Assembly (NCBI RefSeq): GCF_029867415.1
Contig: NC_081183.1
Coordinates: forward strand, 196,323,563-196,387,562
Reading direction: 5' to 3'
DNA length: 64,000 bases
Origin: Vicia villosa
Lineage: Eukaryota > Streptophyta > Magnoliopsida > Fabales > Fabaceae
Part shown: one piece after another, positions 1-64,000 of the stretch
Layout of the letters: every line of letters begins with the position of its first letter
Numbering within the stretch: the first letter of the stretch is position 1
Notes under the pieces: generated by a model
Told to the model about the DNA's origin: nothing
The model's database searches: none
What the model saw: the letters and a program-made list of their open reading frames with translations, nothing else
Program-made: the position numbers and the translations under genes

Positions 1-246
1 GATGGATGGCTCATGAGTAAAGATGAGAAGATTCGTCAGAAAGACGCTGCAATCAAGAGGTACATCAAAGAAAGCAAGAAAAAACCTGAAGGTTCAACAA
101 GCAACGCTCCAACTCCTGACGATTGGAAGAATATTGTTGACAAGCTAAAGACCGAAAAGGCCGAATTGAAAGCTTACTATGGGAAAGAAATCATGAAGCT
201 CAAGCTGCACAATGCATTTGGTTCTTCGTCTGATGAAGATGCTTAG
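1..246 (+). CDS. 3' end of the extra 5' ORF (ORF1) of Ogre copy A, partial
   Basis: The reading frame is open from the first base of the window and stops at 244-246, so the start lies to the left. The last internal methionine is at 13. About 80 residues are visible: a strongly charged, lysine/glutamate-rich segment with heptad-like spacing (coiled coil likely), ending in an acidic SSSDEDA tail. A separate ORF upstream of gag is a known hallmark of Ogre-type Ty3/gypsy elements, and the position 325 bases before gag fits. No enzymatic motif is visible. Assignment to ORF1 rests mainly on position; I cannot say what the protein does. Confidence 0.6.
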   Translation, partial: DGWLMSKDEKIRQKDAAIKRYIKESKKKPEGSTSNAPTPDDWKNIVDKLKTEKAELKAYYGKEIMKLKLHNAFGSSSDEDA

Positions 247-570
247 GATTGTTTAGCTTTTTATTTATCATTTGCTTTTGTAAGGAGCTACGCTCCAATG
301 TTGTAACATTTCCCATTATTGCAATAAAAAAATGAATGAATAAAAGATTTGTTTGTGTTCAAATGTTTGCAAGAGAATAATCTTTAAAATATTTGGAAAA
401 ATCATAAATTTCTTTTTGCATACATCATTCTGCATATCGAGTCTGTTGTATAGAGTCTTATCTTTTGGATCTTTCTCCATTAGATCGTCAAGCTGTCGCG
501 TCTCAAAGTTTCTCGACCGCGCTCGCAATCAGATCACAGATACAATACTCGTTCAAGCAGAAGAAGAATA

Positions 571-3500
571 ATGGAAAGTTCTGAACAAGAGAATATTGAG
601 CTTCGTGGTACAGTGACCACTCTTCAGGAAAAATTGGAAAGTCTCACTACTCTGGTTGACTCTTTAATGGCCGCACAGAATCAGCCGCCGCCACCCAACA
701 GTCAAGCAACAGTAACATCTGAGGTTACTACTCCAGTTTCTACGGTTGCATTCGGCATTCCATCTTTCTCCATGCCAGAAGGTTGGGGCACGCCTTTCAG
801 CTTTGGTACAGGTTTCCGCCATAATGTTTCTGGGGTTCAAACATCCACAACTGAAGCGCCTGCTGCTCAGAGTTCACAGTTCACTCCAAATCAGGGGATA
901 ACTTTTTCTCAAGTTACTATGGCACTTTCTCAACCCACTATGACGGTTCCGACTCCTATGGTTCACACTGTTCCTTACGGAGACAATGAGATTTATCATG
1001 ATCAGGGTGATAGCACAAATCAGCGAAGCCTTGTAGGAGATCTCCAAGAACAATTCAACAAGATTCAGCTGGAAGTCAAAGCTATTCGGGGAAAAGATTT
1101 GTTTGGAAAGAATGCCCAGGAGCTATGTTTGGTTCCCAGTGTACAAATACCGGCTAAATTCAAGGTCCCTGACTTTGAGAAGTACAAAGGTAGTTCTTGT
1201 CCACAAAGCCATCTTGTGATGTATGCTAGAAAGATGTCTACTTATGCAGATAATCATCAGTTGCTTATCCATTACTTTCAAGACAGTTTGACTGGTGCCG
1301 CACTGAAGTGGTACACAGGTTTAGATAGCACCAATATTCGGACTTTCAACGACCTAGGTGAGGCCTTTGTCCGACAATACAAATACAACTCGGATATGGC
1401 TCCAGACAGAGATCAGCTCCGATCCATGGCTCAGAAAGATCATGAAGCTTTCAAAGAATATGCCCAACGATGGAGAGAAACTGCTGCTCAGATTAATCCA
1501 CCATTAAAAGAGAAAGAGATGACCAAGATCTTCTTGAATACTCTCGGTCCGTTTTACTATGAACGCATGATTGCTAGCGCTCCAAGTGATTTCACCGAAA
1601 TGGTAAACATGGGGATGCGTTTAGAAGAAGGAGTCCGAACCGGACGTCTGACTAAAGAAGGTGGATCTTCAAGTGGAATCAAAAAGTTTGGAAGTGGTTT
1701 CCCAAAGAAGAAAGAACAAAGTGTTGACATGGTATCCCAAGGAAAGCCAAGAGGAAATGTCAATCGTCAACGACAGGTTGCTTCTATCACACCAGTCGTT
1801 AACACAACACCGAATCCAGGATTCACTCCTCAGTTTCAACAACAACAGCCTCGACAACAGGCTCAGCAGTTAAACAATAATCAGAATCGAGTACAAAGAG
1901 CTCCACAGTTCGATCCGATTCCGATGACCTACACAGAATTGTACCCTGCACTGATTGAAAGAGGCCTTATTCAAACTAAAGCACCACCACCAGTACCTGA
2001 GAGACTCCCATGGTGGTACAAAGCTGAGGTTTCATGCCCTTATCATCAAGGGGCACCTGGCCATGATCTTGAGCATTGCATAGCTTTGAAATATGAAGTT
2101 CAGAGGTTGGTTAGATCTAATCTCCTCTCTTTCAGAAATTTGAATCCTAATGTGCAAGCAAATCCGCTGCCCAATCATGGAGGGCATGTTGTAAACATGG
2201 TATATGGATGTCCTGGCCAATACCGAGTCTATAATATCAACTTCTCAAGAGCAGATTTGGTACAAATGCACGCCACTCTTTGTCGGGGGCAGAATTTTCG
2301 CCAACATCAATACGGTTCCTGTAGAATATGTTGTGTGGATCCTCACGGGTGTTCGATTGTGAGAAGAGATCTCCAAGTACTGTTGGATAATGGTACTATC
2401 CAGATCTACAGAAATAGGGATGAAAATGAAGTTAACATGATAGGATGTTATCCGCATGAGCTTTTAGTCTCAGATATCAACTCGGAAATGCCTACAGTTA
2501 ACGTCATCGTTCCTCATTTCAACATGCCTGAGCGCATGGAAGTTACTTACAACAAGCCAAGGGTTCCTGTTGCTCCTTTGATCATTTGTCTACCTGGACC
2601 TGTTCCTTATGACTCTGACAAGGCAGTTCCATACAACTATAATGCTACAATGATAAAGAATGGACAAGAAGTTCCTTTACCTACTCTTTCATCTGTCGTG
2701 AACATCGCTGATGTGAGTCGAGTAACAAGAAGTGGACGTGTGTATACTCCAAAGCATCCTGTTGCTCCTGCAACCGGGCAAAATCCTGTCAATACACCAG
2801 TAGAGAATCTTGTGGAAACTCCTGTCAGTAATCCAAACACTGATGTTGGTCAATCCAGTGGAACCAATGGCAATCCTGATTTTGATGAAATTTTGAAGCT
2901 TATCAAAAGAAGTGAATATAAGATTGTGGATCAGCTTATGCAGACTCCTTCAAAAATCTCAATACTTTCATTGCTTTTAAACTCAGAAGCCCACAGGGAA
3001 GCCCTGATGAGAGTCTTAGATCAAGCTTTTGTGGATCATGATGTGACTGTTGATCACTTTGATGGGATAATAGCCAACATAACAGCTTGCAACAATTTAA
3101 GCTTCTGTGATGAAGAACTCCCCGAGGAGGGTAGAAATCACAATCTTGCTTTGCACATTTCTATGAACTGTCAGTCAGACTCTTTGTCCAATGTGTTAGT
3201 AGACACCGGATCTTCCTTGAATGTTATGCCAAAGACGACTCTTGCTCGTTTGTCTTACCAAGGAATGCCTATGAAATTCAGTGGTGTGGTAGTCAAAGCA
3301 TTTGATGGATCGCGAAAATCTGTTATCGGCGAAGTCAATCTTCCCATGACAATTGGTCCACATACATTTCAAATCACTTTCCAGGTCATGGACATTCAAG
3401 CTGCTTATAGCTGCCTGTTAGGACGACCATGGATCCATGAAGCAGGGGCAGTAACTTCTACGCTCCACCAAAAGTTGAAATTTGTAACAAATGGAAAATT

Positions 3501-4590
3501 GGTAACGATAAGTGGAGAACAAGCCTTGATGGTGAGCCATTTATCCAATTTCTCTTTCATAAGTGCCGATGATGTGGAAGGAACGCAGTTCCAAGGTCTC
3601 TCTTTAGAAGACGAATCTTCCAAAAAGAAAGCATCAATTTCTTCATATAAAGAGGCAGTAAAAGTAGTGAAAGATGGAACTACCACTGGCTGGGGGCAAG
3701 TTGTGATCCCTACCAAGAATGAAACTAGAGCAGGTCTCGGATGTTCACCAACATTCTCAAACTGCACCAAGAAGGATGAAACCCTTCGTCCGATCAAAGA
3801 AACATTCATTAGTGGAGGATTCCTTAACCCAATTCCTCAAGAGGTTAATGTCCTTATCGAAGAATGCATCGAAGAAGGTCTACCTGATACTGAAGAAGAA
3901 TGGAAGTGTTATCTCAATGACTCAGGATACATATCTCAGGAAGAACCATATCCTCCTTCAGAAGAATCCAATGGCAAAGAAACTGAGCCTGTTCCTGCAG
4001 AAATATGGGACACATTGGGACAACCAAGTGGAAAATTTGATTACATGGTGAAGTATACTGCACCTGAAAGTTACAAGATTGCGATTGAGGATATCCAACC
4101 AACTGGATGGGGAGATTCCTTTGAATATAATAGTCAACCAGAAGAGGCTTATCAGCCTTGTCAATTTTCTCAGCAACCTGAAATTACTGGAGATTTCGGA
4201 TTCAATGCATCTACCAAGATTAACAATCCTGAAGATGGTTACTATCACATAAATGCCATTTTTGAAGATGAAGGGGAAGATGGTCCCGCAATTGACTCAG
4301 AAAGTGTCGCTGACAATGAGTCTCTTCATCCTGAAGACTGGGAAATACATCCTGAAAATTCTGAAGATTGTGACTCATCATATGCTCTTCAAGAAGTAGA
4401 AGAAGACCGTTTCAACTCTACAAAGAACAAGGGTGACAAACCAGGACCTTCAAATCCTGCTCGACCAGCGGTCAATGTCAATACTGAAGATCACTCTGAG
4501 GAGAATTTTCCTGAATACATAATACACAGAGGAGTTCGTTGCTACTGGAAAGCTGTCGACGTTCCGAATGTTGTTCGCCGCTCAAAGTAA
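571..4590 (+). CDS. Ogre gag-protease polyprotein
   Basis: Open frame of 1339 codons. It provides the capsid and the aspartic protease of the element's virus-like particle, in the cytoplasm. An N-terminal Gln/Pro/Thr-rich segment is followed by a retrotransposon-gag domain at about residues 196-358, with FKVPDFEKYKG near its start and LTGAALKWY inside. A Cys/His cluster CPYHQGAPGHDLEHC sits at about 488-503 in the zinc-knuckle position, but the spacing is not classical CCHC. A basic TRSGRVY patch lies near 720. The retropepsin motif DTGSS is at about 878-882, with LLGRPWIH about 90 residues later. The final 300 residues are acidic and low in complexity. The terminal codons overlap a splice donor (GT at 4587), so the native product probably continues into pol after splicing. 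ATG 571 is the first in-frame start after the ORF1 stop. Confidence 0.9.
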   Translation: MESSEQENIELRGTVTTLQEKLESLTTLVDSLMAAQNQPPPPNSQATVTSEVTTPVSTVAFGIPSFSMPEGWGTPFSFGTGFRHNVSGVQTSTTEAPAAQSSQFTPNQGITFSQVTMALSQPTMTVPTPMVHTVPYGDNEIYHDQGDSTNQRSLVGDLQEQFNKIQLEVKAIRGKDLFGKNAQELCLVPSVQIPAKFKVPDFEKYKGSSCPQSHLVMYARKMSTYADNHQLLIHYFQDSLTGAALKWYTGLDSTNIRTFNDLGEAFVRQYKYNSDMAPDRDQLRSMAQKDHEAFKEYAQRWRETAAQINPPLKEKEMTKIFLNTLGPFYYERMIASAPSDFTEMVNMGMRLEEGVRTGRLTKEGGSSSGIKKFGSGFPKKKEQSVDMVSQGKPRGNVNRQRQVASITPVVNTTPNPGFTPQFQQQQPRQQAQQLNNNQNRVQRAPQFDPIPMTYTELYPALIERGLIQTKAPPPVPERLPWWYKAEVSCPYHQGAPGHDLEHCIALKYEVQRLVRSNLLSFRNLNPNVQANPLPNHGGHVVNMVYGCPGQYRVYNINFSRADLVQMHATLCRGQNFRQHQYGSCRICCVDPHGCSIVRRDLQVLLDNGTIQIYRNRDENEVNMIGCYPHELLVSDINSEMPTVNVIVPHFNMPERMEVTYNKPRVPVAPLIICLPGPVPYDSDKAVPYNYNATMIKNGQEVPLPTLSSVVNIADVSRVTRSGRVYTPKHPVAPATGQNPVNTPVENLVETPVSNPNTDVGQSSGTNGNPDFDEILKLIKRSEYKIVDQLMQTPSKISILSLLLNSEAHREALMRVLDQAFVDHDVTVDHFDGIIANITACNNLSFCDEELPEEGRNHNLALHISMNCQSDSLSNVLVDTGSSLNVMPKTTLARLSYQGMPMKFSGVVVKAFDGSRKSVIGEVNLPMTIGPHTFQITFQVMDIQAAYSCLLGRPWIHEAGAVTSTLHQKLKFVTNGKLVTISGEQALMVSHLSNFSFISADDVEGTQFQGLSLEDESSKKKASISSYKEAVKVVKDGTTTGWGQVVIPTKNETRAGLGCSPTFSNCTKKDETLRPIKETFISGGFLNPIPQEVNVLIEECIEEGLPDTEEEWKCYLNDSGYISQEEPYPPSEESNGKETEPVPAEIWDTLGQPSGKFDYMVKYTAPESYKIAIEDIQPTGWGDSFEYNSQPEEAYQPCQFSQQPEITGDFGFNASTKINNPEDGYYHINAIFEDEGEDGPAIDSESVADNESLHPEDWEIHPENSEDCDSSYALQEVEEDRFNSTKNKGDKPGPSNPARPAVNVNTEDHSEENFPEYIIHRGVRCYWKAVDVPNVVRRSK

Positions 4591-4851
4591 TCACCTCGCT
4601 GTTATTTTGACCTCCTGCCTTGCCCAAAGCAGAGAGATGTTTTATAGGGCTTTGCTTTTAAATGTTCCGCCCAAATAACTTTGTGTATAGGGCTTTGTTT
4701 TAAAAGTTTCCCTCTTTGTCCTGCCCAAGGCAAATGAGTTTGTGTTTAGGGCTTTGTTTCAAAAATGAATCATAAATAAAGTGTCATTTTGAATTCCCTA
4801 CATTATATGTTTTATTTTTGCTTTTTCTGGAAATGGTAATCCTAAAAAACC

Positions 4852-4882
<31 letters not shown>

Positions 4883-4952
4883 TTTCAAAAAAAATCTGCA
4901 TACACTCCTGCATTCATAAATTTTCTGAAATAAATATAAATCACATGTGCAG
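4587..4952 (+). other. Intron between protease and RT coding regions of Ogre copy A
   Basis: GT at 4587-4588 overlaps the gag-protease stop codon (TAA at 4588-4590), and AG at 4951-4952 follows TGTGC. Removing the 366 bases leaves two bases of a codon on the left and the third on the right, so the frame passes from protease into pol without a shift or stop. An intron at this place is established for Ogre elements. Inside lie three diverged copies of a 50-60 base motif (about 4611-4762) with CCCAAAGC/GGGCTTTG-type complementary arms, then a run of about 30 A at 4851-4880. Copy B keeps the same acceptor with the same phase (AG at 16079-16080). Splicing itself is inferred. Confidence 0.8.
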
Positions 4953-7900
4953 ATTTACTATTGATAAACCCATTGAATGCAATAACCCTATGCCCTCTCC
5001 CAACTTTGAGTTTCCTGTGTTCGAAGCCGAAGAAGAGGAAGAAGAGGAGATCCCGGACGAGATCTCTCGATTACTTAAGCACGAGGAAAGAGCCATTCTG
5101 CCTCACAAAGAGCCTTTAGAAAAGATCAACTTGGGTTCTGAAGAAGACAAAAAAGAAGTGACCATTGGATCACTGCTTGATGCTGATATCAAGAGTAAGT
5201 TGACAGACCTTCTCAAAGAATATGTTGACGTGTTTGCCTGGTCCTACCAAGACATGCCTGGGTTGGATACCAATATTGTTCAGCATTACTTGCCATTGAA
5301 GCCAGAATGTCCGCCAGTTAAGCAGAAATTGCGAAGGACTCACCCTGATATGGCTAACAAGATCAAAGTGGAAGTTCAAAAGCAACTCGACGCAGGTTTT
5401 CTTGTCACCTCTGAGTATCCTCAATGGTTGGCCAACATAGTGCCAGTTCCGAAGAAAGATGGCAAAGTCAGAATGTGTGTTGACTACCGTGACTTGAACA
5501 AGGCCAGTCCAAAAGATGACTTTCCATTACCACATATCGACATGTTGGTTGATAACACCGCTAAGTTCAACGTCTTTTCCTTCATGGACGGGTTCTCCGG
5601 TTATAATCAGATCAAGATGGCTCCTGAAGACATGGAGAAGACATCTTTCATCACCCCATGGGGTACCTTTTGCTACAAAGTAATGCCATTTGGATTAAAG
5701 AATGCAGGCGCAACTTACCAAAGGGCAATGACTACTCTCTTTCATGACATGATGCATAAAGAAATTGAAGTTTATGTGGACGACATGATAGCCAAGTCCA
5801 GCACAGAAGAAGAACATATTGAATACCTTTTGAAGTTGTTTCAACGGTTAAGGAAGTATCAGCTTCGCTTGAATCCTAATAAATGTACTTTTGGGGTTAG
5901 ATCTGGAAAACTCTTGGGTTTCATTGTCAGCCAAAGAGGTATTGAAGTAGATCCCGACAAAGTCAGAGCTATTCAAGAGATGCCTGCACCAAAAACTGAA
6001 AAGCAAGTAAGAGGATTTCTTGGACGATTGAACTATATCTCCAGATTTATCTCTCAGATGACTGCTACTTGTGGGCCAATTTTCAAGCTTCTCCGCAAAG
6101 ATCAAGGGGTTGTATGGACTGAAGATTGCCAGAAAGCGTTCGACAGTATCAAAGAGTACCTGTTAGAACCACCAATATTGATTCCTCCGGTTGAAGGAAG
6201 ACCATTAATCATGTACCTTACTGTGTTGGAAGAATCCATGGGTTGTATGCTTGGACAACAAGATGAAACCGGTAAGAAGGAGCATGCCATTTATTACCTG
6301 AGTAAGAAATTCACAGACTGTGAGTCTCGTTACTCCATGCTCGAAAAAACATGTTGTGCTTTGGCTTGGGCTTCAAAACGTCTCCGCCAGTACATGATCA
6401 ACAATACTACTTGGTTAATCTCCAAAATGGATCCGATCAAGTATGTCTTTGAAAAGCCTGCCTTAACAGGAAGGATTGCCCGATGGCAAATGCTGTTATC
6501 CGAATATGACATTGAATACCGTGCTCAAAAAGCGGTCAAAGGAAGCATTCTCGCCGATCACTTGGCGCATCAACCAATTAATGAATATCAATCTCTCAAG
6601 TTTGACTTTCCTGATGAAGATGTCTTGTACTTGAAAATGAAAGATTGTGACGAACCATTACCTGAAGAAGGTCCTGATCCTGGATCAAGATGGGGCCTAA
6701 TTTTTGATGGAGCAGTAAACGCTTTTGGCAATGGAATTGGGGCAATCATCATCACTCCCAAGGGTACTCATATCCCGTTCTCTGCCAGATTGCTATTTGA
6801 TTGTACCAACAACATCGCAGAATATGAAGCTTGTATCATGGGTCTCGAAGAAGCCATTGACTTAAGGATCAAGATCCTCGACATATATGGAGATTCAGCC
6901 CTCGTGATCAACCAAATCAAAGACAAGTGGGAAACTTATCACCCTGGCTTGATTCCTTACAGAGATTATGCAAGACGTCTGTTGACTTTCTTCAACCAGG
7001 TTGAATTGCATCATATACCTCGAGATCAGAATCGAATGGCAGACGCCCTGGCTACTCTATCTTCCATGTTCAAAGTCAGTCACTGGAATGATGTGCCTAA
7101 AGTCAGAATTACGCGCCTTGAAAGGCCCGCTTATGTGTTTGCAACTGAAGCAGTCATCGATGATAAACCGTGGTTTCACGACATCAAACGCTTCCTTCAA
7201 ACTCAAGAGTACCCGCTTGGGGCATCAAACAAAGATAAGAAAACTCTAAGGAGACTTTCTGGCAGTTTCTTCCTGAACGGAGATGTGCTATACAAAAGAA
7301 ACTTCGACATGGTTTTGCTCAGATGCGTGGACAGACACGAAGCAGACATGATTATGCATGAAGTGCATGAAGGGTCCTTTGGAACTCATTCAAATGGGCA
7401 TGCAATGTCCAAGAAGATCTTAAGAGCAGGATACTATTGGTTGACAATGGAATCAGACTGTTACAAACACGTGAAGAGATGTCACAAGTGCCAGATCTAT
7501 GCAGATAAGATCCATGTGCCACCGACTCTACTCAACGTTCTCTCATCTCCGTGGCCTTTTTCCATGTGGGGTATCGACATGATTGGAATGATCGAACCAA
7601 AAGCTTCAAACGGTCATCGTTTCATCTTGGTAGCTATTGATTACTTCACCAAATGGGTCGAAGCAGCATCTTACGCCAATGTTACAAGACAAGTGGTTGT
7701 AAGGTTTATCAAGAATAACATCATTTGCCGATATGGTATTCCCAGCAAGATCATTACTGACAATGGTTCAAACTTGAATAATAAAATGATGAAAGAATTG
7801 TGTGAGGAATTCAAGATTGAGCATCATAACTCTTCTCCTTACAGACCAAAAATGAATGGCGCCGTCGAAGCCGCTAACAAGAACATTAAGAAGATCGTCC

Positions 7901-8418
7901 AGAAAATGGTCGTCACTTACAAAGACTGGCATGAAATGCTGCCATTTGCTTTACACGGGTATCGTACCTCAGTGCGTACTTCAACAGGGGCAACTCCCTT
8001 TTCTCTAGTATACGGCATGGAAGCTGTGCTCCCCGTAGAAGTTGAAATCCCATCAATGAGAGTCCTCATGGAAACTAAGTTATCAGAGGCCGAATGGTGT
8101 CAAAGCAGATACGATCAGTTGAACTTAATCGAAGAAAAACGTATGATTGCTCTTTGCCATGGACAGTTATACCAAGCAAGGATGAAACAAGCCTTCAACA
8201 AAAAGGTTCGACCTCGTGAATTTCAAGAAGGCGACCTCGTGCTTAAAAAGATCTTGTCTTTTCAACCAGATTCTAGGGGCAAATGGTCTCCTAATTACGA
8301 AGGCCCGTATGTTGTCAAAAGAACATTTTCTGGCGGCGCCATGACTCTTGCAACCATGGATGGTGATGAACTCCCACATCCTGTGAATGCTGATGCAGTC
8401 AAGAAATACTTTGTCTAA
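4945..8418 (+). CDS. Ogre pol polyprotein: RT, RNase H, second RNase H, integrase
   Basis: Open frame of 1157 codons. If spliced, coding starts at 4953 rather than at ATG 4945. It copies the element RNA into DNA and integrates it. The reverse transcriptase covers about residues 130-330, with the YVDD catalytic box at 277-280. The Ty3-type RNase H lies at about 420-540. A second, archaeal-like RNase H follows at about 585-700, with FDGA, AEYEA, GDSA and ADALA carrying the acidic residues; this extra domain is typical of the Tat/Ogre clade. The integrase has a His2Cys2 zinc region (about 804-848), a core with GIDM near 875, TDNGSN near 938 and VEAANKN near 974, and a GPYVV motif near 1118. No internal stop or frameshift is present. 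The acidic N-terminal stretch (poly-Glu near 30) is shared with copy B. Confidence 0.93.
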   Translation: MCRFTIDKPIECNNPMPSPNFEFPVFEAEEEEEEEIPDEISRLLKHEERAILPHKEPLEKINLGSEEDKKEVTIGSLLDADIKSKLTDLLKEYVDVFAWSYQDMPGLDTNIVQHYLPLKPECPPVKQKLRRTHPDMANKIKVEVQKQLDAGFLVTSEYPQWLANIVPVPKKDGKVRMCVDYRDLNKASPKDDFPLPHIDMLVDNTAKFNVFSFMDGFSGYNQIKMAPEDMEKTSFITPWGTFCYKVMPFGLKNAGATYQRAMTTLFHDMMHKEIEVYVDDMIAKSSTEEEHIEYLLKLFQRLRKYQLRLNPNKCTFGVRSGKLLGFIVSQRGIEVDPDKVRAIQEMPAPKTEKQVRGFLGRLNYISRFISQMTATCGPIFKLLRKDQGVVWTEDCQKAFDSIKEYLLEPPILIPPVEGRPLIMYLTVLEESMGCMLGQQDETGKKEHAIYYLSKKFTDCESRYSMLEKTCCALAWASKRLRQYMINNTTWLISKMDPIKYVFEKPALTGRIARWQMLLSEYDIEYRAQKAVKGSILADHLAHQPINEYQSLKFDFPDEDVLYLKMKDCDEPLPEEGPDPGSRWGLIFDGAVNAFGNGIGAIIITPKGTHIPFSARLLFDCTNNIAEYEACIMGLEEAIDLRIKILDIYGDSALVINQIKDKWETYHPGLIPYRDYARRLLTFFNQVELHHIPRDQNRMADALATLSSMFKVSHWNDVPKVRITRLERPAYVFATEAVIDDKPWFHDIKRFLQTQEYPLGASNKDKKTLRRLSGSFFLNGDVLYKRNFDMVLLRCVDRHEADMIMHEVHEGSFGTHSNGHAMSKKILRAGYYWLTMESDCYKHVKRCHKCQIYADKIHVPPTLLNVLSSPWPFSMWGIDMIGMIEPKASNGHRFILVAIDYFTKWVEAASYANVTRQVVVRFIKNNIICRYGIPSKIITDNGSNLNNKMMKELCEEFKIEHHNSSPYRPKMNGAVEAANKNIKKIVQKMVVTYKDWHEMLPFALHGYRTSVRTSTGATPFSLVYGMEAVLPVEVEIPSMRVLMETKLSEAEWCQSRYDQLNLIEEKRMIALCHGQLYQARMKQAFNKKVRPREFQEGDLVLKKILSFQPDSRGKWSPNYEGPYVVKRTFSGGAMTLATMDGDELPHPVNADAVKKYFV

Positions 8419-8434
8419 AAAATACAAAAGAACA

Positions 8435-8603
8435 GCTCGGTAAGTTGAAAACCCGCAAAGGGCGACTTAGGCAAAAATGAGCGTCTCGGTGGACTGAAAA
8501 CCTGAAAGGGCGGTCCAGGCAAAAATTAGAGACAAAAAACAGAAAAAAATTCATCCTGGTAGATTGAAAACCTGAAAGGGCAATCTAGGCAAAAATTAAG
8601 GAT
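8435..8603 (+). other. Array of three structured RNA-like repeats after the integrase stop (copy A)
   Basis: Three units, each with an outer helix (GCTC/GAGC at 8435-8438 and 8479-8482; GTCTC/GAGAC at 8483-8487 and 8529-8533; ATCCT/AGGAT at 8553-8557 and 8599-8603). An internal loop of 5' GG and 3' GGCAAAAAT(TA) follows. Then comes a 7-bp helix (TAAGTTG/CGACTTA, TGGACTG/CGGTCCA, TAGATTG/CAATCTA), an AAAA bulge on the 5' side, and a 3-bp helix closed by GCAAA or GAAA (GNRA-type). Helix sequences differ between units but stay paired; loops and bulges are constant. The array begins 17 bases after the pol stop codon. Function unknown. Confidence 0.8.
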
Positions 8604-9065
8604 TTATGACAAAGTAACTGCATCAGTCCGTACTTCGTCACCTGAGGAGTCTTCTTCATCAAAGGAACTTCGATCGAATCATTGCCAATCTGAAGCGACA
8701 AGCACAGTTGGAACTCAAAGTTATTTAGGGAATAGTGGTTATTGCTTTCAATGTAGCCTTTTCCGCATAATTACCATTTCCAACTTTTGTAAATACTCCA
8801 TGGAATCACGCCTTTAGCTGATTTCCATTCTATTAAATAAATTTGAGCCTTGTGCCCATTTGTTTGCAATCTTTAATTTCTTTCAGCTTGCGAAATGACG
8901 CTTTAATTGTGTTATTCACTTTTGAAAACAGAAAAAGGAAAAAAAGTTTTAAATGAATTTACTTCACTTTTTCAAAATAAAAGCGAAACTTTCCTTTGAG
9001 TTGTGAACAACAGAAGGAACATCAACAGCTATCTCCACAGGATGAATCAAAGATTATGATAGGAA

Positions 9066-9204
9066 AAGCTCTTCTATCCCCGGTGAAGAAGCTCTTCTAC
9101 CCCCATTGAAGAAGCTCTTTTATCCCCAGTGTCGAAGATTTTCCATCTCCAGTGAAAAGGTTCTTCCATCTCAATGAGAAAAGATGTTTATCTTCCCCAG
9201 AGAA
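9066..9204 (+). repeat. 23-bp tandem repeat, about six copies
   Basis: Units of the form AGCTCTTCTATCCCCGGTGA begin at 9067, 9090, 9113, 9136, 9158 and 9182, with increasing divergence to the right. They lie in the 3' UTR of Ogre copy A. No coding role is apparent. Confidence 0.8.
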
Positions 9205-9444
9205 GTTTAAAGCACGCAACACCATTCATCACCTGTGTTATCTACACCGTGTTGAAGAACATTTGCCAAGTATCTGGTTGTATTGCGACGTCGGTCCCTT
9301 TCCAGTATGTACTTCTTTGTCTGTCAGTATTGTCAGTATGCATATTCATGACATTCATCATTCATACATATTTGCATCATTTATGCATTCTTGCATTTTT
9401 TCAGTGTTTTCTTCGAAATTACTTGTTCAGGATATATCTGTCCC

Positions 9445-9509
9445 AAGAAAAAAAGAAGAGAAGAAAAAGAAAAAAAAAGAAGAAAGAAAAGAAAAAAGAA
9501 ACAAGTATG
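9445..9509 (+). repeat. Purine (A/G) tract
   Basis: About 65 bases of almost pure A and G on the + strand inside the Ogre 3' UTR. It makes chance lysine/glutamate-rich reading frames. It lies about 980 bases before the LTR, so it is not the primer PPT, but it could act as a secondary plus-strand priming site (inference). Confidence 0.7.
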
Positions 9510-9875
9510 GGCGTGTCATCTCTCCAAATAGATTGTCACCCATAAGCAGAAATAACATTTTCTTTCTCCAGTTCCCCACTGAGATCATTCCTCGTGGAAG
9601 AAGGTTTCTTTAGTTTTTCCTCTCAAAACAAAGGAGAAAATCCCCATCGAGTTCATTCCTCATGGGTACAAAGTCTTGTTTGACTGTTTCTTTCCAATTC
9701 ATTCTTGGTTAGAACTTTGTCTTTACCAAAGATTCAAATTCCGATTCCTCAAATAGAGTCGTGAAAAAACAGACAATAAGCAATAGCCTCATCATCTGAG
9801 CAGCTTATGTCTCTTTCAAAAGACATTTCCTCTCAAGGAAATCAATCATGAAGATCATTTGACGATCAGGGCCTT

Positions 9876-10177
9876 ATTACTGTTCACAAGGCTGAATAAC
9901 CAGTAATTTCCCTAGCAAAGTCTCCAGAATCATTTTATCACTCGGCTGATAATTGATCATGTCTTCAAAACCACTATCACGAGGCTGGTAGTCGGTAACT
10001 TTTTGTTCTGGTTATATTATTAAACATGTCTATCACAAGGCTGATAGTCGGTAATATTAACCGAACCTTTGAAACTCTTTTTACCTTGTCAAGTCTATCA
10101 CAATGCTGGTAGTCGGTAATACAGTTTCATACCTTTCACCTTCGCATTATTAAACAAGTCTATCCCCGTGCTGATAG
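9876..10177 (+). other. Array of six hairpins with CAAGGC-type loop (copy A 3' UTR)
   Basis: Stem-loops with six-base loops CAAGGC, CTCGGC, CGAGGC, CAAGGC and CAATGC, and a last one with CCCGTGC-like sequence, lie at 9883-9896, 9935-9952, 9974-9991, 10030-10047, 10095-10112 and 10160-10177. Stems include TTCA/TGAA, TTATCA/TGATAA, CTATCA/TGGTAG and CTATCA/TGATAG. The first is enclosed by a second helix, ATTACTG/CAGTAAT (9876-9882 and 9901-9907). Most are followed by a GTCGGTAA-like tail. Confidence 0.7.
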
Positions 10178-10465
10178 TCGATAATGTCGGTAGGTAAGCT
10201 TTTCTTACAAAGCTATCATTCCCCGGTAAAGCATACACTTGCTTTCCCAAAAAGACAAAACGGATTCTCTTCCTAAAACGGATTGAGACATCCTTCCCGA
10301 TCTCTTTTCCCCAGCGGAGTCAGTTCTTGATATTCCCTTGGTAAAGATATCCTTGCATCATTCGCAATTTTTGTATCTTAGGTCCAAAATTCGCGTCTTC
10401 TGATATTTAAGTCTCTTCCACCCTATCAAAACGAAGATTTTCAATCTTCATGTCTCAGGTTGAAG

Positions 10466-10484
10466 AAACTTAAATAGGGGCATC
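10466..10484 (+). promoter_or_regulatory. Polypurine-tract region of Ogre copy A
   Basis: AAACTTAAATAGGGGCATC lies immediately before the LTR start TGTCATACCC. The same TTAAATAGGGGCATC precedes the LTR of copy B (22133-22147). This is the expected plus-strand priming position. Confidence 0.75.
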
Positions 10485-12062
10485 TGTCATACCCCAATTT
10501 TTGACCTAAGATACCACCTCATATCATTTGCATATGCACCATTTGCATCTCTAACAAATTGCATAGCCTGTGTTTGTTACTTGTGACTCAGCAGGATTTA
10601 AACAAGAAATTACTCATCAGTACAAGTAACAATCAATTAGGGTTTTGTTCTCCCTTCATCTCAAAAGAATTATCTTCATCAATAATCAATATTTGGTCCT
10701 CAGAGATTCACTTCAACAAGCTCAACAGCTTTGAATCGACCAAACTAGGGTTTTGACTGAAGACAGTATACTCCTGACTTTTGCTCAGGATTTGACCTAA
10801 TGACTTGGGACATGACCTCAAGACCCCAAGTACATCATTTTGATCTAATCCATTGGCTCAAGACATCTCCTACACAAGGATTGATCAACAGTGAAATTTC
10901 AAATCATCAGATTAAGGTGTTGAACTATCAGGGACCAAAATCAGGGATCACATTTGGGAAACCCTAAAAACCCCCAGGAAGTCAATCAAAGGTTTCAATC
11001 ATCCTCAAATAATCCCTATGACAATATACAATGGAAATTACATCTCAATTCAAGATCCACAGTCATCAATTTCATCAGGTCGACAATTAGGGTTTTTGAC
11101 CTAATTCACTGAACAACTGACTTTTTAATCAGGACATGGTGTCACAACTCAAACTATGGTTCAATATCCTCTAATGCCTCAATATGATTCATTCATACCA
11201 TTCATTTGGTGAGGGTAGCCTGTTTCATTTGAAATCTCCAGAAACGCGATTCGACTGAAAAAGTCAACTGTACAAGATCACCATTGACTTTTGGGGAATT
11301 TTGGTCAACCATGACTTTTGAAGTTGAAAATCATCAATATATGATATATGAAGTCATTTGATCAAGAAAAATCAAGAAAATCAATCAAGAATCAAAAAGT
11401 CAAAAGTTTGACTTTCCATACTTAGAAAATTTTTCTAAGTGTTTTTCATGGTTTTTTCCAAACTTTGGAGGGGAATAACTCAAAATTTCACCTACAAACT
11501 GAAAAAAACTTCCAACATGAAAGTTGTAGATTTTGATCCAATAAACAACTTTGACACATATAATTTTTTTCCATAAGATCAACCATTTAAGAGATATGGA
11601 GCTTCAAAGTTGGTACTTTTTGAAAATTTCACTTAAAACTTCATTTTTCTCAAAGTTCATGGATCTTTTTCACCCATTTCCTTAAAGGTCTTGAAGAAAC
11701 TTTCAACTAGGCTTTTGAAGTGTGTAACATGAGCTTTCCAAAATGATCAAGAGCATGAAAAAACATGGAGCATAGCTATGGTTTTGAATTTTGTCATTAG
11801 AGGTCCTTATGCTTGAATTTTCACCATTTTCTCACAAAGTTCTTACACTATGTGACCAATAATGCAAGAAATGATCAAATGAAATTATGCAAGTCAGATT
11901 CTTATCATAAAAGATCAGATTGGAGAGAATATTATGGCACTTGAGTTCCTTAACCATGGTTAAGCTTTGTAATCATTGAAAAAATATTCCATGCCATCTT
12001 TTTCCACAAAATTCAATCATAACTTTTCCACTTGCTTGCCCTTCAATTCAGTACTCCTTGCC

Positions 12063-12070
12063 TATAAATA
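12063..12070 (+). promoter_or_regulatory. TATA box of the Ogre copy A LTR
   Basis: TATAAATA preceded by GCC. The same GCCTATAAATA context, followed about 30 bases later by ACACCAAAGCA, occurs in the other LTR (23691-23698). Transcription would start near 12095-12100, making U3 about 1.6 kb. Confidence 0.7.
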
Positions 12071-14097
12071 AGAGAAGGAAATCACATCCAAGAGCACACC
12101 AAAGCATTGAAAAGCTTGCTTTCTCACTTCTTACCTATTTGCAAGTTCTTTCCATTTTTCAAAGAAGTTAGAACTTCAACTTTCAAATCTTGAGAGTTCT
12201 AACTATTGGTGTCATCCAAACATATTCTAAACATTATTTTGAAGTTGTTTGAACCATTAAACCATCACAAAACTATCCAAAAGTCAGTTTCATCACAAAA
12301 ACTCCATGAGTGCACAAATTGAGCCTTAAACCTCCAATTCTCGATCTACTCGTGTATTTACCAAACTATCACCTCAAACATCTTCCATACATCAATTAGA
12401 AGTGATCCAAACATCTGGAACGTTTCTGGATGTAGAGAAACACCATGGCCGTTTTCAGTTTGGAGCCAAAACAGGTGGAGGTCCGTAGAATGATTCAGAA
12501 AGTTTCGAGCAAGTTTAAGAACATCAACATGATCCTTGAACATCACTGAAGCGATCCCAATCATTTCCAAGCTTTGAAGCTTCCTGAATCATGCCCAGTA
12601 ACTCACGGTTTGCTCAAAACTTATTCGGTTCGATTATGATCAATCATGCTTTTTAAATAACTTTTGAATGTATATTATTGTTTATCGTGATGTTCTTAAC
12701 GTTTCTGGATGCTTAATTGCCATTTGGTTACATATTTCACGAGTTGCCATTCTAGGGTTGCGAAGCTTCAAAAATGGGGATCTGTGATAGGGGCCAAATT
12801 AGGTGACAACAAAGGCATATTCGAGCTCAGGGCATGTCACTTGATTGATCTGGGTTACTGTTTTGTTTGTTCATCTTGTTTCATGCAGGTTTGAAATCGG
12901 AGATGATTAGCTACAAAATAGCTGGGAAGAATCCGTAGCTAATTTGTAGCTAAAACTTTTACAGGTTTGTAAGGAAGAAGACGAGGACGTGGCGTCCTCT
13001 GGTTGGTCTATTTGCGCGCGGGCGTTTTTTAAAATTCAGACTAGTCATATGCTTTGTTGACCACGCTTTTACCATGCTCCTTGCTTCAGCAGCCGTCTGA
13101 TCAATCTTGATCATCATCCAACAGGCCTCAGCACGCAGGCTCATCATAGACCCTTGGGGGTCTGCCACACAGGATCACATATATTAATATTTTCTTAATT
13201 AATTTGTTTTTCTTTGCATAATTAATTAAAAATACTTTCAAAAATCCAAAAATCATTTTAATTTCACTTTTAGGTTGATAAAATATTTAATTATTTTTTG
13301 ACATAAAAATATTTTATTTTTATTCATAATTAATTTATTTTGTTAATTAATTAGTAATTGTGTGATTATTTACTATTAATTAATATCAACCAATCAAAAA
13401 ACTCCAAAAAAATATTTTCTTTTTATATTTAGGTTTATACTTGTATAATCTAATTTGTGACATAAAAAGAATTATTTTTCTTGTTAAGTTTAATTATTTT
13501 TATAATTATTTGTTTAATTATCTTATTAATTAACTTAATTCCATTCAAAAAAAAACTCAAAAAAAAATATCTTCTCTTAGATTATTTTCTTTTGAAATCA
13601 TCATATAACCTTCGTGTAATTAATCATTTGAATTTTCATGTTCTGATTTTTGATTACTGTTACAGATCACTTGAATAATTACAATTCATTTAAGGTTTCG
13701 AGATCTGTTTCTTTGTCGTCTTCTGGCTTTGTCTATTTTTCTGTCTTCCATTTGCTACAGAGGATGATCATGAAATAATTTATTTCAAGCATATCACTTG
13801 AAGATCAAGGTAACACCTCAAGCTCAGAAATCCAATTTTCTCATCCTTCGAGGTAAGCCTAAAACGCAACCAACTGTTTTCACAACAGTAATCAATTCAC
13901 TTTCAAATCATGCAACCCATTGTTTTTCAAAACAGTGGGGCCTCTCGAATATTAGAGAGTGTAAGTCCCATTTCTTTTCCTTTTGTACAGTTTTTTAAAC
14001 AATAAAACATTCTTCAAAATAAAATCTTTTCAAACAATTTTCAAATCATTTTCAAAACAACAAAACTTCAAAGAAACTTCAAAACTTTTCAATATAC

Positions 14098-14285
14098 CAT
14101 GGGCCTCCATGTAGGTATAAGTCCCGAGCCCTTTTGTACATACCCATTCCAGTACATGAAATTAGGTATTTCATTGTACGCCTTTTGTACTTATCTCAAT
14201 CAATTTGTTTTTTAACTTTGAACAACAAACCAAAAACGAAGGTTTCTTTAAATCTTCCCAAAAGAAAATACCATGGGCCTCCATG
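14098..14285 (+). repeat. Two copies of a CATGG-GCCT-CCATG hairpin repeat in the LTR
   Basis: CATGGGCCTCCATG occurs at 14098-14111 and 14272-14285. Each is followed by TAGGTATAAGTCCC and a GAGCCCYTTTGTA-like tail. A third, looser relative (GGGCCTCTCC...GAGTCCCGAGCCCC) follows at 14347-14378. Confidence 0.7.
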
Positions 14286-14689
14286 TAGGTATAAGTCCCA
14301 AGCCCCTTTGTAAATACCTGTTTACATAACTTTGAATAAACTCAAAGGGCCTCTCCCCGAGTATGAGTCCCGAGCCCCTGTGTATACAAATGGAGCATGC
14401 TTACAGGTATATTTCCTTCATAAACTCCATTATATACACACACTTTGTCATATATATAACTGTTCATATTTGTTCATGTACTTGTTCATGTTTGTTCGTA
14501 CTTGTTCATACTTGTGATTGTGTTATATGTGTGCTTTTTCAACTTAGTACAACACTAGGTACCCCATAGCCTCCTATTGGGTTTCGTGCAAAGAATCTCC
14601 CTAGTTTAGGTTAGGACATAGAGTATGGTTTCCCGGTGAAATCGCTCTAAGAGCTCAGACCAACTATACCATGCCTCCCCTTGGGCTTT

Positions 14690-14845
14690 GTACAAACGAG
14701 TGACCCTCCCATAGCCTCCTCTTGGGCTTACAATGCAAGGACCCTGGATTGTCCCTCCCATAGCCTCCTCTTGGGCTTACAATGCAAGGACCCTCGGATA
14801 GCCTCCTCTTGGGCTTCGTACAAGGACCCACGGGCTTCTTATAAG
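14690..14845 (+). repeat. Tandem repeat with GCCTCCTCTTGGGCTT core in LTR of copy A
   Basis: Several units containing ATAGCCTCCTCTTGGGCTT followed by an ACAAGGAC- or GCAAGGACC-type tail (14711, 14760 and 14800 regions). CTTG and CAAG arms can pair around the GGCTT loop. The motif is related to the hairpin array in the LTR of copy B. Confidence 0.7.
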
Positions 14846-14954
14846 CATCCCAAATATCCAAAACAAATACCCTAGGAGATTAGACATTTTTCATCTCTAT
14901 GCTAGGAGTATCTCTTATATATCATCACAAACAATCAATCAATCAAAATCAAAC

Positions 14955-15130
14955 TTTTTGCCACAAGGCTGGCTAATCAATCAAACTGTTTTACCACCGT
15001 ACTGGATGATTAATCAAAGTTTTTGTCACAAGGCTGACTTCATTGAAACTTTTGCCACAAGGCTGGCTGATTAATCAAAGTTTTTGTCACAAGGCTGACT
15101 TCATTGAAACTTTTGCCACAAGGCTGGTTA
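14955..15130 (+). repeat. 61-bp repeat with paired CAAGGC-loop hairpins in LTR of copy A
   Basis: GCCA-CAAGGC-TGGC at 14960-14973 and 15054-15067, GTCA-CAAGGC-TGAC at 15025-15038 and 15086-15099, and GCCA-CAAGGC-TGGT at 15115-15128. The last four come from two copies of a 61-bp unit. The change GCCA/TGGC to GTCA/TGAC keeps the stem. The same CAAGGC loop appears in the 3' UTR array at 9876-10177. Confidence 0.75.
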
Positions 15131-15295
15131 AACAAAAACATCTTTATCATTCTAAGCACCCTAAGTGGCATGGCCCCGGGCTTATAATGAAAAGATCTTC
15201 AAACAAAAACAAACAGATGTATGTGATGATATAGATTAGATACATCTAGCATTTAGACGACATTTGTCTATTTTCCTTTGCTTCCACTAGCATAA

Positions 15296-15492
15296 GTGGG
15301 AACTACGATTGCTCTGACTTTCTCAACATCCCTTTGAGAATACGTAGGCACAAGGTCGATCCTTGGCGAGCAAAACAAAACAAAACACAAAAAACCACTC
15401 AAACCTTAGCACCCGTAGACCCCGAGCTACAGATGCTCTGATTCCCTCTAAGGGATATGTATGCAGAGGATCGCGATGATCTTTGCGAGCAT
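15296..15492 (+). repeat. Duplicated GCTCTGA...GCGAGC motif of the Tat/Ogre LTR
   Basis: Two copies (about 15296-15371 and 15416-15492) of ACTACGATTGCTCTGA, a run with TACGTAGGCA or TATGTATGCAG, then a segment ending GCGAGCA. A single copy lies in the LTR of copy B (27735-27812). This conserved block sits upstream of the terminal hairpin in both LTRs. Confidence 0.65.
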
Positions 15493-15573
15493 AATCAAAC
15501 AAACACCTTAGGTCCCACCTATTTCACAAACAGAACCTTCACCGTAGCATAGAATAAAAAACAATAAAGAACC

Positions 15574-15589
15574 CTGTAGAGTACTACAG
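15574..15589 (+). other. Conserved 6-bp hairpin near the LTR end (copy A)
   Basis: CTGTAG-AGTA-CTACAG is a perfect inverted repeat with a four-base loop, followed by an ATACGTTGGGTG-like tail. It is present at the same place in the LTR of copy B (27945-27960) although the surroundings have diverged. Confidence 0.75.
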
Positions 15590-15815
15590 ATACGTTGGGT
15601 GCTAATACCTTCCCTTCGTATAACCAACCCTCTTACCCAAGATCTCCCCCCACTTTTAGGTTATTGCAGCTTTTTTCCTTTTCCTCTTTTGGAAACAATA
15701 AAAAGTTTGGTCGAAACAAAAGAAAAATCATTTTTTTGAGCACTCGAGCCCAAAGAAGGCATCAGGTGTCTCATCCCACAAAAAAGAGGAACAAAACGAT
15801 TTTTCGCCCGCGACA

Positions 15816-16080
15816 CTTTGCATTTTACTATTTCTTAGGAAAATGTCCCTCTTTGCTTCGCCCAAAGCAATAGAGTTTTGTTTTATAGGGTCTTTGTTTC
15901 AAGAAATGACTGTCCATAAATGAAAATGTCATTCTGTTCCTTCGTTTAGTTTTCCCTTTTCTTTTTTCGGAAATTGGTAATCCTAAAAAACACCCTTAAA
16001 AAACATCAAAAAAAATATTATTAACTGCATACACCGAGTCTTCCCTCGTTGTCTAAATAAAACTTATCACACATATGCAG
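15816..16080 (+). other. Remnant of the pol intron of Ogre copy B
   Basis: GCCCAAAGCA...AGGGTCTTTG, then GGTAATCCTAAAAAACA, correspond to 4622-4850 of copy A. The acceptor ATATGCAG ends at 16080, and the first base after it completes a codon in the same phase as in copy A. The donor is missing. Confidence 0.7.
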
Positions 16081-16117
16081 ATTAATCATAAAATACCCCG
16101 TTGAAACGTGCGACCGT

Positions 16118-19100
16118 ATGACTTCTCCAAGCTTTGAGTTTCCTGTATTCGAGGCAGAGGAAGAAGAAGACGAAGAAATATCAAAGGAAATTTCACGGTT
16201 ACTTCAACAAAAGGAAGAGGCCATTCAGCCATACAATGAGCCTCTAGAGATCATTAACCTTGGTTCCGATGGAAACAAAAAAGAGGTTAAGATTGGGGCT
16301 TCGCTCAGTTCAGAGATCAGAGAGAGTTTGATACAGCTGCTCAAAGAATTCTCAGATGTCTTCGCTTGGTCTTATCAAGATATGCCAGGGTTGGATACCA
16401 GTATAGTGGAGCATCACTTGCCATTAAAAGCAGAATGCCCTCCGGTCAAGAAAAAATTAAGAAGAACTCATCCGGAGATGGCCATGAAAATCAAAGAGGA
16501 AGTTCAAAAGCAGATCAACGCAGGTTTCCTCGTCACTTCAGAATACCCTCAGTGGTTAGCTAACATTGTTCCCGTTCCTAAGAAAGACGGAAAAGTCCGC
16601 ATGTGCGTCGACTACAGAGATTTGAACAAAGCTAGCCCTAAGGATGATTTTCCTTTACCACATATTGATATGTTGGTAGACAGTACAGCAAAATCCAAAG
16701 TTTTCTCGTTCATGGACGGATTTTCAGGATACAACCAAATCAAAATGGCACCTGAAGACATGGAAAAAACAGCTTTCATCACCCCCTGGGGCACGTTCTG
16801 CTATCGTGTTATGCCTTTTGGACTAAAGAACGCCGGGGCAACTTATCAAAGAGCCATGACTACACTCTTCCATGATATGATGCATAAGGAAGTGGAAGTC
16901 TATGTGGATGACATGATTGCCAAATCAGAAAATGAAGAAGATCACATGCAGAATCTGACAAAGTTATTTCAACGCTTACGGAAGTTTCAGCTTCGCCTGA
17001 ACCCCAACAAGTGTACCTTTGGTGTCTACTCAGGAAAACTCCTTGGTTTCATTGTCAGCAAACGAGGAATTGAAGTAGATCCAGACAAAGTCAAGGCAAT
17101 TCAAGAAATGCCTTCGCCCAGAACCGAGAAACAAGTTAGAGGATTTCTTGGACGTCTGAATTACATCTCAAGATTCATATATCTCATGACAGCAACTTGT
17201 GCTCCTATTTTCAAACTTCTACGGAAAAATCAAAGTTGCGTCTGGACAGACGATTGTCAGAAAGCGTTCGACAGCATTAAGGAATATCTGCTCGAACCAC
17301 CCATCTTGTCTCCTCCAGTGGAAGGAAGACCTTTGATAATGTACTTAACCGTCTTAGAAGATTCCATGGGTTGTGTCCTTGGACAGCAAGACGAGACGAA
17401 GAGAAAAGAGCATGTCATCTACTACCTGAGCAAGAAATTCACTGACTGTGAATCCCGCTACTCCATGCTCGAGAAGACGTGTTGTGCTTTGGCCTGGGCT
17501 GCCAAGCGTCTCCGCCAGTACATGATTCGACATACTACTTGTTTGATCTCTCATATGGATCCAATCAAGTACATCTTTGAGAAGCCTGCTTTAACTGGGA
17601 GAATTGCCCGTTGGCAGATGTTGTTATCAGAATACGACATTGAGTATCACGCACAGAAAGCCGTGAAAGGAAGCATTCTAGCTGAGCACCTGGCTCACCA
17701 CCCACTCAATGGTCATGAATCAACCAGTTTCGACTTTCCGGACGAGGACGTCATGTACCTCAAGATGAAAGATCACGACGAGCCACTACCAGACGAAGGA
17801 CCTGAGATAGGATCCCAGTGGGGCTTGATCTTTGACGGAGCTGTCAATGCTTATGGACGAGGAATTGGGGCAATCATTGTTACACCTCAGGGTACCCATA
17901 TTCCATTTACTGCCAGATTAACTTTCAAATGCACAAACAATGAGGCCGAATATGAAGCTTGCATCATGGGTCTCGAAGAAGCCATGGATTTAAGAATCAA
18001 ACACTTGGATGTATATGGAGATTCTGCTTTGGTCATCAATCAAATCAAAGGAGAATGGGAAACACGCCAACCAGGGCTAATTCCTTACAAAGACTACGCG
18101 AGAAGATTATTACCATTCTTCGACAGGGTAGATTTTCATCACATTCCTCGTGAAGAAAACAATTTGGCTGATGCATTAGCCACACTCTCTTCCAAGATTA
18201 GGATAAATCATTGGAATGACATTCCTCAGATTGATGTTATGCGCCTGGATAGGCCCGCTCATGTTTTCACAATAGAAGCAATCATCGACGACAAACCGTG
18301 GTATCACGACATCAAGAACTTTCTTCAAAAGCAAGAGTACCCTCTTGGGGCATCAAAGAAAGATAGAAAAACTTTGAGAAAGTTAGCTTGTAAATTCTTC
18401 TTGAATGAAGATGTTCTGTACAAGAGAAACTTCGACATGGTTCTGCTCAGATGCGTTGACAGAAAAGAAGCAGAAATACTCATGAGAGAAATACATGAAG
18501 GTTCCTTTGGTACTCACACCAATGGACATACCATGACAAGGAAAATACTGAGAGCAGGATATTATTGGCTGACGATGGAGTCAGATTGCTTCCAGTACGC
18601 AAAGAGGTGTCACAAATGCCAGATCTACGCCGATAGAATTCATGTGCCACCATCTCTTCTCAACATACTCTCTTCCCCTTGGCCTTTCTCCATGTGGGGA
18701 ATCGACATGATTGGAATGATCGAACCAAAAGCGTCCAACGGACATCGCTTCATCTTGGTAGCCATAGACTATTTCACCAAATGGGTTGAAGCAGCTTCAT
18801 ATGCAAACGTTACAAGACAAGTTGTCGTCAGGTTTATCAAGAATCACATCATATGTCGCTACGGCGTTCCTAGCAAGATAATCACTGACAATGGGTCAAA
18901 TTTGAATAACAAAATGATGAAGGAGCTTTGTGAAGAATTCAAGATTGAACATCACAACTCATCTCCTTACAGACCAAAGATGAATGGAGCTGTAGAAGCA
19001 GCTAACAAAAACATCAAGAAAATCATTCAGAAGATGGTCATCACTTACAAAGATTGGCATGAAATGCTCCCGTATGCTCTTCATGGTTACCGTACTTTAG

Positions 19101-19546
19101 TACGTACTTCGACTGGAGCAACTCCTTTCTCCCTTGTATATGGCATGGAAGCAGTCCTACCTATAGAGGTTGAGATTCCATCAATGAGAGTTTTGATGGA
19201 GGCAAAATTAACAGAAGCCGAGTGGTGTCAAAGCAGATTCGATGAATTGAACTTAATCGAAGAAAAGCGCATGACAGCTTTATGCCACGGACAGCTATAT
19301 CAACAAAGAATGAAGAAAGCTTTCGACAAAAAGGTTCGACCTCGCACAATCAAAGAAGGCGACCTTGTACTCAAAAAGATTCAATCTTTTCTCACAGATT
19401 CGAGAGGGAAATGGACTCCCAATTATGACGGCCCCTACGTGGTCAAGAGAGCTTTCTCAGGAGGAGCCTTAATACTCACGACTATGGATGGAGAAGAATT
19501 CACCCGTCCTGTGAACGTCGACGCAGTCAAGAAATACTTCGCCTAA
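16118..19546 (+). CDS. Ogre pol polyprotein, copy B (RT, RNase H, second RNase H, integrase)
   Basis: Open frame of 1142 codons, colinear with pol of copy A. The frame is open upstream to the splice acceptor at 16080, so in a full element coding would begin at 16081 and ATG 16118 need not be the true start. YVDD lies at residues 262-265. The second RNase H keeps FDGA, AEYEA, GDSA and ADALA. The integrase keeps GIDM, TDNGSN and VEAANKN, and the GPYVV motif is present near the C-terminus. There are no frameshifts or stops, which is notable because gag and protease are absent from the same copy. Selection on pol, recent truncation or chance could explain this. Many third-position differences from copy A imply they are not a recent duplicate pair. 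Confidence 0.92.
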   Translation: MTSPSFEFPVFEAEEEEDEEISKEISRLLQQKEEAIQPYNEPLEIINLGSDGNKKEVKIGASLSSEIRESLIQLLKEFSDVFAWSYQDMPGLDTSIVEHHLPLKAECPPVKKKLRRTHPEMAMKIKEEVQKQINAGFLVTSEYPQWLANIVPVPKKDGKVRMCVDYRDLNKASPKDDFPLPHIDMLVDSTAKSKVFSFMDGFSGYNQIKMAPEDMEKTAFITPWGTFCYRVMPFGLKNAGATYQRAMTTLFHDMMHKEVEVYVDDMIAKSENEEDHMQNLTKLFQRLRKFQLRLNPNKCTFGVYSGKLLGFIVSKRGIEVDPDKVKAIQEMPSPRTEKQVRGFLGRLNYISRFIYLMTATCAPIFKLLRKNQSCVWTDDCQKAFDSIKEYLLEPPILSPPVEGRPLIMYLTVLEDSMGCVLGQQDETKRKEHVIYYLSKKFTDCESRYSMLEKTCCALAWAAKRLRQYMIRHTTCLISHMDPIKYIFEKPALTGRIARWQMLLSEYDIEYHAQKAVKGSILAEHLAHHPLNGHESTSFDFPDEDVMYLKMKDHDEPLPDEGPEIGSQWGLIFDGAVNAYGRGIGAIIVTPQGTHIPFTARLTFKCTNNEAEYEACIMGLEEAMDLRIKHLDVYGDSALVINQIKGEWETRQPGLIPYKDYARRLLPFFDRVDFHHIPREENNLADALATLSSKIRINHWNDIPQIDVMRLDRPAHVFTIEAIIDDKPWYHDIKNFLQKQEYPLGASKKDRKTLRKLACKFFLNEDVLYKRNFDMVLLRCVDRKEAEILMREIHEGSFGTHTNGHTMTRKILRAGYYWLTMESDCFQYAKRCHKCQIYADRIHVPPSLLNILSSPWPFSMWGIDMIGMIEPKASNGHRFILVAIDYFTKWVEAASYANVTRQVVVRFIKNHIICRYGVPSKIITDNGSNLNNKMMKELCEEFKIEHHNSSPYRPKMNGAVEAANKNIKKIIQKMVITYKDWHEMLPYALHGYRTLVRTSTGATPFSLVYGMEAVLPIEVEIPSMRVLMEAKLTEAEWCQSRFDELNLIEEKRMTALCHGQLYQQRMKKAFDKKVRPRTIKEGDLVLKKIQSFLTDSRGKWTPNYDGPYVVKRAFSGGALILTTMDGEEFTRPVNVDAVKKYFA

Positions 19547-19561
19547 ATAAACAAAAGAACA

Positions 19562-19730
19562 GCTCGCTAAGTTGAAAACTCGCAAAGAGCGGCTTAGGCA
19601 AAAAAGAGCGTCTCGGTGAATCGAAAACCCGAAAGGGCGATTCAGGCAAAAGTTAGAGACATAAAAAATAAATAATCAATCCCGGTAAACTTAAAACCCG
19701 AAAGGGGTAGTTTACGCAAAAGTTAGGGAT
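19562..19730 (+). other. Array of three structured RNA-like repeats after the integrase stop (copy B)
   Basis: Same architecture as 8435-8603. Outer helices: GCTC/GAGC (19562-19565, 19606-19609), GTCTC/GAGAC (19610-19614, 19656-19660), ATCCC/GGGAT (19679-19683, 19726-19730). Middle helices: CTAAGTTG/CGGCTTAG, TGAATCG/CGATTCA, GTAAACT/AGTTTAC. The AAAA bulge is kept. Inner helices: CTC/GAG around GCAAA, then CCC/GGG around GAAA twice. Relative to copy A, ATCCT/AGGAT became ATCCC/GGGAT and CCC/GGG became CTC/GAG, both paired changes. The third unit has one extra base beside the bulge. Confidence 0.8.
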
Positions 19731-20569
19731 ATATGGCAAGTAACTGTGTTCAGGACAAACTTGATCATTCAAAATCCATAGCGGAGTATTCATCAGCAGT
19801 AGGTCATCTTCTACGAAGCACGAATACAGCGCAACTCGGAGTGGAAAGGAAAGATAACGATCGTCACGTTTCATCGTAGCCCTTTTCCCGAAAATTACCA
19901 ATCTCCAACTTTGTAAATACTCCATGGAATCAAGCATTTGGCTGATTACCATTCCATATATAAATTTGAGCCTTGTGCTTTTCCTTCGCAATCTAGTCTT
20001 ATTCAGTTTCTTGAAATGCATTTTAAATTTAAACAGTCATTTTCTTGAAACAAATGTTTTCATAAAATAAAAATGAATTTACTTGCAAAAATAAATGTGA
20101 AATTTCTTTCTAAGGTTTACAAACAATAGGAAGAATGCAAATAGTTGCTCCAAGAACGGTTGAGACTCCGGGAACCATTATTTCCCCATGAGGTCGCTTT
20201 GCGAGCATCTCCCGATGACGGATCTTTACTTCAAATCATACTACTCACTTCGGACAGCGGACAACTGGTAATCAGATATTCCCAACAGAGTTCGAACTAC
20301 AAGAAGAGGACATCTTCTGATCAACAAGAATTCAAGTCGTATCATTAGGATTTTACATCCGCGACAATTCTATTCACATTCACTTTACATTTTATAATTG
20401 TCATAATATTCATGCATACATTACATCACAACTGCATAGTCAAATTAGGCTTTTAATCGTGAGAATGCCCGAGTCATGAGGGCATGAACTCAAGTTTCCC
20501 CTGCAAGTCCTGGAGAAACTTTTTCCTTCAAAACAACAATCCATGTAGAGAGATTTCCCCAAGCAAGTC

Positions 20570-21071
20570 AATAGATGGTAGTCTCCCTCAAAGAGATAGT
20601 TTGTTCACTTTTGGAATTCCTCAGCCGAGATTCTCCTGCAGAGCGACATTCGACAGTCTTCTTCAGATAAGATAATCTGCTTTGCATTTTGGAATTCCCC
20701 AGAGGTTTGGTATTTCCCCAGCAAGGTCAAGAGATGCCACTTTTTCGTCAAAGAAAATAATTCAGAATCTCCCAGCAAATCGACAAATGATTCCCCAGCA
20801 GAATCAGTGAATGGTAGTCTTCATCCAGAAGATAGTTCATGATCCCCAGCGGAGTCAACAAATGGTAGTCTTTCCCCAAGGAAAGACAGTTTGTCTGTTA
20901 AATACTCAAGAGATCGACAAATGGTAGTTTCTTCAAACAGTTTGTCTGTTTCAGGGATGTTTAGTTCCCCACAGAGTCAATAAATGGTAGTTTTCCCCTT
21001 AGGAAAACAGTTTGTTGATTCCCCAGGCACCGATCGACGAATGGCAGTTTTCACCCCGAAAACAGTTCGTC
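20570..21071 (+). other. Array of six two-helix hairpins with TGGTA/AG internal loop
   Basis: Units at about 20570-20604, 20803-20843, 20858-20894, 20916-20946, 20977-21018 and 21036-21071. Outer stems include ACAAA/TTTGT, GACAAA/TTTGTC, TCAATAAA/TTTGTTGA and GACGAA/TTCGTC. Inner stems include GTCTTC/GAAGAT, GTCTTTC/GAAAGAC, GTTT/AAAC, GTTTTCC/GGAAAAC and GTTTTC/GAAAAC. The 5' internal loop TGGTA (TGGCA once) and the 3' internal loop AG are nearly constant. Several units are preceded by TCCCCAGC-like sequence. The first unit is degenerate. Confidence 0.75.
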
Positions 21072-21158
21072 CGCCTTCAAACAAAGTCATTAGCCCCTCA
21101 AAAGAGCATGGGCCCATATGACAATCTTTCAAAGATGCCAGGTCAAAAGGGAAGATGG

Positions 21159-21775
21159 TGAAGTTTCTTTATTACCATCAAATGGTATCTCATCTCCAAG
21201 TGCTGATGAGAAGTTTGATGAGGAAACAAACCTTTGAAGTTTCTTTATTTACCATCAAATGGTATCTCATCTCCAAGTGCTGATGAGAAGTTTGATGAGG
21301 AAACAAACCTTTGAAGTTTCTTTATTTACCGTCAAATGGTATCTCATCTCCAAGTGCTGATGAGAAGTTTGATGAGGAAACAACCCCTTAAAGTTTCTTT
21401 ATTTACCATCAAATGGTATCTCATCTCCAAGTGCTGATGAGAAGTTTGATGAGGAAACAAATCTTTGAAGTTTCTTTATTTACCATCAAATGGTATCTCA
21501 TCTCCAAGTGCTGATGAGAAGTTTGATGAGGAAACAAATCTTTGAAGTTTCTTTATTTACCGTCAAATGGTATCTCATCTCCAAGTGCTGATGAGAAGTT
21601 TGATGAGGAAACAACCCCTTGAAGTTTCTTTATTTACCATCAAATGGTATCTCATCTCCAAGTGCTGATGAGAAGTTTGATGAGGAAACAAATCTTTGAA
21701 GTTTCTTTATTTACCGTCAAATGGTATCTTACCTCCAAGTGCTGGTAAGAAGTTTGACGAGGAAACAGACCGTTG
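21159..21775 (+). repeat. 77-bp tandem repeat, eight copies
   Basis: The word ATGGTATCT recurs at 21182, 21259, 21336, 21413, 21490, 21567, 21644 and 21721, exactly 77 bases apart. Each unit contains two inverted repeats: TACCATCAAATGGTA (or TACCGTCAAATGGTA) and TCTCATC-TCCAAGTGCT-GATGAGA. The eighth unit has TCTTACC and GGTAAGA instead, two paired changes that keep the second stem. The regular spacing makes it a candidate seed for a satellite. Confidence 0.92.
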
Positions 21776-23690
21776 GAAATTTTCTCTTTATCTGAGATAT
21801 TGTCCAAACACAACTAAGACCAGTTTCGAGATATGGACATCCGAAACAAGAGGGAGGTTGTTTACCTTTTTCTAAGTATCAACACTTAGTTAAAGAGGAT
21901 GGATTGCGCATCCTACATTGCCATCCATTCACCAGAATCCACATCAAGTATTTCTGCAGGAGTTTGTCTCATCATCCCCCGCCAAGCGCGACAATGGGAT
22001 CAAGTCATGTAAAGATTTTATCAATTACAACATCTCAGGAGCGCCCAAAATTCGGGCATTCTTTGATATTTAAGTCTCTTTTACGCAGGAGAGATCGAGA
22101 TATCAATCTCTCTCCCTCCAGATAAAAGAAACTTAAATAGGGGCATCTGTCATACCCTAATTTTTGACCCCCCCTGAGATGGCATATCTTCAGGATTTTT
22201 CATCAGGTCAAGACAAGTACCCAGAGCAGTCATTTCTCCATCTGGTACCTAATCGAGGATGCTCAAAGACAAGAAAGCTCAGGCAAAGGATCAATCAATA
22301 CAAAGATTAGTCTCTAATACAATCATGGGGCTCAAAAACTTCACTTTTCTCATCTATGATTGATTAGACATCCAGTCATATGAGTACAGGTTTACTCAGG
22401 TCACCAGACTAGGGTTTTGAGCCTATCAAGGACTAAAATCAGGGATCACATTTGGGAAACCCTAAAAAACCTCAGAGGGTCATTCAAAGACATCAATCAT
22501 CTTCAAATAACTCATATGACAAGATCTACTAGACATCACACTTCAATTCAAAGTCTACAGTCATTATTTTCACATGGTCGACAAATTAGGGTTTTGACCT
22601 AATTCACCAAGATAGTTGACTTCTGATCAGGGCATGAATCCAAAACTCAAGACATGATTCAAGGATCTCTACTACCTCCATATAATCCATTTATATCATC
22701 CATTTGGGGAGAAGATCTTATTTCTACACAAAAGCCCAAAAATTCACTTTGTCAGGAAAAAGTCAACTGTGAAGGATCATCATTGACTTTTAAGGTTTTT
22801 GGTCAAAAAATGACTTTCAAAGATCAATATCATCAATATATGGATGTCAAAGTCATTTGGCCAAAGAAATTCAAAGAAATTCATCAAGGAGCGAAAAGTC
22901 GGGAATTAGGGTTTTTGAAGGCATGGTGAGATCTCAAAATTTCACCTACACAACTCAAAAAACTTCCAACATGAAAGTTGTAGATCTTGCCAAATAAAAC
23001 AACATCTTACAAGGGAACTTTTTTCAAAAGATCAACCATTTATGAAGTTTTGGAAATTTTGAAGTTTAGGTCATAAACACTTAGAAATTTTTCTAAGTGT
23101 TTTAACCTAGTTTTCTTCCAACTTTGGCCTCATTTTTCACAAATTTCCCAAAGGATTCTGAAGAAGACATAAACTAATGATTTAAAGTAGATGTTTAGGG
23201 CTTTCCAAATTGTGTTCAACCTTCTCAAAATTCAATTTGAGCTAAGAGTTATGCTTGTTCAAAGTTGGCCTCATGAAGTGAAATTATAGGTCATGCATCA
23301 TTTTGGAACTTTGAAGTTTTGTGCACATGACCTCAAATACAGATGCTACATGACCCATAATACATCTGCAAACATGCCATGCATTCATTTTCACCATGCC
23401 ATGATAATTGAAGAAGATTCCTAAAACAAGAACATGTGATTATGTAATGATTACATTTGAGAATTTATGGCAAATTGATGAATCACCCAAGGAATCTTCT
23501 CACCAACCAATTAGAGCTCACTTTGCATCTGAATTGTCCCCTAAGATCAGATAGAATCAATGGATAGGGGAGGTGGCTCGAAAATGCAATGATCACATTT
23601 GGATATTCTTTGAAATTTCTTCATGGCTAAGAAATCAAACTTACTTCACTAAGCAAGCTCACTCTCCCAATCAGTACTGAGACATTTGCC

Positions 23691-23698
23691 TATAAATA
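23691..23698 (+). promoter_or_regulatory. TATA box of the Ogre copy B LTR
   Basis: TATAAATA in the context TTTGCC...GAGGCC, at the position matching 12063-12070 in the other LTR. ACACACCAAAGCAACC follows and probably contains or precedes the start site. Confidence 0.7.
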
Positions 23699-24647
23699 GA
23701 GGCCTCATTCTCATTCAAAAAACACACCAAAGCAACCATATTACTTGCTTTCTCTTTCTCTTCTCTTGTTCATTGTTTTTCAAAGTTCTTTGGCAAGAAG
23801 AATCGATTTCTTCAAACCAGAGCTTATCTTTGGGAAGTGAGCATTCTAACATCTCAAGGGAGGTCATTTGAGGTGATCCAAGCACCTGGATCACTTCTGT
23901 AAGTGGAGGAACACCATTGTTGCTCTCACTTTGGAGCATCTGCAGTTGGAGGTCCATGGAGTGATTCGGAAGGTTTCAAGGCAAGCCAATCATCCAGACA
24001 CACTCCTCAGGTCATAGTGAAGCTAACCAGATGGCTGCAGCTCATCTGTAACTCGAGAATCAACACCCTCCATGTTCACTTGAAGCTGAAATCGAGGGAG
24101 GTCCATAGAACAATTCAGGAGGTTTGAGGTCATTACAAGCATTCAGTTAGCATCACTGAGCCACAAGGAAGCTTTTGGGATCATTCATACAAGCCCAGTT
24201 GCTCTCCATCATCCTCACGATCTCCATTTTCAGAGGTAAGTTTCTGAACTCCCTCTCTTTAATTTAAGAACTCTTTGTGAAATAGCTCGATTCTATCTTG
24301 TTCAGCATCATCAGAGGATTGAAAACCCTCTATCATCATCCATTTATCTTTCAGTATAGTCATTTAATTTAATTTTGAAATTTTAGGGTTCTTCACGATT
24401 TCTGGTAAATTAGTTAGATGTAGTTAATGATAGTTCATGTTAGTTACATATTTAGAATCGTGAGTGAATTTAGAGCAAGTTTCATGTTTACATCGTTGCA
24501 AATGGTTGAGAAACGAGTAAGCTCAGAAATTCAAAAATGGAGAGCTTGAGGTTGAAGACGAAGATGGTGGTGGCGCGCAAATTTGAATTCTCAGGGGAGA
24601 GTTTATTTTATTTTGAATGGTGTGCGTTTTATTAACGACTGAACAAC

Positions 24648-24729
24648 TTGCCCCAGTGGCCACCTATACGCCCTTAGTATCATCATGCCTCAAGTCTGGG
24701 GTTCGAATCCCCCTCGCCCCAGACTTTTT
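24648..24729 (+). other. tRNA-like module 1 inside the LTR of copy B
   Basis: A weak A-box-like CCCCAGTGGCC (24651-24661) is followed at tRNA-like distance by a perfect T-arm: GGGG-TTCGAAT-CCCC (24698-24712, B box GGTTCGAATCC at 24700-24710). A TTTTT run follows (24725-24729). The 5' acceptor arm does not match the 3' one, so it is not a functional tRNA gene. It looks tRNA-derived. Confidence 0.55.
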
Positions 24730-24804
24730 GATTCTTTTATTTTTTAAGGATTTACAACTTGTTTTGAAACATGACCAAATGAAGGCAAGTCACTATCACC
24801 ACAC

Positions 24805-24889
24805 GCGCGTTGGCTCAGTGGTATAATTTTGAGGAAATGACCTCAAGGGCGTGGGTTCAAACCCTCCAAGGGCCAAAACTTATTTTTTT
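24805..24889 (+). other. tRNA-like module 2 inside the LTR of copy B
   Basis: A box TGGCTCAGTGGT (24811-24822), a 6-bp anticodon-like stem TTGAGG/CCTCAA around AAATGA, and a T-arm/B box GGGTTCAAACCC (24853-24864), then a run of T near 24883. The A-to-B spacing is that of a tRNA promoter. A full cloverleaf is not formed. Whether RNA polymerase III uses it is unknown. Confidence 0.6.
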
Positions 24890-26406
24890 AAACACTAATT
24901 TCTTTCATTTTTCTTCACAACTTCACATATTTATTTAACCTATCAAATTAATTTATTTTCACTTCATTTTTCACACACTTATCATTTAATATACCTATTT
25001 TGTGAATAATCAAAAAAATCATAAAAATATTATGTATTTCTTGAATTTTAATTAGGTTTAAAATAGTATGTTTTTAAGTGTTTTCTTAAATACTTTAAAT
25101 ATATATATTATCATTTTAACCTAATCAATTTGTGAATAATTTTATGATAAAACCCTAATTGTTTAGGTCTTAATTAGTTAAAAGTTCTTTATTTTTACCT
25201 TAATTAATTTGACTTTTGTCAATATTCAAATTTGTTTTCAATCTCTAATTAAACGGATGATTAAGGTTTTCAAACAACAAAACCTTGTATCATTCCAAAT
25301 CATTTTCAAATTGCTTTTACACCAGTACTGTAAAGTACTGGGCCTCTAATAGAGTGTAAGTCCCAAAAACCTTCTCTTCTTAGCTTGTTTTCAAAACTGT
25401 ATTTTCAAAATCTTCTTTCTGTTTTCAAAACATTCTTCTGGTATTTGAAGGGCATTATTCCCGGTGAAACTCTTCAGATACCTATGTGACCTTTGTCCAT
25501 CTTCACTTCTTCTGTTTTCAAAAACCATTAACTGTTTATTATATATATATTCAACTGTTATCAACAAAACAACAAAAATTACTATTGAGGCTCTGTCCAT
25601 ACTTCTTCAATGGCCTCCACTCCATCCAGGTTAGGCTTTACAAGCTTTCAATTTACAGTCTTTATTTAAATTACTGTCAAATATAAAACTGTGCATATAT
25701 ATATATATTAGTTTAGAACTACGTTTGAGTATAAACCTTAGGACAGTTAAACTATATATATATATATATTATAGGAATATGACCTAGGATTGAGAATGTC
25801 TTCCCGGTGAAGGCTCTTTCCTAATTAGAGATCTGTAGTTCAAACCCCCAAGATGAATTATTCCCGGTGAAACATCTTGGTAAAAACCTTAGAATCCAAA
25901 TAAATAGGACACATCCACCCAAAGAGGAATTATTCCCGGTGAAACCTCTTACCCATTTGCTTAGAGCCAAAATAAGTTCAAAACTACATAGCTTTCTCTT
26001 GTGCTATAACAAGGACCCTCAATTAGCCTCCTATTGGGCTTTGTACAAGGACCCACAGGCTTCTTAAAAGCATTTCCAGCTTCCTCTTGAGCTTGTATAC
26101 AAGGACCCATCAGGTTTCTTATAAACATAGGAACAGGTCTTTAGTCACCTTTTAGCCTACCCTGGTGAGTTTCTTCCAATTTAAACCAGACCTTAAACAA
26201 GCTAAGTTTGTCTCAATTTTGCATTGAGTGCACTTTTTGGAATGAGAGACATGGACAGTCTCTGTCACCTTTATCTTCATCAATCTTCCTTAGCAGAGTC
26301 TAGGATCCATGTTTGGTCATCCTCAGCATTGAGTCAGCCTTCATCTTGGGCTTTAAACAAGAAGTCTCCACTAGATAATCTTTCTGCCATTCATATTAAT
26401 AAAAAC

Positions 26407-26669
26407 CCCTGGAAAGGGTTAGCCTCCAACATCTGTCTAAAATGTCAAAATCCCTGGAAAGGGTTAGCTTCCACACATTCCTTCATTTCAATAAAAACCC
26501 CTGGAAAGGGTTAGCCTCCAAAGTCAATTAATAAATAATTTCATTCTCTTAGGAGATAATTTCCCCAAAAGAGTCAAAATCCCTGGAAAGGGTCAGCCTC
26601 CAAAAAACATGATAAAGTCAGTCTTTTAACAGACAAATTCACCAGCTGAGTCAAAATCCCTGGAAAGGG
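26407..26669 (+). repeat. Five CCCT-GGAA-AGGG hairpin repeats in LTR of copy B
   Basis: CCCTGGAAAGGG at 26407, 26452, 26499, 26581 and 26658, each followed by TTAGCYTCCA or TCAGCCTCCA. The four-base loop GGAA is of GNRA type. Confidence 0.8.
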
Positions 26670-26750
26670 TTAGCTTCCAAAGAAAAACAGTCTTTTAATA
26701 AATAAAATCTCCTCAGTAGAGTCAAAACCAACAAAAACAGTTAGCCTCAA

Positions 26751-27296
26751 CCTTGGGCTTCATACAAGGCACCCAAACAATAAAACTCCCCTGTCAAGAG
26801 TCAGCCTCAACCTTGGGCATTGTACAAGGCAGATAATAGAGTCTCCCCAGTGAGTTCTTCATCATTCAGTAGCCACAACCTTGGGCTTTGTACAAGGCAG
26901 ATAAACCATATTTTTCATGTGTCAAAGATTCCTAACACTTAGGATCTTTCCCCATATAGTCATCCATACTTAATTCATTTAAGAGTCCGCCACAACCTTG
27001 GGCTTTGTACAAGGCAGAAAATAATGTTTTCCCTAGCAACAGTCAGCCACAACCTTGGGCTTTGTACAAGGCACACAAAATAGAGTCATTCATTCAATTA
27101 TCCTCAACAGTTAGCCACAACCTTGGGCTTTGTACAAGGCACACAAATAGAGTCTCCCTAAGTAGAGTCAGCCTCAATTCTGGGCTTTGTACAGAACACA
27201 AAAATACCCTGTAATTAACCCCCAGTGGAGCCATCTCCCAGAGTCAATAATATTAATTAATCAATCAAAAGCCTCAAGCTTGGGCCTCATACAAGC
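26751..27296 (+). other. Array of eight 5-bp hairpins with GGCTTTGTA loop in LTR of copy B
   Basis: CCTTG/CAAGG stems around a nine-base GGCTTTGTA-type loop at 26751-26769, 26811-26829, 26879-26897, 26996-27014, 27053-27071 and 27121-27139. Two further units have changed both arms: TTCTG/CAGAA at 27178-27196 and GCTTG/CAAGC at 27278-27296. Units are usually preceded by GCCACAA or GCCTCAA. Confidence 0.78.
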
Positions 27297-27944
27297 CAGC
27301 TAAAGTCAAATCTTTTATACAGTAGATAGACATAGCTTATCTCTATAGAGAGATATTTTTACTACTCTACCACATTCAAACAAACAAACATTTCATTTCA
27401 ATTTTAATCAAGTCTCCCATTTAGGATTTTGAAAGGCATGAGCTGGCAGTAAAACCCAGACATGTGGTAACTTTCCCTAATTTGGATGAGCATCCTTCTT
27501 TCATTTAAGAGGCATTTGACTGGTATACTTGCACATACACAAGTAAGGTCCCCCTCTTGAATGAAATGAATTCAGTTATTCTGTCACTCTTTCAAAATGT
27601 TTGTGGTAGAATAGTACAAATACCTCTCTGTAGAGATGATTTCATGTCTCTTTACTGTAAACAGAGATTTAATCCCAAGCTTCACCCTTGAGCTTCAAGC
27701 AAGGCACCAAAAAACATTAATTTCCCTAGTTAGTTCCCCGAACTACATTAAGCTCTGACTTCCACTAGGGATATGTAGGCATGAGGTTCACAAGGAATCT
27801 CAGCGAGCTAATAAAATACCAAAAATAGTCAGTTTGTCTGTCTGTCTGTCTTTTCAAATCAATTCAATTCCTTCTCCTAACACAAAGGAGAAACTTTCCC
27901 AATCATTAGCAATAAACACAAACACAATGACACAGAGAAGGTTC

Positions 27945-27960
27945 CTGTAGAGTACTACAG
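27945..27960 (+). other. Conserved 6-bp hairpin near the LTR end (copy B)
   Basis: CTGTAG-AGTA-CTACAG followed by ATATGTAGGGTG, matching 15574-15589 in the other LTR. Confidence 0.75.
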
Positions 27961-28254
27961 ATATGTAGGGTGTTTAAACACTTCCCTATGTATAACCGAC
28001 CCCCCGGACTCCAGAATTTCTAGTCTAGGTGAAATCCCCACACTTAGCAAACTCCTAGGGTTTAGTTGAGATCTTTTTTCCCCTTTCCTACTCGTAGGAC
28101 AAATAAGAAAGTTCGTGTGATATCGTAGGAAGAACTGAAACAAAATTCATCCCACCACGGGCGCATTCTCCTTCCAAATTTCGCGTGAAGGGTTTAGCGT
28201 GCCGTCCTCCCAAGTGAAACGGGGAGGTAAAAGAAAACGACACCACAATACGTC

Positions 28255-29020
28255 ACTTTTCCTTTAAAGACCCTATGGTGGCTTTTTGTAAGTTTGGGAT
28301 TGGTAAAAGTTTTAATACTCCTTTTTGGGAAGCTATTTGATTGAAGGGGTCTAACTTAATGAATGAGTTTTTGGATCTCTACTCAATATCTTGTTTGAAA
28401 AAAGTGTCGGTGTCCGGAATAAGGGGTTGGAGTAATGGTGTTTGGTGTTGGGGCAATTTTGGTATTAAAGATAATTTGTTGACTACGGACAATCGATTGA
28501 GACTTTCTTCTCTTGCTTTGAAGTTAGTGGGTGTCGAGATTGGGGTGTTCGATCATGATAAGGTGATTTGGTATGCGGATCTGACCGGTGTTTTTTTCGG
28601 TATCTTCTTGTTATCACTTTTATGCAAGATTTCGTTTTCCTTTTGGCCCCCGTAAAATGAATGATGCGATGTTGGGCAAGATATGGAAGACAAAGGTTCT
28701 TTATAAAATCAGGGCCTTTGGTTGGAGGCTTATTGTGAATAGACTTCCAACAAATGACATCTTAAACTTTAAAGAATAGAGATATTGTCTTTCCTTTAAA
28801 CTCTTTAAAGTGTGATTTTTGTGATATTGATTTTGAGAGTATGGACCATTTTTTTTTTTAATTGTAAAGTTGTGAAGATTATTTGGAATGATATTGGTCT
28901 TTGAATTTGTAAACCGGTTGGTATAGAGGAGGAGTGCTTATAGAATTTTATGGATAGGTCCTTGTTTTGTAAAGGTAAGAAGGTTAAGGAGTTGTAAAGG
29001 TAAGGTTATAGGGAGGGCAA
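28255..29020 (+). pseudogene. LINE (non-LTR retrotransposon) remnant, C-terminal part
   Basis: Translated pieces match the region after the reverse transcriptase of plant L1-type LINEs: a FGIGKSFNTPFWEA-like segment (about 28290-28337) and an RT zinc-binding-type segment with KTKVLYKIRAFGWRLIVNRLP (about 28687-28755). After a frameshift comes a CDFC...DHFFFNCKVVKIIW segment (about 28810-28890) with the Cys/His pattern of that domain. Stops and frameshifts break it. It lies directly after the LTR end of Ogre copy B, so the Ogre probably inserted into or beside this older LINE. Confidence 0.75.
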
Positions 29021-30949
29021 ATGGGGAGTTGTTTGGATTGCAACTTCGTGGTCTATATGATTATTATGGAATGAGATTTGCTTCCAGAACGATGGTTGAA
29101 ATATTGATAATACCGTGTAAAGTATAAAAATTTTAATTTGGAAATGGTGATGTTTGGAATGAGATCTCCTTTTAATTTCATCTCGCTTAAAAAAAATTTA
29201 GAAGATTTATTCCATTCTAATATATGAATAAGACCGTGTGATTCCACCAACCAAGAAAAAGACATACTAACACAAATTGTTATGCTTTCTAAAACCAATG
29301 ACGTTTTACTTTACCCAAAACGATGCTTCTGTTGAAGAACTTTTTTCATGATAGTGTCCAATTGGTAAAGCAAGCAATCAAACAAATTCCTTTTGTAACC
29401 TACTAAATTAAATAAATTAAAAACAATCAAACATCATAATAATTAAATGGGGTTTGTTACACTATCTAAATTATTACTGATGTTTATTTTATAAAAAAGT
29501 TATTTTCATATATATTAAATAATATCTAAAATTTATATGATCTAGATATATTGATTAATGATTACTCATATTATTTAAAAAAGTAATTTTTTTTTATCAT
29601 AAGAGAGTATTATTTTAGGTGAATTGAATTAAAAAGATTTATTAGATCTTGAGACTCATTCAACAAGCACCAAATATACTCGCTCATTATTATCCCACTT
29701 TTATGAGATATGAGTCAAATTCTTACCCACTTAAACCAACTTTGTTGGCACACTACTTAAATTAATATCCCCACTATTTTTTATTTTTTACTATCTTCAT
29801 TTTTTTCAATAATTATATTTTTATAGCTGCAGCTCAAATGAGAATTATCTAATCGAAATATTGATGAATGTTACGGCTTTGGCAGTATTTGTAGCAGTGT
29901 GCCATGCCCTATACCACAGTTTCAACGTGAACAAACAAGACAAAACTAAATACTATACATATTGTATGTATTTGATTTCTTCAAAAAGTTTCTCTCACCT
30001 TCTTCTTCAGATAGACATGAACATAAATATCTCAATAGAAGATGACAAATTTTTAAAAAAGAATTATACTTATATATGTTTTCATTTCAATCGGATAAAC
30101 TAGCATCTCCAATCATATCATTAAAATATATTTATATTTATATTTTAATGTAAATAAATTATAAATTGATAATTTTTAAAAAAATTATATTATTAAAATA
30201 TAATTTTTTTAATATTAGTTAAAAACTAAATTTTATGAAGAATTCAGTTAAAGAACTATGTTATACTATAAATATTAATTGATATTCATATTGATATACA
30301 ACAAATAAAAATAAGTTGATATATTTGAAACCAAAATTAATATTTTTTTCAAGAGTTCTTAAAAAGGAAATAATAACCGTAAAAGAATCAACACCCAATC
30401 ATATTGATCATACATTAAAACATTATTGTTTTTTATACGTTATTTTAAAAACTATATATATAGCATGCTGTTATATAATAGTAATTGATATTAAAGTAAG
30501 TTAACATATTTGAGACCGAAATTAATATTTTCTTTTTAAAAATTTCTTAGAAGGAAAAAAAATCGTACCTTATTAAAAAATATTAATTACATATTTTTGA
30601 CTAATTTAATTCTACTATATTAAAAAAATATTTCATTAAATAATTTAATAACAAAAATTACACATTTAAATAGAGATAAATATATTTAAAAAATGAAAAA
30701 GTGAATGAAAATATAACTACAAGAGAAAATGAGATATACACTTAGTGTAAAAATTAGTAAATTTTAATTTACTAATATAACATGATTGAATAATTTATTT
30801 TTATTGATTAAACTATTAGTAAATTCTAATTATAACTCACTTGTTTTGCAAGTTAAGAAAAAAAAGAAGATAAGAATGATGCAATGGGATTTTATATAAA
30901 GAAGAAAAAAGTGGGACCCATTTTCACAATATTGTACGCCATTGGTCCC
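29021..30949. other. AT-rich intergenic sequence
   Basis: No gene-like ORF. The sequence is very A/T-rich with short direct repeats (for example CGAAATTAATATTTT-like at about 30330 and 30518). It contains the upstream region of the small membrane protein gene. Confidence 0.6.
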
Positions 30950-30951
30950 TC

Positions 30952-30958
30952 TATATAA
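30952..30958 (+). promoter_or_regulatory. Probable TATA box of the small membrane protein gene
   Basis: TATATAA in CTCTATATAATATAAAAC, about 95 bases before the chosen start codon. A start site near 30985 would exclude the in-frame ATG at 30973. Confidence 0.5.
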
Positions 30959-31047
30959 TATAAAACAAAATCTTGAACATTCCAAAGACAAACCCAATAA
31001 ATCCAATTTTTTTTTCTCTGTTACTACACAATCTTGATTTTATGATT

Positions 31048-31389
31048 ATGGGTGTTTGTGATATTGTGTTGAGTAATCTTACATTAATCTATGTGGCTGT
31101 AACGTTTTGTGTTAAAGGTTATGAGGTTTTAAATGGAGGAAGCTATGGTGGTGTGTTTGTGGTGATTGTTTCAACAACGTTAGTGGCTTTGATTCTGGTT
31201 GCAACCTTAACATGGGATTTGTCTCGTAAGTTTAACAAATGTATGTTTGTTGTCGACCAACAACAACGACAACCTCGTACCTTGTCGTACTGTAAAGGTG
31301 GAATCTGTTGGCATGGAGGGATGGATCGGTCGCCGGCTTCACAGATTCACTTCAAGATTCCTCATCATCTTCCTCATGTCATTTTGTAA
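31048..31389 (+). CDS. Small plant membrane protein, function unknown
   Basis: 113 codons from ATG 31048 (MGVCDIV). The frame stays open upstream to ATG 31042 and ATG 30973, but 30973 lies within about 20 bases of the TATA box and is probably untranscribed. Two hydrophobic segments are visible, at about residues 8-24 (LSNLTLIYVAVTF) and 37-57 (GVFVVIVSTTLVALILVATL). A hydrophilic, Gln/Arg-rich loop and a C-terminal segment YCKGGICWHGGMDRSPASQ follow, then a His/Pro-rich end. From memory, the CWHG...RSPASQ block occurs in a family of short uncharacterised plant transmembrane proteins, so I believe it is a real gene. No function can be given. It is a single exon with 3' UTR signals after 31440 (AATAATAATGAAA). 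Confidence 0.72.
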   Translation: MGVCDIVLSNLTLIYVAVTFCVKGYEVLNGGSYGGVFVVIVSTTLVALILVATLTWDLSRKFNKCMFVVDQQQRQPRTLSYCKGGICWHGGMDRSPASQIHFKIPHHLPHVIL

Positions 31390-32039
31390 TATGATTTATT
31401 TAGTAAAGTTTTTTTAATTAATTTTGTCAAACAACATGTAAGTTGTTGTATATTTGTAACTTTATAATAATAATGAAAAATGTAAAGTTTGGTTTGTGGT
31501 TGATTTTGCTGGAATTTCCAGATTTAATTGTTTTTTAATGCATTGTTGTGAACCTTCTACTACAAGTCTAGATTTTTTATTTTTACTCATAAGCCAATGG
31601 TTTGTTATTTTGGTACATTGATTTATTCACTTTTTTTCTTTTTGTTAATGTTGGGTATCTTTTTGAACAACTTTTTTTGTCGATATTATGAATCAACTTT
31701 GAAAAAGACTAAAGTAATTAGGTACAAATATTTATGTAAGATAAATGATAATGAGCATCGGTTTAGTAGGTGCATAATGTGTAAGTTTGACTAGCTTACT
31801 CTGATGAGACAATTTTTTTTAAAATGCAAAACAATTGCAAAGATAATGTTACGCGAGAGAACAAGAATTGATATTCATCATGAAGATGAAAATGTGAAAG
31901 AAAGCGAGTTATGCAAACTTATTGTTTCACGAGAGAACAATAATTCATATTGATCGTGATGTTGAACTCTTGAAGCGGTGATGATGAACTCCGATACGGT
32001 TGCACGAGGTGAAATTACAAGGTTAACATTTTAACGCCC
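31390..32039. other. 3' flank of the membrane protein gene, no other gene seen
   Basis: AT-rich sequence with the likely 3' UTR to about 31490. A near-duplicate CACGAGAGAACAA/ACGCGAGAGAACAA word occurs at about 31851 and 31929. Nothing else recognisable. Confidence 0.5.
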
Positions 32040-33900
32040 AAGTCGATTACAAAATCTAAGACGAGTGAAGTAAAAAATGGAGATCAGAACAATTGGACTC
32101 CCCCATTGGATCTTTGGTCGGTCAAGAATAACTATTCCCAAGATCGGTCGGGTGTTCGCTAGTCGAAAAATCTTTCAAAGTTGTAGCCGACATTTTGAAA
32201 TCTTTCAAACTAGTGGCTGGCATCTTGTTATCACATTCGACCATAGGGAAAAGCCGGAAGGACATTGAGTAGTTACATAAGTAATAAGGACCAAGCACAT
32301 TAAATGTCTTTCCCATCATTGAAATGTTTTGACGGTTTTTTGGGCGCATGACTTTAGACTTGCAAGTCAGGGCATGACATTTTTCTCTATGAGATTCGAG
32401 TGAACTTGAGTTTACTTGTTTCAAGGCAAAATCTGGCCATGGATTTGCAACTTTTTTGCATTCCTTTAATCTGGCCCTTTTCTCTATATAAAGGTCTCTT
32501 AACTTTTTGGAAGAACTTTTCATCACTTTTAGGAGTCAGTTTTCCTTGTGAGAGCAAGTTCCTTCCTTCTCATGAGAATTTTCTTGAGCCGTCTTATTCA
32601 GAATAGAGCTTTTCCATTTTGCCATTAATTTCTATTTTTCTTCCACCATATTCCACTTTCTCTGGGTACCTTTCTTATTTTTTAGCACTCAATATTTATT
32701 TTGTCATGACTCGTATAAATGATCATCCCATAAGTTTTTCTAATGATTTTTAGAGTATTTATTATTTCCCTTTAGTTAGAGCATAAACATCTTCTAGTTC
32801 ATATTCACATCATCCAGTTAACTATCCTTCAAATTTAATCATTATAATTGTGTCTGGAAATTCTGAGTCAGAAAGGTTTTCTAGTGGTTCTCTTGATTGA
32901 GAAACTTCCTTTGACGAATCTTCTTTCGACACTCTACTTTCTGATGACGATGTTGGAGGTGATCGCACAATCAATTATGTGTCCGCTCTATTTGTAACTA
33001 CATAAGATTTAGCCTTCATGCTTTAATTACGCCGGAGTTAAAAGTTGTTGCTTTGAACAGGGATGAAGTGCTCCAAATTTCATCAAGACTTGCCATATTA
33101 TTTATGGTCGGGATCCAAGTGATATCGAGATTAAAGATCATTTGGAATGTGATACTCAACCTAAGGGTGTTGATTGGCTCAAACCCTTTGATATCTATTG
33201 GACTGATGAGATACCTCTGGAGAAAATATATAGCTAGTGGAACCGGTTGATCCGAGCAAGTATAGTTGGATGGACTATGAAATATTATGAGCTCATTCTA
33301 CTCTAAATAGTATTGTAGTAATGATGATGGCTAATATCGAGGTAGGTAGTCTTTCTGATTGATTGGTTATCCCTGTGGAATCAGGCAAAAGGATACGTAG
33401 CAGCTTTGAGGAGTGCTTTGATCCTTTCTATGATTGCATGTTTTCCTAGATATGTACCCCCTTAAGAAATGCCTTGGTAACAAAGCTTCTTATAAATAAT
33501 GTTAGTTTAAGGACTCTTGAATCATTTTTGCAGATGAAGTAGGTAAAGAAATGAAAGATCAAGATTGTTAACTTGAGTGTTGGCTATAATTTGATTCACT
33601 TCTCATCATATTATCTTATTTTTAAGAGATAGCAACCCATTTTCCTTCAAAATGCTACAATTTCAAGTAAATTTGCAATTTGGTTTAGAATTCAAAATCT
33701 GGATGATGATAACACCGGGTACAAGCAAACTAGAAAAAATGGAAAATACCATACATCCGGATAATCCTCTAAGGAGTCTAGTTTTTCGTCTTCCATCCTT
33801 TAGTCATGGCGGACTTGTTCTCGTGAGATAGGCCCTAGGGGGTAAAAATATTCCACTTGCTATAAACTAATTTTAAAAAATCCTTGTGCAATATAGTAAC
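32040..33900 (+). pseudogene. Decayed retroelement sequence, LTR-like part and broken ORF
   Basis: A TATA box (CTATATAAAGG at about 32484) lies in LTR-like sequence, followed from about 32707 by ATG ACT CGT and a translation broken by many stops. The low-complexity Ser/Asp-rich stretches resemble the start of plant retroelement gag-like proteins. No intact domain is visible. Assignment as a retroelement is inference from context and composition. Confidence 0.4.
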
Positions 33901-33939
33901 TCCTCCAATGACTCCATGTATTCCTCACAGAGGTCGTCT

Positions 33940-34134
33940 TCATCCCTCTCTACCTTTCTGAGACTCCTTCAAAGATGCCTCAAGCTCTTTTACCTTTTTT
34001 CGGGAATAATCCAGCATTCGATTTGATTCAGCGAAAGAGGCTCGTGTCGTAGATAGCAATTCTTGGGCAAAAACCAAGGCTTCATTATTTTTTGTCGCCT
34101 TTTGCATAAGAAACTTCACCTTTTCAAATAGCAT
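33940..34134 (-). pseudogene. Coiled-coil fragment of an old retroelement ORF
   Basis: A short minus-strand frame of 64 codons encodes a heptad-rich, Glu/Lys/Ser-rich segment (KVKELEASLKESQKG). It resembles coiled-coil parts of gag-like proteins of legume retroelements. Weakly coding-like minus-strand sequence also continues on the far side of the copia element (44540-45043), so the copia element probably split this older element. Confidence 0.4.
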
Positions 34135-34661
34135 GTAGGGATACTAAAAAAGCCCCATAAAGACCTATACTCCATAAATCAAGGTAGATGCCCCTTAAAG
34201 CTCTTACAACTATTGGTCTCGCTCAATAGTAAGAGCATTGATACGTTCTTAGAGTACTTCCTTGTGCATGCATATTACTCTTATCCTCGTTTGTCAATAC
34301 CAAAGGCTCACATGACCAATGCCCAATATGTATAATTAACTAAGTCTGATGACTTCTCCTGACAAGCTTCTTCGAATTTGCTAAAGAAATAAAATTAATC
34401 TTTTTCAGTGATAGAAGACTGAAACTAACCATCCACATAATAGGGTGGACCAACAGGGTATGAGGTAACTCGGTTAGAACCGACGCAAAATTCCCTATGG
34501 AACTTGGACTTTTTAAATCTTGTGCTAGAGGTCAGATACGCTTATCGAGTGACCCCTCCGCGTGAATTTATTCGAGATTTGGACCAAGGTTTAGACTCCC
34601 TTCATCATCGAACTGTGACGAGCCCGGAGCATTCTCCATCATAACTTAGTCAGACAAATTT

Positions 34662-34666
34662 CATAC
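34662..34666. repeat. Target-site duplication CATAC, left copy
   Basis: CATAC directly before the LTR; the identical CATAC follows the other LTR at 44530-44534. It marks the insertion site of the copia element. Confidence 0.93.
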
Positions 34667-35926
34667 TGTAAGTATAAGAGTGCGCCTAAGAGGGGGGGGG
34701 GTGAATTAGGTTTTTTAAAAATAATCGGTTTTATGAGAATGTTTTACTAACTTTTTTTTGTTAAGTGTTTGAAGGCTTTTGATGGTTTGTATCTTTATCT
34801 TGGTAATGGTGATGAAAGCGGTAAATGCAAAAAGATAAAGAACACAACGATATATACTGGTTCCCCTCACAAGTCGAGAGTACTCCAGTCCCCTTTCAAA
34901 CACGAAAGAGATTTCACTATAGTTAGAATTATTGTACAAGCTTATGCCTACTATCTAACCTATAGGGTGATCAAAGGTTCTTAACACCTTTAAGATCAAA
35001 ACAACACTAATGTGAATGAAGAACAATCCTCTTCAAACACAACACTTACTTCCAACAATCCTGGATAGTAAGGAAGAAATAATTTTTTGAATGATACAAG
35101 AATTTATGAAGATGAATAATATATCAATCTTGGATTGATCTTCCCTTTCAAGCATATAATTCCTTTTAATGATAAACAAGTGTTCAAAGGATGTATGATA
35201 TGAAACTTTGGTATTTGAGTGAAAGTTGTATGAACAAAGTTTCAAATAAAAATGAAGTATGGACACTTGATGATTTTTGTGAAAGATATGGACACTTGAA
35301 TTTTTTGAATTATTTGAATGAAAGAGGTGAAGAATAAAATATAAAAATCTGAAATATATAGCCTCTAAGACACCTTTACAAATGGTTATTTTGTATGGAA
35401 GGATGCAAGGATAAAAGATGAAGAGGTACCTTTTGAAGAAAGAAAAGAATTCTGAATTTTCAAAAAAATTCACGTGGGAACCGGTTCCCTTAAAACAGAA
35501 CCCGGGTTCCCTATATCCAACGTTATAAAAATTTGAAAAAATGAACTGGGGAACCGGTTCCCAGAATGTGGAACTCGGTTCCTGGACATGGTGATGCGCA
35601 AATATGCTGGGCAGTGGGATCTGGGAACCGGTTCCTCCAATATGGAACTCGGTTCCCACATGTAAAAAATGCCAAAAACTTATTTTTAATGATTTGAATG
35701 CTTTTCTAATGACTTGCAAATATTATGGAACATGTATGAATGTTTGAGAACACTTGTTTATGCATTAAGAGAGTTGTATATTATATACCTTAATATCTTT
35801 GATCAATGAAGTTTAAACTCTTTTGAAATACTTGAATCTTTATGCTTTCATATGAATTGATCCATTCCTTTTGCAATTGAAATCTTGTCTTCATCAAAAC
35901 CAAATTGTAGAAAGATTGTCTTCACA
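34667..35926 (-). repeat. 3' LTR of the copia element (1260 bp)
   Basis: The minus-strand TATA-like TATATATT is at 35353-35360. Upstream of it (35477-35656) lie three palindrome pairs, the first abutting a CACGTG at 35471-35476. The chance reading frame at 35033-35719 runs through these palindromes and is not considered a gene. Confidence 0.95.
35477..35656. promoter_or_regulatory. Three phased palindrome pairs in the 3' LTR
   Basis: GGAACCGGTTCC at 35477-35488, 35550-35561 and 35624-35635. Each is followed by a partner: GAACCCGGGTTC at 35498-35509, then GGAACTCGGTTCC at 35570-35582 and 35644-35656. Centre-to-centre distances are 21, 20.5 and 20.5 bp. They lie about 120-300 bp upstream of the LTR TATA box in element orientation. 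Identical copies are at 44080-44259. Confidence 0.85.
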
Positions 35927-35940
35927 TTCTCCCCCTTTTT
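35927..35940 (-). promoter_or_regulatory. Polypurine tract of the copia element
   Basis: On the minus strand AAAAAGGGGGAGAA directly precedes the 3' LTR start TGTGAAG. Two further minus-strand GGGGGAG blocks at about 36004 and 36196 are similar and may be secondary tracts. Confidence 0.85.
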
Positions 35941-36457
35941 GATGATGACAAAATACTTGAAATTGGTAGAATGGTGATGTTTCTTTAACATTTGGATCTT
36001 CTCCCCCTAAAACAAAGCTCCCCCTTAATATGATAATTGATGCTTTGCTTGAGTCCATTCTTTTATTGAAGATTTGCATATGATAATTGATGCTTTGTTT
36101 GAGTCCATTGTTTATTGAAGATTTGCTTGCTACAAATTGTTAGAGAAACATACAAACATACATGTATACATATATAGTATATATATAATTCTTCTCCCCC
36201 TTTGTCATTAGCAAAAAGGAATGGGAAAGAAGATGAAAGATAGAAAAAATATCATGTATGAGAATAGAAATAAAAGTTAACACATAGAAATAATGATTAA
36301 AAGAACACACCATAAGTCTTACAATATAGAAATTTAAACTTAATAAAACATAACATCGAAATTAAACCATAGTACAAACTAGAAATGCATAAACGAAATA
36401 CGACATTAAACGGAAAATACATATAAATTGAAAGGAAACAAATTAGACACACAATGC

Positions 36458-37570
36458 TCATTCATCATCCATTCCATCAACTCCTTCATCATCTTGACCT
36501 TGGCCACCATTATCCTCTTGATTGGGTTGGTTATGGTATTGGAGGATTTGAGCAAATTGTTGGCGAAAAAAGGCATTCTCCGCTTGTTGTTCTTGATAGT
36601 GATTTGCAATGGTAGTTTCAATAGAACACAATTTGTTGAAGACTATATCCAAAGTAGCTCCTCCTTCCGGAATGGGTGGTGGAACATCATCATCCTTGTA
36701 AACAAAAGTTCCGTCCAAGGCTAAGACAATACCGGTATTCTTGAGAGCGGTTTTGTCATTAATCTCACATTCCCTTGGAGACATAGGTAAAGAAGGTTGA
36801 TTTTTAAGGTTCACACCGGCAGCTTTCATGATATGTGTAATGGGTCTACTATAAGGTAAACCACCACTCAAATGTTGAAGCCTATGCATGTGGAGCAACA
36901 TTGTGACAGCCCAATTGATTTGAATGTTATTCTTGACACCATAAAGCACTTGAACTTCTACCTCATTAACACGGGAGTGATTAGAATGTTTTGGGAGCAA
37001 AACATAGGCAATAATGAAGTGAAGCATTCTCTCATTTACCGGAAAATTTGATCCAAACATATTAAACTTTGAGGATAGAGGGTTTTGTTGTGTTATGGAA
37101 GCGGTTTGGGATGGTCGGATCATATCTAAAAAGCTTTGAGTTTTGCTAAAGCCTTCCCATTCGGGTGTATAACCGGCAACCAAAACTTGGCCGGTAGTAG
37201 GGAGACCTAAGCAATTACCAAAAGAAGCAACATCCATCCTAATAGTTTTGTTACGAACCGAAGAAGTGAGCATAATTTCTTCTAGGTTAGATAGATCATT
37301 ACCAAACACAATAGTCAAATTATCATAGAACTCCTTAACCAAATCCGGATATATTTTGCCATAATCACTCACAAAATCATAAACCCCTTGATATCTTAGT
37401 TTTTCCGGAAATATAAAACTATGAGAAGGAAAGGTTTCAAGGTTACCATATTTTGAAATCAAGAGAGGCCTATTCCGAATGTTGAGCTTTGGATTCTTTG
37501 GAAGAGGTTGTTCATCGAAATCATTCCTTGCCTTTTTCTTTCCCTTGGATGCTCTTGATGAAGAAGCCAT
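36458..37570 (-). CDS. Extra 3' ORF of the copia element (plant-transposon-domain-like protein)
   Basis: 370 codons from ATG 37570 (MASSSRASKGKKK), intact. The N-terminus is basic and nuclear-localisation-like (KGKKKAR). Residues of about 55-260 contain YPDLVKEFYDNL and a later CLGLPTTGQ segment. From memory this resembles the domain labelled 'putative plant transposon protein' in legume and other plant retroelements; I cannot run the search. The C-terminal 80 residues are Gln/Asp/Gly-rich and acidic. No signal peptide or transmembrane segment is visible, so despite occupying the place of the envelope-like ORF of SIRE elements it does not look like an envelope protein. A TATATATA at 37666-37673, 96 bases upstream, could give it its own promoter. 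Confidence 0.75.
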   Translation of the reverse strand: MASSSRASKGKKKARNDFDEQPLPKNPKLNIRNRPLLISKYGNLETFPSHSFIFPEKLRYQGVYDFVSDYGKIYPDLVKEFYDNLTIVFGNDLSNLEEIMLTSSVRNKTIRMDVASFGNCLGLPTTGQVLVAGYTPEWEGFSKTQSFLDMIRPSQTASITQQNPLSSKFNMFGSNFPVNERMLHFIIAYVLLPKHSNHSRVNEVEVQVLYGVKNNIQINWAVTMLLHMHRLQHLSGGLPYSRPITHIMKAAGVNLKNQPSLPMSPRECEINDKTALKNTGIVLALDGTFVYKDDDVPPPIPEGGATLDIVFNKLCSIETTIANHYQEQQAENAFFRQQFAQILQYHNQPNQEDNGGQGQDDEGVDGMDDE

Positions 37571-37665
37571 GGATGAAGCTTTTTGAGAGTTTAGGGTTTG
37601 AGAAGGGGATTTTCGGATTTGATTGTATGGAGAGTTTTGTGATATGAGTTTTGGATATGTGAGAG

Positions 37666-37673
37666 TATATATA
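37666..37673 (-). promoter_or_regulatory. Possible internal TATA box for the extra copia ORF
   Basis: TATATATA, 96 bases upstream of the ORF start, would place a start site near 37640 and a 5' UTR of about 70 bases. Two palindrome pairs like those of the LTR lie about 400-500 bp further upstream (38066-38172). Confidence 0.45.
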
Positions 37674-38065
37674 GGAGATTGGATGAGTGGGTTTTAATTT
37701 TGGTGGAGTGAAAGGCTTGATTTAGTGGAGTTTTAATGGTAGTGGAGGAAGATTGAAGAAGATGAGTGGTGTAGTCAAGAGTGAGATGAATGAGTTTGAA
37801 TGAGTTTGAATGTGAAATAATAGTAGGTTAAAGTTAGGTTGAATGGAGTGAATGAGAATGAGTTATGAGATATAATGACATAAATTCAAAATGGGACAAG
37901 TTATGACACATAGAGAAAAGAGAAGGGAACATAAAAGTAGAGTTATGACATATAGAAAGGAGAGAAAGAATCACATGTTTGAATAATATATCATATAAGA
38001 AGAAACAAAAAATAATCACATGTTTGAATAAAACAAAATTGAAATAAAAAAGATGTTGCTGCGCA

Positions 38066-38172
38066 GGAACCGGTTCCCCCTTTTGGGAACCCGGGTTCCA
38101 GACCCTAAAAAGGACTAAAAAATTGGCAGACGAACCTAGGAACCGGTTCCCACTTTTGGGAACCCGGGTTCC
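38066..38172. promoter_or_regulatory. Two phased palindrome pairs between pol and the extra ORF
   Basis: GGAACCGGTTCC at 38066-38077 and 38139-38150, each followed by GGAACCCGGGTTCC at 38086-38099 and 38159-38172. Both centre-to-centre distances are 21 bp. The surrounding sequence differs from the LTR copies, while motif and spacing are kept. Confidence 0.85.
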
Positions 38173-38313
38173 TTAACCAAAAAAGGCTAAAAATGCATAG
38201 AAAGAAGCATTTAACACATAGAAAACCATAGACATTATTGCTAGTATATATATATATATATATAAATAAAAGTATTAATCATATGTGTACCTTTATTTTT
38301 ACCAAATGAAGAA

Positions 38314-41300
38314 TCATATATCTTTTTCATCTAAAATTCCAAGTTCTCGCCGAATTTTGTAAAAAGGTTCTTTTGCGAGTGGTTTGGTGAAGATATCCGC
38401 AAGTTGGTTATGAGTATCCACAAATGTTACTTCGACATCTCCTTGAAGGACATGGTCTCGGAGAAAATGATGTCGAATGTCTATGTGTTTGGTTCTAGAA
38501 TGCATGACCGGATTTTTTGTAATATTAATTGCACTTGTGTTGTCGCATCGAAGAGGAATGCATCCGAGATCAAGTCCGTAGTCACGAAGTTGTTGCTTAA
38601 GCCAAAGAATTTGTGCACAACAACTACCCGCTGCTATGTATTCTGCTTCGGCTGTGCTAAGAGCAACACATGCTTGCTTTTTACAAGCCCATGATACTAA
38701 TGCATTTCCAAGAATGTGACAGGTACCACTTGTGCTTTTACGATCAGTTTTACAGCCTGCATAATCCGCGTCAGAATAACCAATTAAATTGCAAATACTA
38801 CCTTTAGGATACCATAGGCCAACGTTGGTCGTTCCTTTGAGATACTTCATGATCCTTTTAACCGCCATAAGATGTGATTCCTTTGGATTTGCTTGAAAGC
38901 GAGCACAAAGGCAAACACTAAACATTATGTCAGGACGGCTTGCCGTCAAATATAATAAAGAACCAATCATACCTCGATATTTGGTAATATCAATTGGAGT
39001 ACCGGATTCATCTTGATCAACATATGTACCGGAGCCCATTGGAGTATTCATTGCTTTGCAATTATCCATATCAAACTTCTTCAATAGTTCTTTACAATAT
39101 TTGGATTGATTGATAAAGATTCCATCTTTGAGTTGCTTAATTTGTAGTCCAAGAAAGTAATTCATCTTTCCCATCATAGACATCTCGAATTCTCCTTGCA
39201 TCATCAATGAGAATTCCTCACACATTTCTTTGTTAGTCGATCCAAAAATGATATCATCAACATAGACTTGAACCAATAAAGTGTTACTCTTGATTTTCTT
39301 AATGAACAAAGTTTTATCAACCTTACCCTTTTCGAAACCCTTTTCACACAAAAAATTGCTAAGTCTATCATACCATGCTCTAGGTGCTTGCTTTAATCCA
39401 TAAAGAGCCTTTCTCAACTTAAAGACATGTGAAGGATTCTTGAAGTCTTCAAATCCCGGGGGTTGTTTGACATAGACTTCTTCATTGATGTAGCCATTCA
39501 AGAATGCGCTCTTGACGTCCATTTGATAAAGCTGAAAATTTAATGAACATGCATAAGCAAGTAAAAGACGAATAGCTTCTAACCTTGCAACCGGAGCAAA
39601 TGTTTCTTCAAAGTCGATTCCTTCTTCTTGATTGTAACCTTGGGCCACCAATCTTGCTTTGTTTCGAACAATTATACCATTCTCATCAAGTTTGTTCTTA
39701 AACACCCATCGAGTACCTATGATGTGTTTGTTACTTGGTCTAGGAACAAGTTCCCAAACTTGATTTCTCTCGAATTGATTTAATTCTTCTTGCATTGCAT
39801 TTATCCATTGATCATCTCCTAAGGCTTCATCAACTTTGGAAGGTTCAATTTGAGAAACAAAAGCCATGTGTAAGCAAGCATCTTTGAGATTTAATCTTGT
39901 TGCAACTCCTTGACTAATATCACCAATAACTTTATCAATAGGATGATCTCTATGAGTTCTCCATTCTTTTGGTAGATCATTGGTGTTTGATTCTTGTTGT
40001 ACACTTTCTTGTTGAACACTTTCTTGTTGTACTTCCGGTGCCTTCTCAATTATATCATTTGAAAGTTCTTCCGGTGCCTTCACAATTGTATCATTTGACG
40101 GTTCTTCCGGGGGTAAATCTAAAGGATCATCATCATCACAAACAACTTCTTCCTCTTTGGAAGTGTTAGTCTCATCAAAAGATACATGCATGGATTCTTC
40201 AATAGTTAAGGTTCTTTTATTATAAATTCTATATGCTTTACTAGAAAGAGAATAACCAAGAAATATACCTTCGTCGGATTTCTCATCAAACTTACCAAGA
40301 TTGTCTTTGTCATTGTTTAGAACAAAGCACTTGCATCCAAAAATGTGAAAATGAGCAATGTTTGGCTTTCTTCCTTTGAAGAGTTCATATGGAGTCTTCT
40401 TTAAGATAGGTCTAATGATTATTCGATTTCCAACATAACATGCCGTACTAACCGCATCCGCCCAAAAATATTTAGGAAGATTTGCATCACTAAGCATTGT
40501 TCTTGCAAGTTCCACTAGAAACCTATTTTTCCTTTCAACTACTCCATTTTGTTGTGGAGTTCTTGGTGCTGAAAAATTATGAGAGATACCATGTTCTTCA
40601 CAAAATTCTTCAAACGATGCATTTTGAAACTCTCCACCATGATCACTTCTTATGGATACAATCTTTAATGTTTTTTCATTTTGGATTTGTTTTGCATACT
40701 TCTTAAAGGCTCTAAAAGCATCACTTTTCTGTACAAGAAACAAAGTCCAAGAATATCTAGAATAATCATCAACAATAACTAAAGCGTATACATTACCTCC
40801 GAAGCTTCTTGTCCTTGATGGACCAAATAGATCCATATGCAACAATTGAAGTGGTCTTGTTGTAGTTACCACATTCTTTGGTTTGAAAGATGATTTGGTT
40901 TGCTTTCCCTTTTGACATGCATCACATAGTTTATCTTTGACAAACTTTATCTTAGGTAAGCCAATAACAAGATCATGTTTGGTTAACTTATTTAAATGAT
41001 CCATATGAATATGGGCTGCTCTTTTATGCCATAACCATGATTCATTATTGTTTACCAAAAGACATTTTACTTTCAAAGATAAATCATTTAAAGAAATCAT
41101 AAAAATGTTATTAATTCTTGTACCTTTGAGTTTTACCTCATTGGTGACTTCATCGATGATCAAGCATTCTTTCTTAGTGAATTTGATCTTGAAGCCTTTG
41201 TCACAAAGTTGGCTAATGCTTAGAAGATTATGCTTTAGTCCTTCAACATAAAGAACATCTTCAATTGATGTGAAAGGTGGTGCACCAACTTTGCCTTTGC

Positions 41301-41442
41301 CAAGAATTCTTCCCTTATTGTTGTCTCCATAAGTGACAAAACCCTTGGCCTTTAACTTTAGATCTGAAAATTGGTTTAGGTCACCCGTCATATGCTTTGA
41401 ACAACCACTATCTAGATACCATAGGTTTGAAGTGGTTTTCAA
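38314..41442 (-). CDS. Copia pol polyprotein: protease, integrase, RT, RNase H
   Basis: Open frame of about 1042 codons; 41442 is only the first usable codon (TTG) after an in-frame stop, so no true start is implied. Protease: LWYLDSGCS with catalytic DSG at about residue 11. The GAG-pre-integrase region has a HxxxH...CxxC pattern near 140-175. Integrase core: HMDLFGP, DHGGEF and NGVVERKN carry the D,D,E triad at about 200-315. [23 protein letters not shown] and YVDD at about 726-729. RNase H: SDADYAG near 890, STAEAEY and CDNTSAI, with [15 protein letters not shown] residues near the end. No internal stop. It should be translated as a gag-pol fusion, but two stops intervene (41461-41463 and 41449-41451). 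Confidence 0.92.
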
Positions 41443-41460
41443 GCAAACCTACAAAACAAA

Positions 41461-43224
41461 TTAAGTTTTGTTAGGTACCCAAATGGCTTTGGGTCCATCA
41501 TAGTTAGTTCCTTTCTTCACCCATACATAATGTCCACTAGGAACACTAAAGTTCCTTACATAACAAGCATTGGGTGTGTGACCAATAATACCACAATAAA
41601 AACAAGTAGGTTCAAAGTTACTTCTATATCTAGGAGGATAAGATTTCTTTTGAACAAAGTTCTTCCTTTTAGGATAATGTTGCATTACTTTAGGCTTGAT
41701 CACTTTCTCTTGAATTGGTTGGTTACTAGCCTTGACAAAGATAGTCTTGTTGGATGTTGGTTTATCAAATTTAGAGAAACCAAGTCCGCTCTTATCATTG
41801 GAGTATCTTTGTGTGCTAATAACATTTTCCAATCCAATTTGCCCTTTTTCATATCTTTCTAAAACACGTTTTAATTGGACAATTTGGAAGGAAAGTGATT
41901 CACAATTTTTGCATGCAACATTATCTTCTTGAATACTAATCATTTTTTCTTTGTCATTTTTATGTTCTTCTTCAATTATCTTAACCTTCTCTTCTAAAGA
42001 TGATATTATCTTCTTTTGAGATGAGATAGTTTTATAGAGAATTTTACATTCATTTAACAATTCATTTATTGCACCTTGTGCACCATTATTAAAAAGAGAA
42101 TCATCATAACTAACCTCGCCTTCTTCATCGTCAGAGTGGTGTGATGCCATTAGTGCTAGGTTTGCACTTTCGTCACTATCGGAGTCCGATGAGGAACTTA
42201 CTTCATTATCTTCCCATGCTATGTAGGCCCTTTTCTTTTTGAATTCTTTCTTGCCTTTGAATCCATTATTCTTAGAAAGTTTTGGACACTCCGGCTTTAT
42301 GTGTCCTTGTTTCCCACATTCATAGCATGTTACTTCTTGTGATGAAGTGGATGCTTCTTTGTCCTTATGCTTTGAGAATTTCTTCCTTTTGACAAAGTTA
42401 GCATTATCAATATTATTTTTATTACCAAAAAATTTGCCTAACCTTTTTACAAGAAGCATGAAGTTTTCATCTTCATCCGATGTATCTTTCATTTTTCTTT
42501 CCTTTGAATCTACTTTTAATGCAATGCCTTTGGATTTCTTCTCTAAGTTCTCATGCTTTTCCAATCTTCCAAGTTCTGTCTCATATTCTTGAAGTTTTCC
42601 AAATAGTGTTGCGGAAGTAAGTTTTGATAAATTCTTCTTTTCGGATATCGCCGTTACTTTTGGTTGCCACTCCCTTGTCAAAGATCTGAGCACTTTAAGA
42701 TTAAGTTCTTCGGTAGTAAGAGTCTTACCAAGTGCCTTCAAGTGATTTGTCAAATGTACGAATCGTTTTTGCAAATCGAGAATAGTTTCTCCGGGCTTCA
42801 TTCTAAACAGTTCGTACTCTTGGCTTAAAGTATTCAACCTTGATCTTTTAACTTCAGCGGTACCTTCATGAGTTTCTACAAGAGTATCCCAAATTTCCTT
42901 TGATGTTGTACATGTTGATACTCGGAAGAATTCATCCATACTAAGAGCACCATGAAGAAGACTGATCGCCTTTTTGTCAGCAAGAACCCTTTTTCTATCA
43001 TTATCATCCCATGACGCTTTAGGTTTCTCCGATCCAACACCATTGACGACCGTTATAGGAACATGAGGACCTTGTTGGACAGCCTCCCAAACTTCTTCTC
43101 CTTGTGCTTCTAGATGAGCCTTCATTTGGATTTTCCAAAAGTCAAAATATTCACCACAAAACAATGGAGGCTTGTTGTTAGAACCACCATCTTTGAAAAC
43201 CGGTCTTTGATTTGCGGAAGCCAT
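41461..43224 (-). CDS. Copia gag (nucleocapsid) protein
   Basis: 587 codons from ATG 43224 (MASANQRPVFKDGG), about 35 bases after the PBS. An N-terminal copia-gag domain (FDFWKIQMKAHLEAQGEEVWE near 28-50, then the LLHGALS and IWDTLVETHEGT region) is followed by a lysine-rich linker. A CCHC zinc knuckle CYECGKQGHIKPEC lies at about 299-312, then an acidic Ser/Asp stretch, a coiled coil at about 385-430, and a second knuckle CFYCGIIGHTPNAC at about 540-553. Two widely spaced knuckles and the long C-terminal part are typical of SIRE/Maximus gag. It ends in TAA at 41461-41463, in the same frame as pol. Confidence 0.92.
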   Translation of the reverse strand: MASANQRPVFKDGGSNNKPPLFCGEYFDFWKIQMKAHLEAQGEEVWEAVQQGPHVPITVVNGVGSEKPKASWDDNDRKRVLADKKAISLLHGALSMDEFFRVSTCTTSKEIWDTLVETHEGTAEVKRSRLNTLSQEYELFRMKPGETILDLQKRFVHLTNHLKALGKTLTTEELNLKVLRSLTREWQPKVTAISEKKNLSKLTSATLFGKLQEYETELGRLEKHENLEKKSKGIALKVDSKERKMKDTSDEDENFMLLVKRLGKFFGNKNNIDNANFVKRKKFSKHKDKEASTSSQEVTCYECGKQGHIKPECPKLSKNNGFKGKKEFKKKRAYIAWEDNEVSSSSDSDSDESANLALMASHHSDDEEGEVSYDDSLFNNGAQGAINELLNECKILYKTISSQKKIISSLEEKVKIIEEEHKNDKEKMISIQEDNVACKNCESLSFQIVQLKRVLERYEKGQIGLENVISTQRYSNDKSGLGFSKFDKPTSNKTIFVKASNQPIQEKVIKPKVMQHYPKRKNFVQKKSYPPRYRSNFEPTCFYCGIIGHTPNACYVRNFSVPSGHYVWVKKGTNYDGPKAIWVPNKT

Positions 43225-43257
43225 TCTGGATCTTTAGGAACAAGTTACCTATAACTT

Positions 43258-43269
43258 GCTCTGATGCCA
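43258..43269 (-). promoter_or_regulatory. Primer-binding site of the copia element (initiator Met-tRNA type)
   Basis: On the minus strand TGGCATCAGAGC begins two bases after the 5' LTR end. It matches the usual plant copia PBS TGGTATCAGAGC except at one base. Confidence 0.88.
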
Positions 43270-43271
43270 AA

Positions 43272-44529
43272 TGTAAGTATAAGAGTGCGCCTAAGAGGGG
43301 GGGGTGAATTAGGTTTTTTAAAAATAATCGGTTTTATGAGAATGTTTTACTAACTTTTTTTTGTTAAGTGTTTGAAGGCTTTTGATGGTTTGTATCTTTA
43401 TCTTGGTAATGGTGATGAAAGCGGTAAATGCAAAAAGATAAAGAACACAACGATATATACTGGTTCCCCTCACAAGTCGAGAGTACTCCAGTCCCCTTTC
43501 AAACACGAAAGAGATTTCACTATAGTTAGAATTATTGTACAAGCTTATGCCTACTATCTAACCTATAGGGTGATCAAAGGTTCTTAACACCTTTAAGATC
43601 AAAACAACACTAATGTGAATGAAGAACAATCCTCTTCAAACACAACACTTACTTCCAACAATCCTGGATAGTAAGGAAGAAATAATTTTTTGAATGATAC
43701 AAGAATTTATGAAGATGAATAATATATCAATCTTGGATTGATCTTCCCTTTCAAGCATATAATTCCTTTTAATGATAAACAAGTGTTCAAAGGATGTATG
43801 ATATGAAACTTTGGTATTTGAGTGAAAGTTGTATGAACAAAGTTTCAAATAAAAATGAAGTATGGACACTTGATGATTTTTGTGAAAGATATGGACACTT
43901 GAATTTTTTGAATTATTTGAATGAAAGAGGTGAAGAATAAAATATAAAAATCTGAAATATATAGCCTCTAAGACACCTTTACAAATGGTTATTTTGTATG
44001 GAAGGATGCAAGGATAAAAGATGAAGAGGTACCTTTTGAAGAAAGAAAAGAATTCTGAATTTTCAAAAAAATTCACGTGGGAACCGGTTCCCTTAAAACA
44101 GAACCCGGGTTCCCTATATCCAACGTTATAAAAATTTGAAAAAATGAACTGGGGAACCGGTTCCCAGAATGTGGAACTCGGTTCCTGGACATGGTGATGC
44201 GCAAATATGCTGGGCAGTGGGATCTGGGAACCGGTTCCTCCAATATGGAACTCGGTTCCCACATGTAAAAAATGCCAAAAACTTATTTTTAATGATTTGA
44301 ATGCTTTTCTAATGACTTGCAAATATTATGGAACATGTATGAATGTTTGAGAACACTTGTTTATGCATTAAGAGAGTTGTATATTATATACCTTAATATC
44401 TTTGATCAATGAAGTTTAAACTCTTTTGAAATACTTGAATCTTTATGCTTTCATATGAATTGATCCATTCCTTTTGCAATTGAAATCTTGTCTTCATCAA
44501 AACCAAATTGTAGAAAGATTGTCTTCACA
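43272..44529 (-). repeat. 5' LTR of the copia element (1258 bp)
   Basis: Identical by eye to 34667-35926 except for a G run of 8 instead of 10. Palindrome pairs are at 44080-44112, 44153-44185 and 44227-44259; the TATA-like box is at 43956-43963 (minus). Confidence 0.95.
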
Positions 44530-44534
44530 CATAC
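44530..44534. repeat. Target-site duplication CATAC, right copy
   Basis: Identical to 34662-34666. Confidence 0.93.
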
Positions 44535-46290
44535 TTCCACCAACGCTCGAGTAGGCATGTCTTGGGTAACCAAACTAGTAAGGACCCTCGCTGTTGGAAC
44601 CCCCCAGCGATCGGAATATTGGTAGCACCTAATAGAAGAGGGATAACACGGGGAGTCGTCCTCATTTGCTACACTGGTGTCTCACATTTCATCTTATTTG
44701 CAGGACAAGAACATACATGTTGCAGAAGGAATCACAAACAATAGTCGATAAAGAGAATAATCTCTAACTCACTTACCAAAACTAACCTTCCTAACATCTT
44801 TGAGCCAACCTCCAACACCAAGCGCTTCTCTATGAATCACTTTAGTTGCTTCTTTGCTGTCACATCAAGAGGCATGACGTTGCTGGCATAACCTAGATCC
44901 TCGAAAAGTACACCAGCTTCGTCTTCAAGAAAATTTCTTCTTGTAAACATAAGACCTAAACTCTGACAATAATTGGCTTTAGCACTAAAACTTAGATAAT
45001 ATGTACAAGCATTGGTAAGAAATTCCAGGGGTTTATGGAACATATTTTATGTGAGCTTCTTCGTAGATAGAGGTGACCAATAAAATTTGATCCTTGAAGT
45101 GTTTCACTTTATTCAAATAAACAATTGAACATTTAGGTGTATTGTCAAAGAGATATAAAGTACACACCCTTTTAAGAACAAGCTAAGCCATATTGAGTTT
45201 TAAAAAGGTGGAAAAGGAGCATCAGAGTTGGCACACTATTCTTATATTCGCACCAGTATTAGAATACCAATGAAAGAAAACTCACACTCATGAAGAAGAA
45301 TGACGCGTATGTCATACTTAGTGTACACACTCTTATCTTCCTCAAGAACAAATACTCCTCAGACAAGCGGAGGCCCCACCGAGGTCAAAGCTTGATCCAA
45401 ACCACCTTTAGAGACGAAAGTAGAGGTGGTGTCCAACGTCTTCTAATTCACCCACACCGAGGAAGAGTCACCCCTTTTCCTTATGAAGCATAATAGGTCG
45501 AATCTCCATTCCAAAGAATATTGTCAACATATAAAAGGAAAATATGAAGAAATAGGGTAATACACATGCAACATTAAAGTTTCAACAGTCCATTATAAAA
45601 TTCCAATAACAAAATTTCGAACATTAGATATATTAGGAAGATACTATCTAAAAACCTAACACAAAAGAAAGCTAAAGCAAGAAAAAAGGTACAGGCTTTA
45701 CTGACGCGCACTAGTCAAGATTTGATTTAAGACAATTCAAATAACTAGAGTACCCTGAGGTAGAGGAAGCATCATTACTGACCAGCGTAGAGACACGCGT
45801 CATAGACTTCAAACAAAATATTACTGATTTTAAGGAAGACATTTAATATGATTGTTCCCAATGATAATGAAGTCTCATCAAAGCTCTTCACCTACTCGGG
45901 TCAAGCATTCAAGCTAGGGCGTACACGACATACCATTTCCCTCCAAAACATAGCCCAAGGCTTTGGGGAAACTATTTTGGATCGTTCGCAAGGCCAAAGC
46001 AAAAGGCCAACAAGCACCACCAAGTGGTAAATCGCGTGAAACAATTGATCTCTCATTCATCTAGGAACGGGCAATTCTGCCCTCCAAACATGTCTATCAC
46101 CATCTGATTAGATCTAACAACTACCCACACAATGTGCCTTACCTCATACACACGATTTTAACCGCTCTCACTGTATAAGGAGAAAAGCGCAAAATTTCAT
46201 ATACTCAAATTTATTCTCACTCTCACATTAATTTAATTTTTTCACTTAGGCGTTGGAGTACTAACTTTGCAGGTCTGTCCACTCTCTTTC
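44535..46290 (-). pseudogene. Continuation of the older retroelement split by the copia insertion
   Basis: Minus-strand pieces have protein-like composition: a LTSLVTQDMPTRALVEV-like stretch just inside the junction (about 44545-44595) and a 68-codon frame at 44837-45043. All are broken. The right end (about 46140-46290) has an LTR-like look, with a TATA-like CTGTATAAGG at 46171 and TTAGGCGTTGGAGTACTAACTT near 46248. No intact domain is present. Assignment is tentative. Confidence 0.4.
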
Positions 46291-48120
46291 ACACCGAAAA
46301 CTTGCTTCACCATGAAAATATATTTCACCGTTGCATTGAACATTCTAGTTCCATAACAGAACTATTCAAAAAAATATTCCCAACAAATTTTAATTAAATA
46401 TTTCTTATTCATAAGCGAATACCATACTATTTTGAATAATTTTCAAATAAAATATCACATCTTTTAAGCTATACTTGTCCAAAGTATATATTTTATATTA
46501 TTTAAAAGATGATAAAAATACCTAAAACTCTATTGTTTATATAAAATTTAAATTCAACATCTAACATAGTAAAATATATGTTATATGCTTAAAGATATAA
46601 TATTGCATTATTTGTTCGTATTACTTACTTTTGTGATAATATCTTAAACTATAAATATTATTTCGAGATGAATTTGTTTTATATAAAGTTGGAAATATTA
46701 TCTATCATTCTTATGAATATTATAAACATAAATAAAATTATTTTAATTGTCATATTATTACTCAATTTTATTTTATGTTTTCTTCTTCTTCTACCTATAG
46801 AGTTCACTAACAAACATAAAACACGAGACTTTTGAGACTTTTTCTTTTATAAAAAAATGTTAATTGGGCCGAGTTCGAGTTATCGAGCTAAACTGAATTG
46901 CTCATAAATTTTGATCGAGTTGAGTTTGAGAAAAAAAATCGTGATAATCTCACATTGAATTTCAAATTGAATCAATTCTTAATCTCACATAATAAAAATT
47001 AAAAAATGTCCATTTCCGTTAAAATTGAAAATCTGCAGGTACAATAAAAAAAGCTGTTATAATATTTTTAAATGTTATAATATTTTCTACCAATTTTTAT
47101 TCCGTAAGAATACTTTAAATTTTTATATTTCATGTGAATTTACTTGCAATTTTGTAATAGTATCCGGAAGTTAACACATTTAATTATTTTTTAACTGAAA
47201 TTATACAAATAGGCAAGAGTATTTTTAGAAGTTGAAAGGGTTTAGGAGAAATCCGAAATTTAAAACATTGGAAAGGAGTTTTTGAATTCTATTTTACACC
47301 ATTCCAATGTATGGCAATTCTAATTATTTATTTTAAATTTATGATAAAACTACTTATGTTTTTCTTCAAATCACTATGAGACTCTTCGTAGTTTGAAACT
47401 AATCGTAATCAGAGTTTTTGACACTGATTCCACACAACTTTGACCCTTTAAACTGACTATGAGACCAATTCTAAGTTTAGTTGATTGACCAAAATTTTAT
47501 GTAGTCTTTTTTTTTAATAAAAAAATTGCTATCATAGTTTAGTTAAAATAAAAAATGCTTCTACATTGCATCAATTAATCTGATAGCTAAATAACACCAT
47601 AGTCCAAAAACTTATGCCAAAGAAAAAAAAAAACATTTAGTTATACACACAAGGGAAACCAGGGGTAGCAATAATTCATTCGACATGAAACCAAAGCATA
47701 CTCAAAGATCATGAATTGTCCAGAACAATTTGTCCCAAGTTAGGTTGTAATTTATATAAGAAAAGTTTTGAACAAAAAGCTTTCTCTTTACAGGTTATTG
47801 CTTTGATAATGAAAACTCACTAAAATCAACTAAATTTGTGGCCATGTACTCAAGTACCACTGATGGTGATAAACATGATACTGTGCCTATAATTTCTTTG
47901 ACATGAAACACAAATTACAGCTACATATGACAAGCTTTCTATGCCTGTGCTGGTTTTCTATGAAAATGCAGGAAAAGAAAAGAAGAAAAAAGAAACAGAA
48001 ATAAAGCCTAGATTTTTTTTCCTTTGCCAATAAATATATGAATCATATAATATCCATCACCCTCCACCTTTTTATTGGTTCTTGTTCTTTTCTTAACAAG
48101 GGATTTCAATGGATTGGCTA
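46291..48120. other. AT-rich intergenic sequence and 3' flank of the TFIIS-type gene
   Basis: No gene-like ORF. The part from about 47650 to 48190 probably includes the 3' UTR and polyadenylation region of the minus-strand gene. Confidence 0.5.
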
Positions 48121-48190
48121 TAATATAAACTTCAATTGATAGGCTATAGCTATGAACAGATCAGAAGAGACAAAAACATATATTTAGAAC

Positions 48191-51100
48191 CTACTTCCAC
48201 GGTGGTTGCTGATGTTTGTAGCCGAACGGATAGGTTTCCCAGCAGCTACCATCTGGCTCTTTTCTTTTCCCACCAACCCCTGAACTTGAGGACTGTTGAA
48301 GGGTCCTATCCTCCATAGGTCTGCTCTGACCCGGAAAGAAAAACGGCCTTGCAGCTAATGCTTCTCTATTCCCGCCATCGATCAAGAAGCCAGAGTTAAG
48401 ATCGAAGTTGGGACGGGAAGGTCCAACACCATTTAGACCAAGCTGTGTACCGTTCATACTCATGATATATGGGGGCTGAGAGTATGATGACAGGACGGTT
48501 GAGGAAGATCCCCCAACTTGAGGCACAACCGGAGCTCCTCTTGAGTCCACCATGTATGGAATTGTGCCACCTGAACCATACCCGGCTGACGAATAAGACA
48601 GAGGGGGCATTGATGTCAGTCCGTTGTATCCCAGAAAAGATGAATGATTGTAGGATACTGCAGGGCCCATTCCTGAAACTCCAGCTGCTCCTGGCATCAT
48701 CGTAAGATCTATTGCCGGCTCAACAGCCTTGCCATTTGACAAAGACCAAAATTGAGGAACATGTTCTCTTCTACCAACTTCCACCTTGGCACCCATTATA
48801 GATATTGCAGGGACATCTGATTTGGAAAGTCCATATGCTTCAATACTTGAAGAAGATTTTGTAGGCCCTTGGTCCACCAAATCAGTTTGAAAGTATGGTC
48901 TATCATTCAAATCAATGTTTCGAATTGAAGGCTGCATTGACGACGATGATGATGCAGGTGATGGGCTCCAATAACCGTTTCTTCCGAAAAAGAGCTGCCC
49001 CTCCATCCTCTGATCTGAAGGTTGGGCATCACCATCATCACCGGCACTGTTCAAATCTAGTTCAAACCTCTTAAATCTTTTAGGGCTATGTTCCACTGAT
49101 GATTGCCCAGAAGGCAGGCCTGAAGATTCGCCAATTTGTTTTACTAATTCTTCTTCACCCCCAGCCTCATTCAAATCAAAATCAAGAAAAGCATGCCTCT
49201 GTTTGGAAATATCAGAGTTCCCACCAGCAGAAACATTCTTCTGATTATCAGAATTTTTACGAGGTGATGCAGGACGAAAGGCACTGGTGGCAGCCGACCC
49301 TTTCCAACCAAGTGTTCCTTCAAACTGTAAAGGGGCTGTTGGCAATACTGAAGTCTGTGCAGGTTTTGAAGCAGAGACAACAGGTATTGGTGTTGCAGAT
49401 ATGGTATTTGCAGAAACATTCATATCATCAGAACCATATTCTTCATTAAGATCAAAGGTGCAAAGGCTTTTCTCTGAATTACCTCCTGGATCTTGAGCTG
49501 CCTCAGTCAACTGCGAGGACTCCAAGTCAGGGAGGCATTCTGGCTCAACCATGATATCATCTGAAATACTCATACGCTTCTCCTCAGGACATGCTTCAGC
49601 AGAGTTGCTTTGTCTGGATGACACCTCCTCGGGTAAGGCACAAGCAAGGTCAACATCTTTGGCAGTAGAATCTGGGCTGCCAGCTTCTGAGATTTTCTCT
49701 GAAGAAGCATCATTGACTTCTCTTTCGATTTCCTGAGCAACCTGTCGAGCGACTTGTAAAGCATCAACAATACCATAATCAAGTTCAAGTTCAGAATTCT
49801 TGTTAACAGTGTTAGGGCTTCTGGAACCTTTGCTCTGTTTTGAGGAACCAGAACTATTTGAGGTATCATCATCTTGATCAGAAACTTGGACCTCGTCTTC
49901 CTTTACAGTTCTAGCATATTCTCTATCAACTTCCATGTCAGAACTCTTGTCAATAAGGTTGGGGCTAGTGGGATCTTTTCTTTGCTTAAACGAATCAGCA
50001 CTGTTTGAGATGTCTTCACCTTGACTAGAAACTTGGCTCTTGCTTTCTTCCTTTACTGACGCTTTGGATGGCTGTGTATTGCTAGAATTTGTGGGTCTGG
50101 CATCATCCACCACATTCATTCTATCAGAGGCAGGTGTTCTCATGATACAAGGAACTATTACTCCATCACACATTCCCTCTTCATTGTTTTTAGCACTGCG
50201 TTCTAAAGAAGATTCAGGACTTATTGATGCAGGCACAGGCTTAACTGGTGCTTCGATGGCGCCAACAGAAACAGGCTCGGGCGTTGGATTTATTGGTGCT
50301 CCTAATTTTTCTGGAGGGCCATTATCATTGAGCTCTTGCTTCTCCTTCATGGATAAGTCACTTAACTGTAAATCATCCGGTTGTTCTCTGAAACCTCCTT
50401 GTTTCAGTACAGGTATGTTAGAGATCCCAGCTGATGTCAACTCACCTTCACTTATGGGAGCATTTTCTTGAACAGTAGCAAGATGGTTAGATCTCTCTTT
50501 GATATCTTCACAATCCAAACTTACAGAGGATCGGTGTGCACTGTCTGAACTCTCTTTCTGTACACTAGCAACCTTATCTGCTACCTGAGTATCCGAGCTT
50601 CTCAATATAGACTTCTCACCCTCTTCAAGTCGCGAGACATGGTCATTCTCATTACTAGCCCCGTTCACTGAAGTCAACTGACCTTCCTCCTTGATATTCT
50701 TATCACTCACATGGTTTCTTTGACCAGTATCCATATCATGAGATTCAGCATCTCCATTTCCCACTCCTTTCCACTTGTCAAATAATAATCTTGCTCTATC
50801 TTGAATCTTAGAGCTCTGATGAACAAGCAGGTTACTTGCAGTGGCCCAAATTTCTGATGAAATTGTCTTTCCGCTGTCTAGATATAGCTTTTCAACTGCT
50901 CCTAACATTGCAGTAACTGACTCTTCAATGAAGACATCATTTGTATCAGCGCCAACTTTTTGAGCATCATTTAACCATCTATTGATGAACCATAGTCCAT
51001 CTAATTGAATAAAAAGGTCAAGGCAGTCTTTACTCTCTGTAGCAGCAATAGTGCTTGCAACAGAAGCCCACTGTCTCATTGCATCACCAGTGTTTTTCAC

Positions 51101-51208
51101 AATACTGTCTTGATCCTTCTTCATAATAGAGATCAACTCCTGCACTCGAGAAGGCGCTGTGAGACCATCTTTCATCTCAGTCAAGGTAAAGAAATCTTCG
51201 AGAGTCAT
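48191..51208 (-). CDS. TFIIS N-terminal-domain protein with DLN/EAR motifs
   Basis: 1005 codons in one exon. Residues of about 21-148 form a TFIIS N-terminal (LW-type) helical bundle: VQELISIMKKD, LDGLWFINRWLNDA and SKIQDRARLLFDKWK are visible. This fold binds partner proteins in transcription elongation and Mediator-type factors. The rest is long, Ser-rich, acidic and probably disordered. Five DLN motifs occur at about 586, 678, 718, 766 and 936; the fourth, DLNDRP, fits the DLNxxP EAR repressor consensus. KRFKR (about 714) and KRKEP near the end look like nuclear localisation signals. The protein ends ETYPFGYKHQQPPWK. It lacks the BAH domain of the related SUO-type proteins. ATG 51208 is chosen because an in-frame TGA lies three codons upstream. 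Likely a nuclear transcription cofactor; target genes unknown. Confidence 0.88.
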   Translation of the reverse strand: MTLEDFFTLTEMKDGLTAPSRVQELISIMKKDQDSIVKNTGDAMRQWASVASTIAATESKDCLDLFIQLDGLWFINRWLNDAQKVGADTNDVFIEESVTAMLGAVEKLYLDSGKTISSEIWATASNLLVHQSSKIQDRARLLFDKWKGVGNGDAESHDMDTGQRNHVSDKNIKEEGQLTSVNGASNENDHVSRLEEGEKSILRSSDTQVADKVASVQKESSDSAHRSSVSLDCEDIKERSNHLATVQENAPISEGELTSAGISNIPVLKQGGFREQPDDLQLSDLSMKEKQELNDNGPPEKLGAPINPTPEPVSVGAIEAPVKPVPASISPESSLERSAKNNEEGMCDGVIVPCIMRTPASDRMNVVDDARPTNSSNTQPSKASVKEESKSQVSSQGEDISNSADSFKQRKDPTSPNLIDKSSDMEVDREYARTVKEDEVQVSDQDDDTSNSSGSSKQSKGSRSPNTVNKNSELELDYGIVDALQVARQVAQEIEREVNDASSEKISEAGSPDSTAKDVDLACALPEEVSSRQSNSAEACPEEKRMSISDDIMVEPECLPDLESSQLTEAAQDPGGNSEKSLCTFDLNEEYGSDDMNVSANTISATPIPVVSASKPAQTSVLPTAPLQFEGTLGWKGSAATSAFRPASPRKNSDNQKNVSAGGNSDISKQRHAFLDFDLNEAGGEEELVKQIGESSGLPSGQSSVEHSPKRFKRFELDLNSAGDDGDAQPSDQRMEGQLFFGRNGYWSPSPASSSSSMQPSIRNIDLNDRPYFQTDLVDQGPTKSSSSIEAYGLSKSDVPAISIMGAKVEVGRREHVPQFWSLSNGKAVEPAIDLTMMPGAAGVSGMGPAVSYNHSSFLGYNGLTSMPPLSYSSAGYGSGGTIPYMVDSRGAPVVPQVGGSSSTVLSSYSQPPYIMSMNGTQLGLNGVGPSRPNFDLNSGFLIDGGNREALAARPFFFPGQSRPMEDRTLQQSSSSGVGGKRKEPDGSCWETYPFGYKHQQPPWK

Positions 51209-51214
51209 ATTGTG

Positions 51215-51220
51215 TCACAT
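51215..51220 (-). promoter_or_regulatory. AUG-stop minimal upstream ORF
   Basis: ATGTGA on the minus strand, six bases before and in frame with the main ATG. It lies in the predicted second exon (after the acceptor at 51273-51274), so it should be present in the mRNA. Start-stop elements are known to stall ribosomes in some plant genes; an effect here is inferred. Confidence 0.55.
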
Positions 51221-51272
51221 AAGCTTTCTCAATGTGTGAAGCTGCCCTTTTGTCACACCGGAGAACTTTTTC

Positions 51273-53018
51273 CTGCATCAATAATATTTTGGGATTTAAG
51301 TGAAAAATATCATATAAAGAATATATACACTGGGATTTTTTATCACTCTACTTTTTGCAAAAGACCAGTGTTGTCCCATATCCGCCATGGTGGCACTATG
51401 GTGGATATACATGGCAGTTTTAGGGCTCGCCACAATGATAAATATCAACTGATATTGCAGGTTTTTCTGCCATAAAGCAATAGCAGTGCCGCAAAGCGGC
51501 GGGTATGGCAGGATTTTGGCTCTCTTCCATCGACAACACTAAGAACAAGTACAGATAGCATTGATGATAGTCTAAAGACACCAGAAATAACATAAAGTAG
51601 TAAATAACAAAGGGTAAACAACAGCTAAAACTACAGAAGGTCCTCAATTAAAGTCTAGTAGAATATAACAGAAACAAGAGACAGAAAAAGATTCAAAGTG
51701 AGGGATAATGGCCACAAAACAAGATAAAAATAAGAAAAGCATTTCAATATCCAGACCTAACAAATTACTACCATCCTATAGCATATTGAAATACCAAACA
51801 AATACTTGCCCCTGGAACCTAGTCTGTAAGCCTACATGATCAATGCCTTAAAAGAAATTGTCAACTACAAATACTTGCAGATTCACTCATGAAAATCATT
51901 TACTAACATAAGAATCTCTGGCACATTATATACTATAGTTTTCTATAAATTTTGCTCTAAATTGTAAGGGTGCTCACTGACAACCTGTCATATCGTAAAT
52001 TAGTTATACCTTATAAAGAGAAAATGAGTTTTCAGAAGATAAAATGTAAGCAAGTGGTCACTTCTAATTCAAAACTATATAATTCTACACACAAAAATTC
52101 TCAAAATCAGCCTTTTGCAGTGACAGCAGAGAAGCATTTTGATATCTATAATGATAAGATTGATTATAAATCATCCCAACTGCAGAATCTTATCTTAGTT
52201 CTAATTAACATTAATGACATTTATTTCAATTGAATGTAGAATTCTACTCCCATCCCAGGATTCTCTGTTTTATTATAACTTATTTTTATTCCATTTTATA
52301 GTTTTTCAAACAGATTTAGATTAATAAGATAAGGGTGGAATTAATGAGCACAAGTTTGGAAGATCAATCTATAATTGTTTTCAGTATCGGTTCAACCTAT
52401 GAGCTAGCAAACACAAACTACCCAATATTAAACAACATTGGAAAAATCAAGTCCAATGTTGACGAGTGACAAAGATAACCAAATCTTCAGATGAAAAAAA
52501 ACTAAACCTTAACCTAAATCTTTCAGCAATAAGATTAACAATCACTTCAAGAGCAGGTATCAAGTCACAATAAAATAATGAAAAGGTGGCAACTTTCCAA
52601 TCAAGATCACTGAATCAATATCACAACAGCCAAATCAGAATCAAATTCAAAACCATAATCCCAAACAAAATTGCAATAATTTAACTCAAATTAAACCTAA
52701 CAAACAAATCATGATTAAGAACAAATTCAAAACTAAAAAAGCACAACCTAATAGCAATCTTAATTTTCAACCAAAAGTAACATATGCAAAAGGGGGGAAA
52801 TATTACCAATTACAAAACCCTAAATTTGATGTATAATAGAAGATAACAGAAACCCTAAAAAAACAAAAAAAAATCATTGTTGTATCGAAATGTAAAAAGG
52901 AATGAAGTTATTAATCAACAAAAAAATCACAATGAAAACGCAAAGATGTGTAAGAGAAACGTAAATCAGAAAAGTGAAAATAAAATAGAGGTAGAGAAAG
53001 AGTGGAGTTTGATTTTAC
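51273..53018 (-). other. 5' UTR intron of the TFIIS-type gene (1746 bp)
   Basis: Predicted donor CAAG|GTAAAATC (GT at 53018-53017) and acceptor TTGATGCAG|GAAAAAG (AG at 51274-51273) on the minus strand. The upstream exon contains no coding continuation, because a TGA lies in frame before the ATG. The intron is AT-rich and contains a hAT-like MITE (51366-51541). Confirmation needs transcript data. Confidence 0.6.
51366..51541. mobile_element. hAT-like MITE in the 5' UTR intron
   Basis: Terminal inverted repeats CAGTGTTGTC (51366-51375) and GACAACACTA (51532-51541) match at 9 of 10 positions. The inside has ATATCCGCCATGGTGGC and GCCGCAAAGCGGC-like parts typical of legume CAGTG-ended MITEs. A clear 8-bp target duplication is not visible. 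Confidence 0.6.
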
Positions 53019-53350
53019 CTTGACGAAATCGAAACCCTAGGTATGGTGGAGGTGGGAAAAGGAAGAATTGGAGAGTGTTAGGTTTTAGAAGAATTCTAGA
53101 ATGTTGTGAGTGAAATTAGTGTTTTGTGTGTTATAAGAATGTTGGAAGAAGAATGAAGAAGAGAAAGAGGAACGAAGAAACAACGTTATTAGTTGTTGTT
53201 GATGATATTGGAAAATACTAATAATAATATTCGATTTTGGTTTTGATTTGATTTGATTTATTTGTTTGTGTGAATTTCCTCTTTGGTTTAAGTTGGGCAT
53301 TAACACGTGCGACGCCATAAGTTGTTTGTGAATGATGTGATGTGGGCTTT
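53019..53350 (-). promoter_or_regulatory. 5' UTR exon and promoter region of the TFIIS-type gene
   Basis: The first exon ends at 53019 and contains TAGGGTTT on the minus strand (AAACCCTA at 53032-53039, telo-box type). Upstream are a CACGTG G-box (53304-53309) and TGGGC words (near 53294 and 53343), like site II elements of growth-related plant genes. No TATA box is obvious. The start site is unknown. Confidence 0.45.
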
Positions 53351-53525
53351 TCATTCATTTCATATCTATACCGTATATTATGAGAATCAATTCAACTATT
53401 TACTTATATTTAAATTCATATTGTAATTATTTTTATAATTTTTTTTGGTGTTTTTATTGATGTTGATAAAAAAATATATGGTCATATATTTGATGATAAA
53501 TATGAAAGATGTGATTTTATTGTTA

Positions 53526-53823
53526 GGCAATGTTTGGATGGATTGATGTAACACAACGGAACGGATAATAGAATATGGCTGCGTGGGAATAAAATATAAA
53601 TTTCACTTTATTGTTTGGTTACTTTATTTAAAATGTTTTGTTTTATTTCATACACTCCAAATTGAATAGAATAAAAAATGAAAAATTGAATGTAATAGGA
53701 TGAAATACATTTTATCATGTCCCGCTTTATTCCATCATCTTTTTACTAATTCAAACAATATAACATAATATTTCTATTTCATTCTGCTTCACTCTATCGT
53801 GTTTCATCAATCCAAACATTACC
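53526..53823. mobile_element. Tourist-like (PIF/Harbinger) MITE
   Basis: 298 bp with terminal inverted repeats GGCAATGTTTGGAT and ATCCAAACATTACC (13 of 14 matching), flanked by TTA on both sides (53523-53525 and 53824-53826). The 3-bp TTA duplication is characteristic of PIF/Harbinger elements. The inside shows further inverted symmetry and no ORF. It sits about 200 bp upstream of the TFIIS-type gene promoter. Confidence 0.82.
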
Positions 53824-54209
53824 TTAAGAATTTAGATGTTTATTATAAGAATTTTTAAAGAAATAAATCAATATTTTTCCTATTTCTTAGAATGAAATAT
53901 ATATTGATATGTTTACCAATTTCAATTCGTATATTCTTTTTAGTTTTGAAGTATATTCTTTTTTGTTTTTTAAAAAATATATATTTACTTATAGAAATTT
54001 TAATTAATAAATTTATCTATTGTATTTTGTGTTAGCGGACTATGAAAATAGTTTTTAATTAATAAATTTATCTTGTATGTTTATTTACATAAAATAAGTT
54101 AACTCAAGAGAGAATGATTCGTTTTGAATCATGAAATATATGCACACTTACTTAAAATTTTATGAAAATAGTGGACATTATGATTATGAGTAAGATCAAT
54201 TTTATGTGC

Positions 54210-55517
54210 CTATAAAAAACTAAGTGGACAGGTGAAAGAATTAGACAACTGCGAATTTAAGCTTTTATACTTTGAAAAAGTTAGATCGAAAATGAGGTGG
54301 AGATTATTGTGGATAAAGAATGGAATAAGGATGTTGTGGAGGTAAAAAAAATAGGAGTTCGAATCATAGCCTTGAAATTTATAGTGGAACAAGGCACATT
54401 TTATGTTATTAGTGCTTACGCATCTTAGGTCTGGTTCGTAGAATACTTTAAGGTAAAAATTTGAGAAGATTTTGGCTTACTTTAGGATATACCCAATTAA
54501 AGAAACTTTTTCTATAATGGGGTTTAAATAGACATATAAGGAGCGCAACAAGAGGTTTTAAGAGCATGCACGGGGGTATGGCCTCAAGTAGGTAAATATG
54601 GAGGATAAATCCATCTTGAAATTTCCGTCGACTTTTGATTTTACTAATGTTTATATCTAATTTAGAAAAAAGAGATGAGCATTTTATCTCATATAAGAGT
54701 GGGGTGATGTGTTTTCAGATTTATTGTTTAGTAGGAAGTCAAATAGGAATAGTTATTTGGAGTGAAAGTTGTTTCGGGAGAGATACTGACTACCCAACAT
54801 AAAGTATTGATTATGAATGTAAAAATTAAGAGGAGAGCAAAGAGAAGAAGTCACATGGAAGCGTCGCATATCAAGTGGTGGCATTGGAAGGGTGAAAAAC
54901 AAAGATGTTTTCAACACAAGATCTTGGAGGGAGAGTTTGGACAACCATAATAGAGTGCAAATGATATGTAGAATAAGATGACCCAAAAAATTAGAAAAGT
55001 AGTTAAAGTGGTGTTTGGAAAATCAAAAAAGTTTTGGACCTAAGAGTAAAGAATCATGGTGTTGGAATGAAAGTGGTTAGACTAAAGTTAGAGTAAAAAA
55101 GAATTGTTAAAAATAATGGTCTAGGTGTAAAAACGTCGAAACTTGGGAAAAGTATACGAAACCGAGAAGGCGGTGAGAGAAGAATGAACCCAGGCTTTTG
55201 ACGGATTATACCAATATTTAGAAACTAAGAAGGGAGAAAAATCTCTATATAGGCTTGCTAAGGAAAGAGAAATAAAAGATTTGGATCAACTAAAGTGTGT
55301 TAAAGACAAAGAAGGAAAAGTCTCGCTTCAAGAAAAAATATATAAAGGATATGTGGAAGATATTTCTAACATTTATGTTGATTCTCTATTTTATATGGTT
55401 GGCATTATGTTTGATAAAACTAACTTCTGGGAACATGTTGAACAAGATGTTCTATTCACTTCAACTAAAGAGATATGTCGAGTAAGATGTCTTATGCAGG
55501 ATCATCCGACATTGTGA
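54210..55517 (+). pseudogene. LINE (L1-type) endonuclease and linker remnant
   Basis: Broken + strand frames resemble plant L1-type LINE ORF2: an endonuclease segment with EIIVDKEWNKDVVEVKKIGVRIIAL (54310-54390) followed by FYVISAYAS, then LTTQHKVLIMNVKIKRRAKRRSHMEA (54788-54866) and the IKWWHWKGEKQR segment. Finally comes a DQLKCVKDKEGKVSLQEKIYKGY linker (55281-55350). The reverse transcriptase domain is absent. Several frameshifts and stops are present, so this is an old, 3'-truncated fragment. Confidence 0.75.
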
Positions 55518-55721
55518 CTGATAGGTACAAGCTGGATCTATTCAAGTCTGTTTTAAGTTACAATTGCAGCATATTTTGGAATATTGTGCAATCATATGTA
55601 GCGCTTGATTTGGGGATAAGAGATTTTCTCTGTTTTCAATATGTATGATTAATTTCTAAATATGGAGAATATTTAGGAAACTAATGATTGAAGGCCTATC
55701 TTCATGGAGAAGATTTTGGAG

Positions 55722-56359
55722 TATTTTCTGCAGTTCCCTACTGCAATTTGAAGGCCCAATCCAGTTCAAAAGACTGCTTTTAAATATCAACCAACAAACA
55801 TAATTGCGGCATGGAACTTAGAGTGTATTTTGTGTTAGGAATTATGCAGTTTTTGTGAACCTCTTTAATATCATTATTGATAGAAGAGTAGTATTATGTT
55901 TTTAGTTGTAAGTTTTGTGATCATTCATAAGCTTTTAAGCAATGAGTGACTATGTCTTTGAAGTGGGACTTCTAAAGTTTTGTAATTGATTATCACGGTT
56001 ATGATTGAGGGGGGATGAGAATGGTCTCATACCTAAGTGATTCTTGGGTAGAAGTATAGCACGGGTAGTGATTAGGAGATAAGGTTGTAAACCAGAGGTT
56101 GTTTACGTATGAACCAAGGTTGTTTGCATAGTACTTCAAATTGATACTATCATAGTGGACTTATCCCTGGCATGGTAGCCTCATAGTAGATATTGTTAAA
56201 TACCGAACTGGGTGGACAATTTATTGTGTTCATTTAAGTTTATGCATGATAAATGCCAAAATATCGATATTATGAGTATATAATTGTGGCACTTATCGAT
56301 TCTATTCATTCCGATTTTGTAATAAAATCCCAACTTTTGTGTCAATATTCACATAATTG
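55722..56359. repeat. 638-bp copia LTR-derived direct repeat, copy 1
   Basis: From TATTTTCTGCAGTTCCCTAC to ATAATTG. It contains AACTGGGTGGACAA and GGTAGCCTCATAG words typical of copia LTRs. It matches 57730-58367 with few differences. Confidence 0.8.
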
Positions 56360-57616
56360 AGTTTTGATTTGTTTTATGTACCGTTTGATAGTTTTCCATG
56401 TGTTTTATAGGTATTTATGCTTATCGGAGCCTCGAGGAATAAAGTGACAAAGGCACGACTTCGATTTCGCAATTTTGGAGCAATAAAATGGAAATTCTGC
56501 AGAAGCTCGCTAAGAGGACTCCCAGCGAGCTTCCACAGGCTTAAAATAGAGAGTTGCAGATTTTCTGAGCTTGCTAAGCGAGATTGCTTTTACTGTACTA
56601 GATATTTTGTGTAATAAGTGTAGCTCGTTGAGCGAGCCTGCGCAAAATTTTGTTTATATTCTCTTCATTTGAGACATTTTAGGTTAGGGGTTTGGGGATT
56701 TTTTGTCCCAAATTCATCACCTTCATTCTTAGATTAGAATTAGCTTAGAAAACAACACTGGGTCATGCACTTGGATGATCGGAGGTGGATTTCTCATCAA
56801 TTGGAGCTGACAACCCGCGAGATGTTTCGTTAATATCTTATCTTCTCTGTGTATGTCTTTTGTGTTGGGTTTTGTTTGTATATTTATTCGAATCTTATGT
56901 ATATTTATCGCTCATGGTGTTGTATAAAACTTGCTTTACAAATCTGTGTTGATTGTTGTCCTAGATTTTTGCTTTGTGCTAGGGATTTAGGTTGCTTTAG
57001 AGATAAACTGCTTGAATCTTTATCTAGGATGATTATCTGTTAGTTTCTGAACTCTAGAGATAGATTTAGAGCTAACATTCACTGTTTGTATCTGTCCTTA
57101 ATGCTTTTGTGTTTGAGCGGCGCGCAAGAGATCGCCGACGCGAGAATACGGATGTTCTCGCAGCTTTGCGTTAGAGATAACCTTGGTTGTGAGTTGATCT
57201 CATAGGTGCTCCAGAGATGGACACTGATGTGAGAGATGTGTGATGACATAGACGAGTATCGTAGGTTGATTGCAAATGGTCGATAAGTTTAAGTTTGTGA
57301 CGAGTGAGTATATTTGCATGCCTGATAAGTTATTTCTCTTCTAAGAATGTGTTTATTTTTTTTCTGTCTATATCTTTTTACCTTTTAAACATTTAAACCC
57401 AAGCTCGAAACCATAGAAACCGTTGAACGACATTCTACAACCATCTCAGTGGACACGATAATTCCTGGAAAAATATTTCCAAAACTTTTGTTGCTTGCCG
57501 CTATGCCTACTTCAACAATGCACTATTTATTGTATACCTTGCCATTGTGTATTATTCAGAGCTCAGTGTCTCGACAACTCTTAGGACATTTGAGATCTAA
57601 ATACCATAATTTCAAT
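56360..57616. other. Unassigned LTR-like sequence between the two repeats
   Basis: Contains GCTCGCTAAG and AGCGAGC words in several places (56508-56635), resembling motifs of legume gypsy LTRs. The last 130 bases read like the end of a copia 5' LTR leading into the PBS. Probably a nested mosaic; no intact gene. Confidence 0.35.
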
Positions 57617-57735
57617 TGGTATCAGAGCAGACATCCTGCTCTGACTCTGGGTGAGATTCAGGGAAGTTACCTTCTAGTACAATCTAGTACAATGGATAAG
57701 GAAGGAGGAGGATTTGTGAATAGACCACCTATTTT
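57617..57735 (+). pseudogene. Copia PBS and start of a truncated gag
   Basis: TGGTATCAGAGC (57617-57628) is the initiator Met-tRNA PBS. ATG at 57692 starts MDKEGGGFVNRPP, the typical beginning of a copia gag. After about 13 codons the frame runs into the second 638-bp repeat, so almost the whole internal region is deleted. Confidence 0.75.
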
Positions 57736-58367
57736 CTGCAGTTCCCTACTGCATTTTGAAGGCCCAATCCAGTTCAAAAGACTACTTTAAATATCAACCA
57801 ACAAACCTAATTGCGGCATGGAACTTAGAGTGTATTTTGTGTTAGGAATTGTGCAGTTTTTGTGAACCTCTTTAATATCATTCTTGATAGAATAGTAGTA
57901 TTGTGTTTTTAGTTGTAAGTTTTGTAATCATTCATAAGCTTTTAAGCATTGAGTGGCCGTGTCTTTGAAGTGTGACTTCTAAAGTTTTGTAGTTGATTAT
58001 CATGGTTATGATTGAGGGGGAATGAGAAGGGTCTCATACCTAGGTGAGTCTTAGGTAGAAGTATAGCACGGGTAGTGCATAGGAGATAAGGTTGTAAACC
58101 GAAGGTTGTTTACGTATGAACCGAAGGTTGTTTGCATAACACTTCAAACTGATACTATCATAGTGGACTTATCCCAGGCTTGGTAGCCCCATAGTAGGTA
58201 TTGTTATATACCGAACTGGGTGAACAATTTCTTGTGTTCATTTAAGTTTATGCGTGGTAAGTGCCAAAATGTCGATATTTTGAGTATATAATTGTGGCTC
58301 TTATCGATTCTATTCATTCCGATTTTGTAATAAAATCCCAACTTTTGTGTCAATATTCATATAATTG
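57730..58367. repeat. 638-bp copia LTR-derived direct repeat, copy 2
   Basis: Matches 55722-56359 over its full length. It begins at the same TATTTTCTGCAG immediately after the gag stub. Confidence 0.8.
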
Positions 58368-58382
58368 TGTCCTGTAACTTGT

Positions 58383-60121
58383 TATCTTAGGTAAAAAAAA
58401 TTGTACAAGATGTATTTTAGGCAACATGTGGAACAAGATGGTTCAGTATATGTTCTACCTTTTGAGTGTGATTATGTTTGATTTCTTAATAGTATTGTTC
58501 AGCTAAAGTGCTTGACAAAACTAGTGAAGCAAGAGTTTCCAAGGTGTAGCTAAAGTGCTTGATAGAACTAGTTAAAAAAAAGGCTTAACATGTGATTCTG
58601 AGTATCTTCAGAGATGTCCTTCAGAAGAACTGTGGTGTTGATTTCTTTAAAAGATGCAAAATCTTGATGTGGTGCTAACTTCTTCAAAAGATGCAAAAGC
58701 CTATTTATGATTAGAAGTTTGTGTTATGTGATATTCAGTCAAAGGTGATTAGGTTTGAATGAATATTTGGTCCAAGAACTACTATACAAAGAAGATGGAT
58801 ATGAAGATAGTTTACTTGGATGATTTTATGTAACACGTGCAACCCGATGTTCCAACATGTGTGTTGCAACATTTGGTCACTTACAACAGACATATGTTAT
58901 TGCAGTTGTGGTTCTGAGTTATTCTATCTAAGATTCACTCTACAAATAAGATATACATATTCATGTTGAAGATTTAATTTGGATGTTCTGGTGTAACATA
59001 TTGAGTACGGTTTCAACATGTATGAAGTGCAACATATGACCTTGACAACAGGTCATATGGATGTTGTTTGATACTCAATTTCTGATTGGGTTTTAATCAT
59101 ATTATTGCAGTTACTTTAGCAATGCTTGTTTGATTTATTTGACATTTGGAGATGTTCAAATCATATTTAAAAGGAAATTTAGATTTGAATTTGAAATATA
59201 ACAAATCATATGTTGTTGTTGGAGACAATTACAGAGAAGATCATATCCAACAGAATCATATATTTTCTGGACTAAATCAAATTAGATATCTAAAGGAGAA
59301 AAGCCCGAAAGACATTGCTATACAAGGAGACTCAAACCTTTGGTTTGAGGTGTGCAAGGTGTGAAGATTCTTTGTGTTAGGGTTTATCTTTAGAGTTTTT
59401 GCTTGTGTTATTTTTGTGCACGACTCCAACACCTTCATTCATATCTTAAGGCCTAGAATTTGGTTTGTTAGTTGAGTTGTAAAACTTTGTTTCAATATAC
59501 TAAGTCTATAAGCTTGATAACAAAGTGTTTCTTGTATTCTACGTTAATGACATCATAAGGATTATTGTTGAATCTTTGTGTAAATCACTCTCTATTTCAG
59601 TAACTTTGCATAGTTGTTGGTTTGTCTTAGTTGAGTTGTAAATTCAATATTCAATAGAGTTGCTATTGAAGTTGATCACTTGGGATTAATGATTGAGAGG
59701 AAGTAAAAGGGTTCTCATATTTAGGGTGAGTGTAAAACGAAGCTTCACGGGTAGTATTAGGAATGTGACCTTGAACTATGATTGTTCAAAGTTAACCCAT
59801 TTGTCCTTTTGAATATTATGAGTGAAATAGTTCTATAGGGATTCCTAAATAGAAAGCCACTAGGATTAGAAAGAGGCATTGAACATCATGGAATTGGTGT
59901 TTATAGAAGACTAAGTGTACTAATTCGAAATTGTGAATTTCCTTTCATGGGTAGAATGTCCTCCAGACGTATGTGTTGTTTGCAATGAACTGAGTTACCA
60001 ATCTACTGTGTTCTCTTTATTCCTTTTCCGCTTCATCATCTTGTATAAGCTAAGACTTTATTCATTGTTGTCAAATATGGTTTAACTTGTTAGACCAATT
60101 ATTTCAACATCGTGTCCAACA
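58383..60121. repeat. Probable solo copia-like LTR (about 1.7 kb)
   Basis: Flanked by CTTGT on both sides (58378-58382 and 60122-60126). It contains repeated AACATGT and TGCAACA-type words and ends GTCCAACA, like legume SIRE/Maximus LTRs. It begins TATCTTAGG rather than TG, so the left end may be mutated or misplaced. No ORF of note. Confidence 0.45.
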
Positions 60122-60126
60122 CTTGT

Positions 60127-62359
60127 CCCCTCAGGAACAAAATTTTAAAATTTACAAAAACTTCTCTTATTTTCTGCCTAAGTATTTTTCAATCTCCCAT
60201 TCTCTCAATGTAAGAATTACAAACTAAATTGTATTTAAAAATATTTCTCAATCTTTTCAGATATCCTTATTTTTTTTCACTTTTTTAAAATAATGAATCA
60301 TAAGAATTTCTCTTTGGTCTTTCTAAATTTCTCTCCCTTGAATTTACCATCGACATAAAGATGACATAGAACCACATTTATAAAGATTCAGATAAAGAAA
60401 ACCCAATTTGTGGGTCTAATTTGAAAACATTAATGACATTTTCTTTTCCCACCCTGTTACCTTCTCCTAGACCCCTGATGAAATGTAAAAAATACCCCTA
60501 TTTTCAGAGACATATCTTCGAACGCACCCATTTTTCATAAAATTTCTATTATACTTCATTTCAGAAATGCATATTATTTTTTACGAATAAATGTATTTTT
60601 CGGATATGCATATCCGGATAAACCTTATTTTTTACTAAAGAATATATTTTTGGATATGCATATCCGAACAAGTTCCCTTTTGTGTTTTTATAACTTAGTA
60701 TTAGATGTAACCGGATAGACACACCTAGTAGCCATGCATCAACAATGCAACAAATATGTAAATACCAACAATTTTCCTATTGAGGAAAAAATTAGAAAAT
60801 AAAAATACTATTAAAATAAAATTATAAAAATACAGCTAAAAATTAAATAAAATCAAATTAAGTGTCTACATATTTTTCCGAATTTTTTTCGAAATTATGA
60901 AAATAGAAAATAAATCAAATAAAATAGAAAAACAAAAAATTTAGGGTGGTGTCTCAAATGTTGTCCCAAAATAAGGGATTTTGGTCTCTGATTTTTCTAA
61001 TAAAATGACACGGTGAAATTTTGATTTAAAGTCAATTTTCTAGAAAATCGATTTTTTTTTTACAGTAGGTCGCTAAAGACCAAAAACGCATGAACGCATA
61101 GGGTCACGCAAGGATACAATTTCTATTTCTCCAATATTGATTAAAAATGACATAGAACTCCCGGAAACGGCGTCAATTCAATAAAAAAGTGCAGTAAACA
61201 AGATAAGGTGTGTTTTTGAATATGAATCTCTGAATTCACCTTAAATTTTTTTGGAGATAAATCTCTGAATTAAATTTTGACAAAAATGAAATGGAACTAC
61301 TTCAAAGATATATCTTTTTAAAAAATTTCGAAGATATTTATGAGTTTTTAAGTAAGTGTGAAAGATGTTGGCAGGATGGAAAAAGAAATAGCCATTAATT
61401 TTATTTGTGATAATTTATTTTACTTTTTCATTGCTCTTTTTTTCGTACTTCACTCATCAACATTGTGTTGTTGATTATATTAATTTGAAAACATTAATTT
61501 TAGTGATAATTTATTTTACTTTTCATTGCTCTTTTACTCACATTAATATTCTCTGTGTTACTCATTTTACTATTTTTACATATTCAATCCTTATAAAAAA
61601 TAAACGGTTGATTTATTTTTGTAGGGGCTATACTTAAAATTCATGAAATCGGTAGAAATTAAAAATAGATTTGACCATAAACTTAGTCAATAAAAAATAT
61701 ATAAACTTCAATTTAATAAAATGTAAATTAAAGCAACAAACAAAATAATAACTCAAACAATTATCAAATAATAATAATAATATTTTTTTTAACAAAGCAA
61801 AATTAACTTCTTTTATTATAAATAAAAAATTCAATACAAGAAAAAAAAATAGAAAATAAGAGTGTGGTGACAAAGATTCTATTTCTAACACAGGCCGAGA
61901 CATAATTGTCATCGGTCGCACATTTAAACCATAAACTATACCATCAATCACATTAAGTTTGCCAATTAAGTTTTAGTCTTATCTTATTAATATTTTTGTT
62001 AAATTTTCTCTATAATTATTGTATAGACTAAAAGTGTCAAAATAAATAGATTCAACAATCAAGAAGTAATAGTGCGATCAAGCATTCAATTTCTTTTTTG
62101 GGATATAGCCTAAACTACCCCATTCTTCCAAATGTGTTTGAACCTATAGAGGTCAATGCATTATTGACAAAATAATAGTTATTATTGTATTAATGTACAA
62201 CATGCAAATAAAAAATGTATCTTTTTTTCTAAACAAAAAACAACAACTAAAAGAGAACAAAGGAGTAACAAAATGTTACAAACATGAATGTTACTTACCT
62301 TACAAACTCACAATGGTAATCACAATGGTACCTTACTATTACTACATGCCAATCATTCA
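60127..62359. other. AT-rich intergenic sequence
   Basis: No gene seen. It contains two GGATATGCATATCC palindromes (60602-60615 and 60652-60665), a run of T at about 61050 and a near-duplicate of TAATTTATTTTACTTTTTCA at about 61411 and 61506. The last part is the 3' flank of the synaptotagmin gene. Confidence 0.5.
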
Positions 62360-63943
62360 TTAGGGAGTTCTCCACTGAAGCTCAATTTGAATCCTTCCAT
62401 TTTTAGAATCAATAAGATTATACTTCTCATTGATTCTATTGTTGCTAACAACATCAGACAAATTTATATCCACATATCCTAGAGTTTCCTGATTAGAACA
62501 AAGCATTAACAATAATGTTAAAAACCATAAGAAAAACATATATAGTGAAATAGAGCCCTAATATATTATGCATGAATTGATAATTAGTGTTACCTTAGGA
62601 TGGAGTAGACCTAGCTTTGAGGAGGCACTTATCACTTCAACATAAATCCTCTCATTTGTGGGGGGTTCATCTAGAGTAAATTCAAATGTTTCACCCCATC
62701 TTGGATCTCTATTTTTCCTCACATGCTGTTCAATTTCCATAAACAATTGTCAAACTAGATTCAAATGAATTCAAAACAACATAGTCAACAACGAATCTAA
62801 CAATGAATTTGAGTATTCATATGAACTAAGTAGAGACTAATATGAAGAAATCAATAACTGATATTTGAGTATACGTGTTTTCTAGAAATCAAATTATGCT
62901 ATAAAAATATTTCAGTTGTGAGATTTGTTCATATACTAAGAAATTTTAATAACCTTGATACCATTAAATCAGAAATTGACAAATTATAAACAAACGTTAA
63001 TATAGTATACGAGTTTGATTTTTGACGAATATTGAATATACTTGAACATCTTATAATATAATACCTTAGTTTTTCTTTCCTCTCCTTTAAATAAGAGTCG
63101 CGCAAACGGATTTGTATGATGCTTTCCTTCAAGATCTTCAGCTTCATGGATGATAATCACAAGCAAACCACCAGTAGCAGGTGTTCCTTCAGGAGCCTTT
63201 TCTATTGCATTTGTGTCTTCTGAATTCTTAGCTAACTCATCTTCCTTAAAAGGTTTGTAAGTAACCTCCACAACGAGCTCTCCTCGTGACTTCAGGTTTT
63301 CAGGATCATTAGGATCAATTGTCTTGAGTAATTTTAAAGTAAGTTCATTTGGTTCATTTGGTGTAAGATCTTTCAAGGGAATTCTATTCATTCCCATCTT
63401 CTCATGCTTCCCAACCTAATTAACCATAAGAAATTAAAATAAGATTCTTGAAAATATGTTACAAGAAATATTATGCAATGAAACATTAGTTGCTTGATTA
63501 ACATCTTCATAGACTAATTACCTTTTCCCAGTCAAAAACAGTAAGCATTAAGGCTTGAGATTCTGGATCTTTAATCACCACCTTAAATTCTTCATTCCAT
63601 TCCGGATTCAAGTTCTTGTACTTCACAGTTGTTTTCTTTGAACCAAGTTTATCATCTTCAAGTTTAAGCTTCACATAAGGGTCTGATGCTCCCATTATAT
63701 CTTTCTTTCTAAGCTTCAATGCTTTCACAACCTTTACATGAAGGATTCCAACTGGCTTTTTCATTGCCCTGACAAATTATATAATAAAGTTAAATTAATC
63801 AATCTAATTAACACCTAATAATATTGTTATAATAAACAGATAAAATGAAGAAACAATGATTCATACTTTGTTGGATCCATTATTTGCACCTCTAATGCTT
63901 TAGGCCACAAATACATTTTTGCAACTTGATCTTTTATAATTTC
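62360..63943 (-). CDS. SYT: Plant synaptotagmin (SYT1/SYT2-like), 3' part, five exons
   Basis: Minus-strand exons at 63867-63943, 63522-63768, 63065-63415, 62594-62725 and 62360-62488, all with GT...AG borders and joining in frame; the stop is at 62360-62362. The 5' exons (membrane anchor and most of the SMP lipid-transfer domain) lie beyond 64000. The first visible exon encodes the end of the SMP region (KDQVAKMYLWPKALEV). The next carries C2A: PVGILHVKV, KKDIMGASDPYVKL and NPEWNEEF, with Asp residues suitable for calcium binding, ending FDWEK. The third carries the linker and the start of C2B, with HHTNPFARL, where Asn replaces the usual Asp, so C2B probably does not bind calcium in the standard way. 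The family tethers ER to plasma membrane. SYT1 versus SYT2 cannot be decided from this part. Confidence 0.9.
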
Positions 63944-64000
63944 CTGAAATGAAGAGGCAAGAGAATCAATGCTAAAATTTTACACTGCTAAAATTTTTGC
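63944..64000 (-). other. Intron of the synaptotagmin gene, running off the window
   Basis: The acceptor CTTCATTTCAG lies next to 63943. The 5' end of the intron is outside the window. Confidence 0.8.

What the first reader, a model, noticed from the sequence alone, without database searches (positions are those of the whole stretch)
8435..8603. Three-unit structured array directly after the integrase stop codon, conserved with paired substitutions
Each unit shows three stacked helices (4-5 bp outer, 7-8 bp middle, 3 bp inner), a constant GG/GGCAAAA internal loop, a constant AAAA bulge and a GNRA-type GAAA or GCAAA cap. Across six units in two diverged elements the middle stems are UAAGUUG/CGACUUA, UGGACUG/CGGUCCA, UAGAUUG/CAAUCUA, CUAAGUUG/CGGCUUAG, UGAAUCG/CGAUUCA and GUAAACU/AGUUUAC: different in sequence, still paired. 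Loops are invariant while stems covary, which is the pattern of a selected RNA, not of slippage. Possible roles: packaging, RNA stability, dimerisation, nuclear export, or translation control after pol. I do not know of a description of this structure.
Basis: seen in the sequence. Interest (0 to 1): 0.88.

Follow-up and report, generated by a model that had tools for sequence, protein, structure and literature searches.

The report
Repeated RNA hairpins after retrotransposon pol
A plant jumping gene carries, just after the stop codon of its polymerase gene, a row of look-alike RNA hairpins whose paired letters change together, which points to an undescribed RNA signal the element keeps under selection.

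Summary
Three hairpin units lie at 8435-8603, 16 nt after the pol stop of an Ogre-type Ty3/gypsy element from a Vicia-like legume; three counterparts follow a second pol at 19562-19730. The pols differ at 56% of fourfold sites, yet units 1-2 are about 85-90% identical and unit 3 about 70-75%; DNA just beyond falls to 25-33%. Between elements, 10 of 11 changed stem pairs still pair, 6 by double change; none of 200000 random placements broke so few. Stems hold 6 G.U and 0 A.C pairs, pointing to the sense RNA.

Lacking plant DNA, I searched proteins with the array's antisense translation: 115 of 120 listed hits back-translate to at least one unit, 88 to two or more, in all three frames, with stems that covary (weaker within unit classes). 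47 of 76 readable flanks match antisense pol ends. Rfam has no match.

Function is inferred: most likely a protein-docking array shielding the pol stop from nonsense-mediated decay; nuclear export is the main rival. How many Tat families carry it could not be measured.

The parts
571..4590 (+). gag-protease ORF of element 1 (1339 aa)
   Evidence: PF03732 Retrotrans_gag at 236-325 (1.8e-12); aspartyl protease hits (PF13650, PF13975) below their cut-offs at 874-954
4591..4944 (+). 354-nt gap between gag-protease and pol ORFs, in the place of the Ogre intron
   Evidence: ORF coordinates; Ogre ORFs are separated on average by 274 bp, a region shown in pea and Medicago to be a partly spliced intron (PMC6317226 passage); splicing not tested here
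4945..8418 (+). pol ORF of element 1: RT, RNase H, additional RNase H-type domain, integrase; stop TAA 8416-8418
   Evidence: Pfam RVT_1, RT_RNaseH, RVT_3, Integrase_H2C2, rve; 97-99% identical to the three best hits, Vicia villosa predicted proteins
8419..8434 (+). 16-nt A-rich spacer between stop codon and first unit (15 nt in element 2)
   Evidence: sequence
8435..8482 (+). hairpin unit 1 (GCAAA cap)
   Evidence: alignment, pair counts, consensus fold and covariance model
8483..8533 (+). hairpin unit 2 (GAAA cap), directly abutting unit 1
8534..8552 (+). A-rich unpaired linker between units 2 and 3
   Evidence: sequence and consensus fold
8553..8603 (+). hairpin unit 3 (GAAA cap)
16118..19546 (+). 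pol ORF of element 2 (83% aa identity to element 1 pol)
19562..19609 (+). hairpin unit 1 of element 2
19610..19660 (+). hairpin unit 2 of element 2
19679..19730 (+). hairpin unit 3 of element 2 (irregular register)

Best explanation
Supported by the data: the array is a cis-acting RNA element of Ogre-type Tat retrotransposons. It acts on the sense strand and consists of several copies (up to five detected) of one hairpin design, beginning in this window 15-16 nt after the pol stop codon. Selection keeps the pairing of the stems and most letters of the A-rich bulge, internal loop and cap. I put 0.93 on this part. Inferred: each unit is a docking site for one RNA-binding protein, and several copies give avidity. 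The array sits just beyond the edge of a ribosome terminating at the pol stop (ribosome footprint recalled), at the start of a fast-changing 3' region, and most of its unpaired bases are A. [quoted passage not shown] The bound protein is unknown; poly(A)-binding protein is one guess because the unpaired parts are A-rich. The confidence given is for the whole statement including this mechanism.
For: RNA-level selection: fourfold sites of the two pols differ at 199 of 353 (JC distance 1.04), the array is about 85-90% identical over units 1-2 (70-75% over unit 3), the stretch 8639-8738 25-33%. Of 44 stem pairs, 33 are unchanged, 6 changed on both sides, 4 on one side with pairing kept, 1 broken; random placement of the same 18 changes gives on average 7.1 broken and 1.46 double (P 1.1e-4 for 6 or more doubles; 0 of 200000 with at most 1 broken). 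RNAalifold on the two arrays proposes nearly the same helices and also counts 6 doubly changed pairs among 43. Wider: 115 of 120 listed proteins back-translate to at least one unit, 88 to two or more, up to five; 4 of 600 shuffled proteins give one. Over 145 distinct units, 111 middle stems can pair fully against 81.3 +- 3.6 in shuffles, 0 of 500. With a looser codon rule 114 of 145 pair at the true register and 0-15 when slid. Inner-stem codons co-vary: P-G 67, P-R 22, L-R 10, L-G 0, Fisher 4e-6, 6 of 105 units with other residues left out. Position: 47 of 76 tails match antisense pol ends; in 20 of the 47 the last detected unit starts 7-24 nt from the stop, as in this window (19-20 nt), in 17 at 55-74 nt, about the place of the second unit, and in 10 elsewhere. 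Unpaired bases of element 1's array: 64 of 97 are A; paired: 17 of 88. Precedent: the RSV element lies immediately downstream of the gag stop, has a minimal size of 155 nt, and the authors' data suggest that the pol and src 3'UTRs may act so too (PMC2925335 abstract). In plants a readthrough structure just downstream of a viral stop codon stabilised an NMD-sensitive reporter (PMC6277124 abstract).
Against: Nothing here tests function. In the same plant study a second segment protects through lack of structure after the stop, and creating a stable hairpin there abolished resistance (PMC6277124 abstract). The unspliced RNA ends Gag-protease translation at 4590, 3.8 kb upstream, which this array would not shield. 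The RSV element works through polypyrimidine tract binding protein 1 (passage in PMC5784592), while the unpaired parts here are A-rich. Closeness to the stop may be mere inheritance, and 10 of 47 matched tails imply other distances.
Confidence: 0.38

Rival explanations
1. Nuclear export element: the repeated A-rich loops recruit plant export adaptors so that unspliced, intron-keeping Ogre RNA leaves the nucleus, working like the transport elements of IAP and musD (and of MPMV, recalled).
For: Ogre has a partly spliced intron between its ORFs (PMC6317226 passage), in the place of the 4591-4944 gap. IAP and musD carry structured export elements (PMC12786077 section 6). Several copies of one loop design suit multivalent docking.
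Against: No reason for such an element to start 15-20 nt after the stop. Plants do not use the NXF1 receptor that the mammalian elements recruit (PMC12786077 section 6), so another partner would be needed. No experiment.
Confidence: 0.25
2. Packaging or dimerisation signal: Gag or kissing interactions use the hairpins to select or pair genomic RNA.
For: Repeated hairpins with exposed loops and strong conservation.
Against: The array should be in spliced and unspliced RNA alike, so it cannot by itself select full-length RNA. The caps are GAAA or GCAAA, not self-complementary palindromes.
Confidence: 0.12
3. Translation control: a 3' cap-independent enhancer, or a signal that recycles or redirects ribosomes at the pol stop.
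For: Place directly after the stop; structured 3'UTR enhancers exist in plant RNA viruses (recalled).
Against: Readthrough would add only 9 codons (element 1) or 7 (element 2) before the next in-frame stop (sequence). The nucleotide homology between the elements does not extend past 8855 into the downstream 153-aa ORF at 9152-9613.
Confidence: 0.12
4. Antisense protein-coding sequence: conservation reflects a protein read on the minus strand, and hairpins are by-products.
For: Minus-strand ORFs cross parts of the array and similar 'proteins' exist in databases. Antisense ORFs are common downstream of pol in the related Retand lineage (PMC11963269 section 11, part 1 of 2).
Against: The same DNA unit appears in all three frames among 145 distinct units (108, 28 and 9) and frames mix within single ORFs. 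Changes in the window follow pairing. Stems there hold G.U and no A.C on the sense strand.
Confidence: 0.02
5. DNA-level feature (cruciform or recombination substrate) or leftover of tandem duplication and slippage.
For: About half of the Retand elements in one survey carry tandem repeats between pol and the 3' LTR (PMC11963269 abstract), and this window has a 77-bp array of seven listed copies at 21095-21856.
Against: Units differ in stems while keeping pairing; slippage predicts alike stems and no compensation. Wobble pairs in the window are one-sided, 6 G.U to 0 A.C.
Confidence: 0.04

Closest known systems
[quoted passage not shown]
   Same: Structured RNA, minimal size 155 nt, immediately downstream of a retroelement stop codon; the authors suggest the pol and src 3'UTRs may act likewise (PMC2925335 abstract).
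   Different: RSE follows gag. That it lacks repeats of one design and is pyrimidine-rich is recalled. Here several repeated hairpins with A-rich loops follow pol, in plants.
Retroelement RNA transport elements (IAP RTE, musD MTE; MPMV CTE recalled)
   Same: Structured RNA elements that let unspliced full-length RNA leave the nucleus (IAP and musD: PMC12786077 section 6). That the CTE repeats one loop design is recalled.
   Different: They use the NXF1 pathway, while plants use TREX as primary machinery (same section); no sequence or loop comparison was made here; that their distance from the stop is not fixed is recalled.
Carmovirus stop-proximal NMD-resistance elements (Turnip crinkle virus)
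   Same: Plant system; RNA just after a stop codon protects from NMD (PMC6277124 abstract).
   Different: One is a readthrough structure, the other works by absence of structure.
Hypervariable 3'UTR tandem repeats of plant LTR retrotransposons (Macas 2009)
   Same: Same region between pol and 3' LTR (title seen in a reference list; content recalled).
   Different: Those are sequence-homogeneous tandem arrays (recalled); here the units keep structure while stems diverge.

Membership tests
Ogre clade of Tat Ty3/gypsy elements | additional RNase H between RNase H and integrase (PMC6317226 passage; shared with Retand) | tested here: met
   RVT_3 at 597-704, between RT_RNaseH 419-521 and Integrase_H2C2 795-852
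Ogre clade of Tat Ty3/gypsy elements | gag-protease and pol in two ORFs separated by a short region (average 274 bp) | tested here: met
   571-4590 and 4945-8418, 354 nt apart, in element 1; no gag was found for element 2
Ogre clade of Tat Ty3/gypsy elements | the region between the ORFs is a partly spliced intron | not testable with these tools
   no transcript data
Ogre clade of Tat Ty3/gypsy elements | primer-binding site type and target-site duplication | not tested
   LTR ends were not mapped
Ogre clade of Tat Ty3/gypsy elements | position in a reverse transcriptase tree | not tested
   no tree was built
Rfam families (release 15) | score at or above a family's gathering threshold | tested here: not met
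   0 matches in 64 kb
RSE-like NMD insulator | lies immediately downstream of a stop codon | tested here: met
   15-16 nt after stop in both elements
RSE-like NMD insulator | stabilises RNA with a long 3'UTR by evading NMD | not testable with these tools
   needs reporter assay
CTE/RTE-type export element | promotes export of unspliced RNA | not testable with these tools
   needs reporter assay

The most novel reading that the evidence does not exclude
The array founds a new RNA family: a modular, copy-number-variable hairpin element carried by a large group of plant Ogre-type retrotransposons and read by a so far unknown plant RNA-binding protein that recognises the AAAA bulge and GGCAAAA loop. 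It would be the first described cis-acting post-transcriptional control element (export or decay escape) of a plant LTR retrotransposon that I could find.
Probability: 0.4. Interest if true: 0.85.

Novelty: new variant of a known kind. Interest (0 to 1): 0.72.

Why it matters
Ogre elements are abundant in legume genomes, especially Fabeae (recalled). [quoted passage not shown] A compact element with a clear consensus, compensatory changes and variable copy number turns that question into reporter and pull-down experiments, and the unit design could serve as an RNA-family model for annotating 3' regions of Tat elements.

Tried and rejected
Led nowhere: viral-contig scans with tight and loose motif patterns and with two pol/integrase alignments gave no relative (the single pattern hit L001 has no array around it, and the same letters stand in the Cloacimonadota record L019). 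Genome contigs gave no pol relative and 21 pattern hits. In the listing (22 loci with L001) none shows the flanking array; that is my reading by eye. The best covariance-model score among these 22 loci is 17.5 bits. Full-text searches for motif letters found 0 papers and 1 unrelated neuroscience paper. Whole-genome search did not complete.

Rejected: antisense protein (three frames, mixed in single ORFs); stop-codon readthrough into a long ORF (next in-frame stop after 9 and 7 codons); slippage only (stems differ but pair).

Limits told against the reading: the 120 proteins were found by similarity to the array's own translation, so their consensus is partly circular and says nothing on how many Tat families lack the array. 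160 proteins passed E<=10 and only the 120 listed were examined; 5 of these 120 gave no unit. The scan tolerated one wrong codon per unit. In the codon tables serine was counted as AGY at codon 3 (and as TCN at codon 10), an assumption that favours pairing; 2 of 105 units were left out of the codon 3/10 table and 13 of 105 out of the codon 2/11 table, and by their second bases 9 of these 13 cannot pair. Much of the middle-stem covariation (table [[63,13],[3,24]]) separates unit classes; within classes it is weaker (P 0.04 u2-like, 0.03 other, no variation in u1-like). 34 of 145 distinct units cannot pair all seven middle positions, and 34 of 370 determined pairs are not standard, 10 of them sense A.C. 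In 199 second-position pairs (serine left out), 164 are Watson-Crick, 13 sense G.U, 7 sense A.C and 15 other, so strandedness is weaker there than in the window (6 to 0). 29 of 76 tails did not match antisense pol, and 10 of 47 matched tails imply other spacings. In one search the measure 'further pair types' was lower than in shuffles (9 against 10.9). The shuffle controls do not allow for relatedness.

Not in print: searches gave no description of this array in the listings and abstract starts shown; PMC11963269 has no 'secondary structure', 'stem' or 'hairpin' in its main text, and PMC6317226 has no 'hairpin' or 'secondary structure'. Most subscription papers are not in the library and supplements could not be opened.

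Papers seen: PMC11963269 abstract, find, section 11 part 1 of 2; PMC6317226 passages; PMC5784592 passages; PMC6277124 abstract; PMC2925335 abstract; PMC12786077 passages and section 6.

Full report
What was checked. The window holds two Ty3/gypsy pol ORFs, 4945-8418 and 16118-19546, 83% identical in protein, with RT, RNase H, a second RNase H-type domain (RVT_3) and integrase. The three best protein relatives are Vicia villosa predictions at 97-99% identity, so the window comes from a Vicia-like legume. The second RNase H between RNase H and integrase, and in element 1 the two-ORF layout with a 354-nt gap, fit the Ogre clade as read in PMC6317226 (passages); no tree was built. Directly after each pol stop lie three hairpin units.

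Chance and selection. Between the two elements fourfold-degenerate sites differ at 199 of 353 (JC 1.04). In 40-column windows the array is 85-90% identical over units 1 and 2 and 68-78% over unit 3 and its borders, and the DNA at 8639-8738 drops to 25-33%. A stretch of non-coding DNA that changes much less than synonymous sites is under selection. Of 44 stem pairs compared unit by unit, 11 changed: 6 on both sides with pairing kept, 4 on one side with pairing kept, 1 broken. Placing the same 18 changes at random 200000 times gave a mean of 7.1 broken and 1.46 double pairs; none had so few broken pairs, and 0.011% had 6 or more doubles. RNAalifold on the two arrays proposes nearly the same helices and also counts 6 doubly changed pairs among 43. 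In the six-unit alignment 98.3% of cells pair, and covariation is 0.640 against 0.399 in shuffles (0 of 500) and at most 0.207 when slid; one measure, further pair types, is not raised. Folding energy is only mildly low. The stems hold 6 G.U and no A.C pairs, so the RNA is most likely the one that carries pol.

Relatives. I therefore searched predicted proteins with the antisense translation of the array, which has long minus-strand reading frames in both elements. The first search gave 5 proteins of 16 candidates, and a second with those added gave 160 at E<=10, 120 listed, the 5 among them. I back-translated the 120 to codon sets and looked for the unit's loops, leaving the middle stems free and allowing one wrong codon: 115 of 120 hold at least one unit, 27 one, 59 two, 24 three, 4 four, 1 five, against 4 of 600 shuffled proteins with any. 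Units occur in all three reading frames (108, 28, 9 of 145 distinct) and frames mix in one ORF, so the letters conserved are nucleotide letters and these 'proteins' are not a protein family. Five of the 120 name an organism, each time Medicago truncatula (P0144, P0163, P0175, P0215, P0218; the last has no unit). The rest name none, so breadth across plants is unknown.

Pairing in the relatives. Over 145 distinct units, 111 middle stems can pair fully, against 81.3 (sd 3.6) when halves are swapped within frame classes, and 336 of 370 fully determined pairs (90.8%) are standard against 83.5% (0 of 500 shuffles reach either). With a looser codon rule, 114 of 145 pair at the true register and 0-15 at slid ones. 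Paired codons co-vary: second bases at codons 3 and 10 [[63,13],[3,24]], P 3.5e-11, 103 of 105 units, serine read as AGY at codon 3; at codons 2 and 11 [[86,0],[1,5]], P 1.2e-7, 92 of 105 units, most of the 13 left out being unable to pair there; inner stem P-G 67, P-R 22, L-R 10, L-G 0, P 4e-6, 99 of 105 units. Relatedness inflates these figures; within unit classes the middle-stem table gives P 0.04 and 0.03, and the inner-stem table 0.0017, 0.25 and 0.03.

Place. Of the 115 unit-bearing proteins, 76 run 20 or more residues past the last unit; 47 of these tails match antisense translations of the pol end at E<=0.01. The inferred distance from the last detected unit's GG to the stop is 7-24 nt in 20, 55-74 nt in 17 (about one unit further out) and other values in 10; in the window it is 20 and 19 nt. 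Of 123 distances between successive units, 52 are 16 codons, the spacing of units 2 and 1 in the window, and 43 are 22 or 23. In element 1, 64 of 97 unpaired bases from the stop to the end of unit 3 are A.

How it may work. Supported: a sense-strand RNA structure under selection, repeated, next to the pol stop. Inferred: each unit binds one protein, and copies add avidity. The place directly after the stop, ahead of a fast-changing 3' region, leads me to a stop-codon-linked role, decay insulation, as in the Rous sarcoma virus element, which lies immediately after a stop, has a minimal size of 155 nt, and whose authors suggest that the pol 3'UTR may act alike (PMC2925335 abstract; PMC5784592 passages). 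In plants a structure after a viral stop stabilised an NMD reporter, though another segment of the same virus needs lack of structure (PMC6277124 abstract). The main rival is nuclear export: an intron is spliced from only part of Ogre transcripts, mammalian elements carry export structures, plants do not use NXF1, and a review knows of no direct plant work (PMC12786077 section 6). Packaging and translation control remain possible.

Known or new. Rfam release 15 has no match in the window. Searches listed no description of this array, within an open-access library only and judged from listings and abstract starts. It is best filed as a new variant of a known kind: a cis-acting structured RNA of a retroelement, with no described plant counterpart that I could find.

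Noticed in passing
8740-8880 and 19868-20000: A second conserved block (70-88% in 40-column windows from 8739 to 8876) after the saturated stretch: a hairpin around ATGGAATCA...TGATTTCCAT with every predicted pair unchanged and a following TAAATTTGAGCCTTGTG; no covarying pairs, so structure is unproven.
   Followed up: partly
21095-21856: A 77-bp tandem array (seven overlapping 300-nt copies listed at 77-nt steps) in the 3' region of element 2.
   Followed up: no
34667-44529: Complete-looking Copia element on the minus strand with LTRs 99.84% identical over 1260 bp, gag and pol ORFs, and an extra ORF 36458-37570 after pol with a sub-threshold match to PF20167 Transposase_32 (43 bits, cut-off 45).
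   Followed up: no
48191-51208: Minus-strand ORF of 1005 aa without a Pfam match at E<=0.001.
   Followed up: no
55722-56362 and 57730-58370: 641-bp direct repeats, 93% identical, 2 kb apart, possibly LTRs of a short element.
   Followed up: no
11600-16118: No counterpart of element 1's gag is detectable elsewhere in the window, so none upstream of pol 2 (tblastn E<=1e-4); element 2 looks 5'-truncated or has a very different gag.
   Followed up: no
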